Positions 1 through 64,000 of a DNA stretch of 64,000 nt are shown here, in pieces. Source of the DNA: Ceratodon purpureus. Lineage: Eukaryota; Streptophyta; Bryopsida; Pseudoditrichales; Ditrichaceae. The position numbers were made by a program, and so were the translations under genes. Where the stretch lies: the NCBI GenBank assembly GCA_014871385.1, contig CM026426.1:71249377-71313376 (forward strand), written 5' to 3'. Below the pieces are notes generated by a model. It made no database searches. It worked only from the letters and a program-made list of their open reading frames with translations, and was not told where the DNA came from. The first letter of the stretch is position 1, and every line of letters starts with the position of its first letter.

Positions 1-76
1 TAAAGCAATGTGGGTGGAACCGGGAGAGAAAGTCATTCCTCGTGATGGTATTTGGGTCTCTCCTAAGCATAGATGA
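1..76 (+). CDS. 3' end of unknown gene A
   Basis: The window opens inside a coding exon. Reading from base 2 gives a 24-residue tail ending at a TGA at 74-76, containing MWVEPGEKV and GIWVSPKHR. The same tail recurs at 35115-35184 as LWLEPGENF and NIWVSLKYR, also ending in a stop, and similarity continues into the 3' untranslated DNA, so this is a real gene end with a diverged copy 35 kb away. I do not recognise the protein. The rest of the gene lies left of the window. Confidence 0.5.
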   Translation, partial: KAMWVEPGEKVIPRDGIWVSPKHR

Positions 77-541
77 GAATGGTGTCTTTAAGAATTCATA
101 AATGCAATACAGTTGTATATGAGTAGTGATCTATGAATATTTTGAGCCGTTGAATTATATGTGCATTCCGGCTAATTATATGATTGCAATTTTTATCTAT
201 CGATATCTATTAATGGATATATAATACTTCGACACATATACTAGAAAACCATTTACAGCTCATTGTGGCCACAATTCAGTGTGCTCAAGATTTGAAAGTT
301 CGCTTAGATTTTCATGTATCCATACTGGATAATTTTGAAATAAGTAACTGCTATAAAAAAACCATTTCGTTATTCAAAAGGTTTAACAGTTACTGAAAAG
401 TCATCATATGTGATATTGAAGCAGATGCTCAATGCAGAACATCTTTTGTCAACATTTGAAGAATTAAACTTCGAGCTTTGCAATTTTGAATCTTGTAAGC
501 TATTATTAGAAATCAATTAACTTTCACTTTTATTTTATAGC
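77..541. other. Spacer between gene A and gene B
   Basis: AT-rich and without open frames of note. The first ~50 bases resemble the 3' flank of the second gene A copy (from 35185). The last bases, a T-rich run ending in TTTTATAG directly before CATGG at 541-545, look like a plant 3' splice site, so gene B may have a 5' untranslated exon in this spacer. Confidence 0.4.
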
Positions 542-1573
542 ATGGAAAACCATAGACTTAAACGCGTTTCTGCACTATTGTTTCTCTTAATTTTGACTAT
601 TTTCCAACAAGTACATTCATTTGATGAGGAAACTCCACACAATGTATTGTCGCCAGTTGATATTACAAATAATTTATACAAGAAGGTATGGCTAGATTGC
701 TTCGAAAAGCTCTATGATCATGGTGTGCCAAAAAAGCAACACGTCGTATTTGATCAAATCAAAGCTCATGCATCTGTCGAAGTTGGCCGCGGTCTTCTCG
801 ATTATGAAGATAATTTGTTTTGTGATTTTGAATACGAAATCCGCGAATGGAACTGTGCCATAAAATATGAGATAGATTTCATGTGCATTTGGAAACATCC
901 AAATGCTCGTCTTATGCGACACGAATATGCAAATTTCAACGATGACAATTGTCCAATTAGTGAACAAGGTCCCAGCCCTTATACATATTTGTGTCGATGG
1001 AATATTGAACGAGATGGTCTGTATGTTTCTCAGTTCCATCCTTTTAGCGGTAGACATCAGTACAAGCTTTTTAAGCATTGGAAGGAGGACGAGGACCACC
1101 ACGAACATCTGTCAGAGTACAGAGTGTCTATTTTCAATGATCTGGATGATGAATCAATGCGTACATTTGGAGTTATGGATGCCCCAAGGAATACTGTGAA
1201 AATTCCAGGACGCCTTCGAGTACACATTTCCGAACGATTTTTTCGAATATCCTTAAATCGACGCACCGATGAACATTTACTGAGTTCCACTTGGATATGC
1301 AGTTTTAAAGACCTAGGGAGTATGGCTTATCGTAGAGATGTTAAAATATGGAAACCTCCTCTGGTAAACCACGTTTCAATGCCTATCGAGTGCATAGATT
1401 GCGCATGGAAAGCAGATAATGAAGGGATTTGGCTGGATCGAGTTGGATGTGGACAAACCGGATCAATTTGGGAAAAACGATTTGATTGGGTTCCAATACG
1501 GAAGCGGACAAGAGAACCTGACGATGAAGATCAACCACCAAAGCGTCCAAAACTAGAGCACTTGGACCTTTGA
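542..1573 (+). CDS. Secreted protein with two possible S1-like units (gene B)
   Basis: An intact 343-residue reading frame without introns. Residues 1-26 form a signal peptide: basic start, then a leucine-rich core (ALLFLLILTIF), with probable cleavage after VHS. The mature protein is rich in W, C and charged residues. Two stretches have the outline of plant self-incompatibility S1 homologues (SPH): VDITNNLYKKVWLDCF followed later by YTYLCRW, and YRVSIFNDL followed later by STWICSFK. That match is weak and by eye only. The C-terminus is a basic-acidic tail with RKRTREP and PPKRPK, which would be nuclear-localisation-like in a cytosolic protein and is odd after a signal peptide. The gene lies between A and C but is missing between the second copies of A and C. 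It could instead be an unrelated lineage-specific secreted protein. Confidence 0.6.
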   Translation: MENHRLKRVSALLFLLILTIFQQVHSFDEETPHNVLSPVDITNNLYKKVWLDCFEKLYDHGVPKKQHVVFDQIKAHASVEVGRGLLDYEDNLFCDFEYEIREWNCAIKYEIDFMCIWKHPNARLMRHEYANFNDDNCPISEQGPSPYTYLCRWNIERDGLYVSQFHPFSGRHQYKLFKHWKEDEDHHEHLSEYRVSIFNDLDDESMRTFGVMDAPRNTVKIPGRLRVHISERFFRISLNRRTDEHLLSSTWICSFKDLGSMAYRRDVKIWKPPLVNHVSMPIECIDCAWKADNEGIWLDRVGCGQTGSIWEKRFDWVPIRKRTREPDDEDQPPKRPKLEHLDL

Positions 1574-2185
1574 AATTTTATGAAGAAAGAGGCATTTCTA
1601 ATATTTTGATTGAACTTATAAAGATCCGTGATCCATTCCTTATCCTTTTAAATCATCTTATTTTATAATTGTACTCAAGCACTATTAGAACGAGTATTCA
1701 GACGGAAGCTTTCAAATTTTTTGCTGAGCAACAAAGGAAACTTTAAATTGATAACAACGCGTTGGCACCTCTTCAATGTATATTACTGCGATTTTTTTGT
1801 AAGTATTTCATAGATTCGAGAAGATGATTTACCATGTCTGAGCGATGATAATAAATACAGTGCAAACAAAATATTTAGATGAAAGGATGCAGACAAATGC
1901 TGTTTCAGTTAACGCTTTGAGGTTCACGGCTTAGGAGTGTTCACTTATTCATGATGGTGATTGTGACGTCTTAAGGGGCTTCAATGAGTTTCCTTAAGTG
2001 GGACACACAGACCATGTGATGTCATAAATATCAAGTAACGGTTCTGTTTAGTACCATAATATACGAAGGGTTCACCAAACTTGGTCAGTGAGCATTGTTG
2101 GGAGTTGCCGTGTGTTTGAAGGATAACAGTAGCAGAGAGTAGGAATGAGCGTAAGATTTGCTGTTTTCCTTGCCGTTTGTTAAGT
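1574..2185. other. Spacer between genes B and C
   Basis: AT-rich, no supported coding. It should hold the 3' end of gene B and the promoter of gene C. No clear TATA box could be assigned. It does not align obviously with the DNA upstream of the second gene C copy (35.8-36.07 kb). Confidence 0.3.
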
Positions 2186-3681
2186 ATGACAGAGAAGAGA
2201 AGGAGAGGAGGCCGCTTGCATAGACCCAGAAATCCTGGTCCTTCTATGGTTGTCAGTGATGCGCTCGATAGTGGTAGTGGGGAAGACAATGTAATAAACC
2301 AGGGTGATGTAGGACAGAGTGAGATACTCTACTCTGCAGAGGAGTTTGATCGGCCGTTTGACTTAGACGGAATAGAGGACACTTTGCGACAAAGGATGGT
2401 GCTGGCCGCCCCCATGCTAATGGGTCGATTTGCTGTTTATGATCGTGGGTTCTTCACACTTGTCGTGGGGCTGTGCGATCAGGGTCCACTCATACGAGAC
2501 GTCTCCAAAGTCTACGGCTTCATCAAGGACGAGGAAGTAACAGCGGTTTGGAAAGAGGGAGCCTCGAAAGGACGATATGAATTGGGGAGGTGCAAAAATC
2601 TGGAGCAGCTGAAGGTGTTTAGGCATCACTTTTTCAAGGTGTATGGTAACAAACTTGATAACAACAAATTTCCATTGAGATTCTTGAAGGCCTTTTTTGC
2701 AACCTTCGTTTACAGTAAGCCAGTGAATTGGTGTGAGGAGGCACTTGATCGACACAAGGCTCGGCTGAAGAACGCAAAGCGCAATCCTTCGAAGTTGGGA
2801 CCAATCGCAACCCGCTGCCAAGTTGAAGGCCTGTGCAAGATAATCGAAGAACTGTCATTGCGAAAAGAGGGTTCAAGAGGAGAGGATTCGGGTCTGGTGT
2901 CACTTTTAGCAGCGCAGGCTGAAGAGCAGGCCCGCACTGAGGATGCTTGACGAGCTACTCTGGAACTGAACGTTTCTCATGAGAAACTCGCAAAAGCTGT
3001 GAAGAAGATGGAAGATATGGATGCGGATGCAGAGGAAGATGCGCAGAGGAAGATGCGCAGAGGAAGATGCGCTGAAAACTTAGTGCTTTGCAGAAAGAGA
3101 AACGGCGGACACTTTTACAGGGATCTGGAGCACAAGGGTACAAGGACTTGACCAAAGAGATGGAGGTCATTTCTATGCAGTTGCAAAGCATACGGGATGC
3201 TGACGCGGAGATCCAGAGTGAAATTGTCAAACTCAATGCTGACGTCCAGCTGAACTCCACTGCTCACAATGCAGCTATGGCAGCTTTGAAGTTGGCCAAG
3301 GAAGGTGTTGAGAAGGCGAGAGGGAGCATGCTAGCATTAAAGACGCTTGGAGTTTTCTCATACCCAGAGGCTTCATCCATTCCACCTTTAGGATTTGCAA
3401 GTAAGGATACCTGTGCGTACTGTAAACTAGGTTTTATATGGAAAGCTGCAATACTGTCCTCTTGCGGATGTTTTTTGCATCCTCCTTGTGCAGCTGCGTT
3501 AATTGCAGGAGGGAATTACAGATGTAGGGTGTGTAAGGATGAGCTTCTAGCCATGTCTCCCATACATCTTACAGGTGAATGGGTTGCTCAATTCGGCGGA
3601 GAGCTTGACCAGCAGCAACTCAACGACTGCAGTGGCTTTTCTGATGTACTTAGGGAAGTTCGTGGGAAAGAGAAGCAGTAG
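2186..3681 (+). pseudogene. Coiled-coil / RING-like protein, gene C (disrupted)
   Basis: The ATG at 2186 starts a basic N-terminus (TEKRRRGGRLHR), then a conserved region (PMLMGRFAVYDRGFFTL, VVGLCDQGPLI, WCEEALDRHKARLKNA) of unknown function. A coiled-coil segment follows, then a RING-like zinc site: CAYC, then SSCGCFLHPPC, then CRVC, followed by HLTGEWVAQFGG. Two lesions are visible: an in-frame TGA at 2948-2950, and a 14-bp tandem triplication at 3029-3070 that moves the frame, after which reading resumes from about 3088 to 3681. The layout of coiled coil, C-x2-C, C-x-C-x3-HPxC and W/G-rich tail matches proteins carried by the U1, U2 and hAT elements here, so C may be transposon-borne. A more degraded copy lies at 36068-37555. 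Ligase activity is not established. Confidence 0.65.
3029..3070 (+). repeat. 14-bp tandem repeat x3 in gene C
   Basis: Three perfect copies of GCAGAGGAAGATGC. The unit is not a multiple of three, so two extra copies add 28 bases and shift the frame of gene C at this point. Confidence 0.9.
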
Positions 3682-4071
3682 GGACATGTCATGAAAAGTT
3701 TCAATTTGCTTTTTTGACAATCAATGGGACCACGAGAGGATTTTACGTAGCCTCATCTCATGATACCATATTATTGGAGGTGTTATTTTAAAGTCAATCG
3801 GATGTTAAGGTCAGAAGGGAAAAAAATACCAATGTTTCTATAATGACATTTATTTAGTCATATAATCATATGTAGTATGTTTAAGCTGCGGCAATATAAA
3901 CAACTGAATTGAACTGAATCATCCTTTACAAGTCTGAAATGAGAAGAGAGTGCTTGTTGTTTAATGAAATGTTATCAATCATGTAGCGAAGGTAATTGCC
4001 GCGAAAATGTAATAAATAGTGAGAGGTAATATAAGCTGCTTCAAAAAATTCGATTCCCATGTCAGAGATGT
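3682..4071. other. Spacer between converging genes
   Basis: AT-rich, holds the 3' ends of gene C (+) and of the unknown minus-strand gene. No open frame or repeat recognised. Confidence 0.35.
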
Positions 4072-4755
4072 TCAAGGAATAAACTCGTCTTCACTTTCAA
4101 GTGCACTGTGATCTATAAAACGACATCGTGTAGGATCGTATTTTGAACGAGGACTAGGAGATGCACTAGAACTATGCGATGAGTATTCACCTAAGGCTTG
4201 AGCTTGGTCTTCGATGTAACACGGAAGTCGCATATCTAATGAGGTAGGTGACCGGTAATACCTCCAATCCTTTGCATTCGTTAGTCGTCGACTGCCAAAA
4301 AAAACAAGTTGTTAGAAATAAAATGACCAGTTTCTGCATAAACATACCGACAAAGGATCAAGACATACAAAGATATATAGACAAAGAAATACAACTTACT
4401 CACATAGACTAACGGTTCCTTGTTCAGGTGGTAGGTCATCGTCGTCGTCTGAAAGTTCTTGAGTCTGAGGCACCTCCTTCGCCACTGCTTTTGATGACGA
4501 TGCCATTAGAGGTTGAAGCACCTGTTTGAAGATCTCCTTGTTGCTTTCTAACGCCAGGATTGCACGGTTGTATGCCTGGGCTGCCAAAATAGAAGCTCCT
4601 GCATACAGTCATATTAGCATGTTAGTAAAGAAGATGAAAAACATTAATCGGTTATATATTAAAACAAAGAAAGAAACAGTCCTCTGACCTGTGGGTGTAA
4701 GTACGCTATACCCATGTACTTTTCCAGTCACAGTCGTATTTTTCCAGGGTGCGGT
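4072..4755 (-). CDS. Three 3'-terminal exons of an unknown gene
   Basis: Three short exons join with matching phases: 4689-4755 (acceptor after AACCAAACAG, donor CAG/GTCAGA), 4400-4598 (acceptor TATGCAG, donor GA/GTAAGT) and 4072-4291 (acceptor TTTGGCAG, stop TGA at 4072-4074). The joined product runs TAPWKNTTVTGKVHGY..., then AQAYNRAILALESNKEIFKQ, an acidic SDDDDDLPPEQ, and a serine-rich tail ending EDEFIP. No lesion is visible. Upstream exons were not found. The helical YNRAILALESNKEIF segment followed by acidic and Ser-rich tails resembles transposon-borne or nuclear proteins, but I do not recognise the family. It may be host or transposon sequence. Confidence 0.5.
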
Positions 4756-6174
4756 CTGTTTGGTTAAAAAAATACCATCCAAGCTAAATGTTTGTACGGT
4801 TTGTAATAGGTTTGCACAATAACTTTGCTTGTTTAGATTGTATTTGCAGTATCAAAATAGTTTAGATATGCGATTGCCTAGGTTTAAATTGTACTTTTTT
4901 ACAGTCCAAAAAAAAGTCACAAGTACTAGTTCAACATAAAAGTACAAATTTCTTGATTGTCCAAAACTTCGAATCTGATCTCTTTCATGCAGAGGAAAAG
5001 GAAAGCATGCCGTTTTTTAGATTCTATCATTGAATTGACGGTTTAGTGGCTTATTTGTGGAAGATCTAAAAAAGTAGTACTGAATGCTTAGCAAGGAAAA
5101 AAGGGGGAAAATATTCTACATTTTCAAGATCCAGCGGTGGATTCTGGACGCCTTAGGATAGGCCTGGGTTGGCTTACTGTTCAATTTGGAAAAAGAGAAT
5201 TTTTCCGTTATTCATTTAGTAGCCGATCACACTGCGTTCACAGTGTACTTACAGTACTTATAGTACGCAATGTACATTCAATGTCGCATCCTGACCGTCC
5301 ACGTCGGCGACCCTATCACTTGGGCCGTTCGTTTTCGCGATGAAGATCCAAAATTCAAGGGCGCCGAGCTTGGGAGGGAGCCCATGCATGACCCATAGAG
5401 CAGATCCCTTCAACGCCCCTTGAGTATGCCGCCGCCACCTGCAATCAACCCCAGCTTTGACATTCTCTTCGTCTCCCCCATGCAGTTTTTCCCACCTTTC
5501 GTGGCGGCTGCGCTCTGTGCTCATGTTCGGCTGTGTTTTCAATGTCTAAACGATTAGGGCGCTCAATGACGGGGTGGTTGCGTAGTGTTTTTTCCATAGT
5601 TGCTTGCAGATTCTCTGTGTTTGTTGTGTTCATGCAAAATGTCTAGGTCCGCTCAGAGGTCGAATCTGGTGCAGAAGTTGATTACTTTGTACTTCACCTG
5701 TATCCCACAAACTTCAGAGGTCGAATTGATTTATTATACAGAAAATAGCAAAACAAGTGACTCTTGTTACGTATCTGAGACCACTGTTTCAAAGCAAGGA
5801 AACCGAGATTTCTACTTAGGAAAGTGCAACGCTGTATCAGTATCAGAAGAATCTCCTAGGCGTGCATTGTTTCTTGCCGCAGTATCTACTGATTCTTGTA
5901 GTTACCCCTCTAGTAGCTATGACGTTTTGTCTTCTCTTTCTGATGTGAGGTATCAAATATCTTCTCCTACTAGAAGCAAGGAGTCAGTTGCATTCAGAAG
6001 GTGATGCTTGTCAGCAATTTCGGTGAGTTTTGTGGGATAGATTCTGCATTCTTCGTGGAACTCTTCATTCAGATGTATAGGACCCTGCTAACCTCATAAC
6101 TCCACAACTATGTACCGAGTTTGTCTATAGATTACTAACAAAGCTCCGGGTGTCGTGCTTAATTGCTAGGTCTC
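4756..6174. other. Upstream region of the U1 transposase, with one short ORF
   Basis: GTAC tetranucleotides become frequent from about 4700 and cluster at 5240-5280, which suggests the left part of unit U1. A short open frame from an ATG at 5639 to 6004 (121 codons, starting MSRSAQRSNL, Ser-rich) could be a 5' exon or a spurious ORF. I could not splice it in frame to the transposase exon that starts at 6175. No terminal inverted repeat was found. Confidence 0.3.
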
Positions 6175-9100
6175 ATGGGAAACACCGCCAAGAGACAGCG
6201 TGTGAGACATGGTGTTAGCCGGCCCGGACCAGCTGCTAGAGCCGCTGAAACTAGGTTGCCGAATGAACAGAGGTCGTCAACAGTTGAAGGGGCGAGAGAG
6301 AGGAAAGCTCGCCAGAGAGCACGTGAGAGACAGATGGTTGAGGAAACACAAGTGTTGGCGACTGAGCTTCCAGATGAGGACGTTGAGGACCATCTGAGCG
6401 TGAGGGAGTCCAATCGGATTTCACTACGCATAGCTCAGTACATAGTTGAGGAGTTGAGAAGTTGTCCCGGTCCTTTGAGTCGGAAAGGTGTCATGGAGAG
6501 TTTGTTGCGTCGTGACACTGTTTGGCCACTATTACCTGATTATTACCCTCGACCGCAAGAAGCGAAGGTCGTGCATTGTTTTCTCATGAACTTCAGGCAT
6601 GAGCTTTCTATGGTGAAGGTGGCGAATTCAAATGAGTTGTTAGCACGTAAGAGTGCCCTTTTAGATGCTGCAGTGAGCATGGGGATTGGTGGGATGAGAG
6701 CGCTTTCACGAGTTCTGCACACAAGTACTGAGAGCATCACGATAGCAAAGAATCGTAGGGTCTATGCTCTCAGCCCCGAAGAAGCTGTACCAAGACTGCG
6801 TCTCCAACGCAAGAAGAGAGGAGGCTTATCCGACTACATCAAGGACCAGATCGAGCCGTGGTGGGGGAGTCAGACTAAGGTGTCACCTAATAAGAAGGAT
6901 ATTGTGAAGCACAGGGTTGGCAGGAATCTTTGGGCCGAGCCATATCCTACTCACTACTTCTGTGAGGCACAAGTACGTTTCCCTCTTCCACTTGTATGTG
7001 TTGCCTTTGTAAAATCAGTGATAGCTGCCTTATTGTACACGCAGTATTAGTTGTTGCTCGAAGGGTTTTTGGGTACTGTATTCTTAGTACTTTGAAAGCC
7101 TGTGTTTCATACTTCTCTTGTACCCTGCCTGTGGCTATATGTACTTTACCATACTAGATGAGAATTACTGGTGGCCATTGATGTACAAAGACAAATTTGC
7201 GAAGACACTGTATACTTTGGATACATTGAGGTGCTGGACGACTGTGTAATCTTAGTACTTAGACTAAACGCATTGTATAGGACTGTGGTAGAAAATGTGG
7301 AGTCCACGAACATACTGTACAAACTGTATACTTCGAGACTTCAAGAGTCTGTATAGATAGTACTCCATGTGGTAGCAGTTGAAAACAACGTACTTGGCTT
7401 GTACAAATATGTACAGGTTGTACTTTGATGTTGTATCAATTGTAAAGTCCAAGAGTATATGCGTACTCAATATTTACTTCTATATCATTTGTACACAATA
7501 AAACGTCATTTGTACGCAACCATAGTATTGTTTTAGTACTGTACGAGTACTTCTTCAGTACTTCATACTCTGGTTTTGGGTACTCCTCTTGCTTATTAGT
7601 GGTACTAATGTACTATGATACTCATATGTACTCTATGATGGATTGCAGACAACGTTCTTCTTGCGGTTTACAGAGGCGCATCCAGAGTGTAGTGTTCGCC
7701 AGAGAGCTTTCGAAAGGTTGAAGCCTTGGTGGGTGCAAAAGCTAAAAGAGAGGAATACCTGTTGTTGTATCTACCATGTAGAAATGGATCTGATGAAGGT
7801 TGGTCTGAGCAATTTGAGGGACAAAGTGCGGGGCCTTCATGCACAGTCCAACTGTGATTGTGGGTGCTTCGTATGTGCTAGTGAAACAGAGGGGGGTTGT
7901 CATGCTCATTGTCAGATTTATAAGCGCATAACCTTGATGTGGGAAGCTTGTGTTTGTCCCAAAGGGGAGCTTGATGTTTGGCACAAGCTTGATTGCCTCA
8001 TGGGGGATTGCCCTGATTGTGGCTTTGAGTTATTTCCTTTGTGTCCAAAAGAGTTGGCTAGTATTGACTCATTCACGTTGAAGTGGAAGTGCTTTGAGTA
8101 TTACGAGGTGGGCGTGGACAAGAAGACAGGGAGGCCAAAGAAACAACTGAGGGAGGCTTTTAAGGAGACACCTGTTGACAAATTCTTGTCCTACATGGAA
8201 AAGACAGTGACAACGTTTATCACTCACAATTTCAGGGCGAGATGGCAAGATGAGCAGTGTCAAAAGATGATGAAGAACGTACCTGAGGGAGTGATCATCT
8301 CCCATATTGATTTCGCAGAAAATTACATTTTTGCAATTCAGAATGAGGTGCAAAGTATGTATTACTTTAGCACCTCTGTCACTATCCTAGTTCACATTAC
8401 CATGTGGAGAGAAGGAGAGGACATCATGAAGCAGACACACTTCTATGTGTCTGACGACAAGGACCATGATTCGGCATATGTCCAGCATTGTTTGCTCTTG
8501 CATTGGGACTGGTTGCAAGATTCTGGCTTCAGTCCAGAAGAACATTGAGTGTATAGTGACGGTTGCAGCGCCCAATTCAAATGTGCCACGGCTATGTATT
8601 TTGTGGCAAGATACCCCATCCTTACCAAGGGTTGCAAGATGCGATGGAGCTACTTCGAAAGTGCTCACGGGAAGGGCGAATGGGATGGAGCCGGTGCGGT
8701 TGTGAAGAGAGCGTTGACTTCGGAGCAGATCCTAAACCCCTCGAGGCCATTGCAGAATGCTGAACAAGTTGTCCAGTTCCTGGAGGAGAGATACACTGAG
8801 CGGGTTACAAGCACGTACAAGCGGACAAATACCCCATCCCTTTCTCGTGTGTTTTGGCACATTGGGGAAGATGAGGTCGACCATGGTGACACGAGCATCC
8901 GCTGCAAGACACTGCCGGGCTCAAAATCGCTTTATTCGATTATGGGCTTCTCTGATACTAACCCTACTTTCTTGAGGACACGATCTTTGTCTTGTTTTTG
9001 TATACCCTGTGTTGATTGCGACTGGGCTAACTGTGAGAACTTATCTCATGTGCAGGGCTGGGACGTTAAAAGGTTGGTTTCGGATAGCGCTGGTGCAGTA

Positions 9101-9556
9101 GCAGAGGTGATAGAAGAGTTGGACGATGAGGCCAACTGGATGCATGACGGTGTCTCGATGTCTCTAGGTGACTTGGTGGACATGGGGGATAACTTCATGA
9201 TACCTGCAGAGGAGGATGATGAAGATGGGGTCGAATTTTATATTCTTCAGTGTACGAAACGGAAGTTTGAGTTGCACGAGCATCTTAGCTGTCCATGGGG
9301 GGGCGTCTTCAGTGCTGGCGATGAGGTAATCAGAGCAAAGTATTTCAAGAAGTTTGGACGTGGCGACAAGACCTTTGTGTTTTGTGACAAAGCAGTGGAT
9401 GCTCGCGTTGATTCGCACTTGGTCAGGGCCTGCAAATTTCCAATGATTCTTGCTGCACATCGGGTGAAGGGCTCCCCTGTATACAAGATGTCCAAAGAGA
9501 GCTTGAAGGTCTGTGAGGATGCTTTACAGGAATGGTGGGCTTTCAATGAGGAGTAG
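6175..9556 (+). CDS. Spliced DDE-type transposase, unassigned family (one in-frame stop)
   Basis: Exon 1 runs 6175-6972 and ends at CAA/GTACGT. A 676-bp intron ends TTGCAG at 7648. Exon 2 runs 7649-9556, phase 0, about 900 codons in all. The N-terminus is basic (TAKRQRVRH), followed by a helical region. Exon 2 has a Cys-rich zinc-binding stretch (ERNTCCCIYHVEM, CDCGCFVC, CPDCGFELFPLC), then a probable catalytic core: DFAENYIFAIQNEVQS, SDGCSAQFK and ESAHGKGEWDGAGAVVK. Acidic residues in these three blocks are candidate D-D-E residues. This motif set occurs in a widespread group of eukaryotic transposase-like proteins whose superfamily name I cannot give with certainty. A TGA at 8546-8548 sits just before the SDG motif and breaks an otherwise continuous frame; it could be a CGA-to-TGA change or a sequencing error. 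The gene is convergent with the SUVR gene. Confidence 0.7.
6973..7648 (+). repeat. GTAC-rich intron of the U1 transposase
   Basis: I counted about 25 GTAC sites in 676 bp against 2-3 expected by chance, many as TGTACA, AGTACT or TGTACT. The adjacent coding exon has only a few in 1.9 kb. The intron has good splice borders. Confidence 0.75.
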
Positions 9557-10448
9557 TCATATTGTACTTAAAAACTTAGAAGTACTAATTATACTAGTGG
9601 TGCACTGTACGAGGTATTTGTGAATACTCTTTGTACAGTGTTAGAAGGACAGGAAGCGTGTTGCTCAAGTTATGTGACCGTTACTCTTTTTATAGATTTC
9701 GGCAGAGTTCTCACCCCTCGCCTTTGTATAAATGGACGACTCTTATGTGATACCTTCTTTGTGTGTGACTATGTGCTTGTGTGAGAATGCTATTGTTCTT
9801 TGCTCCTCTGATCCTGCAATATGGACCCTGAGTTAGCCGTAGATGAATTTGTGGTTGTTTTGGGGTGCTTTCTAATGCTCTATCTAGGAATGCTTGTTGT
9901 TTGAGTAGTAGCATGTAGGAGGATATTGTGTGGCGTTTGGGTAGCAAGCTCTCATGTACAACAGTGGAGCATCCAACATGGGAGGAAAGAAACGTTCTAT
10001 TCCCTTCTCTGGAAGCTGAGGGCGGTTTTTTCTACGCAACGATGGTCTTCATGGGCAGGAGGGTTCGACAGAACCGCGGAATCACAGAGCTCTTGGAGCT
10101 CGAGTCCCTAATGGACCAGGGAGGAAATTCAAGCTCTTTGGGATGAATTTTATAATGGAATGTGTGAGGACGGACTAGAGAATTTGGAGAATTATCAAGA
10201 GTCGTGACAAAACAGACTGTATCACTTGTAGTATTTGTACTTAATGTACAAATGATATACTTCTAGTACTAATAAAGTACCATTTGTACGTTAGACTCTG
10301 ACCAAATTGCTTTTTCCATCACTAGTTCAATTTACAACACATATCAGTTTCATGCAATCAAGAAAAATTGTTGTTTGACTATTAAGTGAGAGTTTTCACA
10401 GATGTGAGATTCATCTAAATATCTGCTGAGGACTGGTTCCAAACACGA
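9557..10448. other. GTAC-rich spacer between converging U1 genes
   Basis: Contains both 3' untranslated regions. GTAC and TGTAC-type words cluster at 9565-9640 and 10225-10290. A short plus frame (9928-10146, with TWEERNVLFPSLEAEGG) follows a plausible acceptor (ACAACAG near 9963) and could be a last exon, but nothing else supports it. Confidence 0.4.
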
Positions 10449-11541
10449 CTAAGAAATGTCAACTACAAGGGAGAGTTTGTCCCTACACATGCTGCTCTGA
10501 CACTTGCATGCAAAGGATGGCAACCCTGGGTCTTCAAGGTCAAAATCTATGCCATAGTCCCATGTGAGCTCCTCTAGTTCTGGAATTAGACGTTTCGTAA
10601 AGAAGGCTACGTGATAAAAACTCTTGTCCCGTTCATCAATCAATACTTGCATGTCTAGCAAATTCGCATCTTCGCACCTACAGCCATTCGTATACAAAAA
10701 TTAGTTGACGTTTTAGTGAAATCAAACAACACTTAATGAATGCATGTCATCATATTACAAACCTGTGATTCAGAAATCTTGCAACATTTCCAAACAAAGT
10801 GGAATCCAAGCAGAGGGCGCTGTTGTCATCAAGTTTCTTTTCGGTAACCCAATCAGCATCCAGTTGTAGTCCATAAGAGGGTCCTTTCCACACTACAAAG
10901 TTTCTAACATCCATCTCTGCATTTGTTAGAATCTCCCCACTCAACTGAAACACAAACGCACCTCCTGGAATAGTCTTCTTCGCCCTAATCCCCCAACCCC
11001 TCTCGCCCGTGTGGAAAACCTCTACTGGGTACCTCATTCCCTGTTGTACAACGCGATTGCCACATTTATGGTTGCAGCCACACTTCACACCACACTCTTT
11101 AATGAAAGTGCGTTGAATTGGACGTGTTCTAATTCTCGGTCTAGCATCTACATGTGATACATCAAGACAATAACAGCCTCCTGGATTCTTACAACTGCTG
11201 CAGTCACTTATTCCCATTTGGAGGTAGCAATCCCTGAGGAGACCATCTTCTCCATATGCAAATTCCCCTCCTGTTTCTTTTGCACAGTCGCAAGGCCCTG
11301 GAGCTGTCAAGCAATCACTAGGCCCACATCTGCATCTGTCTCCCGGAGTCAAAGGATACAAACTCTGGTCGACAAGGGCTTTTTCGTGAACCATGCTTGA
11401 GGACATGTAACGAAACGGAGTCATAGTAACATTAGAACTAGCTACAGGAACAGGAATGTTCTCCATGCCCCGGGACAAATCTTTGTAGTCAAACCAGGAC
11501 TCATCCTGATATAGCCCCCAGCCCAACAAGCCACATCCCCA
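10449..11541 (-). CDS. SUVR1/2/4-type SET-domain histone H3K9 methyltransferase homologue
   Basis: Two exons: 10763-11541 and 10449-10677. The intron splits the NHRC codon region (NH + AG/G + TGC) and uses a GTTTGT donor. The N-terminal part (DESWFDYKDLSRGMENIPVP) is followed by a cysteine-rich pre-SET region (CRCGPSDCLTAPGPCDCA, ETGGEFAYGEDGLL, CGVKCGCNHKCGNRVVQ), the SET core (GWGIRAKKTIPGGAFVF, SGEILTNAE, LDSTLFGNVARFLNHRCEDA, EELTWDYGIDF) and a post-SET CKCQSSMC. ETGGEFAY, LDADW, NHRC-x-DANL and ELTWDYGIDF are hallmarks of plant SUVR1/2/4. AdoMet- and zinc-binding residues look intact, so it may be active. Expected role: methylation of H3K9 in the nucleus. The start exon may lie upstream of 11541. 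It sits head-to-tail with the coiled-coil gene and converges on the transposase. Confidence 0.85.
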
Positions 11542-11877
11542 CTGTCAAAGACCTAGATGGACTGGGTGCACTTAGAGAACTGCAAGTGCAAAACACTACT
11601 CTACTCACACAGCCACGGCACAGACACTTGTAAAAACAGGAACGTACTCAAACAACGAGACTTACAAGATAATGGAACCATACAAATCACCAATACTTAG
11701 AGTCTCAAAGAACAACAGAGTACAAATAGAAAAGGAGGGCAGTACCCCCACGTTCCTGTTCTAGAAACCACAATGGTGGAGAAGATACACATCAGAATGA
11801 CTACATACATCTTCTATGCACATCACTAAAATAAAAATACAAAAATCTCCAGCATTTTTGAAGCAGTAAGCAGGGCT
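11542..11877. other. Short gap between the two minus-strand U1 genes
   Basis: 336 bp between the charged protein's stop and the SUVR exon. It should contain the SUVR promoter and possibly its first exon. No clear signal could be assigned. Confidence 0.3.
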
Positions 11878-14800
11878 ACTCTTTAGTGCCCCTGCCCTTC
11901 TTGCCACTGTCTACCTGTCCCTTGGGATTTGACGCTTCTGCTTGGAGTTGTGCCCGCGTTTTAACCCTTGACTTGCCTGGTTCCGAAGCCTTTGCTTCGG
12001 CCACTTCACTTCCCTTCTCAATCTCTGGCTCTGCTTCCTCCTCATTGTCGACCTCCTTACTAAGCCGCTTCTTCCTGGACTTTGCACCCCGCTCAGTCTC
12101 CTCCTTGCCCTTACTCTGCTGAAGTTCCTCCTCGTCTTCATCTCTATCACCATTCCCCGCTGACTTCACCTTCGATTTTTCCCTCCCCTTCTTCTGCTCT
12201 GGCACCTTCTCAGTTTGAACTCCTTCACCTACCTCCACCTGCGTCTCCTTCACTCTGCCCTTGGCCTTCCCTTGCACGAGATCTTGCTCAGGGGCATACA
12301 AATAGTCACTTTCCTGCCCCTTGTCTTCAACCACCTCCTTCTCGTGTAATGTCGACTTAGTGCTCTTCTTATCCTTCTTCTTTCCACTTGACTTCTCTAG
12401 ATTGCAGCCGCGTGGCAGACAGTCAGAGTCTGTTTCTTCTACAATCCCCTCCAGCTCCAAAGCATTTGAAGCCCTGAAGAAGCTCGGTTGAGGTGTTGGT
12501 ATACTGTTACGAAGGTCTTCTTCAATCACCTCCTTTTCCTCTCCTAGTAGCATCAGTGCCTCGGCCGGTGGCGTGACAGACTTCTCAGAAGCTTTCTTCG
12601 TCTTTGGGGCCTCCTGAGGACTAACAAAGCGAGGATCGTAGGATTTTAAAACCGGCAATTTAACACCCTCGCTTACCTCCTCTACCTCTTCATCAGCGTC
12701 ACCTTGCACTCTAGTCCGTTCACCGGAATCCACGGACCTCTCACCATCTGAGTCACCATCCTCCTTAGAAGTGCTCCTTGTCGTACCTGAGCTTGAGGGC
12801 AGAACAGGGTCTTTCTGATTCTCTTCTTCTTCATCCGACTCCTCTTGTGAATCAATCTCAGGCTCCTTCAGATTTCCCCGCGGCCGTTGTCCCATCAGAC
12901 ATTCAAAGATGTCATCCTTCTTTTGACGCTTCCCCATGCTCTTCTTGTCTGCTCCAACTCTTTTCCGAGACTCCATCGCAAACCCCTCTAGATCGTTGCC
13001 TTCAAGAACCACCAAAGTTCTGGTCTTACCACCGACCTCACTTACCTTTGCCGAGTTACAAACAGCCTGACTTGCATCTCCCTCAATAAAGATTGCAGGA
13101 GTGATCTCTGATGTGGGCGGATTAAACAGTTGGGACGGCATCTCTGAAACATGCATAGAAAAGAATGTAAGGCATACAATGAAGACTTCACTCACAACTC
13201 AGTACAAGTAGCACTTCTAGTACATTCTAATTGTACAAAGAATACTTGAATATGTACATATAGTACTAAACACCTAAACTGTACCTGCACCTGTACTGCG
13301 CACAACATGGGGCCTGCAAATAAGTGGTCTAGTACTTCCTAATTGTAGAATGAGTACACCGAAGAGTACATATACTACACGCAACACTTGTACAGTATAT
13401 AATGTACTTCTAACTTCTACAATACACCTAATATAGATAAACCACATAGTAGATGTTCGTACAAACATTAATCATCTAACTCTGGGCATGTACACATTCT
13501 ACATTTGATATAAGCTATTGTACAACTATTGAAAACCAAGTACTTCAAAGTTTAACCATACTGAACGACTGTACACTACGTGCGTATGATAAGTACAATT
13601 TCAGAGACGTATGACTTACCTCAAGTGTACAAGGCGTACCAATAGACAAATGTTATGTAATCCCAGAACCAGATGCACATGCAGTACGTGAAGAGTAGTA
13701 CCTCTGATTAGTATCCTCAATCAGAAGGAATACTTGTCTACCAAGTAATGTACCACAAGTATCTAATCTAAGTACTTGAGGTTCACTGTCTTGCAAAACA
13801 ATTTGATGTTTTCATTTCTAAACAGAATTCAATTGTTAATGGAGTATTCTAACCCCAAATAACAATTTTTAATGTACGCAGATGTACATATCACACATTA
13901 TGAATGTACCATAATATAATTCTAAGATTTAGAGTACATCTTTTCTGGGTACAGTACATGGAAAATAGAGAGTTAGATGGATAAACCTTACATTATCTTT
14001 TTAGGAAGGGAATATAGATTCAGCATAGGAATACAAATACTCACCAGCAGTAGGAGATGTTGCCTTTGCGGCGTCCATTCACACTTGCAAAATCTTACTC
14101 CTCTCCTCGGCACAGCCAAGCATGCGGGCTCTATGTAGCATTTCAGCAGTTGGTTCCCCCCAACCAAAGCTTCGATGCCAGTCAGGGTGCACAAGAGTTT
14201 GGCAACCTCAGGCCGAGCACTTGTCACCATTCACAAAGAGAACTGACGCACAAAATGGATGGTACAAGTGCCTACACGAAGAGACGACAATGTCACTCAG
14301 TGGAAATGGAAAAAGACAGAGACAGCAAACCGTTATTTGTAAAATGTTATCTCCTTCTCTGTCGCATGAGCCACTGTCTTCAAGGTACATCACCGGTCGA
14401 GGCCAAAAAGTGCCCAAATTCTTCCCCCTCCTCAATTGTAAGAACTCCGACTTCAGAGACTCCAACTGCAGCTTGCGTCCTTCCAAGCTAGCGACCAGGT
14501 CAAGATAATTGGACTCTGCTACGTTAAACTCCCTCTCAAAATTCACAAGCCTCTCCTCCTCATCCGCAAGCTGTTCTTGAATGCCCTCCATCTTGATGAC
14601 TTCTCGGTCCACTACCTGCCCATCACCTCTCAGTTGCTCGATCCCCTTGCCTTTGTCCTCCAATTGCCTCTGGTAACTCTGAACTAGGCACTCGGATTGT
14701 GCCATGTCACTGCGGCATTTGTCTCGCATCGCTGCTGCGGCCTTCTCCTCTACCTTGCTCGCCGCTAACTCCAAGGACAAGATGGCCATCACCTCCTGAA

Positions 14801-15786
14801 TCTCTTGCCCCCGTTCTGACAGCGAAGCCTCTGTCCATCGACCACCTCGAGCGTCCCCTCCCTCTCTTTCAACACACACCCCAGAACCCATCCCAGAGTC
14901 GAAATCACCTGTTTCCCCTAACTTAGACCAACACCTCCTCTCAAAGACCTGATCACCCCCAAATCCTCCCTTCCTACCCTCTGACCATGCCCCTCAACCC
15001 TTCTGTGTCGGCGTTGAGCTTACACCAGGCTCCAACTTAATCTGCCGCCATTCCCTCCCCCGAACCTCCATGGGATTGTCCTCCTCGAAAGTCCTCCTCA
15101 GCGCCATGAGCTTCCCCCAAGTCTGTCTTGTAACGATTTCGCTGCCGCTTGTTAGTCTCAGCTCCAAAAGCGCACCAGTCGACGAAGCCCTTGCCCTTCT
15201 CGAACTCCATCGCCACACCCTCTACAAACCGTATCTTCAAGTATGGAGGAATCGACTCGGGGGGATGCTGATACAAAATAGGGTGAAGGTACTCGATTCT
15301 CTTCACAACTTGAGCCTCCTTGCAACTCCCCCACACATATCCTTGGCGCCCATTGTCTCCACACGCAACTCCAAACAGTTCCTTCATCAAGGAATGGCTC
15401 ACAGTATCCTTGCGTTATCGGTGGGGATTATCACCTTCGCTAGGCAGCTTCGGGTAAAGCCTACAGAAGTCTTCGCGACTAAGCTCCTGCGGCGGAGCTC
15501 TCAACCGAGCAATCTCCGCGTCCACGTCCTTTGCCCTTCTGTACGCCGGCTTCATCTTCGAATCTACCTTCGGCTTTGCTCTACGCGGTCCTTGTCTTCC
15601 CCTTCCTCCCGGCGTCTTGATCTTCCCTCCCTCTTCTTGGTCACTGTCCGACCCCGCCGCACCAAACTCTCTGCTCACCTCAGCACCATCATCCTCCATC
15701 GTCAAAGGCGGCGCCGAATCCCTCTTTGACCCCTTGCGCCCGCTTTGAACACTCCTTCACCGCGCTCCACCAATCCGACCCGCCAT
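11878..15786 (-). pseudogene. U1 coiled-coil / RING-like / charged protein (disrupted)
   Basis: Likely start at 15786. An N-terminal conserved module (LFGVACGDNGRQGYVW, EYLHPILYQH, IRFVEGVAMEFEKG) is followed by NKRQRNRY and VRGREWRQIKLEPG. A long coiled coil (about 14400-14800) precedes a RING-like site (CCLC, SSCRHLYHPFC), then HPDWHRSFGWGEP. The donor at 14045 (CTG/GTGAGT) leads across a GTAC-rich intron to an exon at 11878-13143 encoding a ~420-residue acidic/basic, Ser/Lys/Glu-rich tail ending RVKTRAQLQ...KKGRGTKE. Every module has a counterpart in U2 (51780-56032). Lesions: in-frame stops near 15759, 15412, 14206 and 14070, plus a frame shift near 15.1 kb. Several stops fit CGA-to-TGA. 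It may act as a chromatin or ubiquitin-related adaptor beside SUVR; that is inference. Confidence 0.65.
13144..14044 (-). repeat. GTAC-rich intron in the U1 coiled-coil gene
   Basis: I counted about 30 GTAC sites between 13195 and 13980, roughly ten times the random rate. Borders: donor GTGAGT at 14044 and acceptor ATGTTTCAG at 13144 (minus strand). The equivalent U2 intron (53327-54271) has the same character. Confidence 0.75.
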
Positions 15787-15979
15787 TGTAGACAGCGCAC
15801 TCTAAACCGTAAGACCTATCCAAACACCCCTTCCCCTTCACTTCGTCCTCTAAGTTACTCCTCCTCTACATTCAGAGACTGAATTCGCGAGACAGAGACA
15901 CGATCCGCCATAGCCGGGGAGAGAGACTCACGGGAGAGTAGCAAAAACAAACTCTACTTCCCGCGCGTAAACTGAGGAA

Positions 15980-16130
15980 GAAGATGACTACCGGCGGTCA
16001 CCAGTCAAAACCCCTGGTGACCTGGCGTCACCGGTCATAATCAATAGTGATTCAACTTAGAAACTGGCAGACCGTCTGTCACCGGTTAACACCATCCACA
16101 CACCCGCAACCACCAGTCAACCATTACTGT
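15980..16130. repeat. CACCGGT-type subterminal motifs at the right end of U1
   Basis: Clustered variants of GTCACCGGT and its complement: GGTCACCAGTC near 15990, CTGGTGACC and GCGTCACCGGTCA near 16014-16035, CTGTCACCGGTTAAC near 16077, CCACCAGTCAACC near 16110. U2 ends with the same kind of cluster. Subterminal repeats of this type are often transposase-binding sites; that role is inferred. Confidence 0.5.
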
Positions 16131-16159
16131 GAAGTGACACCTTATCTCTCTATGACCGG

Positions 16160-17820
16160 CCCAACCCGTAGGTATGAGTAATTGCAAAATCCATTGATTA
16201 ATTCTAAAATCTAGGAAATAGATAATTAAAGTATCTAATTTAGGTAGATCACATTCATTATCGAAATGTAGTGCCATCTTATATACATTTCAGACTATGA
16301 ATGTTTCTATTTACGTTAAATATATTTTTATTCTACATTCTCATGAATAATAAATGGTGTGCCTTTAACCTTGAACTTCAAATTCACATATTAGAGTTCA
16401 TCAAATTTAAAGGAAGTCTTTGATTTTGATATTTTATTTTAATAATCGTTAACTTGGATATTTTGACAAGTGAAGGAATATTACCAACAAGATTTGGTGT
16501 ATAAAACAAGTAGAGTGGATAAATAATGTTGCATTCTCATTCTCTTTATTAGCCCGTTTTAGTATGTAGCATTATCAATGGGTAGTCTTCTCTGCTTTGG
16601 TTGATTGAAGTTAATTCTATCAAATTTCTTAAATGAACTAATGAAGAAATGAAAAAACATTATAATATTGTACGTTTAATTTATTTGTATAAATTCAACA
16701 TGCTTCTAGAATAAATAGAGTTAAAATTTATTTTTTAAATAACATCGTACAAAAATATTAAATAATCCTTAGTCGCCAAGTCTAAACTTATAGCACAATT
16801 TGAATATTTTATACAATATATATCCAGTACATATGACACTTACATTTTAATTATTCGTTCAACCATATGAAATTTATATGGGTTTCCAAGTGACCTTATC
16901 CGTATGGTATATTACAACAATATATAATTTATGTGGACCCTAATAAATTTTAATATAGTGCCAAATCTAATTCTTTTTAAATAATAAATATAAACATATA
17001 TCTTGATTAATTTCCTCATGTATATCATGTTGATTGTTATTACAATTATTATTTGGTGATATTTATCATTATACATTGAACATATATTTAATTTTAAATC
17101 CTAAATATCTTTAATATTCTAAAATTCTAATACTTTATTATTAATTTTTTAATATCTTAGAATTATCCTAAACAAAATTCTAATTCTATTACAATGGATA
17201 TTAATATCATACCTCGTATTCTTATATATAGTCTCCATCTACCAATGCTTCAAATAGTTATGTTAAAACATTCAAAGAAATTCACAAAAAATATTTGAAA
17301 ATCATCTAATCCTCAACAATTTTAGGTTACAATAGACCTCTATATTATAATATAAGAATGATGTGTGTCTAAAAAAACGCACCAAAAAATATAACATATT
17401 CCTTTTTATCATAATACATGTATAATAGTAATTTGGAATGTTAGGATATGGTTCTAATGTAATTTCATCCAGCCGTCATCCACAAAAACGCACTAAAATC
17501 TAACAAAACCATACCTTTGAGCCTAATTAAAACAAACTACCGAATATTTTTTCTTCCACGAATGCCTTCTTAGGATGAAAAGTTGAGCAGCAGACTTTTC
17601 TTCCACCCTGAACCTAGGATTCCACCTCGGATCCTTGAGGGATCCGTTTGCCAAGTCACATGCCCCACCTACTATACTACCAGCAATAGTAAACCGCCTA
17701 TACGTCCACCCTGATGACCACGTGGCATGTCAGGGAACCCTCCATCGTCATTGGTGGATCTAGATTCACGCCCAGAGCCCCCACGATCTACATCTAACGG
17801 TTCAGATGCTGTGTGCGCTA
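16160..17820. other. AT-rich intergenic stretch
   Basis: About 1.7 kb without coding or recognised repeats, very AT-rich to about 17.55 kb. Base composition rises to average from 17.56 kb, where the left flank of unit M1 begins. Confidence 0.4.
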
Positions 17821-17911
17821 GTACTATAGCTACAATACTGTACTAATATGTACATCAAGTACAACAACATTTTGCCCAAAGTGTATGGGGTCTAGTGTAC
17901 TTACACCCCTG

Positions 17912-19078
17912 TTCCAACTGTTAGGTCACAAACGATACCATCCTCTAGACTAAGGCCACCTATGAAAAGCTTCATAAGCGACACTGCTTTTTCTTTTGGA
18001 CCCCTCCAGTAAATGTCAGATCCCTGTCGCTTAAGTGCCGTGTCTTCCGTTAAAATATTTGGAATGACATCGTCTCTGGCGAGGTTTATCTTCTTAAACT
18101 CTGGCGGAGTTGTAATAACAAATTCCTTGGGCTTCCATTCCATTGCCGTAGCATAGGAACGCACGAGCAGAATAGCCTTGGATTTCAGAGTCTGCACAGG
18201 GGTAAGTAGATGAAAATATTAGATATTAACTAAGGGTAAGAAGACCTCGTAGGTTCCGCCGTTGCCCGCATCGCTTTTGCGGTACCATACTTCCAAAGGC
18301 CTTGCCGGTACCGGCTGTGCCCTGCAAGCACCATCTTCTTTACTGCAGTTGCAAACGGCAGTCAAGCTGCAAGGGTGAAGAAACTGCTTGAAAGGCACCG
18401 CCAGTACCGGCGATTCCTTTGCGGCCTCATTCTGGCCACCGCAAGGGATGTTGATATGTCGACCACAGCAATGACCAGAGAGGGGCCTTAGAGGCATCGC
18501 CGGTACCGGCGCTGTCTGAGAAGCACTATCTTCTCCATGGCGTTGGTTGATTTTACCCACGCTGCATTGGAGAATGTAGTGCTCTCAGGCACAGCCAGTA
18601 CCGGCGATGCCTCTAAGGCCACTCTAGGCTTGGCCACGGAAGACGAGTGAGCCCCGCAAACCCGCAAGCAACAAGAGTATTGAAGCATAAAAGAAAATAA
18701 AAGAAATAAAGTACAGAATAGAATTGGTACCATCTTAGTGCCGTCCGAGGGGTGAGTCATATGAAGCGAGTTGTAGTTGAGCCACTCGCCCTTCACTTGG
18801 AGATTGTTGTTATTTAGAAAAGCGCCAACTTCCTTCCTGATCTTGCTGGAGTCAAGGTAGAAGAGAAGTAGAGCACCGTCATCGTGAAGGTACTGCCCGC
18901 AGAATCCAATTGCGTACTTAACAAAGTCAGCAACCTTACTGTTCCAACGTGGGACTTCTCCCGGGCGGGATGAAGCACCCGGAACAACTAAGTAATTGGG
19001 GTAATCGGCGATAACCAGGTCCACTGCTGGCTTCTCTTTCAACTTCCCAGCGAAGTAGAATTCCTTACTGGATCGAAC
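17912..19078 (-). CDS. DNA methyltransferase domain (N4/N6, motif IV before motif I)
   Basis: Exon 18731-19078 (116 codons, phase 0) has the catalytic-region motif AVDLVIADYPN, followed by a strand-helix pattern (DDGALLLFYLD) expected of motifs V-VI. Exon ~17912-18191 has KEKAVSLMKLFI and CDLTVGTGV, the AdoMet-binding motif I with its preceding motif X helix. This IV-then-I order defines beta-class amino-methyltransferases such as bacterial N4-cytosine and N6-adenine enzymes. Two oddities: the usual DPPY/W is DYPN, so activity is doubtful or altered, and the frame stops directly after motif I (GTGV then TAA) or splices at GTGTAAGT to an exon I cannot find. I am fairly sure of the family, not of the target base. 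Confidence 0.65.
18304..18605. repeat. Four GGTACC-centred palindromes in M1 intron 7
   Basis: Cores at 18304 (GCCGGTACCGGC), 18400 (GCCAGTACCGGC), 18499 (GCCGGTACCGGC) and 18594 (GCCAGTACCGGC), spaced 96, 99 and 95 bp. The intron is 18192-18730. Confidence 0.85.
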
Positions 19079-19762
19079 CTGAAAAAACAAAAGGACAATT
19101 TAGAAGAAAAATATGCAAAGAAATAATAATTATAATAAATTGATCAATTGAATGGTGTCTCACCCTTTTAAGAAACGACACCATGGCTTTGAATGAGGGA
19201 GGAAACTGGCCGGTCTTGTCTCTGACTTGAACCATGGAGTGAAACGATTCGTTAAGAATCAGAACTTGAAAAAGTGGCGCTGCTGCGGTGACAGCCTGGC
19301 TTGCTGACATTGCTTTACCTGATGGAGGTGTCAACTCCTCAGAGTCATCCTTTGAAGATGGTCCGAGCAGCAATTTCTTCCTTGGTCTGTTGGGGGTGCC
19401 GGCACTCGGATGTGACTCTGCCGGTCCGGTCTCGACCTTCTTGTTGGCTGCGGCTATGGTCGCTGGAATGTCCTCCTCCTCTTTGGCTTGGTCCTTAACC
19501 TCATCCTCGGCCTTCCTCTTATGATTCCTTCTTGCTTTCGCTCCGCCCTTTCCCCTTGAAGATCCAACTACCGGAGGAGTAGGAGAAGCTTGAGAAGCTG
19601 CAATTGGAGGAGCCTTTAGTATCTTGGCAAGTTCGGGCTGAATGGAGTCCCTTAGTGCGACGTCAAAAGCCAGACATTTCTTCGGAGGGCAATCATGTAC
19701 CACCCACATCTTTTATAATGATGTGGTTCCCATGCCTTCAGAATCGCAGCTGTGTACATGCC

Positions 19763-20212
19763 ATTAGGGGAAAAATCAGGTCTCCAACGGGCCTTGTAAG
19801 ACAGCCTGGATTAGGTGAGCTTCCTGCCCGCTGACACTTCTCTTCGAAATCTCATTGGTCGATATCCTGCCCGCTGACAACAAAATTCGCCTCGCTGACA
19901 GCAGGATTCGCTGACAACACGATTTGCTGACAACAGGATCCGGTACTGTCCAATGGGGTGATAGCAGTGGGCACACGGTCGGTGACAGTGTCATTACTGC
20001 TTATATTGTCCAATGGGAGGGTGGGGTGGGGTAGGGTGGGGAAGGGAAGCGATTGGGTGGACCCCCCAAATGCCAACTGCTGTCACTGCTGGCAGCATTT
20101 GGCGACCTGCTGGCACAGTTGGTGCCAACAGGTAAAGTGCACGGGCATGGCAAAAATTTTGGCACAGAAAACATGGAAAAGGCCCGTTGGAGACCCCTAA
20201 CTTCTCCTAATG
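19763..20212. mobile_element. MITE copy 1, inserted in exon 5 of the M1 gene
   Basis: 450 bp with ~33-bp imperfect terminal inverted repeats, starting CATTAGG and sharing GGTCTCCAACGGGCC near both ends. It interrupts the M1 frame between ...VDSAES and MYTAAILKAW. It is close to identical to copy 2 (52294-52728) and carries a G-rich GGGTGGGGTGGGG tract and TGCTGGCA hairpin. No convincing target-site duplication, so the superfamily is unknown. No coding capacity. Confidence 0.85.
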
Positions 20213-20609
20213 ATTCGGCGCTGTCAACATCCAAGTAATTCGGGAAGAAGGGGGGAACCTTAGATATCGCCTTTCTAGGCAAAAGAATGTACTTGAAGTA
20301 CCGATACAAGATCCTTCGTACCGCGGGTTGAAAATTCGGCTGCTGGTCTGACTTCTTGTTCTTATGGACAAGGTCTCCATTCAACTCTCTAAAGAAAGCC
20401 ATATCCCTGAGCTGACATCTCATTGCCTCAACATAGTCAAAGATGTTGTCGATCGGGTCTCCATTATCGGGTGCGTAGTCGACCTGCACCCCGAGATCTG
20501 TAATCACTCCCTTGAAAATCTCCTCAACCTCAATCGCCAACTGCAACACAGTAATTGAGAATTAGTATCTTTTGAAATCAACATGGACGAACCGCTAACC
20601 CTGCCAATT

Positions 20610-21493
20610 CAACCGCCGATACCGGCGATGAGTTTGAAGCACCTTCGCGGTCACAAAGAAGGCTGCCAATATATCTTCTCATTGACTGTAGAGGTCCTTC
20701 GAAGGCACCGCCGGTACCGGCGGTGCTTTCAGGGCGCCCGGAAAGTCAACGAGCAGGTAAAATTGACAATCGCCTCCTTGTCTGCCCGGGCGCTCGGAAA
20801 GCACCGCCGATACCGGCGGTGCCTCTGAAGAACACTTCCAGCCAATGAGATGGCAACATGGACTGCCTTCGCATTGACTGTTTGGGTCCTTCGAATGCAT
20901 CGCCGGTACTGGCGGTGCTTTTGGACCGCCCGGGAAGTCAACGAGCCGTTCGTCAACGTTACCTGCACGTTGACTATTCAGGCGCCCTGAAAGCACCGTC
21001 GGTACCGGCGGTGCCTTCAAAGGACCTTTATAGTCAAAGAAAAGGCTAATTGGCAGCCTTCTCATTGACGGGAAGGGTTCTTCAAAGGCACCGTCGGTAC
21101 CGGCGTTGCTTTCAGAGCACCCGGGAAGACAACGAGCAGGTTGCTGTGACGACCTGCTCGATGACTGACGGGGAGCTCTGAAAGCACCGCCGGTACCGGC
21201 GGTGCCATCGAAGGACCCTAACAGTCACAGACAAGGCTGAGTGGACAGCCTTTTCTTTGACTGTGAAGGTGCTTCGAAGGTATAGCCGATAGAGGCGGTG
21301 CTTTCAGAGCTCCCCGTCAGTCAAAGAGATGGCTATACATACAGCCTTCGGAGTGACTCCTATAATGGTTCAAAGGCACTGCCGGTACCGGCGGTGCTCT
21401 CAGAGATCCTATGCTGCCAACAAGCAGGTTCTCTTTGTGACCTGCTCGTTGACTACTTTAATGCTCTGAAAGCTCCGCCGGTGCCGGCAGTGC
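20610..21493. repeat. Ten-unit palindrome array with 95-96-bp pitch in M1 intron 4
   Basis: Units start at about 20610, 20705, 20801, 20897, 20993, 21088, 21184, 21280, 21376 and 21472. The core is GCCGGTACCGGC; units at 20705 and 21184 are perfect 22-bp palindromes, while those at 20610, 20801, 20897, 20993, 21088, 21376 and 21472 carry one or a few changes and 21280 is degenerate. The ~74-bp spacers alternate between two types. Type A has TCAACGAGCAGG near one side and its complement CCTGCTCGTTGA near the other; type B has AGTCAAAGA...GGCT and its complement. So the true period is about 192 bp and each spacer is itself an imperfect hairpin. The array lies wholly inside the intron 20541-21578. 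Confidence 0.9.
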
Positions 21494-22383
21494 CTTCAAA
21501 CCATCATAGTAGTCACATAGATGGCAGGAACTAAGAGAAAAATGCCAGAAACCGACAAGATAACTGAAAGGTACTCACTTGAGCCCACCATGTAGCCTTA
21601 TGTAGCCATGGCAGAAACACCGCGTCTGAGAATCCACCTTTCGGAAACTTGTGGGCAACCCTGATTGCCTCCGAGGAGTTCCACCTCTGGAGCCACTTCA
21701 CCATCATTGATGCTGGCATGGCAGAGGTTGCCAACATCCACAGCTTCTCCTGCTGCATCTCAGGCTTATCATCTGCCTTCTCATAGTGCAGCTTAATTTC
21801 TTCAAGGAATTTGGAGGAGTGCTTTGGATCTGCGATAGGTAACATCTTCCTCAATTCCCCGGCTAATTTGTCTTCTACCCTATGGACCGCCTTTGTGACC
21901 CACTCATCTGCTAAACGTTCGGTCCACTGGCTCGGGTTAGGATTAGCCAACTGATACCGCTGTTGGGCTGCGTGAGCTGCCTCTCCGATCTCGTGCTGTA
22001 GTTTAATTAAAAAATTAGTTAATATCAATTGAAACGACCAAATAAAGCGTGATTTCAAAGCTAGTCAATATGGGGTTTTAAAGCTACGCATCTGATGCAA
22101 AACAACGTTCAGGGCTTCAACTGACAGAGTATACCAGGTCCGATTTTTTCCAGACTGTTTTTTCTTTGCAGCATCGATCACAGACCGCGAAACAAGCCCT
22201 TCAAAATACTCCACTGGCTCAGGAGCTATGTTCTGTATCCGGTATAGCCTATGCACAAGGTTTGTAGAGACATGCGATTTCTGGTTCCTCCTACATATTC
22301 ACAGCAATGGAATATTAACAATTCATATCCCAGCAAATAGTATACTAACCATTATCGGATAAATCAAATTATTTGGAACTTAC

Positions 22384-22933
22384 CAGTTCACTTCGTGAAG
22401 GGCTGTGAGCACCGATGGAATTTCACCCTTGGGGTCAAGTACAACGCTCTCAACTCGGTAATGCCAGTTTATGTCACCAGCATGATACTGCTCAATGATC
22501 GGCAACCAAGCTTGCAACCTGTGGTTTCCATCCCAAACCATAAACATCTTTTTTGAAAAAACCTTTAGATCATCGTTTGCAAGCAGGGTTGCTTCGAAAT
22601 CCTCATTCACCTCCTTCCATTTGTTTGACCAGGATTCTTTGATTGCAGGTGTGACCTCAGATGTGTGTCCGTGGTTATCCTCCAGAGCCATGTACAAATA
22701 GCCGTTGCCCTCCATGTAGCCATCTCTGACGAAGTGAACCTGTAGATTTGATACATCGTTCTTCAAGTACGGTCTTACCACGGGCAACGAGATCATACGG
22801 CAAAGGGGAATGAAGAGCCGGCCTTTGTTCTTCGGTTGCCATCTGAATTTCTCCAACCTCGAAGCGGTGTTGACCGTCTGGTTCGCAACTAAGTCATAGA
22901 GCATCTAGTTGACCTCGCGCTCTGTCAATGGAA
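22384..22933 (-). CDS. ParB/sulfiredoxin-like domain exon of M1
   Basis: Encodes RLFIPLCRMISLPVVRPYL, then MEGNGYLYMAL, and the key KMFMVWDGNHRLQAWLP followed by WHYRVESVVLDPKG. In ParB-like domains the DGxHRLxA segment is the conserved box II that forms the nucleotide/DNA-binding loop. The paralogue in M2 (59109-59580) keeps FDIPLCRM, VMFFVCDGNHRRQAWW and WHYLMDSILLGTKG, so the domain is under recognisable constraint. The exon has an acceptor (TTGTGCAG) and donor (CTG/GTAAGT) in phase, with one TAG nine codons in. Confidence 0.65.
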
Positions 22934-23008
22934 CTGCACAATAGAGATAAAATTAGTCTGATGTTGTAGATGTAAGGTTAGACGCACAACAGACACCATT
23001 GCAAAGGT

Positions 23009-23520
23009 GCCAATACCGGCATTGTTCCTTAGCAACACCTTGAATTCTCAGCAGCGAATTAAACAGAGTGCCGAGAATGTAATGCCGGTACCGGCGACGT
23101 ATACTTTAAGGCCCCAGGTGTGGGCAGTTCAACGGTGCAACAGCTTCAGTGCAGAGAAGCAGCGCAACCCAACAGCCCTAAAACCCAGAAACTCAGCAGT
23201 CAAGCGGCCCAAGATGCATCCCCGATACCCTCAAAGAGCAACCCTAAACCATTGGGCTCTTCCTAGTCACTGTCTAAGGATGGGCGCCGGTACCGGCGAC
23301 AGCTTAGCGCACACATCGTGCCCACGAAGAAAACACTTGCAAAAATGGGCAGGGTAAGGGATTACCTGAGAGGCGCCATGGAAGACAGAATCAGTTGTTG
23401 CTCGGAAATCGATGCCGGTACCGGCGTCGCCTTCTAGGGCACCCTCGCTGCTCACTACATGCGCATTGTTGTGCAAGTGCAATGCGCGAGGTCGCCATAG
23501 AAGGCACCGCCGGTACCGGC
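23009..23520. repeat. Five GGTACC-centred palindromes in M1 intron 1
   Basis: Cores at 23009 (GCCAATACCGGC), 23084, 23286, 23414 and 23509 (the last four GCCGGTACCGGC). Spacings are 75, 202, 128 and 95 bp. The intron is 22934-23585. The 75- and ~95-bp spacings reappear in M2. Confidence 0.85.
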
Positions 23521-23760
23521 ATCGGTTTCAGTGAACCAACTGACTCTGGCGTCGCTGGCAACGACATTAAACCCAGATGACATACCTTCAGGTAGAGCAT
23601 CCTCCTTCTCGCCTTGCGTTGCTTCTTCATTGTCGCCGTCTCCTAGCGCCTCAGTATCCTCCATCCTAACCTCGTCGTCGTCCTGAGGGTCGCGATATAG
23701 TTGTCCACTCCCCGACTGTGGCTCCTTTGAGCTGCGGCTAGCTTCTTCCTCCTCTTCCAT

Positions 23761-24394
23761 ATTCTACGACGTGGAGGTCTTCTGACCAGACTGGGTCTCC
23801 ATCTCCTGCATCGACCAGCAAAACATATAGGACTTAATCCGATAACCTAACAATACTCGCAAGATAGCTAATCGACATGCAAGAAAACAAACCTCATTGG
23901 ATATAGGTCAGCTTACAGTCCGCAGAGTGCAAAGGACCGGCGACTCGCGACAGTGTAGAAATAAAGAGAGACTGCAAGGGGCAAAGTGAAGAAAATCAGC
24001 AGGCAAAAAAGAGCGACGACCAGCAGTGCAGAAATAAAGGAGACCGCGAGGGGAGAATAAGAACAATGGGACGAATTAGGGTAACTAAGAGGGAGACGAT
24101 GGCTCGGCTAGAGCTTAGGGTAGGGTAGCCTTGTCGTGGCGGCTATGGTACTGAAAATAATCAACACATTGCGCAACGCATGTAATCATACAAACGTAAC
24201 ACGTCAAATCAACTGAAAGGACCTCAGTGCTAAGAACTCAATGAAGTATCATGGTAAGCTTGGCCTAAATTACGAACTTCAAGAGTCTATGGGCAATTGC
24301 TAAGTCTGTTGTAAAATTGTTCAAAAAAATAAGGGAATGGAAAGAGACTCAAATGCAATCTCGCATCAAAGAAATTAAAATTTCCTCAACATAC
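23761..24394. other. Upstream region of M1 gene
   Basis: Includes the probable promoter and 5' leader of the M1 gene (a donor-like GTATAT was not resolved). Purine-rich in 23930-24120. No coding recognised. Confidence 0.3.
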
Positions 24395-24661
24395 CTCTGG
24401 CGAATAGTTCGGGGTTTCTTGAAGTTCAGTTGTTTTCTTCACGATATTTCTAGCACCCCTCGTTAACTGCTTTGTAATATGTTCTGCTACAACAACTAAC
24501 GGTGTCCCCGCAGCAGACGAGTAATCTAACACCTTTGCAAGTCCTGCAGTTTCCAAAGACTCGGTTCTCTTCTTCTTGTCCCTCGCGATCCGACTAGCCA
24601 TCAACGCTCTTTTCGTACTAAAATGACTTCCTCTTCTTCGTTTCTTGGCCTTCAATGGGGC
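24395..24661 (-). CDS. Single exon of an unknown basic protein
   Basis: An 89-codon open stretch bounded by a good acceptor (GATATGCAG) at 24662 and donor (CCAGAG/GTATGT) at 24394. It encodes a basic segment (LKAKKRRRGSHFSTKR, ARDKKKR) then a helical part (LVVVAEHITKQLTRGARNIVKK). Neighbouring exons were not found. It lies between M1 and the MULE and could belong to either or be a host exon. Confidence 0.35.
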
Positions 24662-25199
24662 CTGCATATCAAGAACCTCTATGCGAAAGCATCCTACTAT
24701 CCTACACAATAAGGGCTCACTGGTCTTGATACAATTGCTTACTTCTCCGTGAGACGAGGAAGATGTCTATGCCACTGCACTATGGTAGTAGTAGGGCCCA
24801 TGCCAATTCAATGCAGTATTGATCGTGTAGATCGTGGGCAGAGGTAGCATAAGTCTCATTCTATTTGTGAAACAAAAAAACAAAAGACAGTACAAGAACT
24901 AGATTTTAGTAATCTCCTTGACGGCATGTTTCTTAAAATAAAAAAGTCTTTATTAAATAGAATGTCCACCATGAATTATAACGACTCATAAAAGATCAGT
25001 TAGCATCTGGCAGCTTCATATCTGTTTACAGCTAAAATTGGTCTTGCTTTACATCTATGAATGAGAAATTAGCGTCGTTTAGAAGTAACGAATGGTTAGA
25101 GTCTCCTGGATAAATAGAGCTACAACAATGAACTATTCCTCTCAAGTTATACATCTACCTCTAGTGGCATTCTTGTAACATCAACACCTACAGCAAAGA
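24662..25199. other. Spacer before the MULE transposase
   Basis: No coding recognised. The left end of the MULE should lie here; I could not find its terminal inverted repeat. Confidence 0.3.
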
Positions 25200-28100
25200 A
25201 TGACTCATCTTCCTGCAGACATAGTGTTAGGCATGGCCGTGCTCAGAGCACATGGTGTTGATATTCCACTTACAGTACGTGTAGATGAGGATGGCTTGGC
25301 ACTTGTAACGGCACAACGCCTTAGCCTCATATTTCACTTCAAAGAGGAGACTGTTAGTTTAGAGGAAGAGATTTATGATGATGAGACAAATGAGATTACA
25401 CATACGCTAGATCAGGTTTCTGAGAAAGATGATGACGATAACAGGTTCTAGAACCTTTATCCTGGAAGATACAGAGTTTATGGTCTTACAGAGTTCCAGT
25501 TGCAGGCGTCTACTGAGATTCTCACTCCTCGTAGATCATCTACTGTTCAGAATCCTCTGCCTCGTGATGTGAAGGTAAAGGTAGAGCCTGGCTTGGACAC
25601 TCCTGATGTAACACCAGTCATCTCCCTCTCCTCAGATGAAGAGACTAGTCCCCTGAAGGCATCACCTGCTTTGCCTAGAGAGACTATAGTATCCAGCACG
25701 CCAGCTACACTACCAGACAAATGTGCCAGTACCTCCAAGACATCAAAGGAGGAGACTATCAATGTACTGCCACTCATTAGGATACTTGCAGAGAGACCTG
25801 GGAGGAAAAATATTCTGAAGAGAATAGATTTCTCCTCAGTTAGACAGGAGAAGGTGGAGTACTTACTTGCAGTCTTCAACAACAATGTGATCTTCGAGCT
25901 CCCTTCAGTTGGTGACGGCGCTAACAAGACGCAAGCGAAGGCTATGAAGGGGATGGACAAGCGTTACGACGGCCACGTTTGGACGAAGACAATCACTACC
26001 AACATCACTAACGAGTTCGGCCTGTCGTTCCGCTACTCCACCTGCGTTGGTAGGCTGCGCTGCGTCAACAAAGAATGTGAATTTCTCAACCGTCGACCTC
26101 GAATTGTTGAGGTAAACGAGACTGAGTTTGAGTGTAGTACCCATCAAGCTTTTACAGTGAATCAGCCAACTCCAGCGGATGCAACACTTGTCTGCAACGT
26201 ATGTAAAGAACCTCCTGCATGTATCGCTACATGCGGAGCCAAGATTTATTACGTTCTAGGTGAATCCAACCAGACTAGGGCATGTATCCATCAAGGAACA
26301 CATAATCATCCAGTGAAGGTTGGAGACTATAGAGACACTAAGGAAGAGATCAATAGCTTGATTGAAGAGCAGGTGGAGAATACTCCCCGGGCTACGAAGA
26401 GCGCCGTTGTGTTGGAGGCCAGAAAGATTCTGATTGGGAACTACCTCCTACAGCCTGAGGACGCACCACCAAAGAAGCTGAGCATGGAGGAGCTCATTCC
26501 TGTACTTGACCGGTGCAAGGATATGGCTTCCCCAAATATCCGCAACAAGGTGATGACGTTCAAGCGATTGAGAAGGTACGGTGTCATGGACGCCATCACC
26601 AAACTCCATGGGATCAGTTTGTGGGCCTTCGTCCAGGAGAACAAGTTTCCGGGCCAGGGAGCTGAGAGAGATAAGGTCTTCGTCTTCAAGATGTCAGAAG
26701 TTGGGCCAGGTAGTGGTGTCGACTTGGTCACCAGAATGCAACCTGGTGGGGATCTTGAAAATGCTTGGATTATGTTCGACCACGTAAAGCGTGTACAAGA
26801 CTGGTCCACCATGGCTTGCCATGTATATGACCCCACTTACTGCCGCGTCATGACGATTGCAAGTTGCGACATGCAATCCGAGGACACTGAGGCCTAGCTG
26901 GTCTTTTGGAAGAACCTCAACATCGTTATGGAGAGGAATGGCGTTGCAGCGCCAAACTTCAAGGGCTTCATGGCGGACAAAGCACAAGCGAATTGGAATG
27001 CGGTGCGTATCCTTTACGGAAATGGAAACAAGGAAGATAAAATGGAGGATCGGGAAAGGTCCTGCTTGTTCCACTGGACCCAGAACATGGTCCAGTATAC
27101 AGACAAGTATTTCCCCGAAGAGCTCCGGGAACAGCACAAGAAGATGTGCAACCAATATAGGACAGCAACGACTTTGACAGAGGCGGCCACTCTTTATCAT
27201 GCCTTGCAGGCATGGTGGATATCTACTGGGGTCGTGGGAGAGAAGGGCCTAACCAATCTAGGGACTTGGCTCGCATTCTAGCACCACCGCTACCGTCAGT
27301 GGGGTGGATTCATGTCTGCAGTATGATGCTACTAAACCCTTCTACTATACTTGTTTTCTGTTTAGGTAAACTTAATTGACATCACTTCTATAATTGATTC
27401 TAATTACTGTAATTGCTTAAACTGCAGAAATTTACTGAAGAAGAACTCACAGAGATGCCGACCTGTAACCTCGCCGAAACAGTTCACAATAAGTGGTTAC
27501 AAGCATCAGGTAACAACGGCAGCGACCTCTATGTTGCGACTCTGGACGATTACGTTCGAGGCTTTCTGCACGTTGTAAACTACTACTAGTTCCTGAAAGG
27601 TGACGTAGGCGGAACTGGACCTTCGAAGAAGAAACTCAAGCTTCAAATGGCGGAACGCAGGGCGAAGAAAACAGGAAATCCTGTAGTCCTTGAAGATCCC
27701 ATGCTTGATATGCCTAGAGCAGATGAGTTCTGCACCCGTCAGCCTGTCATGCCGGGTCAAACCCGTCAGCCTGTCAAACCTCGCTTCGTTGCCGATTCCA
27801 GCAGAAGCTGACCGCTACCCTGGTAAGCGAGATGGGAAGATGGTCAAACGCACAGCAACTCGACCTAACCCGGCGCAGCGACTCTCCATGGGCTCCTCTC
27901 AGTCCCTCAAGGCTCGCCTCCGTTCCATCACCATGATACCTCATCCAAGCCATGGTTGCATCATCGGGCTGGATTCGGGCGTTGCTCCAAACATCACACA
28001 GTACCACATCATTATCACCTCTTACCCGAGTTGCACTTGTCCAGCATTCAGGAAGACGATGACTAAGTTTCGAGGTAAGATACAGTTTTCATACTGTAAA

Positions 28101-28241
28101 CATATTTATTACATCCTTTTAAAGGTCTGCAACCGTAATCTGGAGGCCGAGCTTTTCATCCGTGCGCCTACCTTTAGTTTCAACGAAGTCAAGCTAGTCC
28201 TAGAGAACGGAATCTTGACACACCCCTTGGCCAAAAAATAG
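25200..28241 (+). pseudogene. Mutator-like (MULE) transposase with FLYWCH/WRKY-type and SWIM zinc fingers
   Basis: The frame is open from 25200, with a Ser/Pro-rich N-terminus, then a FLYWCH/WRKY-GCM1-like finger (CVGRLRCVNKECEFL ... CIHQGTHNHPV, a C2H2/HNH pattern). The MULE core follows: WSTMACHVYDPTYCRV, MTIASCDMQSEDTEA, NFKGFMADKAQANWNAVR, SCLFHWTQNM and HYRQWGG. An intron ends near 27427 (AAACTGCAG). Exon 2 has NLAETVHNKWLQASG and a SWIM finger, CTCPAF...YCKH, near 28030-28110. The candidate acidic residues lie in the CDMQSED and FMAD blocks. Disrupted by in-frame TAGs at 25449, 26895 and 27279, a further TAG in exon 2 and a frame change near 27.8 kb. This MULE type is familiar from moss and lycophyte genomes. 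TIRs not found. Confidence 0.8.
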
Positions 28242-28559
28242 GAGGCACTCTACTATTATGGGTTCGAGTATGCATAGTAGACAGTGGTTCATGCGGATAC
28301 TTAGCCTGAGGTGATTGTAATTTTCCTTGTACTGAGTCAGCAATACAAATCTCGTATTGCCTATTTCAATATAAAGGTTTTGTCATTCACATTTATTACA
28401 TTGTGTTACAATAGCATTCATTTCAACAAGTGGCATTTTTTATTTATATCAACGCACAATTGGACTGTACTCACTCCATGAATACATTTAAATATAGATT
28501 TTATTCCTTGAACTTAATGCGTTTAGGTATCCCCCTCGCATTTTCAGCACAATCACAAA
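28242..28559. other. Spacer after the MULE
   Basis: AT-rich, includes the 3' flank of the MULE. No coding or terminal repeat recognised. Confidence 0.3.
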
Positions 28560-29000
28560 CTACTCCCTGCCTACAGGACAAGCTACATTGACATTCATTG
28601 TTCGTTCCCCAATTGGCACTTGTCGTAGGCGGGGACGTTTCAACAATGGAATAGCTTCACTCTTTCCACGTAATGCCTCCCTAGAATAAGTCCCCGGTGG
28701 AATCTTCCTGACCTTGGAGTATGCATGAGGTGCCAAAGGGACAACCGGTTCCTCCAGGGGAACTACGAGAACACTTGGCTCTTCTACAGCCACTAGGTCT
28801 CCTATCACATCTACTTTTACTTCCACACCATCATTTCCAGAATGCCCTTCATTGCACCCTTTTAACTCCTCTTCCTCCTCGACCTCCACATACGGATGAA
28901 ATGGGCCAACGACATCACCAAGTGAGATAGTGGTTTCCCTGGCAACTTCCATATCACAACACGCTCTTCTTGGAACTTGATTCAAGAAGAGCACGAACAA
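28560..29000 (-). CDS. Hypothetical acidic protein
   Basis: A 146-codon frame; an internal ATG at 28951 gives MEVARETTISLG and an acidic run (VEVEEEEELKG), then a Pro/Val-rich segment and a basic end (PLLKRPRLRQVPIGER). It resembles low-complexity tails of transposon-borne nuclear proteins. There is no homologue in the window, and the start and reality are uncertain. Confidence 0.3.
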   Translation of the reverse strand: MFVLFLNQVPRRACCDMEVARETTISLGDVVGPFHPYVEVEEEEELKGCNEGHSGNDGVEVKVDVIGDLVAVEEPSVLVVPLEEPVVPLAPHAYSKVRKIPPGTYSREALRGKSEAIPLLKRPRLRQVPIGERTMNVNVACPVGRE

Positions 29001-30218
<1,218 letters not shown>

Positions 30219-33200
30219 TCCACGGTTATAGGGTCATAATTATTACCAAAAATAGTAATATTCTCAGAATATTTGAATCTGCTAATAATAGTTTTTATTA
30301 TTAGTAATAATATTACTGTTTTTAGATTTAGACCTTCATATTCTGCTCGTCGCCCTCCAAATATCCGCTCGCCGCTCGCCGCACGCATACAAGCTACCTC
30401 CGAGCGGAGTCCAAGCTCCAAAAAATGGTCTTCCAAAAAATTCACGTGAGTACAAAATTGTGTATTGGAAAGTAGTGGAGGTCCAAATCCTCCCGTCATA
30501 CAAGAGTTTCTCGTAAATGATCTGTTGGACCTTCCCATCTCCAGACAGACTTCTAGGACATATTGCACTACAATCCTAAGAATGTCATTGGCACCGAGAC
30601 GGTGTAGTCCTCTAGACCGCGCATCTGTGTGTGCGCGACCCACTTCAAGATGTCCTCGCAATCACCGTCTTGCATTGCTTTCAATGCTGCTGTAGATACC
30701 TCATATGCGAATCCCATGTCCCTCTTTGCGCCGTCAGGTACACCAAACAGAGCATGCCCAATGCAACAAGCATTGCGGAAGTTTTTTCAAAACGTTCAAT
30801 ATCTTGAGCCACCTCCGAAGCGTCGGTATATTAGTGGCTCTACTCATCGGGTCCACTAGTCCATACTCCCCCCTGGCCAAGATGTTGTAGAAGCAAAGCA
30901 AGCATGCTCTTGTGAGGGTTACAATGTAAGTCGTCTTAGAACTGAGCGCATTGATAACAACCTTTGCCTCCTCCATAGTATGCTCCCATTGCAGAGGTGG
31001 CATCCTCTGAGACAGCAAGCTGTTACTTGTACACGTGTGGTATAGTGGATGCCACTCACACACGCATGTCTTCACGTCCACCGCCTTCGTCTTGTCCTAC
31101 CAACATACTTACTAGCGTACCCACTCCTCCCTTTCTCCACGAACACACTTCTACATATCGGCCTCTCTCACCCGATACTCTTTAACTAAAAAGAGGTTCT
31201 CAAAATACCTATGCGTCTCCAAGCATCCACTTTGTGCCTTGACGTCCATTGCATCCTTGCCCTCGAGCCATGAAATAGTGTCATTGACCTTGCCGACATC
31301 CTCGATCGTGTATCTGTCAGATTGTTGCAAAAGAGGAGCACATGTAAGTACACAAAGAAGTCCACCACGGGAGACATCAAATCAAACAAGACGATAGTAC
31401 CATCATCCCTATAGAGAAGTTAAACTTTCACGTGACGCTTGAGACGAGAGAATTTGCCTTCGGTCTAGCATATTGCATCTTCAAAGCCGTCCCCATTCCA
31501 AAAGGCCAAGACCTTCTCCACCATTTCATGTAGTGTCGAAGACAAGCACATCCTTGTCTCGTTCCTCATTAGGCCGCACACCATGAGAAGGATGGCAAGA
31601 CTGGTTCTAGAAAGAAGCGTTGGTGCTAGAACTGTGTCTTCTCGTATGGCTGTCTCGGTGTCCCGTGTGAATTGCAAAAGAACTTCCTCGCGCTGCATGT
31701 GGAGACGGTCGCTTTCCGAGACAACTTCCTCTGCTCCCGGACCATCACCCCCAATTTCCGCAAAAACTCCCTCCGCCGCCATGGCATTACTACCGGAGTT
31801 GGATGGCTGGAAGGGTTTCCTTTTGTAGACCCTGTAGTCCACCTTCTCCTTCTTCTCTGATTCCCCGTCAACATGAGGGGGCAGCTCCCGCTTTTTCTTG
31901 TTGCCGTAGTCCCCTCCCTCAGCAGCCCTCGTTGACCTTGAGGCAATATTGTCTCGCAAAGTCTCCACCTTCAGCTCCTCTATAGCCTTGTCGTCTTGAC
32001 CCGACGCCATGTCCCACTCCTTCCCCTCACTTTGGCCGCTTTGATCTATGTCTCACACCAAGAGTGTAATCTCTTCCTTGCCCTTTCCAGAGCCTTTTGC
32101 ATTGTCCACCTACCCTCTAATACTTCGATGGGCGTCTCCTGGTGTGTCTCGGATCGAGACATGGAAACTTGAGAGAGATCCGTCTTGGCTCACACCGTCT
32201 TGGAGGCTGCAAGACTCTAATCTTGCTCGCAAGTTCAACCAAGGCAACACCATGTCTAGTCTTGTCCTCTTTACCTGCAGGGTTGATTTGTTGGGGCTTT
32301 CGATTGGCCTTCTCACGCAGCTTCTTCGACTTGTGAAAAATTACATCCTTGAAGTCGTCGTCATCATTGCCGTCTCAATCTACCCCGAGCAAGACCGGCT
32401 CCAGAAGAGGCTTCCGCTTCACCTCTTGCTTCGGAGTTGACAGCAGTGGTTGACCATTAGAATGCTTTGCCCACCAATCTGCAATTTGCTCCTTTGGAGT
32501 TCTCTTGTCCCGTTCAACCAGAAGGTTCTGCTAATTTTGCTCCAATGCGTTGAAGAAGAACTTCAACGCCTCATGATCTAAGCAACAATGGTTGTTGAGT
32601 CAATGCTTCTGCATTAAGCGTCTACAATCCCTCGGACAAAGCACACAATTATAAAACTTCTTGTGGTTGAAGAACACCGGAGGTGTGTGGCATTTGTCAA
32701 GCATTTGACGAGCATTCAAGTCCATTCATCCTCATGCCATGTATCCAAGTATTGATTCTTGTATATGGTCATTCGCTCGTGCACAATTTTGTCTCGCCAC
32801 AAAATCCTTAGTGCCTTCAAATCAGCGTCGCTAAATATCTGTTGTACCATTCTGCCCTACAAATTTGAACTCCTTGTAAAATGACATTGTTATGGTCGGT
32901 TTAAGGATTGACCTACGGCCAGATGATAATCCTAACTATTGCGAGACCTAAATTGAGCCATATTCAAGACCTTCAATACATAATAACATTAAGAATAACG
33001 TTTTCAACGTTGTAAATTAAGTCTTGTTGGATCCTTTAACAAGATAGAATGATAATAAACGTTAGACATTACTATATAATTGAAAGCCCACTGCGAGCCC
33101 CGGAGGAAGAGACCCTAATCGAGATCGGCGAGACATGTTATGAGTAACTTTACTTTACAACCTAAAACATTGATGACATCCACGCATAAATGCGGTAGAC

Positions 33201-34164
33201 AAATCAAATATAAACCTAAATTGAATCTCCAAATCCCTGAACAGAAGCACAAGCCTAATCTCTAAGCAATCTAGAATTTACAAATACAAACACACATAAT
33301 GTAAATAGGAATTGCTCTAAAATCACAATGAAGGCACTCACAATTTCTTCATGAAAGGTAGCGCTGCTTTCCAGGTGGTATGGATTCCAAAGTATGCTTA
33401 CACCATGCTAAAACCTAAACCCTACATCGAGATCTCGTCAAAGGAAAGGCAAGACTGAATCTAAATAAGACAATAGGTCGGGGATCGAACCTCTACCAAC
33501 AAACAAACCTCGAGACCATACGAAACAACAACAAGACGCAAATAACATAAGGCAATTTGGGCAAAAAGCATACCACATGAAGACAAACATAGCGGCCACC
33601 ATCGTTAACGGCCGTCTCGCCATGTTGATGGCGTATTGTCATGCCACTTCAAAGAGAACACAAACAACAAGGGTCCCCTGTCTCCACCCAAAGTACCCTT
33701 CTTAGATGAGACCCTTGTTGAGGGATCACAGACAAGATTGTGGGTGATGAGGCGGCTGGGGTACCGAGGCTGCCGAGGTGGCAAGGGGGTCAACACCTCT
33801 AAGGTGGAAGTGGGCCCATGCGAGACTAGGCAGGGGTGAAGGAAACAAAAACAAAATTGGCTGGGAAAAAATTAGTCTCGGAAGGGAAAGATGGTGCGAG
33901 AGGGCCGTGGGACCGCGTGGGACCAGTCGTCCATGCTGTGCGCTTGCAAAATTATTCAAGGGCGGGGCAATTAAGACTGCCAAGGATTATAGAGACGGGG
34001 ATTCAATGGCTCACGGCGGTTGGCTTCCTGGGCTTTCGGGTGGAATACCCGTTTAACCCGAGGAAAGTTATAATGCGAGCGGCGAGCGGAGAGTGGAGAT
34101 GGGAGAGCAGAGATTTGACCTTCGACCAAGTTTTTGGGAAAAGAATGCAACCTATAACCGTGGA
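30219..34164. mobile_element. 3.95-kb TIR element with a decayed gene
   Basis: Ends carry a perfect 14-bp inverted repeat, TCCACGGTTATAGG at 30219 and its complement at 34151-34164. About 130 bp inside each end lies a second inverted block, CCGCTCGCCGCTCGC (30363 region and 34076-34092 in complement). No matching target duplication was seen. Superfamily unassigned. Inside is a decayed minus-strand gene. Confidence 0.6.
30650..32900 (-). pseudogene. Decayed gene of the 30.2-34.2 kb element
   Basis: Pieces in several frames read as one protein: SFYKEFKFVGQNG at the start, DADLKALRILWRDKI, then FFNHKKFYNCVLCPRDC, KKLREKANRKPQQ, SGQDDKAIEELKVETLRDNI (31.9 kb), RVYKRKPFQPSNSG, and further fragments to about 30.7 kb. 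The longest open piece is 31465-32010. At least four stops or shifts lie in it. I do not recognise the family. The mixture of Lys/Glu-rich and short conserved blocks suggests a DNA-binding accessory protein rather than a catalytic core. Confidence 0.4.
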
Positions 34165-34620
34165 GAAGTATTAAATTTAAGATACTATTTTTAGTATTTG
34201 GATTTAGAAAATGTATCTAATTCCGTGGATATATTATCTGAAACCACTTTATTTCACACTCACTTATAAACTACATTTACATCGAGACATAAAATTAGGG
34301 CTTACGTCGTGATGACGTCATGTTCACAGCATATAACTGAGAATATTAAAACTAAATTTTGAAGCGAGGTCCATGTCTTCATCGCTTCTGCCATAGTTAA
34401 AGGAATTTTGCATAGCAGATATTATATTGTTGAAAACATCTTGGAATCTTTAAAATCATGAGTATAATAATGCTGATAATGAGTCCAAAATTTTATACCT
34501 CCCAAATATGCTTGACCTTATTGATTATTTCTTCGTCTTTGGATAAGATCTATTGTAGCTTTTTAAGCCAATCATTATCCCATATAAACCTAGGAAGTTT
34601 GAGTTCAACTTATTTCAGAT
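34165..34620. other. Spacer
   Basis: AT-rich, no coding recognised; a possible intron of gene A copy 2 ends with TTATTTCAG at 34619. Confidence 0.3.
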
Positions 34621-35184
34621 CATCAATTTGTTGAACTGAATCTTGCTTATGGTAGACATGATTTTGAGAGAATGAGCAATTCCCTTGAAGTTATAGCTTG
34701 TGAAACAATTCTTCAGGATTTGCTCCGAAGGATGGCAGATGGACCTGACCTTTGGGAATTTGTGGGCTCTAGTATAGCACAGTGTTGGTCTCCTCTACCG
34801 GTAACCACATTTCAAGATGTCGAGAATGCTCGTGCTGTTTTGAAGCTTTGGAAATGGGAGATTGACAGCAGTTCTGAATACACTTGCCTCTGACTTGCTA
34901 AATGGGATTATGATTCATACATAGGAGGGCACTAGCCTTCCAAGGACAAGTATGAAGCAGTTCGCTTCAATGTGAAGTGGAACATTTTTAAGAGATCTTG
35001 GTCATTAGCAGATCCGATTAGAAATGGCAGGTTAGAAACACCGTTACTTGGGGAACTTAGTTGCAACGAGTTAAATCAGTTGAGGACATTGTTAAGTGGC
35101 AATAGTAACCAATCTCTGTGGCTGGAACCAGGAGAGAATTTCATTCTAGATGACAATATTTGGGTCTCCCTAAAGTATAGATGA
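34621..35184 (+). pseudogene. Gene A, second copy (3' exon)
   Basis: One continuous frame apart from two in-frame stops near 34891 and 34930. It includes LNLAYGRHDFERMSNSLEVI, LLRRMADGPDLWEFVG, CWSPLPVTTFQDVENARAVL, KWNIFKRSWSLADP and the tail LWLEPGENF...NIWVSLKYR that matches the end of the gene at 1-76. It begins after a splice-acceptor-like TTATTTCAG. It shows what the missing part of gene A probably encodes. Function unknown. Confidence 0.5.
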
Positions 35185-36067
35185 GTTTGGTATGTCTATG
35201 AAATTATGAATGCAAAACTTTTGCATATGTGAACAAAAAATTGTAAATTTTAAAAACGGATATTTATATTTGATTTCAGTTGAATAAATATATACACATA
35301 ATGATCAATTATTCATATAATCAAGCCAGGACTCCCATCATGTCAATGATTTTATTATTCAATTTAATTTAAAAAGAATTCTGTAACTCTTCATTCTTCT
35401 TGTTATTTCTTTTTTACTTTATTTAATTTCTTCATCCATCTTCAACAGACTTGTGAATCATCCTCTATTATATTGTTTTTGTAACCTTTTTTTTAAAAAA
35501 AAAATCGAGTTTTTTTTTAATTATTTTCACCTTTATTCTTTTAACTTGTTATTCTTCATCCCTTTTTTCAATAATTATTTTTTAGCCTTGGTCTTTTTTA
35601 TTATTTCTTCTCTCTTCATAATTTTTTTTATTTTTCACTAATCCTCTGTCCTTATTTTTGTTGTTTTTTTCCTTATTGTTACCTTTCTTCATCAACCTTT
35701 TCGATCAGCTTGATTTAAGTCCTCCTGTAATATTATTTTTTTCATTCTCTTAATAAATTTATCATGCAATGTGGAATCTATTCGGTAAAGGTTAGGGTGA
35801 CGGGTTAGATGTTCAGCAATTAATTGCAATGGCATGTTCAATGAAGCTTGGGATTACATTGTCTCCATCTGAGATACGTCGATTCATTTATGTCTATAAC
35901 TACGTACATTTTCTTGCACACAACCGTCCTGAACGATACCTCTACAGTTATCTCTAATTCTGTGTCTTCGAAACGCGGCTCCACACTTTCGCTTGTCTAT
36001 AGTTTTTAATGTGTCTAAGTTTTTGCCTTGATGGTGTTTGAAGCGTATCTCTTGTTAAACCGCGGTC
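35185..36067. other. T-rich spacer between gene A and gene C copies
   Basis: Corresponds to the 2.1-kb stretch in the first copy that holds gene B, but only 0.88 kb here and with no trace of B. 35390-35760 is a T-rich degenerate tract (TTCTTCATC, TTATTTTT variants). Confidence 0.45.
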
Positions 36068-37555
36068 ATGACATTGAAAAGGAGGAGAGCAAACAGATAG
36101 CAGCAAACCAAGAACTCTGGTCCATCTGCTACCCCAAACAATGCTGTTGAGAGTGATGAGGAAATGACCCAGAACCTAGTAGACGAGAGCTTAAGCAAGC
36201 AATGGTATTGCGCAGAGGAATTTGATTAGCCATTTGACCTAGATGATATACAAGGTGATATCTGCGAGAAGATGATAGTAGCGACTCCAATGCTGATGGG
36301 TCGGTATGCAAAGTACGGCAGAGAGTTTTTCACCGTTGTAGTGGGCTTATGTGATCAAGGACCTCTTATCAAGGATATGGCCAAAGTGTACAGCTTTATA
36401 AGGGACGAAGAAATCAGTGCAATATGGAAGGAAGGAGCAACAAAGGGATGCTAAGAACTAGCTAGGTGCGAGGATCTTGAGCTGCTGAAGAAGTTCCAAC
36501 ATCATTTCTTCAAGGTATATGGGAACAAGCCTGACAATACCTACTTTCCTTTACGTTTTCTCAAGGCTGGTTATGCAACCTTTGTTCATAACAAGCTTGT
36601 GAACTGGTGCGCTGAGGCCCTTGACCGGCACATTGCTCGATTGAAGAATGCGAGGCGAAATCCAGCTAAGTTGGGACCAATTTCAACCTGATGTCAAGTT
36701 GAGGGCCTTTGTAGAATCATCTAGGAGTTGTCATGGAAGTTAGAGGAAGATGCCGCAAATGTTCAAGGATTGTTAGCTGCTCATGAGGAAGAGCGTGGAC
36801 GTAGTAATGAGATGAATAGTGCCAATGTTGTCTTGGAGGGTTCTGTAAAGAGATACAATGCAGCCCTCGAGAAGATGACCACCGAGGCTTCAGAAGTTGC
36901 GGAGGAGGCTCTAAACGCGAAGTATTCTGAATTACAGAAAAAGACGAGGCATGTCCTACTTGAAGGGGGAGCAACGCAAAAGTACCAGGCTCTGAGCAGT
37001 GAGATGGAGTCTATTTCAGTTCAAATTGCAAAGCTGCAAGATGTTGATGGACTATTACAAAGTCGAGTACTTGAACTCAGGTCAGAGGTAAATAAGCACC
37101 GGTTTTCTCACAGATGAGCCACTCTAGCTTGGGAGAGCGCTAAGGCCAATGTTGAGAAGGTTGGAGGTAAAATGTTAACCATGAAGACTCCAAGAGTTTT
37201 CGAATATCCGCATGAGTCTTCCATTCCTCCTTTGGGTATTATAGGGAAGGATACTTGTTCTTACTATGGCTTAGGGTTTGTATGGAAAGCCGCAGTGCTA
37301 TCTTTGTGAAGATGCTTCTTGCATCCCACTTGCGTTGCAGAAATGATTGCTAGTCAGAATTACAAGTGCAAAAAATTTAAGGACCAGCTTCTCGCATCGT
37401 TGCCCCTACATCTAACTGGACAATGGGTTGCTCAATTTGGTGGAGAGTTGGACCAGCATCACCGCACAGAATGTGCTGGATTTTTTTATGTTCTTCGGAT
37501 AGCAAAAGAGAAGAATCTAAGTGTTGGAACCAATCAACATGGAGCCAATAGATAG
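36068..37555 (+). pseudogene. Gene C, second copy (decayed)
   Basis: Aligns along its length with gene C at 2186-3681: PMLMGRYAKYGREFFT, VVGLCDQGPLIKD, WCAEALDRHIARLKNARRNP, a coiled coil (EALNAKYSELQKKTRHV), SSIPPLG and HLTGQWVAQFGGELDQ. Stops interrupt it near 36098, 36226, 36452, 36689, 36722, 37115 and 37306. Two zinc ligands are gone: CAYC is CSYY, and CRVC is CKKF. It lacks the 14-bp triplication, so that arose after the two copies split. More decayed than the first copy. Confidence 0.75.
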
Positions 37556-38996
37556 AGAAAAGTTTTAGTCTGAAAGCATTGAAAAGATACAATAGACACT
37601 TATGACTAAAGTTTTGGATTCCTCATTGTTCTTAAATTCTGCAAAAATTATGCATCTCCTCTTCGGTACTTTTTTGAATATGAACTAATTAACTTTTTCA
37701 TCCCATTGAATCAAGATTTAAAATTCTCAATCTCATAGTAACTTGTAATATGTCGTTTTCGGATTACGATTATGCACGAAAATATTCATCTAAAGTTTTT
37801 GAAGAAAGAATCAATTTGAAAACAAAGACATGCTTTGACAGATGAGTGCCACATAAAATTTAGCAAATATGGGTTTTGTATGTTTGACCAGATGTTGCAA
37901 ATTGAGCTTACTCAAGTAGTCCAAGGAAAAGACATGCAAAGTAGCTAAGAACACTGAGGACCCATGAAGCAACAGCCTCTATAAAAAGAATGCAGCTGCA
38001 AGACTGGATTATGATTATGGACGATTATGCACGAGGGCTGAGACGTCAGGGAGGTTAAGGGGTGAGCGGGTGTAGAATCAACAAAGAGAGGCAGAAAGAG
38101 GGAACCGGTCTTAGAAGATGGTGCGACCAGCAGGTGCCGGTTATTGCAGAGGACTACCGAGGCAATACAGGGTTGACGCTACGCTTGGGGTCCTTTCTGG
38201 ACTCGTATAGTAGCTGAGGCGTCTTTGGAGGAAATTCCAAGAGATCCAAGTGTTTTTCAAGAATGTTAGAGGATCCGCAACAGTAAAGCAATCAGGCAGG
38301 CAGTGCTCTAAGTATTTAGGCGTCTCAGGAATAATTCAGACAGAGTAGATGCACATAGCATAAGGCAAATAGAATATAAGGAAAAACAAGTGCCTTTACT
38401 TCATAGACTGCTAAGATGTCAATGCAAGGCCTGACGGCAAACACAGATTAGAAGAGTATAAGAGTCTAGGACGAGGCCCTAGAGTCTCTACGCTAGGCTT
38501 AGTAATATATAACTAGCTCACGTGCCGTGGAAATCCAAGAGAGCAACTACTGTTTGATACTAGCCTTTTATACTATCCAAATACTACTATTTTTGTGCTT
38601 CTAACATTCTGTTGCTATGGTGGTGATCCTTGAACTCCTTGTCTGCCTTGGTGGCGATCTAGTTAACTCCTTGTTCGTCTTGGTTGTCTCTTAGTTTTGC
38701 CATGGTGCCTGTGGACGGGTAACATTTTGCCTCCCCACGTAGAGTGCAAATTGTCCTTGACTTTGCAAGTTTCAATAGCGTGTGCGTCGGCCAACTAGTC
38801 TCCTATCTAGGCGGGTTTTTTCACGAGGAACCTACAGTTGGTGTCTTGGAGGATCTTGGTTTTCGAAGAAGGTGGCTATGGCCGTGGCTATGCCTTGGTG
38901 GAGCAAGTTATGCTTAGATATTAGTCTACATTTTGCTAGATATTAGGTACTGTAGTTTTTTTCCTTTTTGTTTTGGGCCTTTTACAGGGAGCACTG
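37556..38996. other. Region left of the giant hAT, no gene seen
   Basis: No convincing frame on either strand. It does not resemble the U1 transposase, so the missing transposase half of U2 is not here. 38.0-38.9 kb has moderate GC and could be untranslated or decayed transposon DNA. Confidence 0.3.
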
Positions 38997-39235
38997 GATA
39001 GTGGCAGGGTTGTTCATCGGACATAAGGACCGGTCCGTCCGTCCGGTCCGCTCGTCCGTCCGTTAAGGGTCAGGGGAGGTCCGTTCGACCGAGACTTACG
39101 GTTGACCGCCCAAATGGTGAAATGGAAGTTACCTTGGCCACCTAGGATGCCATGCGTCTAACATGTCACCAAATATTCCACATATAGAGTTGACACGGAG
39201 GATGACATGGCTAAGAGGAAGGGCGCCAACGCCTT

Positions 39236-39370
39236 CGGAGAGGGGGGGGGGGGGGGCAAGCGTCTTGGGAAGGGGGGCGCGAGCGACTGGGAGGGGCGCG
39301 AGCGCCTGCGAAGGGGGGGGGGGGGTGGGTGGGGGCGCAAGCGCCTGCGAAGGGGGGGCGCGAGCGGGGA
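39236..39370. repeat. G-rich array at the left end of the hAT
   Basis: Long G runs alternating with GCGCGAGCG and CGCCTGCGAA, able to form G-quadruplexes. A C-rich counterpart lies near the right end (49555-49612), so the two are inverted subterminal repeats. Confidence 0.7.
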
Positions 39371-39597
39371 ACAAAAATCAGGCATTGAAGGAAATTAAGA
39401 CATGAGTGAAGTTTTCATAGTGACATAAATGAGAGAAGTTTTAATTCATGTCGTAACAAAATTACATTCAATAGCCTTAGCTAATGTTTTATAGACATTG
39501 ACTAAGGTTAACATATATGTTTTACGTATAAATATATATATTATATTTTTTTGTGATTTAAAAAAAATAAATTGGAGTCATATATATTATACTTTCT

Positions 39598-42500
39598 CTA
39601 TATAACTTCTATATGTAATATGCTAAAAGATGTATTACTTTTTTTTTTTTCTTTGGCGGTGCGCCGCTTCGGATTCCTTCCAGTACCGGGCATACCCAAT
39701 GGTACTCTTACAACAATGTCTTCATCATTAGGTGCTTCTGTACGACTATCTTCCGATGAAGCCGATTCCACTAAGGATTTTGAGCCCTCGTCATCTCCAT
39801 CTCCGCAATTAATAGGCACATACTCCTCCACCGTGGAATGAATGTTGCGCAATTCGTGGTCAATTGTACCATCCACCACCGTAGTCACAATTCTTTTGAC
39901 GTTCCGTCCTTTGGTCTTATCGGTGATACCGTCCACATTCATTACGGGTAATCTACGTTTACCCACAGCCACTGGTAAAGAGGGGGTAGTCCCAACAGTA
40001 TATCCTGAAAAAAAAGGGCGAACATTTGTTGGACTTTTACGTAACCGTATCACTCCACGACGCGTCGTAGAAGGTCCGGCTGGTAGGCCTCCTCCAGAAG
40101 ATGTGAGTGGAACACTTGTATTCAGTGTTGGAGTTATTGAACCATGCCCAGTAGATCTGCTCGAACGAGGTGGGGGAGGTCTACCTAACTCTGCAAGTAC
40201 TGCTCCGATTGAAGGTATACTCTGAGGCAGCAGTGTTTGAAACAATTGGCCAATAGGAATTTCATCCTCTTGTCCCTTTCTAACTGTCTCTGATTGTTCA
40301 TTTCTTGGAGGGATTTCATTCAAACCTCCGAACCTGATTGTTTCCTCAACATTTTCTGGCAGAGCGCTTCGGAGTTGTTCAACTTCTTCTCCTCCCTCAA
40401 CGTCTTGTGGAATTGGAATTTGCACTCCACTGTTGTTACCCCCTCCTTCATTGTCATTGTCGAAAACGCTACGAAGAGGGTGAATGTCATCATTATCGCC
40501 ACCATCGTCGCTTTGATGCTGAGTCATTTTGACTTCAAATTCATCGTCAATATCATCGTCTGCTCGATCGTATGCGACCTTGCCTCTAATTCGTATTTCA
40601 TTGACAACGTGGTGAGGTGAAGTAGCTGCCTCTTCATAAAGTCTTGCCCAGTCAAAAACTCCATTCGGTTGGTTAACGTGTTCATTGCGTGGCATGTCAC
40701 CACCAGCATTGTCTATAGGTAACTCTAGATAATCATCATCCATACCACCATGATAAACATGAACACCACTGTTGTCACCATCGCCTCCATTAACTTCAAC
40801 TCCATTGTTGACTCCTTCATCTCCATCATCATCACATACTTCTTCATCGTACATGGCTGCAACTTCTTCATCGGAGTCTCTGGAGAACGGTTGGTTGTCG
40901 TACCAAATAACAGGATCCCCTCCACGTCGTTCTTGAAGGAGCTTACTGTTGGTGTAAATGTACACCAAGTCCTCTGCCTTCTTCACGCCCAATCGGTTGC
41001 GATCCTTATTGTGAAGAAAGGAATATATGCTCCAATTTTGCTCACATAACGAAAGGATGCGCTTTGGTATCAAGGGCAACGCATTGCCCCCAACCTGCTG
41101 CCACCACTGATGAGGTAGCATCCGAGTCTGTCGAATGTTTGGGGCCTCTTAAGGGCTGAATGGACCGGTGCGTTCCTCAAATTGTGTTAGCTCGAACATC
41201 AGAGTATCATGGTCCAGTCCAAGGCACTCACTTGAATGAATTAGCACTTGCAAGAGTGCACACTTTGCAGCACCGTTAATCAATAGCTCGTGGCTCTCTA
41301 GGAAAATGTAGGGATTCAACATGGCACCTGAGTAGTGGAGATCTGTCAACATCATCTTCCATCTCTTCGTAAAATGTTTCTCAAAGCGCCCTGCTATAGC
41401 GGGGTCAAGAAAAAAAGGGTCACCCCGTAGACGGAACACATGCTTCTTCAAATTATTCATGGCCAACCACGCCCTCCCCATTGCCGGTGTTTGTCCATCA
41501 AAGGTCTTCAAAGTCACAACAGCCGGCTTCATAACATGCACAAGATCCTCACAACGTAACCAAAACGTCTCATCGAGAATGGTACTCCGTACCAAAGCTA
41601 CTAAGGCATGAGTACGATGTGTGTACTGGCGATTGAATAAAGTATTCACGTATTCGTCTCATTTCTGATGGACTACCACCTGAATTAGTGCCTCCCTCAA
41701 CTCAAGCAATCAAACAATCATCAAGTACTGGCATCCAAATCTTGTCTCCGCTGGTAACAACAAAGACAACTTCGGGCTGAATTGGCGAAACAAAGCCATG
41801 GTCACATGACGGCGACGTATAAAATTCGGTATGCGTTTTGCCAAGATAATCAGCTCTTTGAAGGTTGCTTCCTTCACCCAATCTTCTAGTAAGAGGTCCA
41901 TGATGTGAGCTGCACAACCTTGCTTGTAAATGTGTGGATAAGCTTCTACCACCTGGTCCATGGCTCCCAAAATCGCACTAGCATTGTCAGAGCAAATATG
42001 TACCACATTCTGCGGTCCAACTTCTTTGATGTACTCTTTCAATTTCCCAGCTATGTATGCCTTTGATTTCTTGTACCCCGTTGTATCAATGGAACCCAAG
42101 AATATATCTCCTGCTGGACACACAAGCATGACATTCATCAACGGCCAACGAACAACGTTGTTCCATCCATCCGAGCAAATAGTTGCCCCGTACAAGCTAA
42201 TACACTGCTTGGTTTTCTCCTCTATTTTCGTATTGACAAGCTGCTTTGTTGGCTAGATGTGCTTGGTTTGCATTGCGTTGTGCGCTAGTGGACGGTAGAC
42301 AAAACCCGCTTTCGAGGTTGCCTCCACTGCTGCAATGAAAGTTGGATGTCTAACCACATTGTAAGGCACATTTGCTTCGTTTAAAAAGCCCGCCCAATTC
42401 TCATCCAAATCGTTGCGCTTTCCAATCTGATAGGCCTCAGTAAAACTTTGTTGCCGCATAGATCTTGGTGTACATGAATCGCCTCTGCTTAGAGGCGGAG

Positions 42501-42860
42501 TTGACTGAGACGGTTCAACTTGAGAAATCCTCTCCTCTTGGACCTCCTCCGTTCCCTGAGGCACTTCCGTGGATTGCTCAGCAGGCATAGACTGGCTAGA
42601 ACATGGTGTGAAGCTTGCCTCGCCATCACCACCATTAGTGCCATAGATCTCCGCATGTGTCATCCTTTTCGGTCTTACATTACCACAATTGGCAAAGCGT
42701 CTAAATACGGCGGCAGGGGCCTTGGAACAATGACTCTTGCTTGAACCTTTACCTAATCCATAGTGCTTCATAGCTCTTTGTCGTTTATAACGAAAAGTCT
42801 CATTGCACTACACACATTAAACGTGGTCCTTATCAAGGAACGTCCACCACGGAGCCCACT
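39598..42860 (-). pseudogene. hAT transposase (BED, DUF659, hATC) with long acidic tail
   Basis: One continuous frame with about six in-frame stops and no frame shift. A degenerate BED finger at 42780-42858 (WWTFLDKDHV, a C-x2-C broken by stops, then SKSHC) is followed by a Ser/Thr/Gln-rich linker and the DUF659/RNase H core with YGATICSDGW, LGSIDTTGY, VVHICSDNASAILGAM, GCAAHIMDLLLEDW and ETRFGCQYLM. The C-terminal hATC dimerisation region has LCEQNWSIYSFLHNKDRNRL and KKAEDLVYIYTNSKLL near 40.95-41.05 kb. A ~400-residue acidic, Asp/Gly/Asn-rich tail follows, much longer than usual. Stops such as MIV-stop-LLELREAL fit CGA-to-TGA. A TATA-like GAGTATAAA (minus strand) lies near 42990. Confidence 0.85.
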
Positions 42861-42998
42861 CAGACGTCTGTTGACGCTATTGTCCTGTCATTCTCTGTGT
42901 CTCTGAAAAAGTTCAATTATCTCTTGTCTGCAAGTGTTAGTATGTCACATGTGAGAAAACAAATGGTATGTGTAGATGCATGAGTGGCGTTTATACTC

Positions 42999-43146
42999 AT
43001 GAGGGGGGGGCACAAGCTCCTAAAGGGGCGAGAGCTTCTCACATGGAAGAGAGAGTGTTTGGTAGGGGAGGCGAGAATTCTTTGGGGGGTGCGAGCCTCT
43101 CCAGGGGGGGGGGGTGCGAGCTTCTGTAAGGGGGGGCGAGCTTCTC

Positions 43147-43177
<31 letters not shown>

Positions 43178-43390
43178 GAGCTTCTGAAAGGGGGGCGAGT
43201 ACCTCTAGGAAAGGGGCGGCGAGTACTTCTGAGGGGGGGGGGGGCGAGTGCTTCTGTGGAAGGGGGGGTGAGTGCTTATGGAGAAGGGGGGGCGAATCCT
43301 TCTGGGGAAAGGGGGGGGCGAGAGCATCAGTGGAGGAGGGGCGCGAGCTTCTGTAAGGGAGGCGCGAGCTTCTGAGGGGGCAGTCTCGGT
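42999..43390. repeat. G-rich tandem array upstream of the hAT transposase
   Basis: About fifteen units of roughly 20-28 bp: a G run of 5-28 then GCGAGCTTCTG or GCGAGTACTTCTG. Strand-asymmetric and able to form G-quadruplexes. Confidence 0.85.
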
Positions 43391-43578
43391 GAAAGGACCA
43401 TATAGGTTTTTTCGTTTTTCTCTTAAACATTTTTTCATTCCATTACAAAACCAGCAATATCACTTCATGTTCCACCCGAGCACATATACGCCGAAAAAAG
43501 GATTTATTAAAATATTAGAAATGTGCAAACAAGGCCACATAGGCAATCAAAATGTTCCAAACGTAAATAACTATGGAA

Positions 43579-45159
43579 CTACAACGTGTATCTAAAACAA
43601 CCATTGGGAGCTTGGAAGTTGTAAGGGGGACTCATCAAATCATCCACAACTTTTGCAAGTGAAAGCCTCTTCGCAGGATCTTCGTTAACCAAGCCATCCA
43701 ACTTTGATGAGAATGCAATCATTGACATTGGATCCTTGAAGAGTTCTGGGCATTCTTCCTCTTTCCATATCTTCTTTGCCAAATGGCCTACCGAAAATGC
43801 ATCAGATTGCGTTGTACATGGATGCATCCTCTTCATGCGCTCCAAATTGCGTTCCTTGTCATCTTTGTCGCCATATAAAAAAAATATCTCCGGTGCAACT
43901 CCTACCGTCCTCTCCTTTAATTGTAGTAGATCATCGGCGTTCCTCAAACCATAAGGGGAGGCCTTCTTCTCAATGACTCTGCTTGCCATACCCCAATCGC
44001 ACACACCAATATATACTTTATCCTTGTCATGAGGTGGAAAGTGGAGTAAAATGTTGGATTGCGTTAAATTGTTGTGGAGGATTTCAGCCTTAAGGACTAT
44101 GACCTTAACGTAGATGAGACTTCATGCCAACATTTCTTGGTTCTTCCAATAGGCAACAATTTTCTGGCAGTTTTCCATCCGCATTTCCTTCAACTTCAAA
44201 ATATGTTTGTAACTTGATGCCTCGGACGCCTTCTCATTTAGTTTGAGGAAGTTGCGGAGGCAATCTTCGTTCCACCACAGCGTATAAGCTTCCATGGTCG
44301 TAGAGTGACAAGCCCAAAATTTTATCACACCCGGATGCTGTATCGGACAAACCATGGCCTCAATCGCTCGTTCCTTTCACTTATCCTCTTCAATTTTAGC
44401 CTTGGAAAGTTTTCCTGCAACTTCGATGTGAATTGGAATACGCTTCATATTGGCTATTCGCACTTTTTGCACTTTGCCATACCCCCCCTCGGCATTGAAG
44501 CCAGATAATGGCACAACTTTGGCTGTAATCGGAACCCAAATTAGTGAACCATACATGTGCGCTTCCAATGCTGAGTTCAGAGCTTGATCATTCCAAGGCA
44601 TAATCTTCGTTTTCCCTTTGGAAAATCTCTGACATGCATCTCGAACCGTTCTCAGTTTCTCAAGAAACAATTTGTCTTGGTTGCTCCATTCTTCGCCTTG
44701 TGGTTTTTTCACATGTGATTCAAACACATGAATGACATTTGTCGTAGCACTGCTCACTTGTTGTGTCAACCACTTTGGACTATGAAAATACTTCGTCATA
44801 CAATCCATGTAGAACTCTGACCCTTCCAATGCGCTCCAAAATTCTCTTTCCAAATCATATTGGAGGTTGTAGATACCATTCTCTCCTTGATCGAGGTACA
44901 TTGTCTTCAACATTCGTATGCTACGGGCCTTATAGTACTCGACGGTCACCTTCCTGATGAAATGCATATACTCCAATGGTGGATAACCCTCATCCTTCTC
45001 GTGCCCCCCAACACTCTTCTTCTTTTTCCCCTTCGAGCTAGATGAAGGAGTAGAACCAATATGCGATTCAGCTCTTACACAACTCATAGGGTCCACCGCG
45101 TCTGGAGCATCCAAATCTTCATAGATAGGCCGCTTGCCGGAGCCTTGCCTAGAAGACAT
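43579..45159 (-). pseudogene. Protein-kinase-like gene carried by the hAT
   Basis: A single frame of about 526 codons with two in-frame stops (44377, 44122). The N-terminal ~200 residues are Lys/Ser-rich then helical (LEYMHFIRKVTVEYYKARS). The kinase fold follows: glycine loop AEGGYGKVQKV, IEVAGKLSK in the lysine position, HPGVIKFWACHS, AYTLWWNEDCLRNFLKLN, catalytic loop HNNLTQSNILLHF, CDWGMA for DFG, VAPEIFF for APE, QSDAFSVG and DPAKRLS. The catalytic-loop Asp is replaced by Asn (HNN where HRD is usual), which suggests a pseudokinase unless the alignment is off by one. Both stops fit CGA-to-TGA. A TATA box lies 150 bp upstream. G-rich and C-rich arrays flank the gene on either side. Confidence 0.7.
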
Positions 45160-45283
45160 CGCAAAGTAAATCCCTGAAAAAAAAAATCAACAATTCCCCC
45201 CCTCCAATTAAGACTTTCTACGTAAGGAGTTCCAAGCAAGGCGTGTTTTCACACGTCAGGACAAGGAGCCGCTGTGGAAAGGA

Positions 45284-45550
45284 GTGGGGGGGCAAGAGCT
45301 TCTCCTCACTTTATATAGTCCCCTTACGGACCCGCTCGCGCCTCCCCCCCCCTATACCCGTTCGCGCCCCCATCAACCTGCTCGCGCCCCCCCGGACCCG
45401 CTCGCGCCCCTGAATCCGCTCTCGCGCCCCTCCTTGGCCCGTGTGCGCCCCCCCAGCCAACCCGCTCCCACCCCTTCTGCTTAGTGACCCGCGCGCGCCC
45501 CCCTAGACCCGCTCGCGCCTCCCCCCCCCCCCCCCCCCCCCCCCCCCCCA
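45284..45550. repeat. C-rich array upstream of the kinase-like gene
   Basis: Units of CCCGCTCGCGCC with C runs, ending in about thirty consecutive C. It is the inverted counterpart of the G-rich array at 42999-43390, so the kinase-like gene sits between inverted arrays. Confidence 0.8.
45307..45322 (-). promoter_or_regulatory. TATA box of the kinase-like gene
   Basis: On the minus strand GACTATATAAAGTGAGG, about 150 bp before the ATG at 45159. The same GACTATATAA word precedes the divergent RING gene at 46563. Confidence 0.55.
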
Positions 45551-46544
45551 TCTTTACTTTTATTTTTATGTTCTTGTATTCTTTTGAAGGAAGTGGAATC
45601 TCTACACGATTTCCTAAAAGAAAAAAAATAAAGAAAAGAAAAAAAAAATTAATAAAAAAAAAATTAACAAAAAATAAAAACTCCGGAGATTTTGTACATG
45701 CACAATCTCTCCTCCAACCCTCTTCCTTTCCATGCTATTGCTTTTATTTTATTCCCTTTATCTCCCAAATCAATTGTGCTGAGCCCTTTGTTACGGTTCT
45801 TTATATTTTTAATTATATGTTATAGCATTGTTTGTTTCGTATGTACAATAAAATATATAGTTTGATTTTTTTATCTTTAATCCAACCTTCTTCCACTCTA
45901 TGCTATTGATTTTATTTTATTCCCTTTATCACTTTTAATGTCGATCTTTTTTATTTTTTCACATCTCTTGTAATATTATTTTATTTTTATTTTCATTGTC
46001 AACATTTTATTATTAATTATGCATTAGATCATTATTCCGTTAAGGCATAACTCAGTTTCTAATCATTATGAGATTTAATTATCTTTATAACTTCTTCCAC
46101 CCTATGTTATTCATCCCTTTCTATCCCGAGTCTCTTATCATAGTCATAATTGTTTTTATAAATCAATATTCCTTATTTAAAAATTTGTTTATAATTTTGT
46201 CTTCCAACCTTCTTCAACGCTACTCCAATGACTTTATACGGTTTTTATTTTCTTGAAGCAAATGGTGTTTCGATTGTACTTCAAAATAAAACAAAGACAC
46301 TGCTATGCAACTGAGTAGACATGCTTGCTGATGCTATAATTCTGATGTCTCTTCCAATATTAAGGTTCATATAGTTATTGAAGATCTTTTTTTTCTTTTT
46401 TTCTTTTTTATATTTTAAATCTTTCCTTAAACATTTTACTAATATCCTCCGTTCATTTATCTTCGAATTTGATGTGTAAAATATTGGAATTACAGAAAGT
46501 GGGAACCACGAGTGAGCGTTTTTCTAAAGCTCCATGACCCTCTC
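45551..46544. repeat. AT-rich spacer with degenerate tandem repeats
   Basis: No gene. The block CTATGCTATTG followed by TTTTATTTTATTCCC occurs near 45720 and 45890, with looser forms near 46100 and 46205. These are spaced about 100-200 bp. Confidence 0.5.
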
Positions 46545-46572
46545 GCCCCCCCCCCCCCCCCCGACTATATAA
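46545..46572 (+). promoter_or_regulatory. C-run and TATA box of the hAT RING gene
   Basis: A run of 17 or so C, then CCGACTATATAAGTGAAG. The TATA box is about 340 bp before the ATG at 46907 and shares GACTATATAA with the kinase-like promoter. Confidence 0.55.
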
Positions 46573-46616
46573 GTGAAGTGGGCGCCCTCCTCCCCTCACT
46601 TTTTTAAGCTCCACCT

Positions 46617-46812
46617 TGGCACTCAGGCCTTGAACTACTTCACGGTGGCTAATTGCTGAGTACTTGGGTGGGGTCTACAGTATTTTGACAACGCCACGTA
46701 CCATCTTTCAACCTTATTTTGTCACTCATCCGGGAATTTGGGCCCTAAACTACCTCATGGTGGCTTATTGCTGAATACTTGGGTGGGCTACAAAGTATTA
46801 TTACAATACCGT
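46617..46812 (+). repeat. Duplicated ~105-bp block in the RING gene leader
   Basis: Two diverged copies (46617-46700, 46720-46812) sharing AACTACYTCAYGGTGGCT, ATTGCTGARTACTTGGGTGG and a trailing AGTATT, lying between the TATA box and the ATG. Confidence 0.75.
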
Positions 46813-46906
46813 AATCAACCACGTAGGAGATTTGTAAAACCATTTGGGCAAAGTTTTGAGCACTTGGTGTGTTTTTTAACACACTCGACTTTCCTAGCAC
46901 ACCACC

Positions 46907-49266
46907 ATGGAGGGAAACCCAGCTCCGGCAGTGCCACTCACCAAGGCGGAAAGGAAGCGAATCAAAGATCGTGAACGGAAGCGTGGTGGTAAGAAGATGA
47001 AGAAGCGGCTTCATGTGTTGAACAACCCTGCAAAGTTGGCATTTAGAGGTTGAGAAGGCGAGCCAAAACCGTTGAAATATTCCACATGCGAGGAATCCAT
47101 TGAGTGGTGCCACATCACAAAACTATTTCCGCACGAGCGCCACAGAAATCACAGGACCTCAGACAAGGCAAACCTCACCTTTCGCTTCAATGCGGAGTTT
47201 GTTGAACGTTGTATACAAGTTTATCAGCATCTATACAAGCAACGATCTGTAGAATGCAATGATTCAGAAGCACCATTATTCATTTGTAGAATGGTGTATG
47301 CTAAGGTAGTGCTTCACAAAGTGGTGGATTGGTCCACCATCAAAACCACAAGGAGTGTTAGGGCGCCGACAGTGCGTGACATTCCCAAACAAAGGGTATA
47401 CCCAGATGGTGGCCTGGGGAAAAAAATGAAGGTAAAGCCACAAGAGAGGGAGCCTGAGACGGAAGAATCAGAAACAGATTTTGATTCCGATGGTCATCGT
47501 GAAGAAAGACTGCCACGTACAACTGCAGCACCAGCAAATATGGCTGTAGTGCCTCCAATCAACCATCCAGCGGACGTTATAGAACCTCACGTTTATGCGA
47601 ACATCAACTTCATGGAAAACGATCCGAATCCGGCAGCTAATTTTGAGGTGGTCGAAACTGCACCTGCGACGGATCTTGGTATGCCGGTTCTGGTTGGAGA
47701 TAATCAGTCTAACCAGAACGATGAGGTCAGGGAGTTGCAATTAAAGGTTATAAAAAAGGATGGTTTGATTGCAGAGTTACAAGAGACCATCCAAAATCTA
47801 CGATTGGAATCTGCAGGAAAAGATGCAGTAATAACTGATTTGCGCAATCAATTGCAAGAACGAGAAAGACCTCAATCTTCTCAAGCCAATGATCTACCTG
47901 TAGTTCAAGATCCAATGTTGGTGGATGAATCTTACATCAACAACACGGTTGATGTTGCAACGGCCGGTGTGTTGGAGAATATTTCCTCACCAGTAAAACG
48001 ACGACGGGTTGGAGTGATATTGCCTCCACTAGCCCCATACGCGCAACCCTATGTAGACATTGATGGACCATTAAGTCAAGATTCCTTGTCATTTCCACCC
48101 AATGCTCAAACGGAAGAAGTAGAAAAATTGAAGAGAGCCAATGATGAATTGCGGCTCCTTGTTTCAAAGTTCGCTAAATCATACTACGAGTGGAAAGTGG
48201 CAACCATTCTCAACGTTGATCGCGGTCGCCAGATTGCAATAGAGTTCAAGAAGATCGACGAATCATACTTGCAACACAACAGAACAATGGATTTTGGCCT
48301 CACTTCATGGACTAATGCAGATGATATGTTTCCATCCACTCTGCCAATGCAAGAATCAAATTCTAAACTCATAGATTGGGCAAAGTTGGATTTTGATGTG
48401 GAGAACGCAACTTCGTGCCATGATCTTCAAATGAAGGAAGGAGTTAAAAGCATAAAGCTTTGGCCAAATCCTCAACCATGGGTGTTGGATGGTTCGAAAG
48501 AATGTATGGTGTGTCTAAATCCATTTGGTCAGAAGGGTGGATGGGCAGTTGGATTATGTACCCATATGTTCCATCCAATGTGTTTAATTAACAATTTTTT
48601 GGTTAGGAGATTTTGCCCGATGTGCAAATCCCCATTCCATGAACGCTTGTACGAGGTTTTTGGACTCACTCCATACATGCCACCAAGCCATGAGAGAAAT
48701 CCCAAAAACACACCAGGTGAAGAGTACCGCAACATGTGGGGTGAAGATTTCATTTGGAGTTGGCGGGCCCAGACTCACTCGGTCTTCAAGAGCAATGTAA
48801 GTGACGAGTTGGGGTGGGAGAATGACCAGAAAGAGATGGTGAGGGTGTGCAAGAAAATAATTGGATCTGCGAAGGAGGACTAAGAGGTGCGAAATTTTTT
48901 CTATCAGACTTTGAATGGATATTGGGATGCAAAGCAAAACAAATTCCAAGTTGGTATGCACCTACAAGGCCTCATATCGAACAAGGATGGGAACTTGATT
49001 ACAGACACTGAAGGTCACGCCACTCTGAGCCCCGAGAAGCAATCCAAATGTCCCTTTCGGAGTGGAAGTATCTTTTCAGAAATGAAGCTGTTGACTTTCT
49101 TCTAGAGGAACACTCTCCACTTACATTGCGTACATTGGCACAATTGAGAAACTTGCAAAGTTTGCATTCTCTCAGTGAAACCGATGGCCCATTTCGGCGG
49201 ACACGAACGAGAGCGAGGCGCACCTTGACGCTGGACGATGGAGTGGGACCAAGTGGCATGGCGTAG
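46907..49266 (+). pseudogene. Coiled-coil / RING-H2-like protein carried by the hAT
   Basis: ATG at 46907 (MEGNPAPAVPLTKAERKRIK), a TGA at codon 49 (47051), then open to 48883. The N-terminal domain has SIEWCHITKLFPHERHRNH. A charged linker and a coiled coil (LQLKVIKKDGLIAELQET, near 47730-47870) follow, then a RING: CMVCLNPFG, GLCTHMFHPMC, FCPMCKSPF (C-x2-C, C-x-H-x2-HxxC, C-x2-C). After TAA at 48881 the same frame continues (RNFFYQTLNGYWDAKQNKF), then shifts near 49030 to LSEWKYLFRNEAVDFLLEEH, ending at 49266. So the ancestral protein was about 780 residues. The RING is the most canonical of the four RING-like genes here; ubiquitin-ligase activity would be expected if intact. Confidence 0.7.
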
Positions 49267-49554
49267 TAGATGCAGAGTATTACTAATAGTTACAACTTAT
49301 AGTAATAGAGCCTAGTTTTCGTATACTACAGTATTTGTAATGTTTTGGTTTGAAATGGTAATGAGATACTTTTACTTTCATAAATGTAGACAACAATGCA
49401 AAGTCCATGTATAACGAGTATCTCATTTTTCCCATGCTAAATTTACACAGTTGTCATTGCGCTTAGCCCCAATATATTATTCTGATGGAAATGTTAGTTT
49501 TTTTTGCATTGTCAAAAATTTACTATATGTACAAAATGGGCCGCACCCCAGACG

Positions 49555-49612
49555 TGCTCACGCCCCCGTCAATTCCGCTCGCGCCCCCCCCCTGAACCCG
49601 CTGGTGCCCCTT
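49555..49612. repeat. C-rich subterminal repeat at the right end of the hAT
   Basis: CCGCTCGCGCC, a C run and CCCGCTGGTGCCCC; inverted relative to the left array at 39236-39370. Confidence 0.6.
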
Positions 49613-49830
49613 TTGCATATATGGAATTCCCCGTCAGTGTTGGTTGTCCATGTCATCAATATGTTTCCCCTATAGGTAAGTTGTAAAAAAAAAAAAACTA
49701 ATCTAGTAATTTTCCTCCTCCAATCAATGTCCGATTTTCACCCGGGACCGACCGGTCCGTCCGTCCGTCCGTCCGTCCGTGTCCGGAAATTTTGCCCATG
49801 TCCGTCTGTTATGACAACCCTGGATAGCGA

Positions 49831-50346
49831 TACCTCAAGAGCTCATATCTGAGGATAGCAGTGATACGCATAATGTTGGAATTGGCCGCTATCGGTTATG
49901 GTGAGAGGTTTGTTTCTCATCTGACCAAGGTTTTAGAAGTACTGGTTGGTGTTTAGACAAGTACTAAGACTACTCAAACAGTACCATCAAAAGTACTCTT
50001 CGGACCTCAAATAGTGGTTCCTTACCTTAAATTATTGCCTCAGTTTATAAACCCAACTTAAATTCTTCCTTATTTAACTCGAGTGTGTTTTGTTTGATGT
50101 AGATGAATGGTTGTTCCTTAAGGGCTGAAAGGTTTTGCAGTAAGCCTACTTGTATCTATGGTACATCAAAAAAACGTACAAAGATGAAGTAAAGTTTATA
50201 TTCAGCCCTACAGATAGTACATAGGCTATTTGTCAATTGAAAATAATTCCGTTTATACGTGCATTAAGGGCAGCCGCATGAAAAAATACAAGAATGTGTA
50301 AATGTGTGCATGCTTAACAAAGTAAACATATGACAAAATGCCGAAG
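49831..50346. other. GTAC-bearing 3' flank of the U2 SUVR gene
   Basis: No coding. GTAC words at 49940-50010 and 50160-50220 mark it as U-type spacer. Confidence 0.45.
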
Positions 50347-51440
50347 TCACCTACTCCTACGCGGTGTACGAGGTGGCCTTTGGACTGCAAGTGGTATTGT
50401 ACTGTCTCTACACTTAGTACTCTTGCATTTACAAGTAAATTTAGGCAAATCTGGATCGTCTTTACCAAAATCAGTACCATAATCCCATGTTAGTTCTTCT
50501 CCAGGATAAATGATACGACTAGCGTAGAATGCCACATGGTAATAACGGCAATCAACACTCTCTATTGATACTGGGATGTCCACTAGGTTAGAATCTTCAC
50601 ACCTGTAGTACAAAAGGTCCACTGTCAAGGCACAACGGACTGGATACAAGGAAGGGGCGTCCTATATTTAGATAATGGAATTAGACTCTAACCTGTGGTT
50701 CAAAAATCAGGCAACATTCCCAAATCAAGTAGAGTCCAAGCACAAAGCATTGTTGTCGTCCAAATTCCGCTCTGTGGCCCAATCAGCATCAAGTTGCAAG
50801 GTATAGGACTGACCCCATCTACCATCAAATTTCTAATCATTTGCTCAGCATTAGTTACAATCTCTCCCATCAACTAAAAAACAAACGCACCTCTAGGTAT
50901 AAGCTCACATGTCCGAATCCCCCACCCTGTAAGGGCTGTACGAAAAACCTCTACTCGATACTTCATCCTCTGCTGAACAATACGATTGCCACAATCACCA
51001 CGACACCTACACTTAACATTGCACTCCTTAACAAATGGACGAGGCACATGACCCTCACAAACTTCATTTCCATTAAGACACTGTGAACCCTTCTTACAGT
51101 AGTTAGCATTGCCGGTGTTGAATTGATCAAGAGCCATGTCCTCCAAAAGTCCTCCGTCGCTGTAGCCGACTCCACCTAGGGACTGCTCTTGACATGCACA
51201 TGTACCACTCCCACGGAGACATTCCGAGGAACACAAGCAGTAGTCCCCGGGGCGGAAACTCTCTAAGGTAGTAGGTACGCGAGCCTGGTCATAGACCGCA
51301 CTAGAGTTCACATACTCAAAATAATGCATATCAATATCACACTGACCAACAAGGATAGGCACCCTCTCGAGCCCATTAGACAGATCTTCAGGATCATACC
51401 AACTGTCAGCCTGGTTGAGTCACATCCCACCAGACCACCT
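50347..51440 (-). pseudogene. SUVR1/2/4-type SET gene of U2 (disrupted)
   Basis: Upstream part QADSWYDPEDLSNGLERVP and pre-SET (CLCSSECLRGSGTCACQ, CNVKCRCRGDCGNRIVQQ) are followed by the SET start GWGIRTCELIPRGAFVF. A stop at about 50876 and a frame change follow in the SET core. Last exon (to 50347) is intact: RCEDSNLVDIPVSIESVD, YYHVAFYASRII, EELTWDYGTDF and post-SET CKCKSTKC. Intron and exon positions match U1. The middle SET segment cannot be read in one frame, so this copy is probably dead. Confidence 0.75.
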
Positions 51441-52293
51441 TCCACAAGTCATGATGCGAAAAAAAAAAAAGTACAAGAGAACACCTCAAGCGGAATAACC
51501 AAGAACCTACTGGACAGTTAGTCATCAAGGAATATGATCAATTAATTCATCAAGGATAAAACACAAAGGAAAAACATCAACGCCAAGGAGAAAAAATTGC
51601 ATCTCAGCCGTGAACAATTCTTGTTAGAGGGCCTCATAGATGAGGTACATGATACATCAAAGTACCTGCACAACCATTCTATCCAAGCATGCTAGCGCAG
51701 GTCGATAGATAATACAGCAAGAACAAAAAAAAAAAACAAAAATGATGAACTGTGAAAACAGTCCACTTCTACACTCATTCTATGTGTGGCCTCGCCGTCT
51801 TTTCATTGAGACAGCGCCACCTACCTTACCACCCTTCACCTTTTCTCCCCGTTTAGACTTAACCGCTGTTGAAGAAGGGGATTCTTCTGATGCGTGCTCT
51901 GCCTCCTTTGCATAGCGTGCTCTGGTTCGCACCTGCCCCTCCCATCGCCCTTCTCCCCCACTATTACCAGAAAAGTTCCCTCATCCCGCCCGAGGGACCC
52001 CTTCTTGCACCCACCCTCACGTATGCCCCTTCTCGCTGGGCTGCTGCCCCCTCCCGAGGGACCCTTGACTCCCCCCGCTAGACCGCCACCCCCTCCTGCA
52101 AGAGCATCGTCTCCTCCCGCTGGACTGCCGCGTCCTACTACTGGACTGCCGCCTCTCCTCCCTAGACCCCCTTCTCTTGCTAGACCGCCGCATCCTACCA
52201 GTGGACTGTTATTGATACCTGCATACACTTCTTGCCCCACTTCATTGCCGCCTCCCTTTAGTGGAATGCCGCCCACACCTGCTGGACCGCCTT

Positions 52294-52728
52294 CATTAGA
52301 GGAAAAATCAGGTCTCCAACGGGCCTTGTAAGACAGCCCGGATTAGGTGAGCTTCCTGCCCGCTGACACTTCTCTTCGAAATCTCATTGCTCGATATCCT
52401 GCCCGCTGACAACAAAATTCGCCTCGCTGACAGGAGGATCCGCTGACAACAGGATCCGGTACTGTCCAATGGGGTGATAGCAGTGGGCACACGGTCGGTG
52501 ACAGTGTCATTACTGCTTATATTGTCCAATGGGGGGGTGGGGTGGGGTGGGGTGGGGAAGGGAAGCGATTGGCTGGACCCCCCAAATGCCAACTGCTGTC
52601 ACTGCTGGCAGCATTTGGCGACCTGCTGGCACAGTTGGTGCCAGCAGGTAAAGTGCACGGGCATGCCCAAAACTTTGGCACGGAAAGCATGGAAAAGGCC
52701 CGTTGGAGACCCCAAACTGCTCCTAATG
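52294..52728. mobile_element. MITE copy 2, inserted in the U2 coiled-coil gene
   Basis: 435 bp, same TIRs and interior as copy 1 with a short deletion near the repeated CGCTGACA block and few substitutions. Flanked by CTT on both sides, possibly a 3-bp target duplication, but copy 1 shows none. Confidence 0.85.
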
Positions 52729-53326
52729 CTTCCGCTGGTGCTCCGCCTCCTTCCACTGGACTGCCCCCTCCTCCTGCTGAACTGGTTCCCTTCGCTGTTC
52801 CTCTACACTCCGTGCTTGAGTTCTTAGACGGTCTTGCCCCACTGTCCTTAGGCAAAGCCGGTAACGGACCCTCTGTCGGCTGGTCCAATTGATCACCATC
52901 TTCACGATCCCCTTCTTCACGATCCCCCTCGGCCTCGTCGGATGAAGCATCATCTTCGTCGTTGCCCCCTGAAATACTTGTGCCCGAGCTGGAATGCGAG
53001 GGAGACATTTTGATTTCTTCCTCATCCTCTCAAGAATCATCCCCACAGTCCAGTTCAGGTTCGGAGCCCTTCAAGGGATTGCCACCCGTCAAGCAATCCA
53101 TCACCACAGCTTGAACCGGCTTCCGTTCACTTATCTCTCCCCATAGTCCGAGCCGGGGCACGGTCTTTGCTATAACAGTCAGTGCGGCAACATATCCCTC
53201 ATCGTCCCGTGTAAAGCACTCTCCCTGAGTTGTCTCTCCCTCCACTATGCGACTTGGGGTGTTGAACGCCGAAAGAGGTGGTGCAAACCTCAAACTTGAG
53301 CTTGCCATAACACACGGCATCAGATA

Positions 53327-54271
53327 CTGTAGAAGTTGTAAACAATGTACTTAAATACACAAGCACTCTAGGATGTACTACTGAACCAGTACTATGTCTA
53401 CCTATAAAACTACACTAATGGAGCGGCTGTACTAATCGGGAGTACTTACTGTATTCCTTAAACCCCACTAGATTAGTGAGAAACCTAATGGACTTTTAGT
53501 ACCAATGGGATAGAATACAAGAAATACCTATTGTAGCTCCGTCAAGTATAGTGCTCACTGCGTACAACGGAAGTTAGTACATTTTCAACCGAGAGGTTGG
53601 ATTTTAAGTACAAAAAGTACTTTATCTACTTTTGCATGTACCTAAATATTTAACACTCTATACAAAGACAAAACTATAGTACCTACCCTCAACCGCGAGG
53701 TACTTTGCAATGTACACTAAATTTGTGTATCACATTGAAGTATATCCTTTTAATACACTTTCTCTTAGCCTAGTACACTAAGACATCTCGTGGTCACATA
53801 CTGTAAAGATCCCCATTCACCCTTTACACTCCGGTCGCAATTTCAGTACACATTGTATTAGTCTATTGGGTGTTCACTACTACTGTTTAACTCTGTGTAC
53901 CTTTCTTAGAAGCCAATATTGTACTAATCATACACCCTAAGCCAAACTTCTACAACTCGGAGTTTACTAAGTCACTTGCGGACTCAAATAGAAATGACAA
54001 AATACAAAAGCACTAGGGAGAAGGTATAGTACCGAAGCTCTCCATATTTCCTACTAAGTTGAGACCTTGCCCTGCTTAGTGTTTCATTCTCTAAGGTAAA
54101 CTATGTACCTCTGATCAAGCCTAGAATAGTCAAACAATTAACCAGAGAGTAGCGACAAAACTCTAGGGACAGCATACACTTACAAACCGTAAAGTGTCAT
54201 GAAGTCTAGAATCCAAAGAATTGCAAAGAATCGCAAAGGAGTGGCTTAATCTGCAAGTCACGTAAACTTAC
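53327..54271 (-). repeat. GTAC-rich intron in the U2 coiled-coil gene
   Basis: Many GTAC, AGTACT and TGTACT words; equivalent in position to U1 13144-14044 although the sequences barely align. Confidence 0.7.
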
Positions 54272-55907
54272 CATCCGCGGGCACCATCGCCTTAGCTTGG
54301 TCTATTCTCTCCTGCAATAATCTTCTTCTTTCCTCCCCCAATCCCAACATTCTGGTCCTCTCCAATAGCTCTGGAGATGGCTCTCCCCAGCCGAAGCTCC
54401 GATGCCAGTCTAGATGGGATAAGTCTCCGCACCCTACAGCCACACACTTGCAGCCTCTGGCATACAACATTGAAGCACAATAGGGGTGATACAGATGCCT
54501 ACAAGAGGACACAACTATATCATATTGCGGAAATGGAAAATTGCACAAGCAACAAGGAGTGATCTGTAAGAACTAGCTCTCCTTGGTGTGCTCAAACTCC
54601 AATGTCCTCGGATCTCCTCGTGCATACACCATCGGCTGGGGGCAGAAATTAGAGCCACTCTTTCCCTGTTTGAGCAGAAATTTCTCCGTAGCAAGGCCGT
54701 CGAATTGCATCTGTCCAGTTTCCAACCCTTGTGTCAATGACTGGATCTCCTCTTCGGCGAGCTTCAATTCCTCCTTCTCAGCTAAGACCTTCACATCTTC
54801 CGCCGCTATCTGTTCCTGGATTCCCTCCATTTTTATCTTCTCCTTGTAGACGTCGGAACCTTGCTCCTCTAGCCCTTTGATGAGCGTAGCCTTCTGTTCC
54901 TCTTGCTTCCTCAGTGTCTCCACACCCCACTCCGATCGTTTGCTCTTCCACATAGCGCTGTCGAGCCTCTCCTCGGCCTTCTTCTTCAACTCGCGCTTGC
55001 TCTTTAGCTCCATGTGTAGCGCCGCCATTAAACCTTCCACAACCTGCAAACGCTCCAGCGCTACTCCCTTGGTCAATACCGCACCCCTCCCTCCTTCTCA
55101 AATGTCCTCCAGCAGACAAATCCCAGATTCCCGTGCGGATTCAAGCCCACCATCTCCCTTTGTGTATCGATTCCTCCCTCCACTCGGCACTGTTCCCTCG
55201 GACTCCGCTATAGCACCTTGCTTCCCTCGACTCTGCTCCCCTTGATCATTCCCCTCCTTCACCCGCGAACCAGGCTCCACTTTGATTCCCCGCCACTCCA
55301 ATCCTCGCACGTTGATTTTTCTCTTGCCTTCCAAGGTCCTCGACTCGGCAATCTTCTTCCGCAGCTCATCCAACTTGGACCGGTCCAGCAGATACCGACT
55401 TCGTTGCCGCTTGTTCAAATGCACAACACTTGACCCGACCTCCACCCTCTTCATACTCTAGGGTGACCCCTTCAGCAAACCGCACCGTGATCAAGTTTGG
55501 GGTCTCTTCCTCTCCATGTTGGTAGAGAATAGGATGGAGATACTTCACTCGGTCAACGACCTCCGTTACCTTGCAATTCTGCCAATTAAAACCACTTCGC
55601 CCATCGTCTCCATACGGTTTCCCAAACAACTTCCGCAAGGAATCTGCGGGAACTGTACTCTGACCTCCCGGCGGACTTTGGCCTCTTCCTTGCTGCAGCC
55701 TTTGGAGCTTCCCCGCCTTCGCCCTACGCTCCCCCACCTTCGCCCCTTGCAGCAGGCCTTCCTTCTCTCGGACAGTCCCCCGAAGCAATCACTACCCTCT
55801 TCTTCGGGGCAACATTGTGGTCTTCTCCGCCAGCAGCTACCCCTCCTCCCACCCCCAATTTCACCTTTTTGCGCGCCGACCTATCAACACCATCTTCATC
55901 ACTCCAC

Positions 55908-55960
55908 TTGCCCTGCTTACTACGAGCTCTCCTTTTGCCCTGCTTACTACGAGCTCTCCC
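55908..55960 (-). repeat. 27-bp in-frame tandem duplication in the U2 coiled-coil gene
   Basis: Two copies encode RARSKQGK followed by R or W in the N-terminal basic region. Confidence 0.85.
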
Positions 55961-56344
55961 CAAACCACTTCTCCCGGCACGAGCACTGGTAGCGCTACCA
56001 GACCTCCCGCTGATCGCTCTGTCCATCGTCAAGCGAGCTCCAGGTACACACCCTCCAGCCCAACACGTGAAGTTCTTCCCGGCCTAGCCCCCAATGTGCT
56101 CAATGCCAACTGAAATGCCCCCAAAACAACTACGCCTTCCCCTCACCACAACTATGTCTCTTCCTCCCCCCGCCCTCCAAACCCTACACAAAGTAAAACC
56201 CTCAAGCCCCAACAAACACACCCAAGCAACCTAGTAACCAAGCAAAAAACCAGTAACCAAAAACTCAGTAAGCAAAAACCTCTTGTGCTAAACCCCTGAG
56301 ACTCTGCACAGCCTCCCTTCGAGGCAAGGTGCGAGTCACTAGCA

Positions 56345-56420
56345 TCGCGTGGTTTTCCGGTTACCGGTGATCACCGGTTGACTCGATGAATAACCAAAGT
56401 GGTAACAGGTGACCAATAGT
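56345..56420. repeat. CACCGGT-type motifs at the right end of U2
   Basis: CCGGTTACCGGTGATCACCG and TTGACTCG, then GGTAACAGGTGACC. Matches the motif style of the U1 right end. Confidence 0.5.
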
Positions 56421-56439
56421 TCTTAAACCCCTTCTCCTT

Positions 56440-58560
56440 GAGTCTGAGCATTTATTTCATTCATACCTCCCCTCATTCCTACACTCACCAACATGTAAGT
56501 ACGTTGCTGTAGAATGTATTTTCACGTGGAACATAAACTCTAAAATGATTCATAGTATCCTTTGTTCAAGAAAGTAGAAGGAAAAAAAAAAAAAATGACA
56601 GTAGAAATCAAGGAAATGAAAGGAAAAAATAAGAAAAGATAATGATAGAAGAAAAAGAATATACCATATAAACTTTTAAAAGTTGTATATACACATACTT
56701 ATATCATGTAGCAAATATTTCATTCCCCTTTTTTTTAAGTCCCATAATTGACATTCTAGAAGACTTATTTAGATCCTACCAATAACGGTGCTTCCTCACT
56801 TCTGAAGGATACATGTAATATTGCACGTCCTCGTATTTCCAAAAAAATATGAAGGTATTCTTATTCATTGGAATAGAAGACACCAAGATCACAATGTTTT
56901 TTTATTTTGAATTTTTTTCTCAACCGAGATGTGTATTTGATTTTGATAGAATGTTGTTTTTTTTTCTCTCAAACTAATAATTCAACTCCTTAATACTTAT
57001 GTCTTTGATTTTGATAGCATATTGTTTCTTCGTGTATTTATTCAACCCTTTATGTATTTGATATAATTTAACCCCTCACGTAGGCCTGATTTTCATAGCT
57101 AATTGTGTTTTTTCTTTTTCTTTTTTTGTTCCATTTCTAATTCAACCCCTTTTATGTTTTGTTTTGATGTTTTTTTTTTTTTTTCCTTTTTAATTCCTTT
57201 GTTTGTTTTTCATTTTTTTAGATTTAAAATTTAACCCCTAATTTTATTCAAGTTTCAATCCATTTATGATTTATGTATTCTAATTTCAATAGCTTATTGT
57301 GTTATTTTTTTTTATATAATTTAACCCCTTCTGTACTTGATTTCAATAGCTTATTGTTTTCTCTAGCCGTTAGTTTTTTATTTTTAATTCAATCCTTTTG
57401 TATTTGATTAAATGATAAGCTTCTTGTTTTTTTTATTTCCTTAAATAAATTAAAAATTCAGTCCCTTCTACAAGAAATTTGTGAACTTATTGTTTTGATG
57501 CACCAAATAAAAATTGGTTTGTAACCATATTCAAGAGAACACATCTACTTTATTTTATTTTCTAAGAGCACCTTTACATTCTTACAAATATATAGTTATA
57601 TAAAACTATTTGCTTGCATGTGTTATTCGTCTATTTAAGAAAGTTAAAGGTTCAATAGGTCCTGTAAAATTTCAACTAAAATAAAGATTAATTCATAGAT
57701 TAATTCTTCAAATTTTGAGTTCACTTTGATAATGATGAACACACATTTTTTATAGCATAAAGTGTAAACAATAGAATGTCTTCAATGAATCATGCACTTA
57801 ATTTTTGATTGAAGCAAAAAACTACCTTCGTCATACATACCTTACGTATAGAAAACATCCAATTATACAAATATACACTACTAATTAAAAAAAACTTAAC
57901 TTCATGAGAGTAATCTCTCTTTGTTCATTTCAACAATTGAATAATTCATAAATATAAATAATAATTACCATACTAAAAAATGGATGTGCGAGTTGATGAT
58001 ATTATTATCAAGCACAATGTATTCCAAAGCAACTAACACAGAGAACATGGGTCTCTTTAAAAAATTGTTCTCCAGAATCCCTTTCAAAATACATTTACAT
58101 TACATTATTGTACTCTAATTTAATATATATCTATTCTTATGTACTCCAATTTAATTTATATCTACTCTTATCTCTAGAATACTGTATAAATCCAATTATT
58201 TCACCAACATATTTTTCATCTGAAATTCATCTTAAAACACACTGAAGATGTCACTTATCCATAGCTCCTGGTGTCTTTATTAAATCCATAGTTTCAGAAG
58301 TAGGATGAGAATACATTTTGCGTTGGACAAGTCTGTCGGATAACAATACAGTGACACGTGGTGTGAACAATGTAGGATGCTTACAACCCCGTTCAAATCC
58401 AGATCCTCCCACCGCGGCTCGAACTCCCCTCCCGCCAGGCCAGTGTTTAAATTTCGACGGCGCCAAGCCTTCGCGTCGAGCTGGATCATAAGGTTCCAAA
58501 TCACGGCAAATCCCTTTGTGTCAGTTTTAGCTATCTTCAATGGCTGATCTTAATTTGAAC
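56440..58560. repeat. AT-rich spacer with a degenerate tandem array
   Basis: No gene. From about 56890 to 57470 a loose 60-80-bp unit recurs around eight times: TTTGATTTTGATAGCTTATT, a T run, then AATTCAACCCCTT. A GC-richer piece at 58380-58540 precedes the M2 left flank. Confidence 0.55.
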
Positions 58561-58798
58561 CACCATCCAGCGAGAAATTTGATGAACGGCTAGGATTGAT
58601 AGTGATAGTGTACAAGAAGTACACATACGTACTCCTAGGTCCCTACTGTACAAAACTGTTTTGCCAAAAGTGCACTACGTCTAGCGTACCATTACCCTTA
58701 GGCAAAAACAGACATCTCCAATATGCCTCGGTATATAGTCACATTGTAATGTAAAGTACAAATAATTATATTAATGTTATGGTTAATGCTAGACTTAC

Positions 58799-59580
58799 CT
58801 GGTAGATAAAACTTGTCAACACGTTCATAGGTAAAGTATACCAAGTACTGTGCTTAGTCTTTTTGCACCGTTTCAAATCTAAAGCGGATAATATTTCCTA
58901 AAATTGCTCAAATGGCATAAGTCCATATTTCTGAACCCTGAAAAGGGTGTGGACATCATTGGTCTTTACATGAGAGTCTTCTGTATGCCTATTAGAAAAA
59001 ACCTAAGAATTAGTAAATTCTAAACCAAAATCATGTAATAATGGGAGAAATAGTCATGACTTAAATTTGAATGAAGTAGTTAACTCACTTGTTAATATTA
59101 TTCATGACCTACATAACTAAGCCAATTCTGCCCTTAGTGCCCAAAAGAATGGAGTCCATCAGATAATGCCATGACTCATCAGACTTGTGTAGGCACTCTA
59201 CATGGTTCCACCATGCTTGACGGCGATGATTTCCATCACATACAAAGAACATCACATTTGTTAAACCTGCTAACTCAAGGACAAGCGAGAAAGGTGTTAA
59301 ACTTTTCATTCTTCTCATTCCAGATTGGTCCCCACCTAGCCTTATCAGCTTCTGACACCTCCTTTGTCTTTCCACCTTCATCTGTAGTTGTCACATAGAA
59401 AACCGATGCACCCTCATGATACCCGTGTGCAAACTCCTCCTCAAGTTTAGAGAGGTCACATTGCATCATCAGACGCACCATCTGCATAGCCTGCATTCTA
59501 CATAAAGGAATGTCAAATCTTGATGAACTAAATGGCTTCATTTGGAGACTTGAGATACTAGCAACTAAGTCTAGTTTATG
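58799..59580 (-). pseudogene. M2: partial copy of the ParB-like gene (exons 2 and 3)
   Basis: Exon 2 (about 59109-59580) encodes RFDIPLCRMQAMQMVRLM, then after a frame change VMFFVCDGNHRRQAWW and WHYLMDSILLGTKG. Exon 3 (58799-58980; acceptor GCATACAG, donor CAG/GTAAGT) encodes SHVKTNDVHTLFRVQK and STWYTLPMNVL, matching M1 SHVSTNLVHRLYRIQN and RTWYTLSVEAL. An acidic stretch (EEEENSDEEDDAFIGDEDE) just upstream resembles M1 exon 1. Stops near 59606 and 58897. No methyltransferase exons follow; the sequence passes straight to the flank shared with M1 (58560-58710), so M2 is internally deleted. Confidence 0.65.
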
Positions 59581-62119
59581 TCAAGCTCAAATCTCATCTT
59601 CATCTCCAATAAATGCATCATCTTCTTCATCAGAATTCTCTTCTTCCTCGCAAAATCCTTGTGTCTGCTGTATGGCTCCTTGAGAAAACCTTCATACAAA
59701 TCCTCCTCCTCATGTTCCTACAACATCAACAAGAGGTAGAGGTTATTAAAGAGAAAGCTTACAACCTGCAATAATTGAGCCTGCTGCTCAATTCAAGCTG
59801 CGAGCGCAGCAAACCAAAACACCTGTAATTGTATCTTTAGTACCGAAGAGAGTTGACCAGTTCCTTGTGATTTCACAACCAGAGCAACAAATGTACCAAT
59901 GAAGAAAGCCTACACAAGTGTCTTCGGCACGGAAGAGAGTTCAAGACACAAACAACGATGCTTCACTTCAGCTGCAATTAAACTAATCAAGACCAGCTAA
60001 AGCATATTCTCAACCAAGTTTTGCTCTCCAGGCACAAATTTAGCTGCAAATGTACATAATCATGTCACGTTCAGATCACAGAATCACATCAAGTGATAAG
60101 TTAAAAATGAAACACAACAAAATAGTGGTCCAAAACAGATTATGGTTTGGAAATTTACCCGAACGTTTGTAGGTGTTGTAGATGGGCCATTGCTCGACGT
60201 CTTCGTGCTCTTGACCTTTGATGCCTTTTGAACCGGTTCCAAGCAAATGAAAGATGGCGTCAATAACCAGGTAGCTTTATACATTAAAAAGAAAAAGCTC
60301 CCAGAGCAAAACCCATTAAAATATGTTTGGCTCCGAAGCAACATATCAAGGGTCTCAAGTAAACCTCCGAAGACAGGCTAGAGCATCCCAAGATCAGTCT
60401 TCGGCACCGAAGAAACTAGTCCAGTTACTTTCAATGAAAATTTTGATTTAGTTGGGAGCATCCCAGGAACTCTCTTCGGCACCGAAGGAACTTGTCCAGG
60501 CACCGAACGAACTTGACCTGCGTCGAAAACCAGAACAATCTCGAACCAACATTGAAAGTTTCACATTCTTCCAAGGTCAAGACCTCATTCGCACAGCTAT
60601 CCTGGTTACAAATACAGGGCCGCACATTGAACTACTTGACATTGCAATCTAATGGTAGACACCAACCAGATTGGAAGTTACCGTAGCAACAGGAAGAAGC
60701 AGACACCATAATTGCATTTCACTTCAAACCAATCGGCTCAAGGCGTTACCCACGAAACACAGAACTAAGATACCATCAACTAAGGAAGCAAAAACCACCA
60801 CTTTATCAATATTCACGGCCACAAACACCCGTTCAGTAAGCCATCTTACCCACCAGTAGGAAGAGGGTATGCGACTTAAAGTAAGGCTCTATCTCCCACT
60901 TTGAAGACGTTTCTTATATATGTTTGCAAGGTTCACCAAAGAGATTCACCAAGCCATCTTCCCATCTTGACACCCACTAATCTTTCATTCAAATGCGTTC
61001 CATTTTGTGCATCACAGCAGGTACAACATTACACCAGACACTGTATCTAAATTTGATGTTTAAATATCTCATCCTTTGAATATCACTAGTCTTGAATCAT
61101 ATACCAAGAAGACCTAATTGCTCAACAGATGAACCTAGAGCATCAGTAAGGAAATAGTACTCACATGTAGGATAATTACAACTCAAACACCATCGTACCA
61201 TTGTAATTCAGGAATCTGAACCATTGAACTCAAAACTATGAAGAAACCTGACAAACAGGACGCTCAATTTGAGAAAACCCTTGTCTCCAACAAAAATGCA
61301 CCAGAAAATAGACACTCAGTTGAAACAACACCAGTCAAAGCAAACAATGCAAACCATTGAAATCAGAATTGCAAACAGCAAAATTGAATCTGCTAAGAGG
61401 ATGAAATGCAAGCAAAGAATGTGCAGAATTCAGCTTCCTTTCTAAAACCTTGAGATACAATGCTGGAGGTTCAAAATCCTGACCTCCAGTGACAAAAACT
61501 CCTCACGACCCATGATCATCACCACTGCAAACACAGGAAAAAAGAGAGGTAGCACCAATACCAAGCTTACCTTCACCAAAACACAATCCACTACAAGATA
61601 AAAACCATGCATTGCAACAATTGAACAACTAACCTACACAAGGATCTCAAGACAAATCAGCGATGAGGCCAAGAAGCGTAGCTCAAATCATACCCAGGGA
61701 GCATTCTTGAATTGATGTTGTTGATGAATTTGTCGACTCGACAACCCGACGAGCACCCTACTAAATCAAAGAATAGTCGTTACTGAAAATAGCAATTCTG
61801 TGTTGTATCACATAGGTAGATGAATATATGATATCTAATGAAAAACTAGGATGGTATAACATTTACCTCTTTGTTCTCACAAGCAGACATCACGTCCAGT
61901 CAAGATTGGACCATATTTATCTAGTTGTGAACACCGAATTTTACACAGCTATGCTGAATGGGAACTATTATATCATCATAAAAATGCATTTGACAAAAAA
62001 CTAGATTACCCGTCTGTCAATTTCAAGTCATCATGGTCCAGCTCATAACAATATTACTAACACCTTAGCCTAGTTCAGTCACTAGAATTTCTGATCTACA
62101 TCGTATAGTGTCAAATGAT
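59581..62119. other. M2 intron-like and flanking DNA
   Basis: Apart from the palindromes no gene or repeat is recognised. CA-rich, with short open frames only. The right end of M2 should be within it but was not located. Confidence 0.3.
59836..60510. repeat. TTCGGYACCGAA palindromes upstream of the M2 ParB-like exon
   Basis: Sites at 59836 (TTTAGTACCGAA), 59933 (TTCGGCACGGAA), 60400 and 60475 (both TTCGGCACCGAA), plus half-sites near 60330, 60364 and 60499. Spacings of 97 and 75 bp repeat those of M1 intron 1 (95 and 75). Probable ancestor TTCGGTACCGAA, same GGTACC centre as M1 with different arms. Confidence 0.65.
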
Positions 62120-62280
62120 CATTAGGGGAAGATTGGGGTCTCCAACGGGCCTTTGGTCGGAATCTGTGCCTGAAAATTTGGCCATGCCCGTGCACTTTAC
62201 CTGCTGGCACCAATGGTGCCAGCACGTCGCCAAAAGGTCGCCAAATCGGCGTTCAGGGGGTCCAGCTAGCAGTCGCGCAT
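62120..62280. mobile_element. Terminus of a larger element related to the MITEs
   Basis: Starts CATTAGGGGAAGATTGGGG, then GTCTCCAACGGGCC, and for about 110 bp matches the reverse complement of the right end of MITE copies 1 and 2 (GCCCGTGCACTTTACCTGCT, GGTGCCAGCA). After ~62230 the sequence is new, so this is the end of a different, longer element continuing right. Confidence 0.65.
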
Positions 62281-62452
62281 GAAGGCTTCTCTCCCCCCGC
62301 GGGTGTATTCCCGCAGGATGAGAACGGAGCCTCTTCGCGCACGGTATCCGAGCATTGCAGAAGGGTGTCAACGGTGGTGGGCTTTATGAATTCCTACAAA
62401 ATAGACTCAGTTTGGCCACCTATCGGAATCGAGTTGCCGCTCCCCCTTTGAG

Positions 62453-62692
62453 ATGCAACGAGCAGAAGGTGTTGATGTCGAAATGCTGCCAACGGTCATT
62501 CCGAACCTCATGCGATCTTATGAGAGAGTTGTCGCGGTTGCGTTGTCAACCAAGATGGAGCGGTGGAGGACTCCAAAGGCTTCGTCAAATTTTTCGATTT
62601 GGGTTGTGGATGGTCACGCACTGTGCAATAGAGATTTAGGGTTTAGCTGTAGTGGTCTCCCAAACGCTACCAGCGGTCTGGCATCCACATAG
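62453..62692 (+). CDS. Possible first exon, unknown protein
   Basis: A short frame (MQRAEGVDVEMLPTVIPNLM ... KASSNFSIWVVDGHALCN) lies just inside the element end at 62120 and upstream of the next gene. It has a coding-like look but no recognised domain or splice proof. Confidence 0.25.
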   Translation: MQRAEGVDVEMLPTVIPNLMRSYERVVAVALSTKMERWRTPKASSNFSIWVVDGHALCNRDLGFSCSGLPNATSGLAST

Positions 62693-62899
62693 GTTGGAGA
62701 GAGTACCTGAGTTGGGAATTGGGGTTTTGGGATGAGGTTTAGGATAGGTCGTACCTTGCTTGCAACGCCATGGACGTCGGAATTGGCCGTTTGTGATGGC
62801 GGAGGGTGAGTTGACAACATGTAGTTCTTACGGTTGATGACAACGACGACAACATTTGTAAGTTTTTGAGTTCACAGTCAAAAATTTCATGCATTCTAG

Positions 62900-63821
62900 T
62901 GGTATGGCTAGACGGCCAAACTCCCTAGTACAGAGTGTCATCCTGCATAACACTCAAGATTTGGAGGGCAACTGGATCCCCATGAGGGTGGATCGTGATT
63001 CATGGGTTATGCTGAAACCAGCGTTGGATGAGCCTTGGGGTAGAGAGGCAAGGCGACATGGTGGAGAAAATTTTTGGGGGGCCTTCAATGCGCAGATCAG
63101 AGATTTCTCCTGGATCACCACGAAGCATGGAGCATGCGACCTCGATAAGGTGCTTGTGCAGCATGCATATCAGCCAAGGCATCTGCGCTTGGATCCCGCG
63201 GAGGCAGCAACCAATTTGGGTATGGCAAACTACCTGTACGCGTCGCTTTCAAAGGATTGGGTACATCCTCCATCTATCCTTGGTCCCATTCTTCTGCTCC
63301 ATGTTGAGATTGGAGAGGCAACACGGAATCGACAGAGCCACGCGGAGTTGCTGGACATAGGTACATTCTTTCTTGGTGGTCTGTATTTGCCTCCAACACG
63401 TGACACGCTATACGGGAAGGTTGAAGCACTCCCGCTTCCAGGGTTCAACGATGTGGAGTGGCCTTTGCCAGACATGCACACATCTGAGGCGTTTAGAACA
63501 AAGCTCACTCTCGATTTTGCAAATGCTATGAAAGCAACAACTAGTAGCAGCTTTGTCCACCAGCAATGGTTTATGCCAATCCATGTTATGGTTGATTTGT
63601 TTGCGGTAGCTGCTGACAGCATTAGGTGGACACCTACACTATTTGTTTTGAATAGTCCATCCGAGGCTCTGCAGAGCAGTCTGATGAACCCAAAGTGGAA
63701 CGAGAAGTTCCACATTAACCAAGATGTCATCAAGTGCGTTGCCAACAGGACCAGCATTGTCTTCCGCTATCATGTGGGAAGACAAACATTATACACCTGG
63801 CTGCCAACAAACAAGAATTAG
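62900..63821 (+). CDS. Unknown ~305-residue protein, possibly of the MITE-related element
   Basis: An intact frame follows an acceptor-like CATTCTAG at 62899; first ATG at 62904 (MARRPNSLVQSVILH). It is rich in Trp, Pro and aromatic residues: NWIPMRVDRDSWVMLKPALD, QHAYQPRHLRLDPAEAAT, GPILLLHVEIGEATRNRQSH, WPLPDMH, TPTLFVLNSPSEALQ and the end RQTLYTWLPTNKN. Predicted mixed alpha/beta, no signal peptide. I do not recognise it. Because it lies 0.8 kb inside the element terminus at 62120, it may belong to the autonomous partner of the MITEs. It may continue by splicing beyond 63821. Confidence 0.5.
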
Positions 63822-64000
63822 AAAAGAAGTAACATTCAGATGTAACAACGGGGCAGGCAACAAGCAATGGGTAGGTAGGTTTAGGGGCAACAAACCTTGG
63901 TCGCCCTTGGCAGGAGCAGGGCGTTTGTTGTGATCTGCGATGGACCAGGAGTGTCTCCAGTGACATCCTTGACCTTCTTCCACGGAAGCGCGGCCACAGA

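Follow-up and report, generated by a model that had tools for sequence, protein, structure and literature searches.

The window (the whole stretch of 64,000 nucleotides of Ceratodon purpureus DNA that was analysed, probably located on a sex chromosome) contains, as a dead copy, the accessory gene belonging to an abundant, large cut-and-paste moss DNA transposon. This gene appears to join a putative ParB-like segment (DGNHR) and a segment related to prokaryotic DNA methyltransferases in a single spliced unit, and it has about an even chance of encoding a self-targeted factor, with a VANC-like anti-silencing or self-marking role. The features of the window are listed in Table 1.

Table 1. Features of the window copy of the element and of its surroundings (positions in the window; percentages are amino acid identities unless otherwise stated).
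Feature	Position	Strand	Evidence
Left terminal inverted repeat, degenerate	30343..30401		92% over 39 bp to the C8a repeat
Transposase gene, degenerate	about 25198..28241	+	82% to C8a frame residues 7-715
First coding exon, MQAP..., conserved (MQAPLKAKKRRRG...)	about 24395..24667	-	45% to C8a exon 1; GT donor at its end
Second exon, acidic, limits approximate	23587..23760	-	Open frame and donor; C8a counterpart 11986-12124
GCCGGTACCGGC array, intron 5' of ParB-like exon	23009..23520	-	4 exact sites, 1 with mismatches
ParB-like exon, VWDGNHRLQAW	22383..22934	-	75% to C8a; alignments A3, A4; constraint among relatives
Exon after ParB-like exon (RRNQKSHVSTNLVH...LHQ)	22092..22292	-	78% to C8a
Middle exon (HEIGEAAHAAQQRYQ...)	21578..21995	-	76% to C8a
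Array, intron following exon 21995..21578	20615..21488	-	9 sites with at most 2 mismatches, 3 exact; spacing about 96 bp
Long middle exon, split by insert and frame change	19163..20540	-	One open exon in C8a (L013:5844-6809)
Methyltransferase exon, DLVIADYPN (not DPPY) at motif IV position	18732..19078	-	52% to C8a
Array, intron between two methyltransferase exons	18304..18605	-	4 sites, 2 exact
Methyltransferase exon, WRGPKEK (motif X region), CDLTVGTG (motif I, first half)	17909..18193	-	56% to C8a; joined-exon homology in relatives
Last methyltransferase exon, remainder of motif I (GASILAAQAYNRAILALE)	4399..4599	-	51% to C8a exon 9
Second relative of ParB-like exons, degenerate (VCDGNHRRQAW)	58838..59571	-	36-40% identical, in-frame stops

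The unit was considered as an element rather than a host gene on the basis of its terminal inverted repeats (TIRs), 10-bp target duplications, co-travelling transposase and hundreds of dispersed copies. The autosomal relative C8a sits in an 18.4-kb DNA transposon, on the strand opposite to a transposase of DDE/SWIM-like layout, and this transposon has TIRs of about 66 bp (4838-4904 and 23182-23247). Target duplications of 10 bp were found in the two copies with both ends (CTTCTCAAAG in C8a and GACTCTCCAC in C10a), to which the TIR and duplication evidence belongs; the right end is common to C8a, C1a, C7a and C10a. Mutator-like elements (MULEs) are defined by TIRs and a target duplication of 8-11 bp, and C8a and C10a display both. 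Searches with the Pfam MULE model (PF10551) gave 93 matches among the best 150 of 384 genome candidates, none of them at the C8a transposase, the core of which had no match in Pfam or NCBIfam. An ordinary duplicated host gene encoding a ParB and a methyltransferase domain could be spliced and have conserved exons, as is the case here, but the four features above argue against it; this reading is extremely improbable in general and is refuted for C8a and C10a.

The ParB-like exon is encoded at at least 300 places in the 362-Mb genome. With the clade A query, the best 150 of 1610 candidates all matched at E <= 3.8e-24 and at least 72% identity; with the clade B query, the best 150 of 1888 candidates had at least 78% identity, and with the clade C query, 28 of the best 150 of 1815 candidates reached at least 79%. 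The clade A and clade B place lists were considered as disjoint, since these two clades are only about 40% alike. The sequence-only reading had proposed a plant gene with a second copy, forming a mobile or repeated unit: the repetition and mobility hold (a relative in the window, hundreds of places, TIRs and target duplications), and the plant gene proves to be a transposon accessory gene, the transposon and its palindrome arrays having been missed. A viral origin was rejected, as scans of viral contigs (sensitive only to near relatives, since they rely on short exact patterns) returned no relatives for the ParB-like alignment, the methyltransferase alignment or the clade C frame. The Lanisha elements of C. 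purpureus reportedly form an undescribed cut-and-paste superfamily abundant on its sex chromosomes (Carey et al. 2021); that the present element belongs to them is no more than a lead, and a literature search pairing "Lanisha" with Ceratodon purpureus found nothing.

The window transposase comprises a Zn-binding N-terminal part, a DDE-like region with C-x2-H and a SWIM-like C-terminal part (all named by eye), and no right end of the element was found within the 64-kb window. The accessory gene shares 45-78% amino acid identity with C8a over all exons, and 43% in the stretch past the insert when read across the frame change. It is broken by an in-frame TAG in the ParB-like exon (22907-22905), by a frame change close to 19.71 kb and by a MITE-like insert of 458 bp in the long middle exon (19762-20219); in addition, a nested insertion of 13.2 kb parts the last exon from the preceding methyltransferase exon. 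The motifs DGNHRLQAW, DLVIADYPN and CDLTVGTG had been correctly placed on the minus strand by the sequence-only reading, to which the first and last exons and the damage are added here. Its joining of the two segments in one spliced gene agrees with the relatives: ParB-like exons are followed by methyltransferase exons on the same strand in C8a, C1a, C6c, C6d and C2a, as well as in divergent copies in C6b and C1a, and matching splice sites were checked in C8a, where the gene has about ten exons and about 1,175 codons (exon limits as drawn here).

For the methyltransferase part, the joined exons contain the permuted motif order IV ... X ... I, with a SAM motif, of beta-class N4C/N6A DNA methyltransferases. 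All four exon-joined sequences matched N6_N4_Mtase (E 2.1e-4, 1.1e-5, 4.6e-4 and 1.8e-5), with scores below the Pfam curated cut-off of 26.7 bits, and no such match was obtained for single exons or for the clade C frame lacking the last exon. DpnA was matched at E 5.7e-5 from the alignment and 1.1e-3 from a single sequence. When compared with bacterial ParB-methylase fusions, the methyltransferase profile scored 38.7 (E 1.7e-4), none of 40 shuffles exceeding 23.3, and the moss and bacterial proteins align over the motif X and I region. A relationship of this part to prokaryotic N4/N6 DNA methylases is thus supported at the sequence level. The catalytic [DNS]PP[YFW] was found in none of 13 motif IV sequences, D, E or N replacing the aromatic residue, while motif I is retained. 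This loss could reflect a decayed, purely structural domain.

Of the combined ParB and methyltransferase assignment made earlier, only the second half is thus borne out. The ParB label of the DGNHR segment remains putative and derives from the motif: G-N-H-R is invariant in the nine alignment rows, and a wider I-x-L...R...G...V...GxxRxxA pattern can be followed by eye. ParB_N (PF02195), the comparison suggested for this segment, had no match in the scanned moss exons and nothing at E <= 1 over the whole genome, and searches against Pfam, PHROGs, NCBIfam and PDB sequences gave no significant ParB match; DndB came up for 2 of the 18 members, at E 0.11 or worse. Canonical ParB was rejected, the profile giving E 0.23 against 80 canonical sequences, inside the shuffle range. 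Against 17 bacterial ParB-methylase fusions the score was 23.0 (E 0.027; maximum of 40 shuffles 22.1), the alignment covering only 7 columns, at another GNHRL situated in the linker of the bacterial proteins. The prokaryotic pairing invoked by the sequence-only reading does exist: among 20 non-canonical ParB_N loci (L146-L165), 17 have DPPY in one frame with a GxxRxxA box upstream. The moss gene resembles these fusions in having a ParB-like part followed by an N4/N6 methylase part; the bacterial proteins keep DPPY and match Pfam ParB_N, whereas the moss ParB-like exon does not match that model. This exon is under strong purifying selection (e.g. 19, 6 and 97 differences at codon positions 1, 2 and 3 over 183 codons).

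Most examined clade A copies contain repeated exact palindromes, chiefly in the same three introns of the accessory gene. Genome counts of the three words carried by these copies and by the clade C copy, set against their reversed controls, were 293 vs 78 for GCCGGTACCGGC, 1460 vs 6 for GCCGTTAACGGC and 1882 vs 8 for CTCGGATCCGAG. The reversed control of GCCGGTACCGGC is itself a common word (78). Nine of ten element regions have 9 to 26 exact palindromes each; the remaining one, C2a, has 4, which come 148th in word frequency there and so fall outside its commonest words. All three words are absent from five flank stretches and from the remainder of the window. Among the matches listed, 17 of 25 palindrome clusters (split by hand, several from one element) lie within 7 kb of a ParB-like exon of a partial exon list, for a random expectation of 0.2-0.7%; the other 8 are away from any exon of that partial list, and two CTCGGATCCGAG clusters that were inspected for lack of a listed exon both contain exon-5 fragments. 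CTCGGATCCGAG was spotted as a word first, and the gene was recognised there afterwards. The L052 subfamily has only an imperfect form of the palindrome (10 sites). The palindrome of one clade C copy is a different one, and 8 of its 16 sites are downstream of the last recognised exon and not intronic. No repeated 12-bp palindrome was found in two examined copies of the abundant clade B (WEGNHRLSAW) or in the region of the second relative in the window. The sister groups of the ParB-like tree represented by the window and by C8a differ in palindrome; a simple congruence between this tree and palindrome type was rejected, the GTTAAC and GGTACC types needing two changes each.

These intronic palindromes may be the accessory protein's own target. 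That they would instead serve the transposase or a DNA structure (hairpins, fold-back, replication), with no relation to the ParB-like protein, is unlikely. Such a role would fit the arms of up to 43 bp per side, the C8a array located in a transposase intron, the clade C sites of which half are outside the recognised gene, and the inverted, fold-back-like derivative around the array of L057. However, the C8a and window arrays are internal rather than terminal and mostly within the ParB-methyltransferase gene, and clade B is widespread although its two examined copies lack palindromes. Moreover, exact cores occur within otherwise dissimilar repeat units: a core is common to four intron arrays of C8a (an identity obtained by construction, sites having been picked by core), and the array consensuses 21-48 bp off the core are only 25-38% identical in five of six pairs (59% in the sixth).

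The palindrome cores GTTAAC, GGTACC and GGATCC correspond to the HpaI, KpnI and BamHI sites. Being 6-bp palindromes of the kind recognised by such enzymes, they would suit an active N4C/N6A DNA methyltransferase that methylates its own element at these cores in order to mark or protect it, as would the methylase homology and the retained motif I; self-modification has been proposed for the ParB-like/methyltransferase proteins of algal transposons (PMC12477816). This is nevertheless rather unlikely here, given the replacement of DPP[YFW] in 13 of 13 motif IV sequences, with D, E or N at the aromatic position, and an exact conservation over 12 bp, often about 22 bp, which exceeds a 6-bp methylase site. 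As motif I is kept and the catalytic motif replaced in every copy seen, a chromatin or anti-silencing role appears the most likely: the protein would recognise the palindromes of its own element, marking its own family only, and would act on chromatin or against silencing in a sequence-specific manner, in the way of VANC from the Arabidopsis VANDAL transposons, the methyltransferase fold serving SAM or DNA binding, or an altered methylation.

VANC is a DUF1985 protein with demonstrated binding (motif YAGTATTAY) and demethylation (PMC5735166, PMC10398659), and its motifs lie in tandem repeats of introns and change between related elements (PMC5735166). The two systems share a transposon accessory gene and a family-specific short motif in dense non-coding tandem repeats, including introns, with switches between relatives; such arrays were found in clade A and in one clade C copy, and not in two clade B copies. 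They differ in that the VANC motif is non-palindromic, the moss protein is putatively ParB and methyltransferase-like, and VANC activities were established experimentally, the moss system being known from its sequence. We put forward, tentatively and as somewhat less than an even prospect, a land-plant partition-like system independent of VANC, in which a ParB-like/methyltransferase protein with parS-like intron arrays and a recognition diversified by subfamily would keep its own family open.

Transposon-borne genes of this composition are already known in algae. In PMC12477816, Ectocarpus Sola1-1_Ec32 is described as a 21.5-kb transposon with a ParB-like and N4C/N6A methyltransferase gene opposite the transposase, and green and red algal cases are cited. 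C8a likewise has both parts (the ParB part putative) in one gene (about 1,175 codons, vs 1104 aa) on the strand opposite to the transposase, in a DNA transposon of about 20 kb as in the alga. By the published description of the algal element, the differences are the host (alga vs moss), a Sola1 transposase vs a DDE/SWIM layout with 10-bp duplications, and, in the moss, intron palindrome arrays and a motif IV other than DPP[YFW]. Among the records listed by a literature search on ParB/DNA methyltransferases with transposons, algae, moss, Chlamydomonas and red algal EnSpm, only this article was judged relevant. The earlier remark was that no description of such a gene in plants was known; the kind is published for algal transposons, and it is the moss variant, its MULE-like element and its palindrome arrays that are new in relation to this article. 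The novelty of the arrays is relative to this search and to listings on moss sex chromosomes and transposons, in none of which they are mentioned.

To our knowledge, only a handful of transposon-encoded factors acting on their own family alone have been characterised in detail. The palindromes provide a concrete predicted target for the accessory protein, testable by binding, and the material available comprises three palindrome words, many open copies and saturated synonymous divergence. If the proposed role is true, the element would be a selfish one carrying its own chromatin switch, and would add a second type of own-family factor, unrelated to the VANC protein, with a readable target code. 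It would let the evolution of private epigenetic switches in selfish DNA be tested, and would bear on why bacterial-type DNA methylases recur in algal and moss transposons.

In Ceratodon purpureus, a transposon accessory gene is under selection, and family-specific palindrome arrays lie in the non-coding parts of the same transposons, mostly in introns. The gene comprises ParB-like (DGNHR) and permuted beta-class methyltransferase-like exons. One relative of the window element, C8a, is autosomal and 18.4 kb long (loci L012-L014 joined), with TIRs and a 10-bp target duplication (CTTCTCAAAG); another, C10a, has its own exact 10-bp target duplication (GACTCTCCAC). For C5a only the left end was identified, and for C1a and C7a only the right end of each. 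The C8a transposase frame (726 aa) is followed by a SWIM-like exon containing a stop, and the accessory gene, on the other strand, has about ten exons and about 1,175 codons. The transposase had no match to Pfam MULE, though 93 other places of the genome did among the matches listed, and the element is therefore named MULE-like only. The 353-aa frame (see table) is 84-99.7% identical in six other copies and reversed in orientation in the window-type subfamily; its match to Pfam was weak and not significant. The SET-like ORF, one window copy of which sits within a nested transposon, is possibly another transposon-borne chromatin enzyme.

Coordinates of features in the window and in the loci of the C8a element
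Feature	Coordinates	Placement	Remarks
353-aa frame	L014:657-1718; window about 524-1570	close to right end of clade A elements	
Small conserved frame	L012:5932-6390; window 28572-28952	near left end of element	64% identical
Repeated ORF resembling pre-SET/SET histone methyltransferase by eye	window 10760-11102, 50690-51031; L012:832-1931		
Last methyltransferase exon	window 4599..4399	past nested insertion	from comparison with relatives
Nested DNA transposon, 13.2 kb	window 4693-17908	intron separating two methyltransferase exons	4-bp duplication ACAG; ends GGGTGTAAGTAC/GTACTTACACCC
MITE-like repeat	window 19762-20219, 52294-52735; partial copy 62118-62234		first two copies 92.6% identical
(AT)60 microsatellite	window 29485-29605	left non-coding part of element	

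The ParB-like and methyltransferase exons claimed by the sequence-only reading are present in the window (C6:71249377-71313376; the assembly has 362 Mb in 151 contigs, and C6 is 110.5 Mb long), and the relatives show that the gene reaches further upstream, to an MQAP exon. This copy is dead, with an in-frame TAG, a MITE-like insert that breaks the long middle exon, a frame change and the 13.2-kb nested transposon; the right end of its element was not found within the window.

ParB-like exon sequences fall into clades A (window, C8a), B (WEGNHRLSAW) and C (in the C1a region). In this genome, 150 matches were scored for clade A out of 1610 candidates (identity at least 72%), 150 out of 1888 for clade B (at least 78% to the clade B query) and 150 out of 1815 for clade C (28 at 79% or more, the remainder partial or at 50-58%). 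With clades A and B some 40% alike, their two lists do not overlap, and at least 300 places therefore carry a ParB-like exon; with the TIRs and target duplications, these dispersed copies bear out the earlier proposal of a mobile and repeated unit. Among the 150 clade C places listed, eight show 100% identity across the ParB-like segment, which suggests recent activity. A clade C element seems to be nested in a clade A element (L009:1-8700; C1:14860610-14869309), as judged from the displacement of GTTAAC sites.

Exact 12-bp palindromes were counted in element regions. The window element has 9 copies of GCCGGTACCGGC (GGTACC type), and C6b, C6c, C6d and C2a have 18, 17, 14 and 4; GCCGTTAACGGC (GTTAAC type) occurs 26, 18, 23, 15 and 19 times in C8a, C1a, C7a, C10a and C5a, and 16 and 18 times in two further clade A subfamilies. 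CTCGGATCCGAG is found 16 times upstream in C1a, in a region holding a third ParB-like/methyltransferase gene (42% identical) next to a transposase (37% identical), and an imperfect GCCGGCACCGGC occurs 10 times in one clade A subfamily. The three words are absent from five flank stretches (both sides of C8a; right of C1a, C7a and C10a) and from the remainder of the window outside the element. All 26 C8a sites are intronic (3 in transposase gene introns, 23 in three accessory-gene introns). Compared with 20 Markov-1 sequences, palindromes were in excess in the C8a element (28 versus a mean of 4.75, maximum 10), the window element (12 versus 2.65, maximum 6) and clade C (11 versus 1.75, maximum 3); among the controls, the C8a flanks gave 2 versus 2.5, the nested insert 2 versus 3.25 and the rest of the window 9 versus 7.35. 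Genome-wide, the three words occur 1460, 293 and 1882 times, whereas their reversed forms number 6, 78 and 8. At L057:3116-5469, an exon-5 fragment is duplicated in inverted form around a palindrome array, resembling a fold-back derivative.

On the likeliest explanation, the accessory protein would read the palindromes of its own transposon family. Several sequence patterns argue against this: clade B, which is widespread, has no repeated palindromes in the two copies looked at; the GTTAAC and GGTACC types are not sorted by the ParB-like tree; and half of the clade C sites lie outside recognised introns (8 of 16 CTCGGATCCGAG sites being downstream of the last recognised exon). Of the clusters split by hand among the matches listed (several from one element), 3 of 6 of the GTTAAC type and 14 of 19 of the GGTACC type have a listed ParB-like exon no more than 7 kb away; the other 8 of the 25, which are not near any, also speak against it. 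Two CTCGGATCCGAG clusters picked for having no listed exon nearby both hold exon-5 fragments of the accessory gene (35% identity).

The DGNHR exon is under strong constraint; G-N-H-R is invariant in 9 of 9 diverse alignment rows, dN is 0.04-0.70 with dS below saturation in only 6 of 66 pairs, and codon-position differences are 19/6/97 (L039/L041), 27/11/87 (L034/L042) and 54/28/108 (C8a/L034). Its assignment to ParB reached significance in no library search or profile test. In bacterial ParB_N-methylase fusions (L146, L147, L149, L163), a second GNHRL/GDHRL motif (e.g. VLGNHRLMCGDS) stands immediately before the methylase and can be confused with the ParB box.

Exon-joined methyltransferase sequences of four copies matched N6_N4_Mtase (E 1.1e-5 to 4.6e-4), with every score under the cut-off; exons taken singly had no match to this profile, and neither did the clade C frame, which lacks its last exon. 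The methyltransferase alignment matched DpnA in PDB (E 5.7e-5), and profile comparison with 17 bacterial ParB_N-methylase fusions scored 38.7 (E 1.7e-4) across motifs X and I, the highest score among 40 shuffles being 23.3. At motif IV, all 13 copies compared have D-L-[IV]-[IV]-x-[DE]-x-x-[DEN] in place of the catalytic DPP[YFW], found in none. Because this motif is altered, recruitment or shielding by the accessory protein seems likelier than methylation, but the activity may be an altered methylation.

Among documented systems, the behaviour nearest to that proposed for the moss protein is that of VANC21. It is reported to bind YAGTATTAY motifs, which form arrays in the introns and non-coding stretches of VANDAL21 (PMC5735166; PMC10398659), with repeats of this type described as varying between related elements (PMC5735166); the likeness lies in intronic motif arrays that change between relatives. 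Literature searches directed at ParB, DNA methyltransferases and transposons turned up no mention of palindrome arrays with genes of this kind. The same kind of protein is reported from a brown algal Sola1 transposon (PMC12477816), which differs from the moss element in its transposase, and that report credits green and red algal cases to Iyer et al. 2011 and Petroll et al. 2025. As the protein kind is thus already published for algae, the moss case is a variant, with a moss host, another transposase, palindrome arrays and a changed motif IV.
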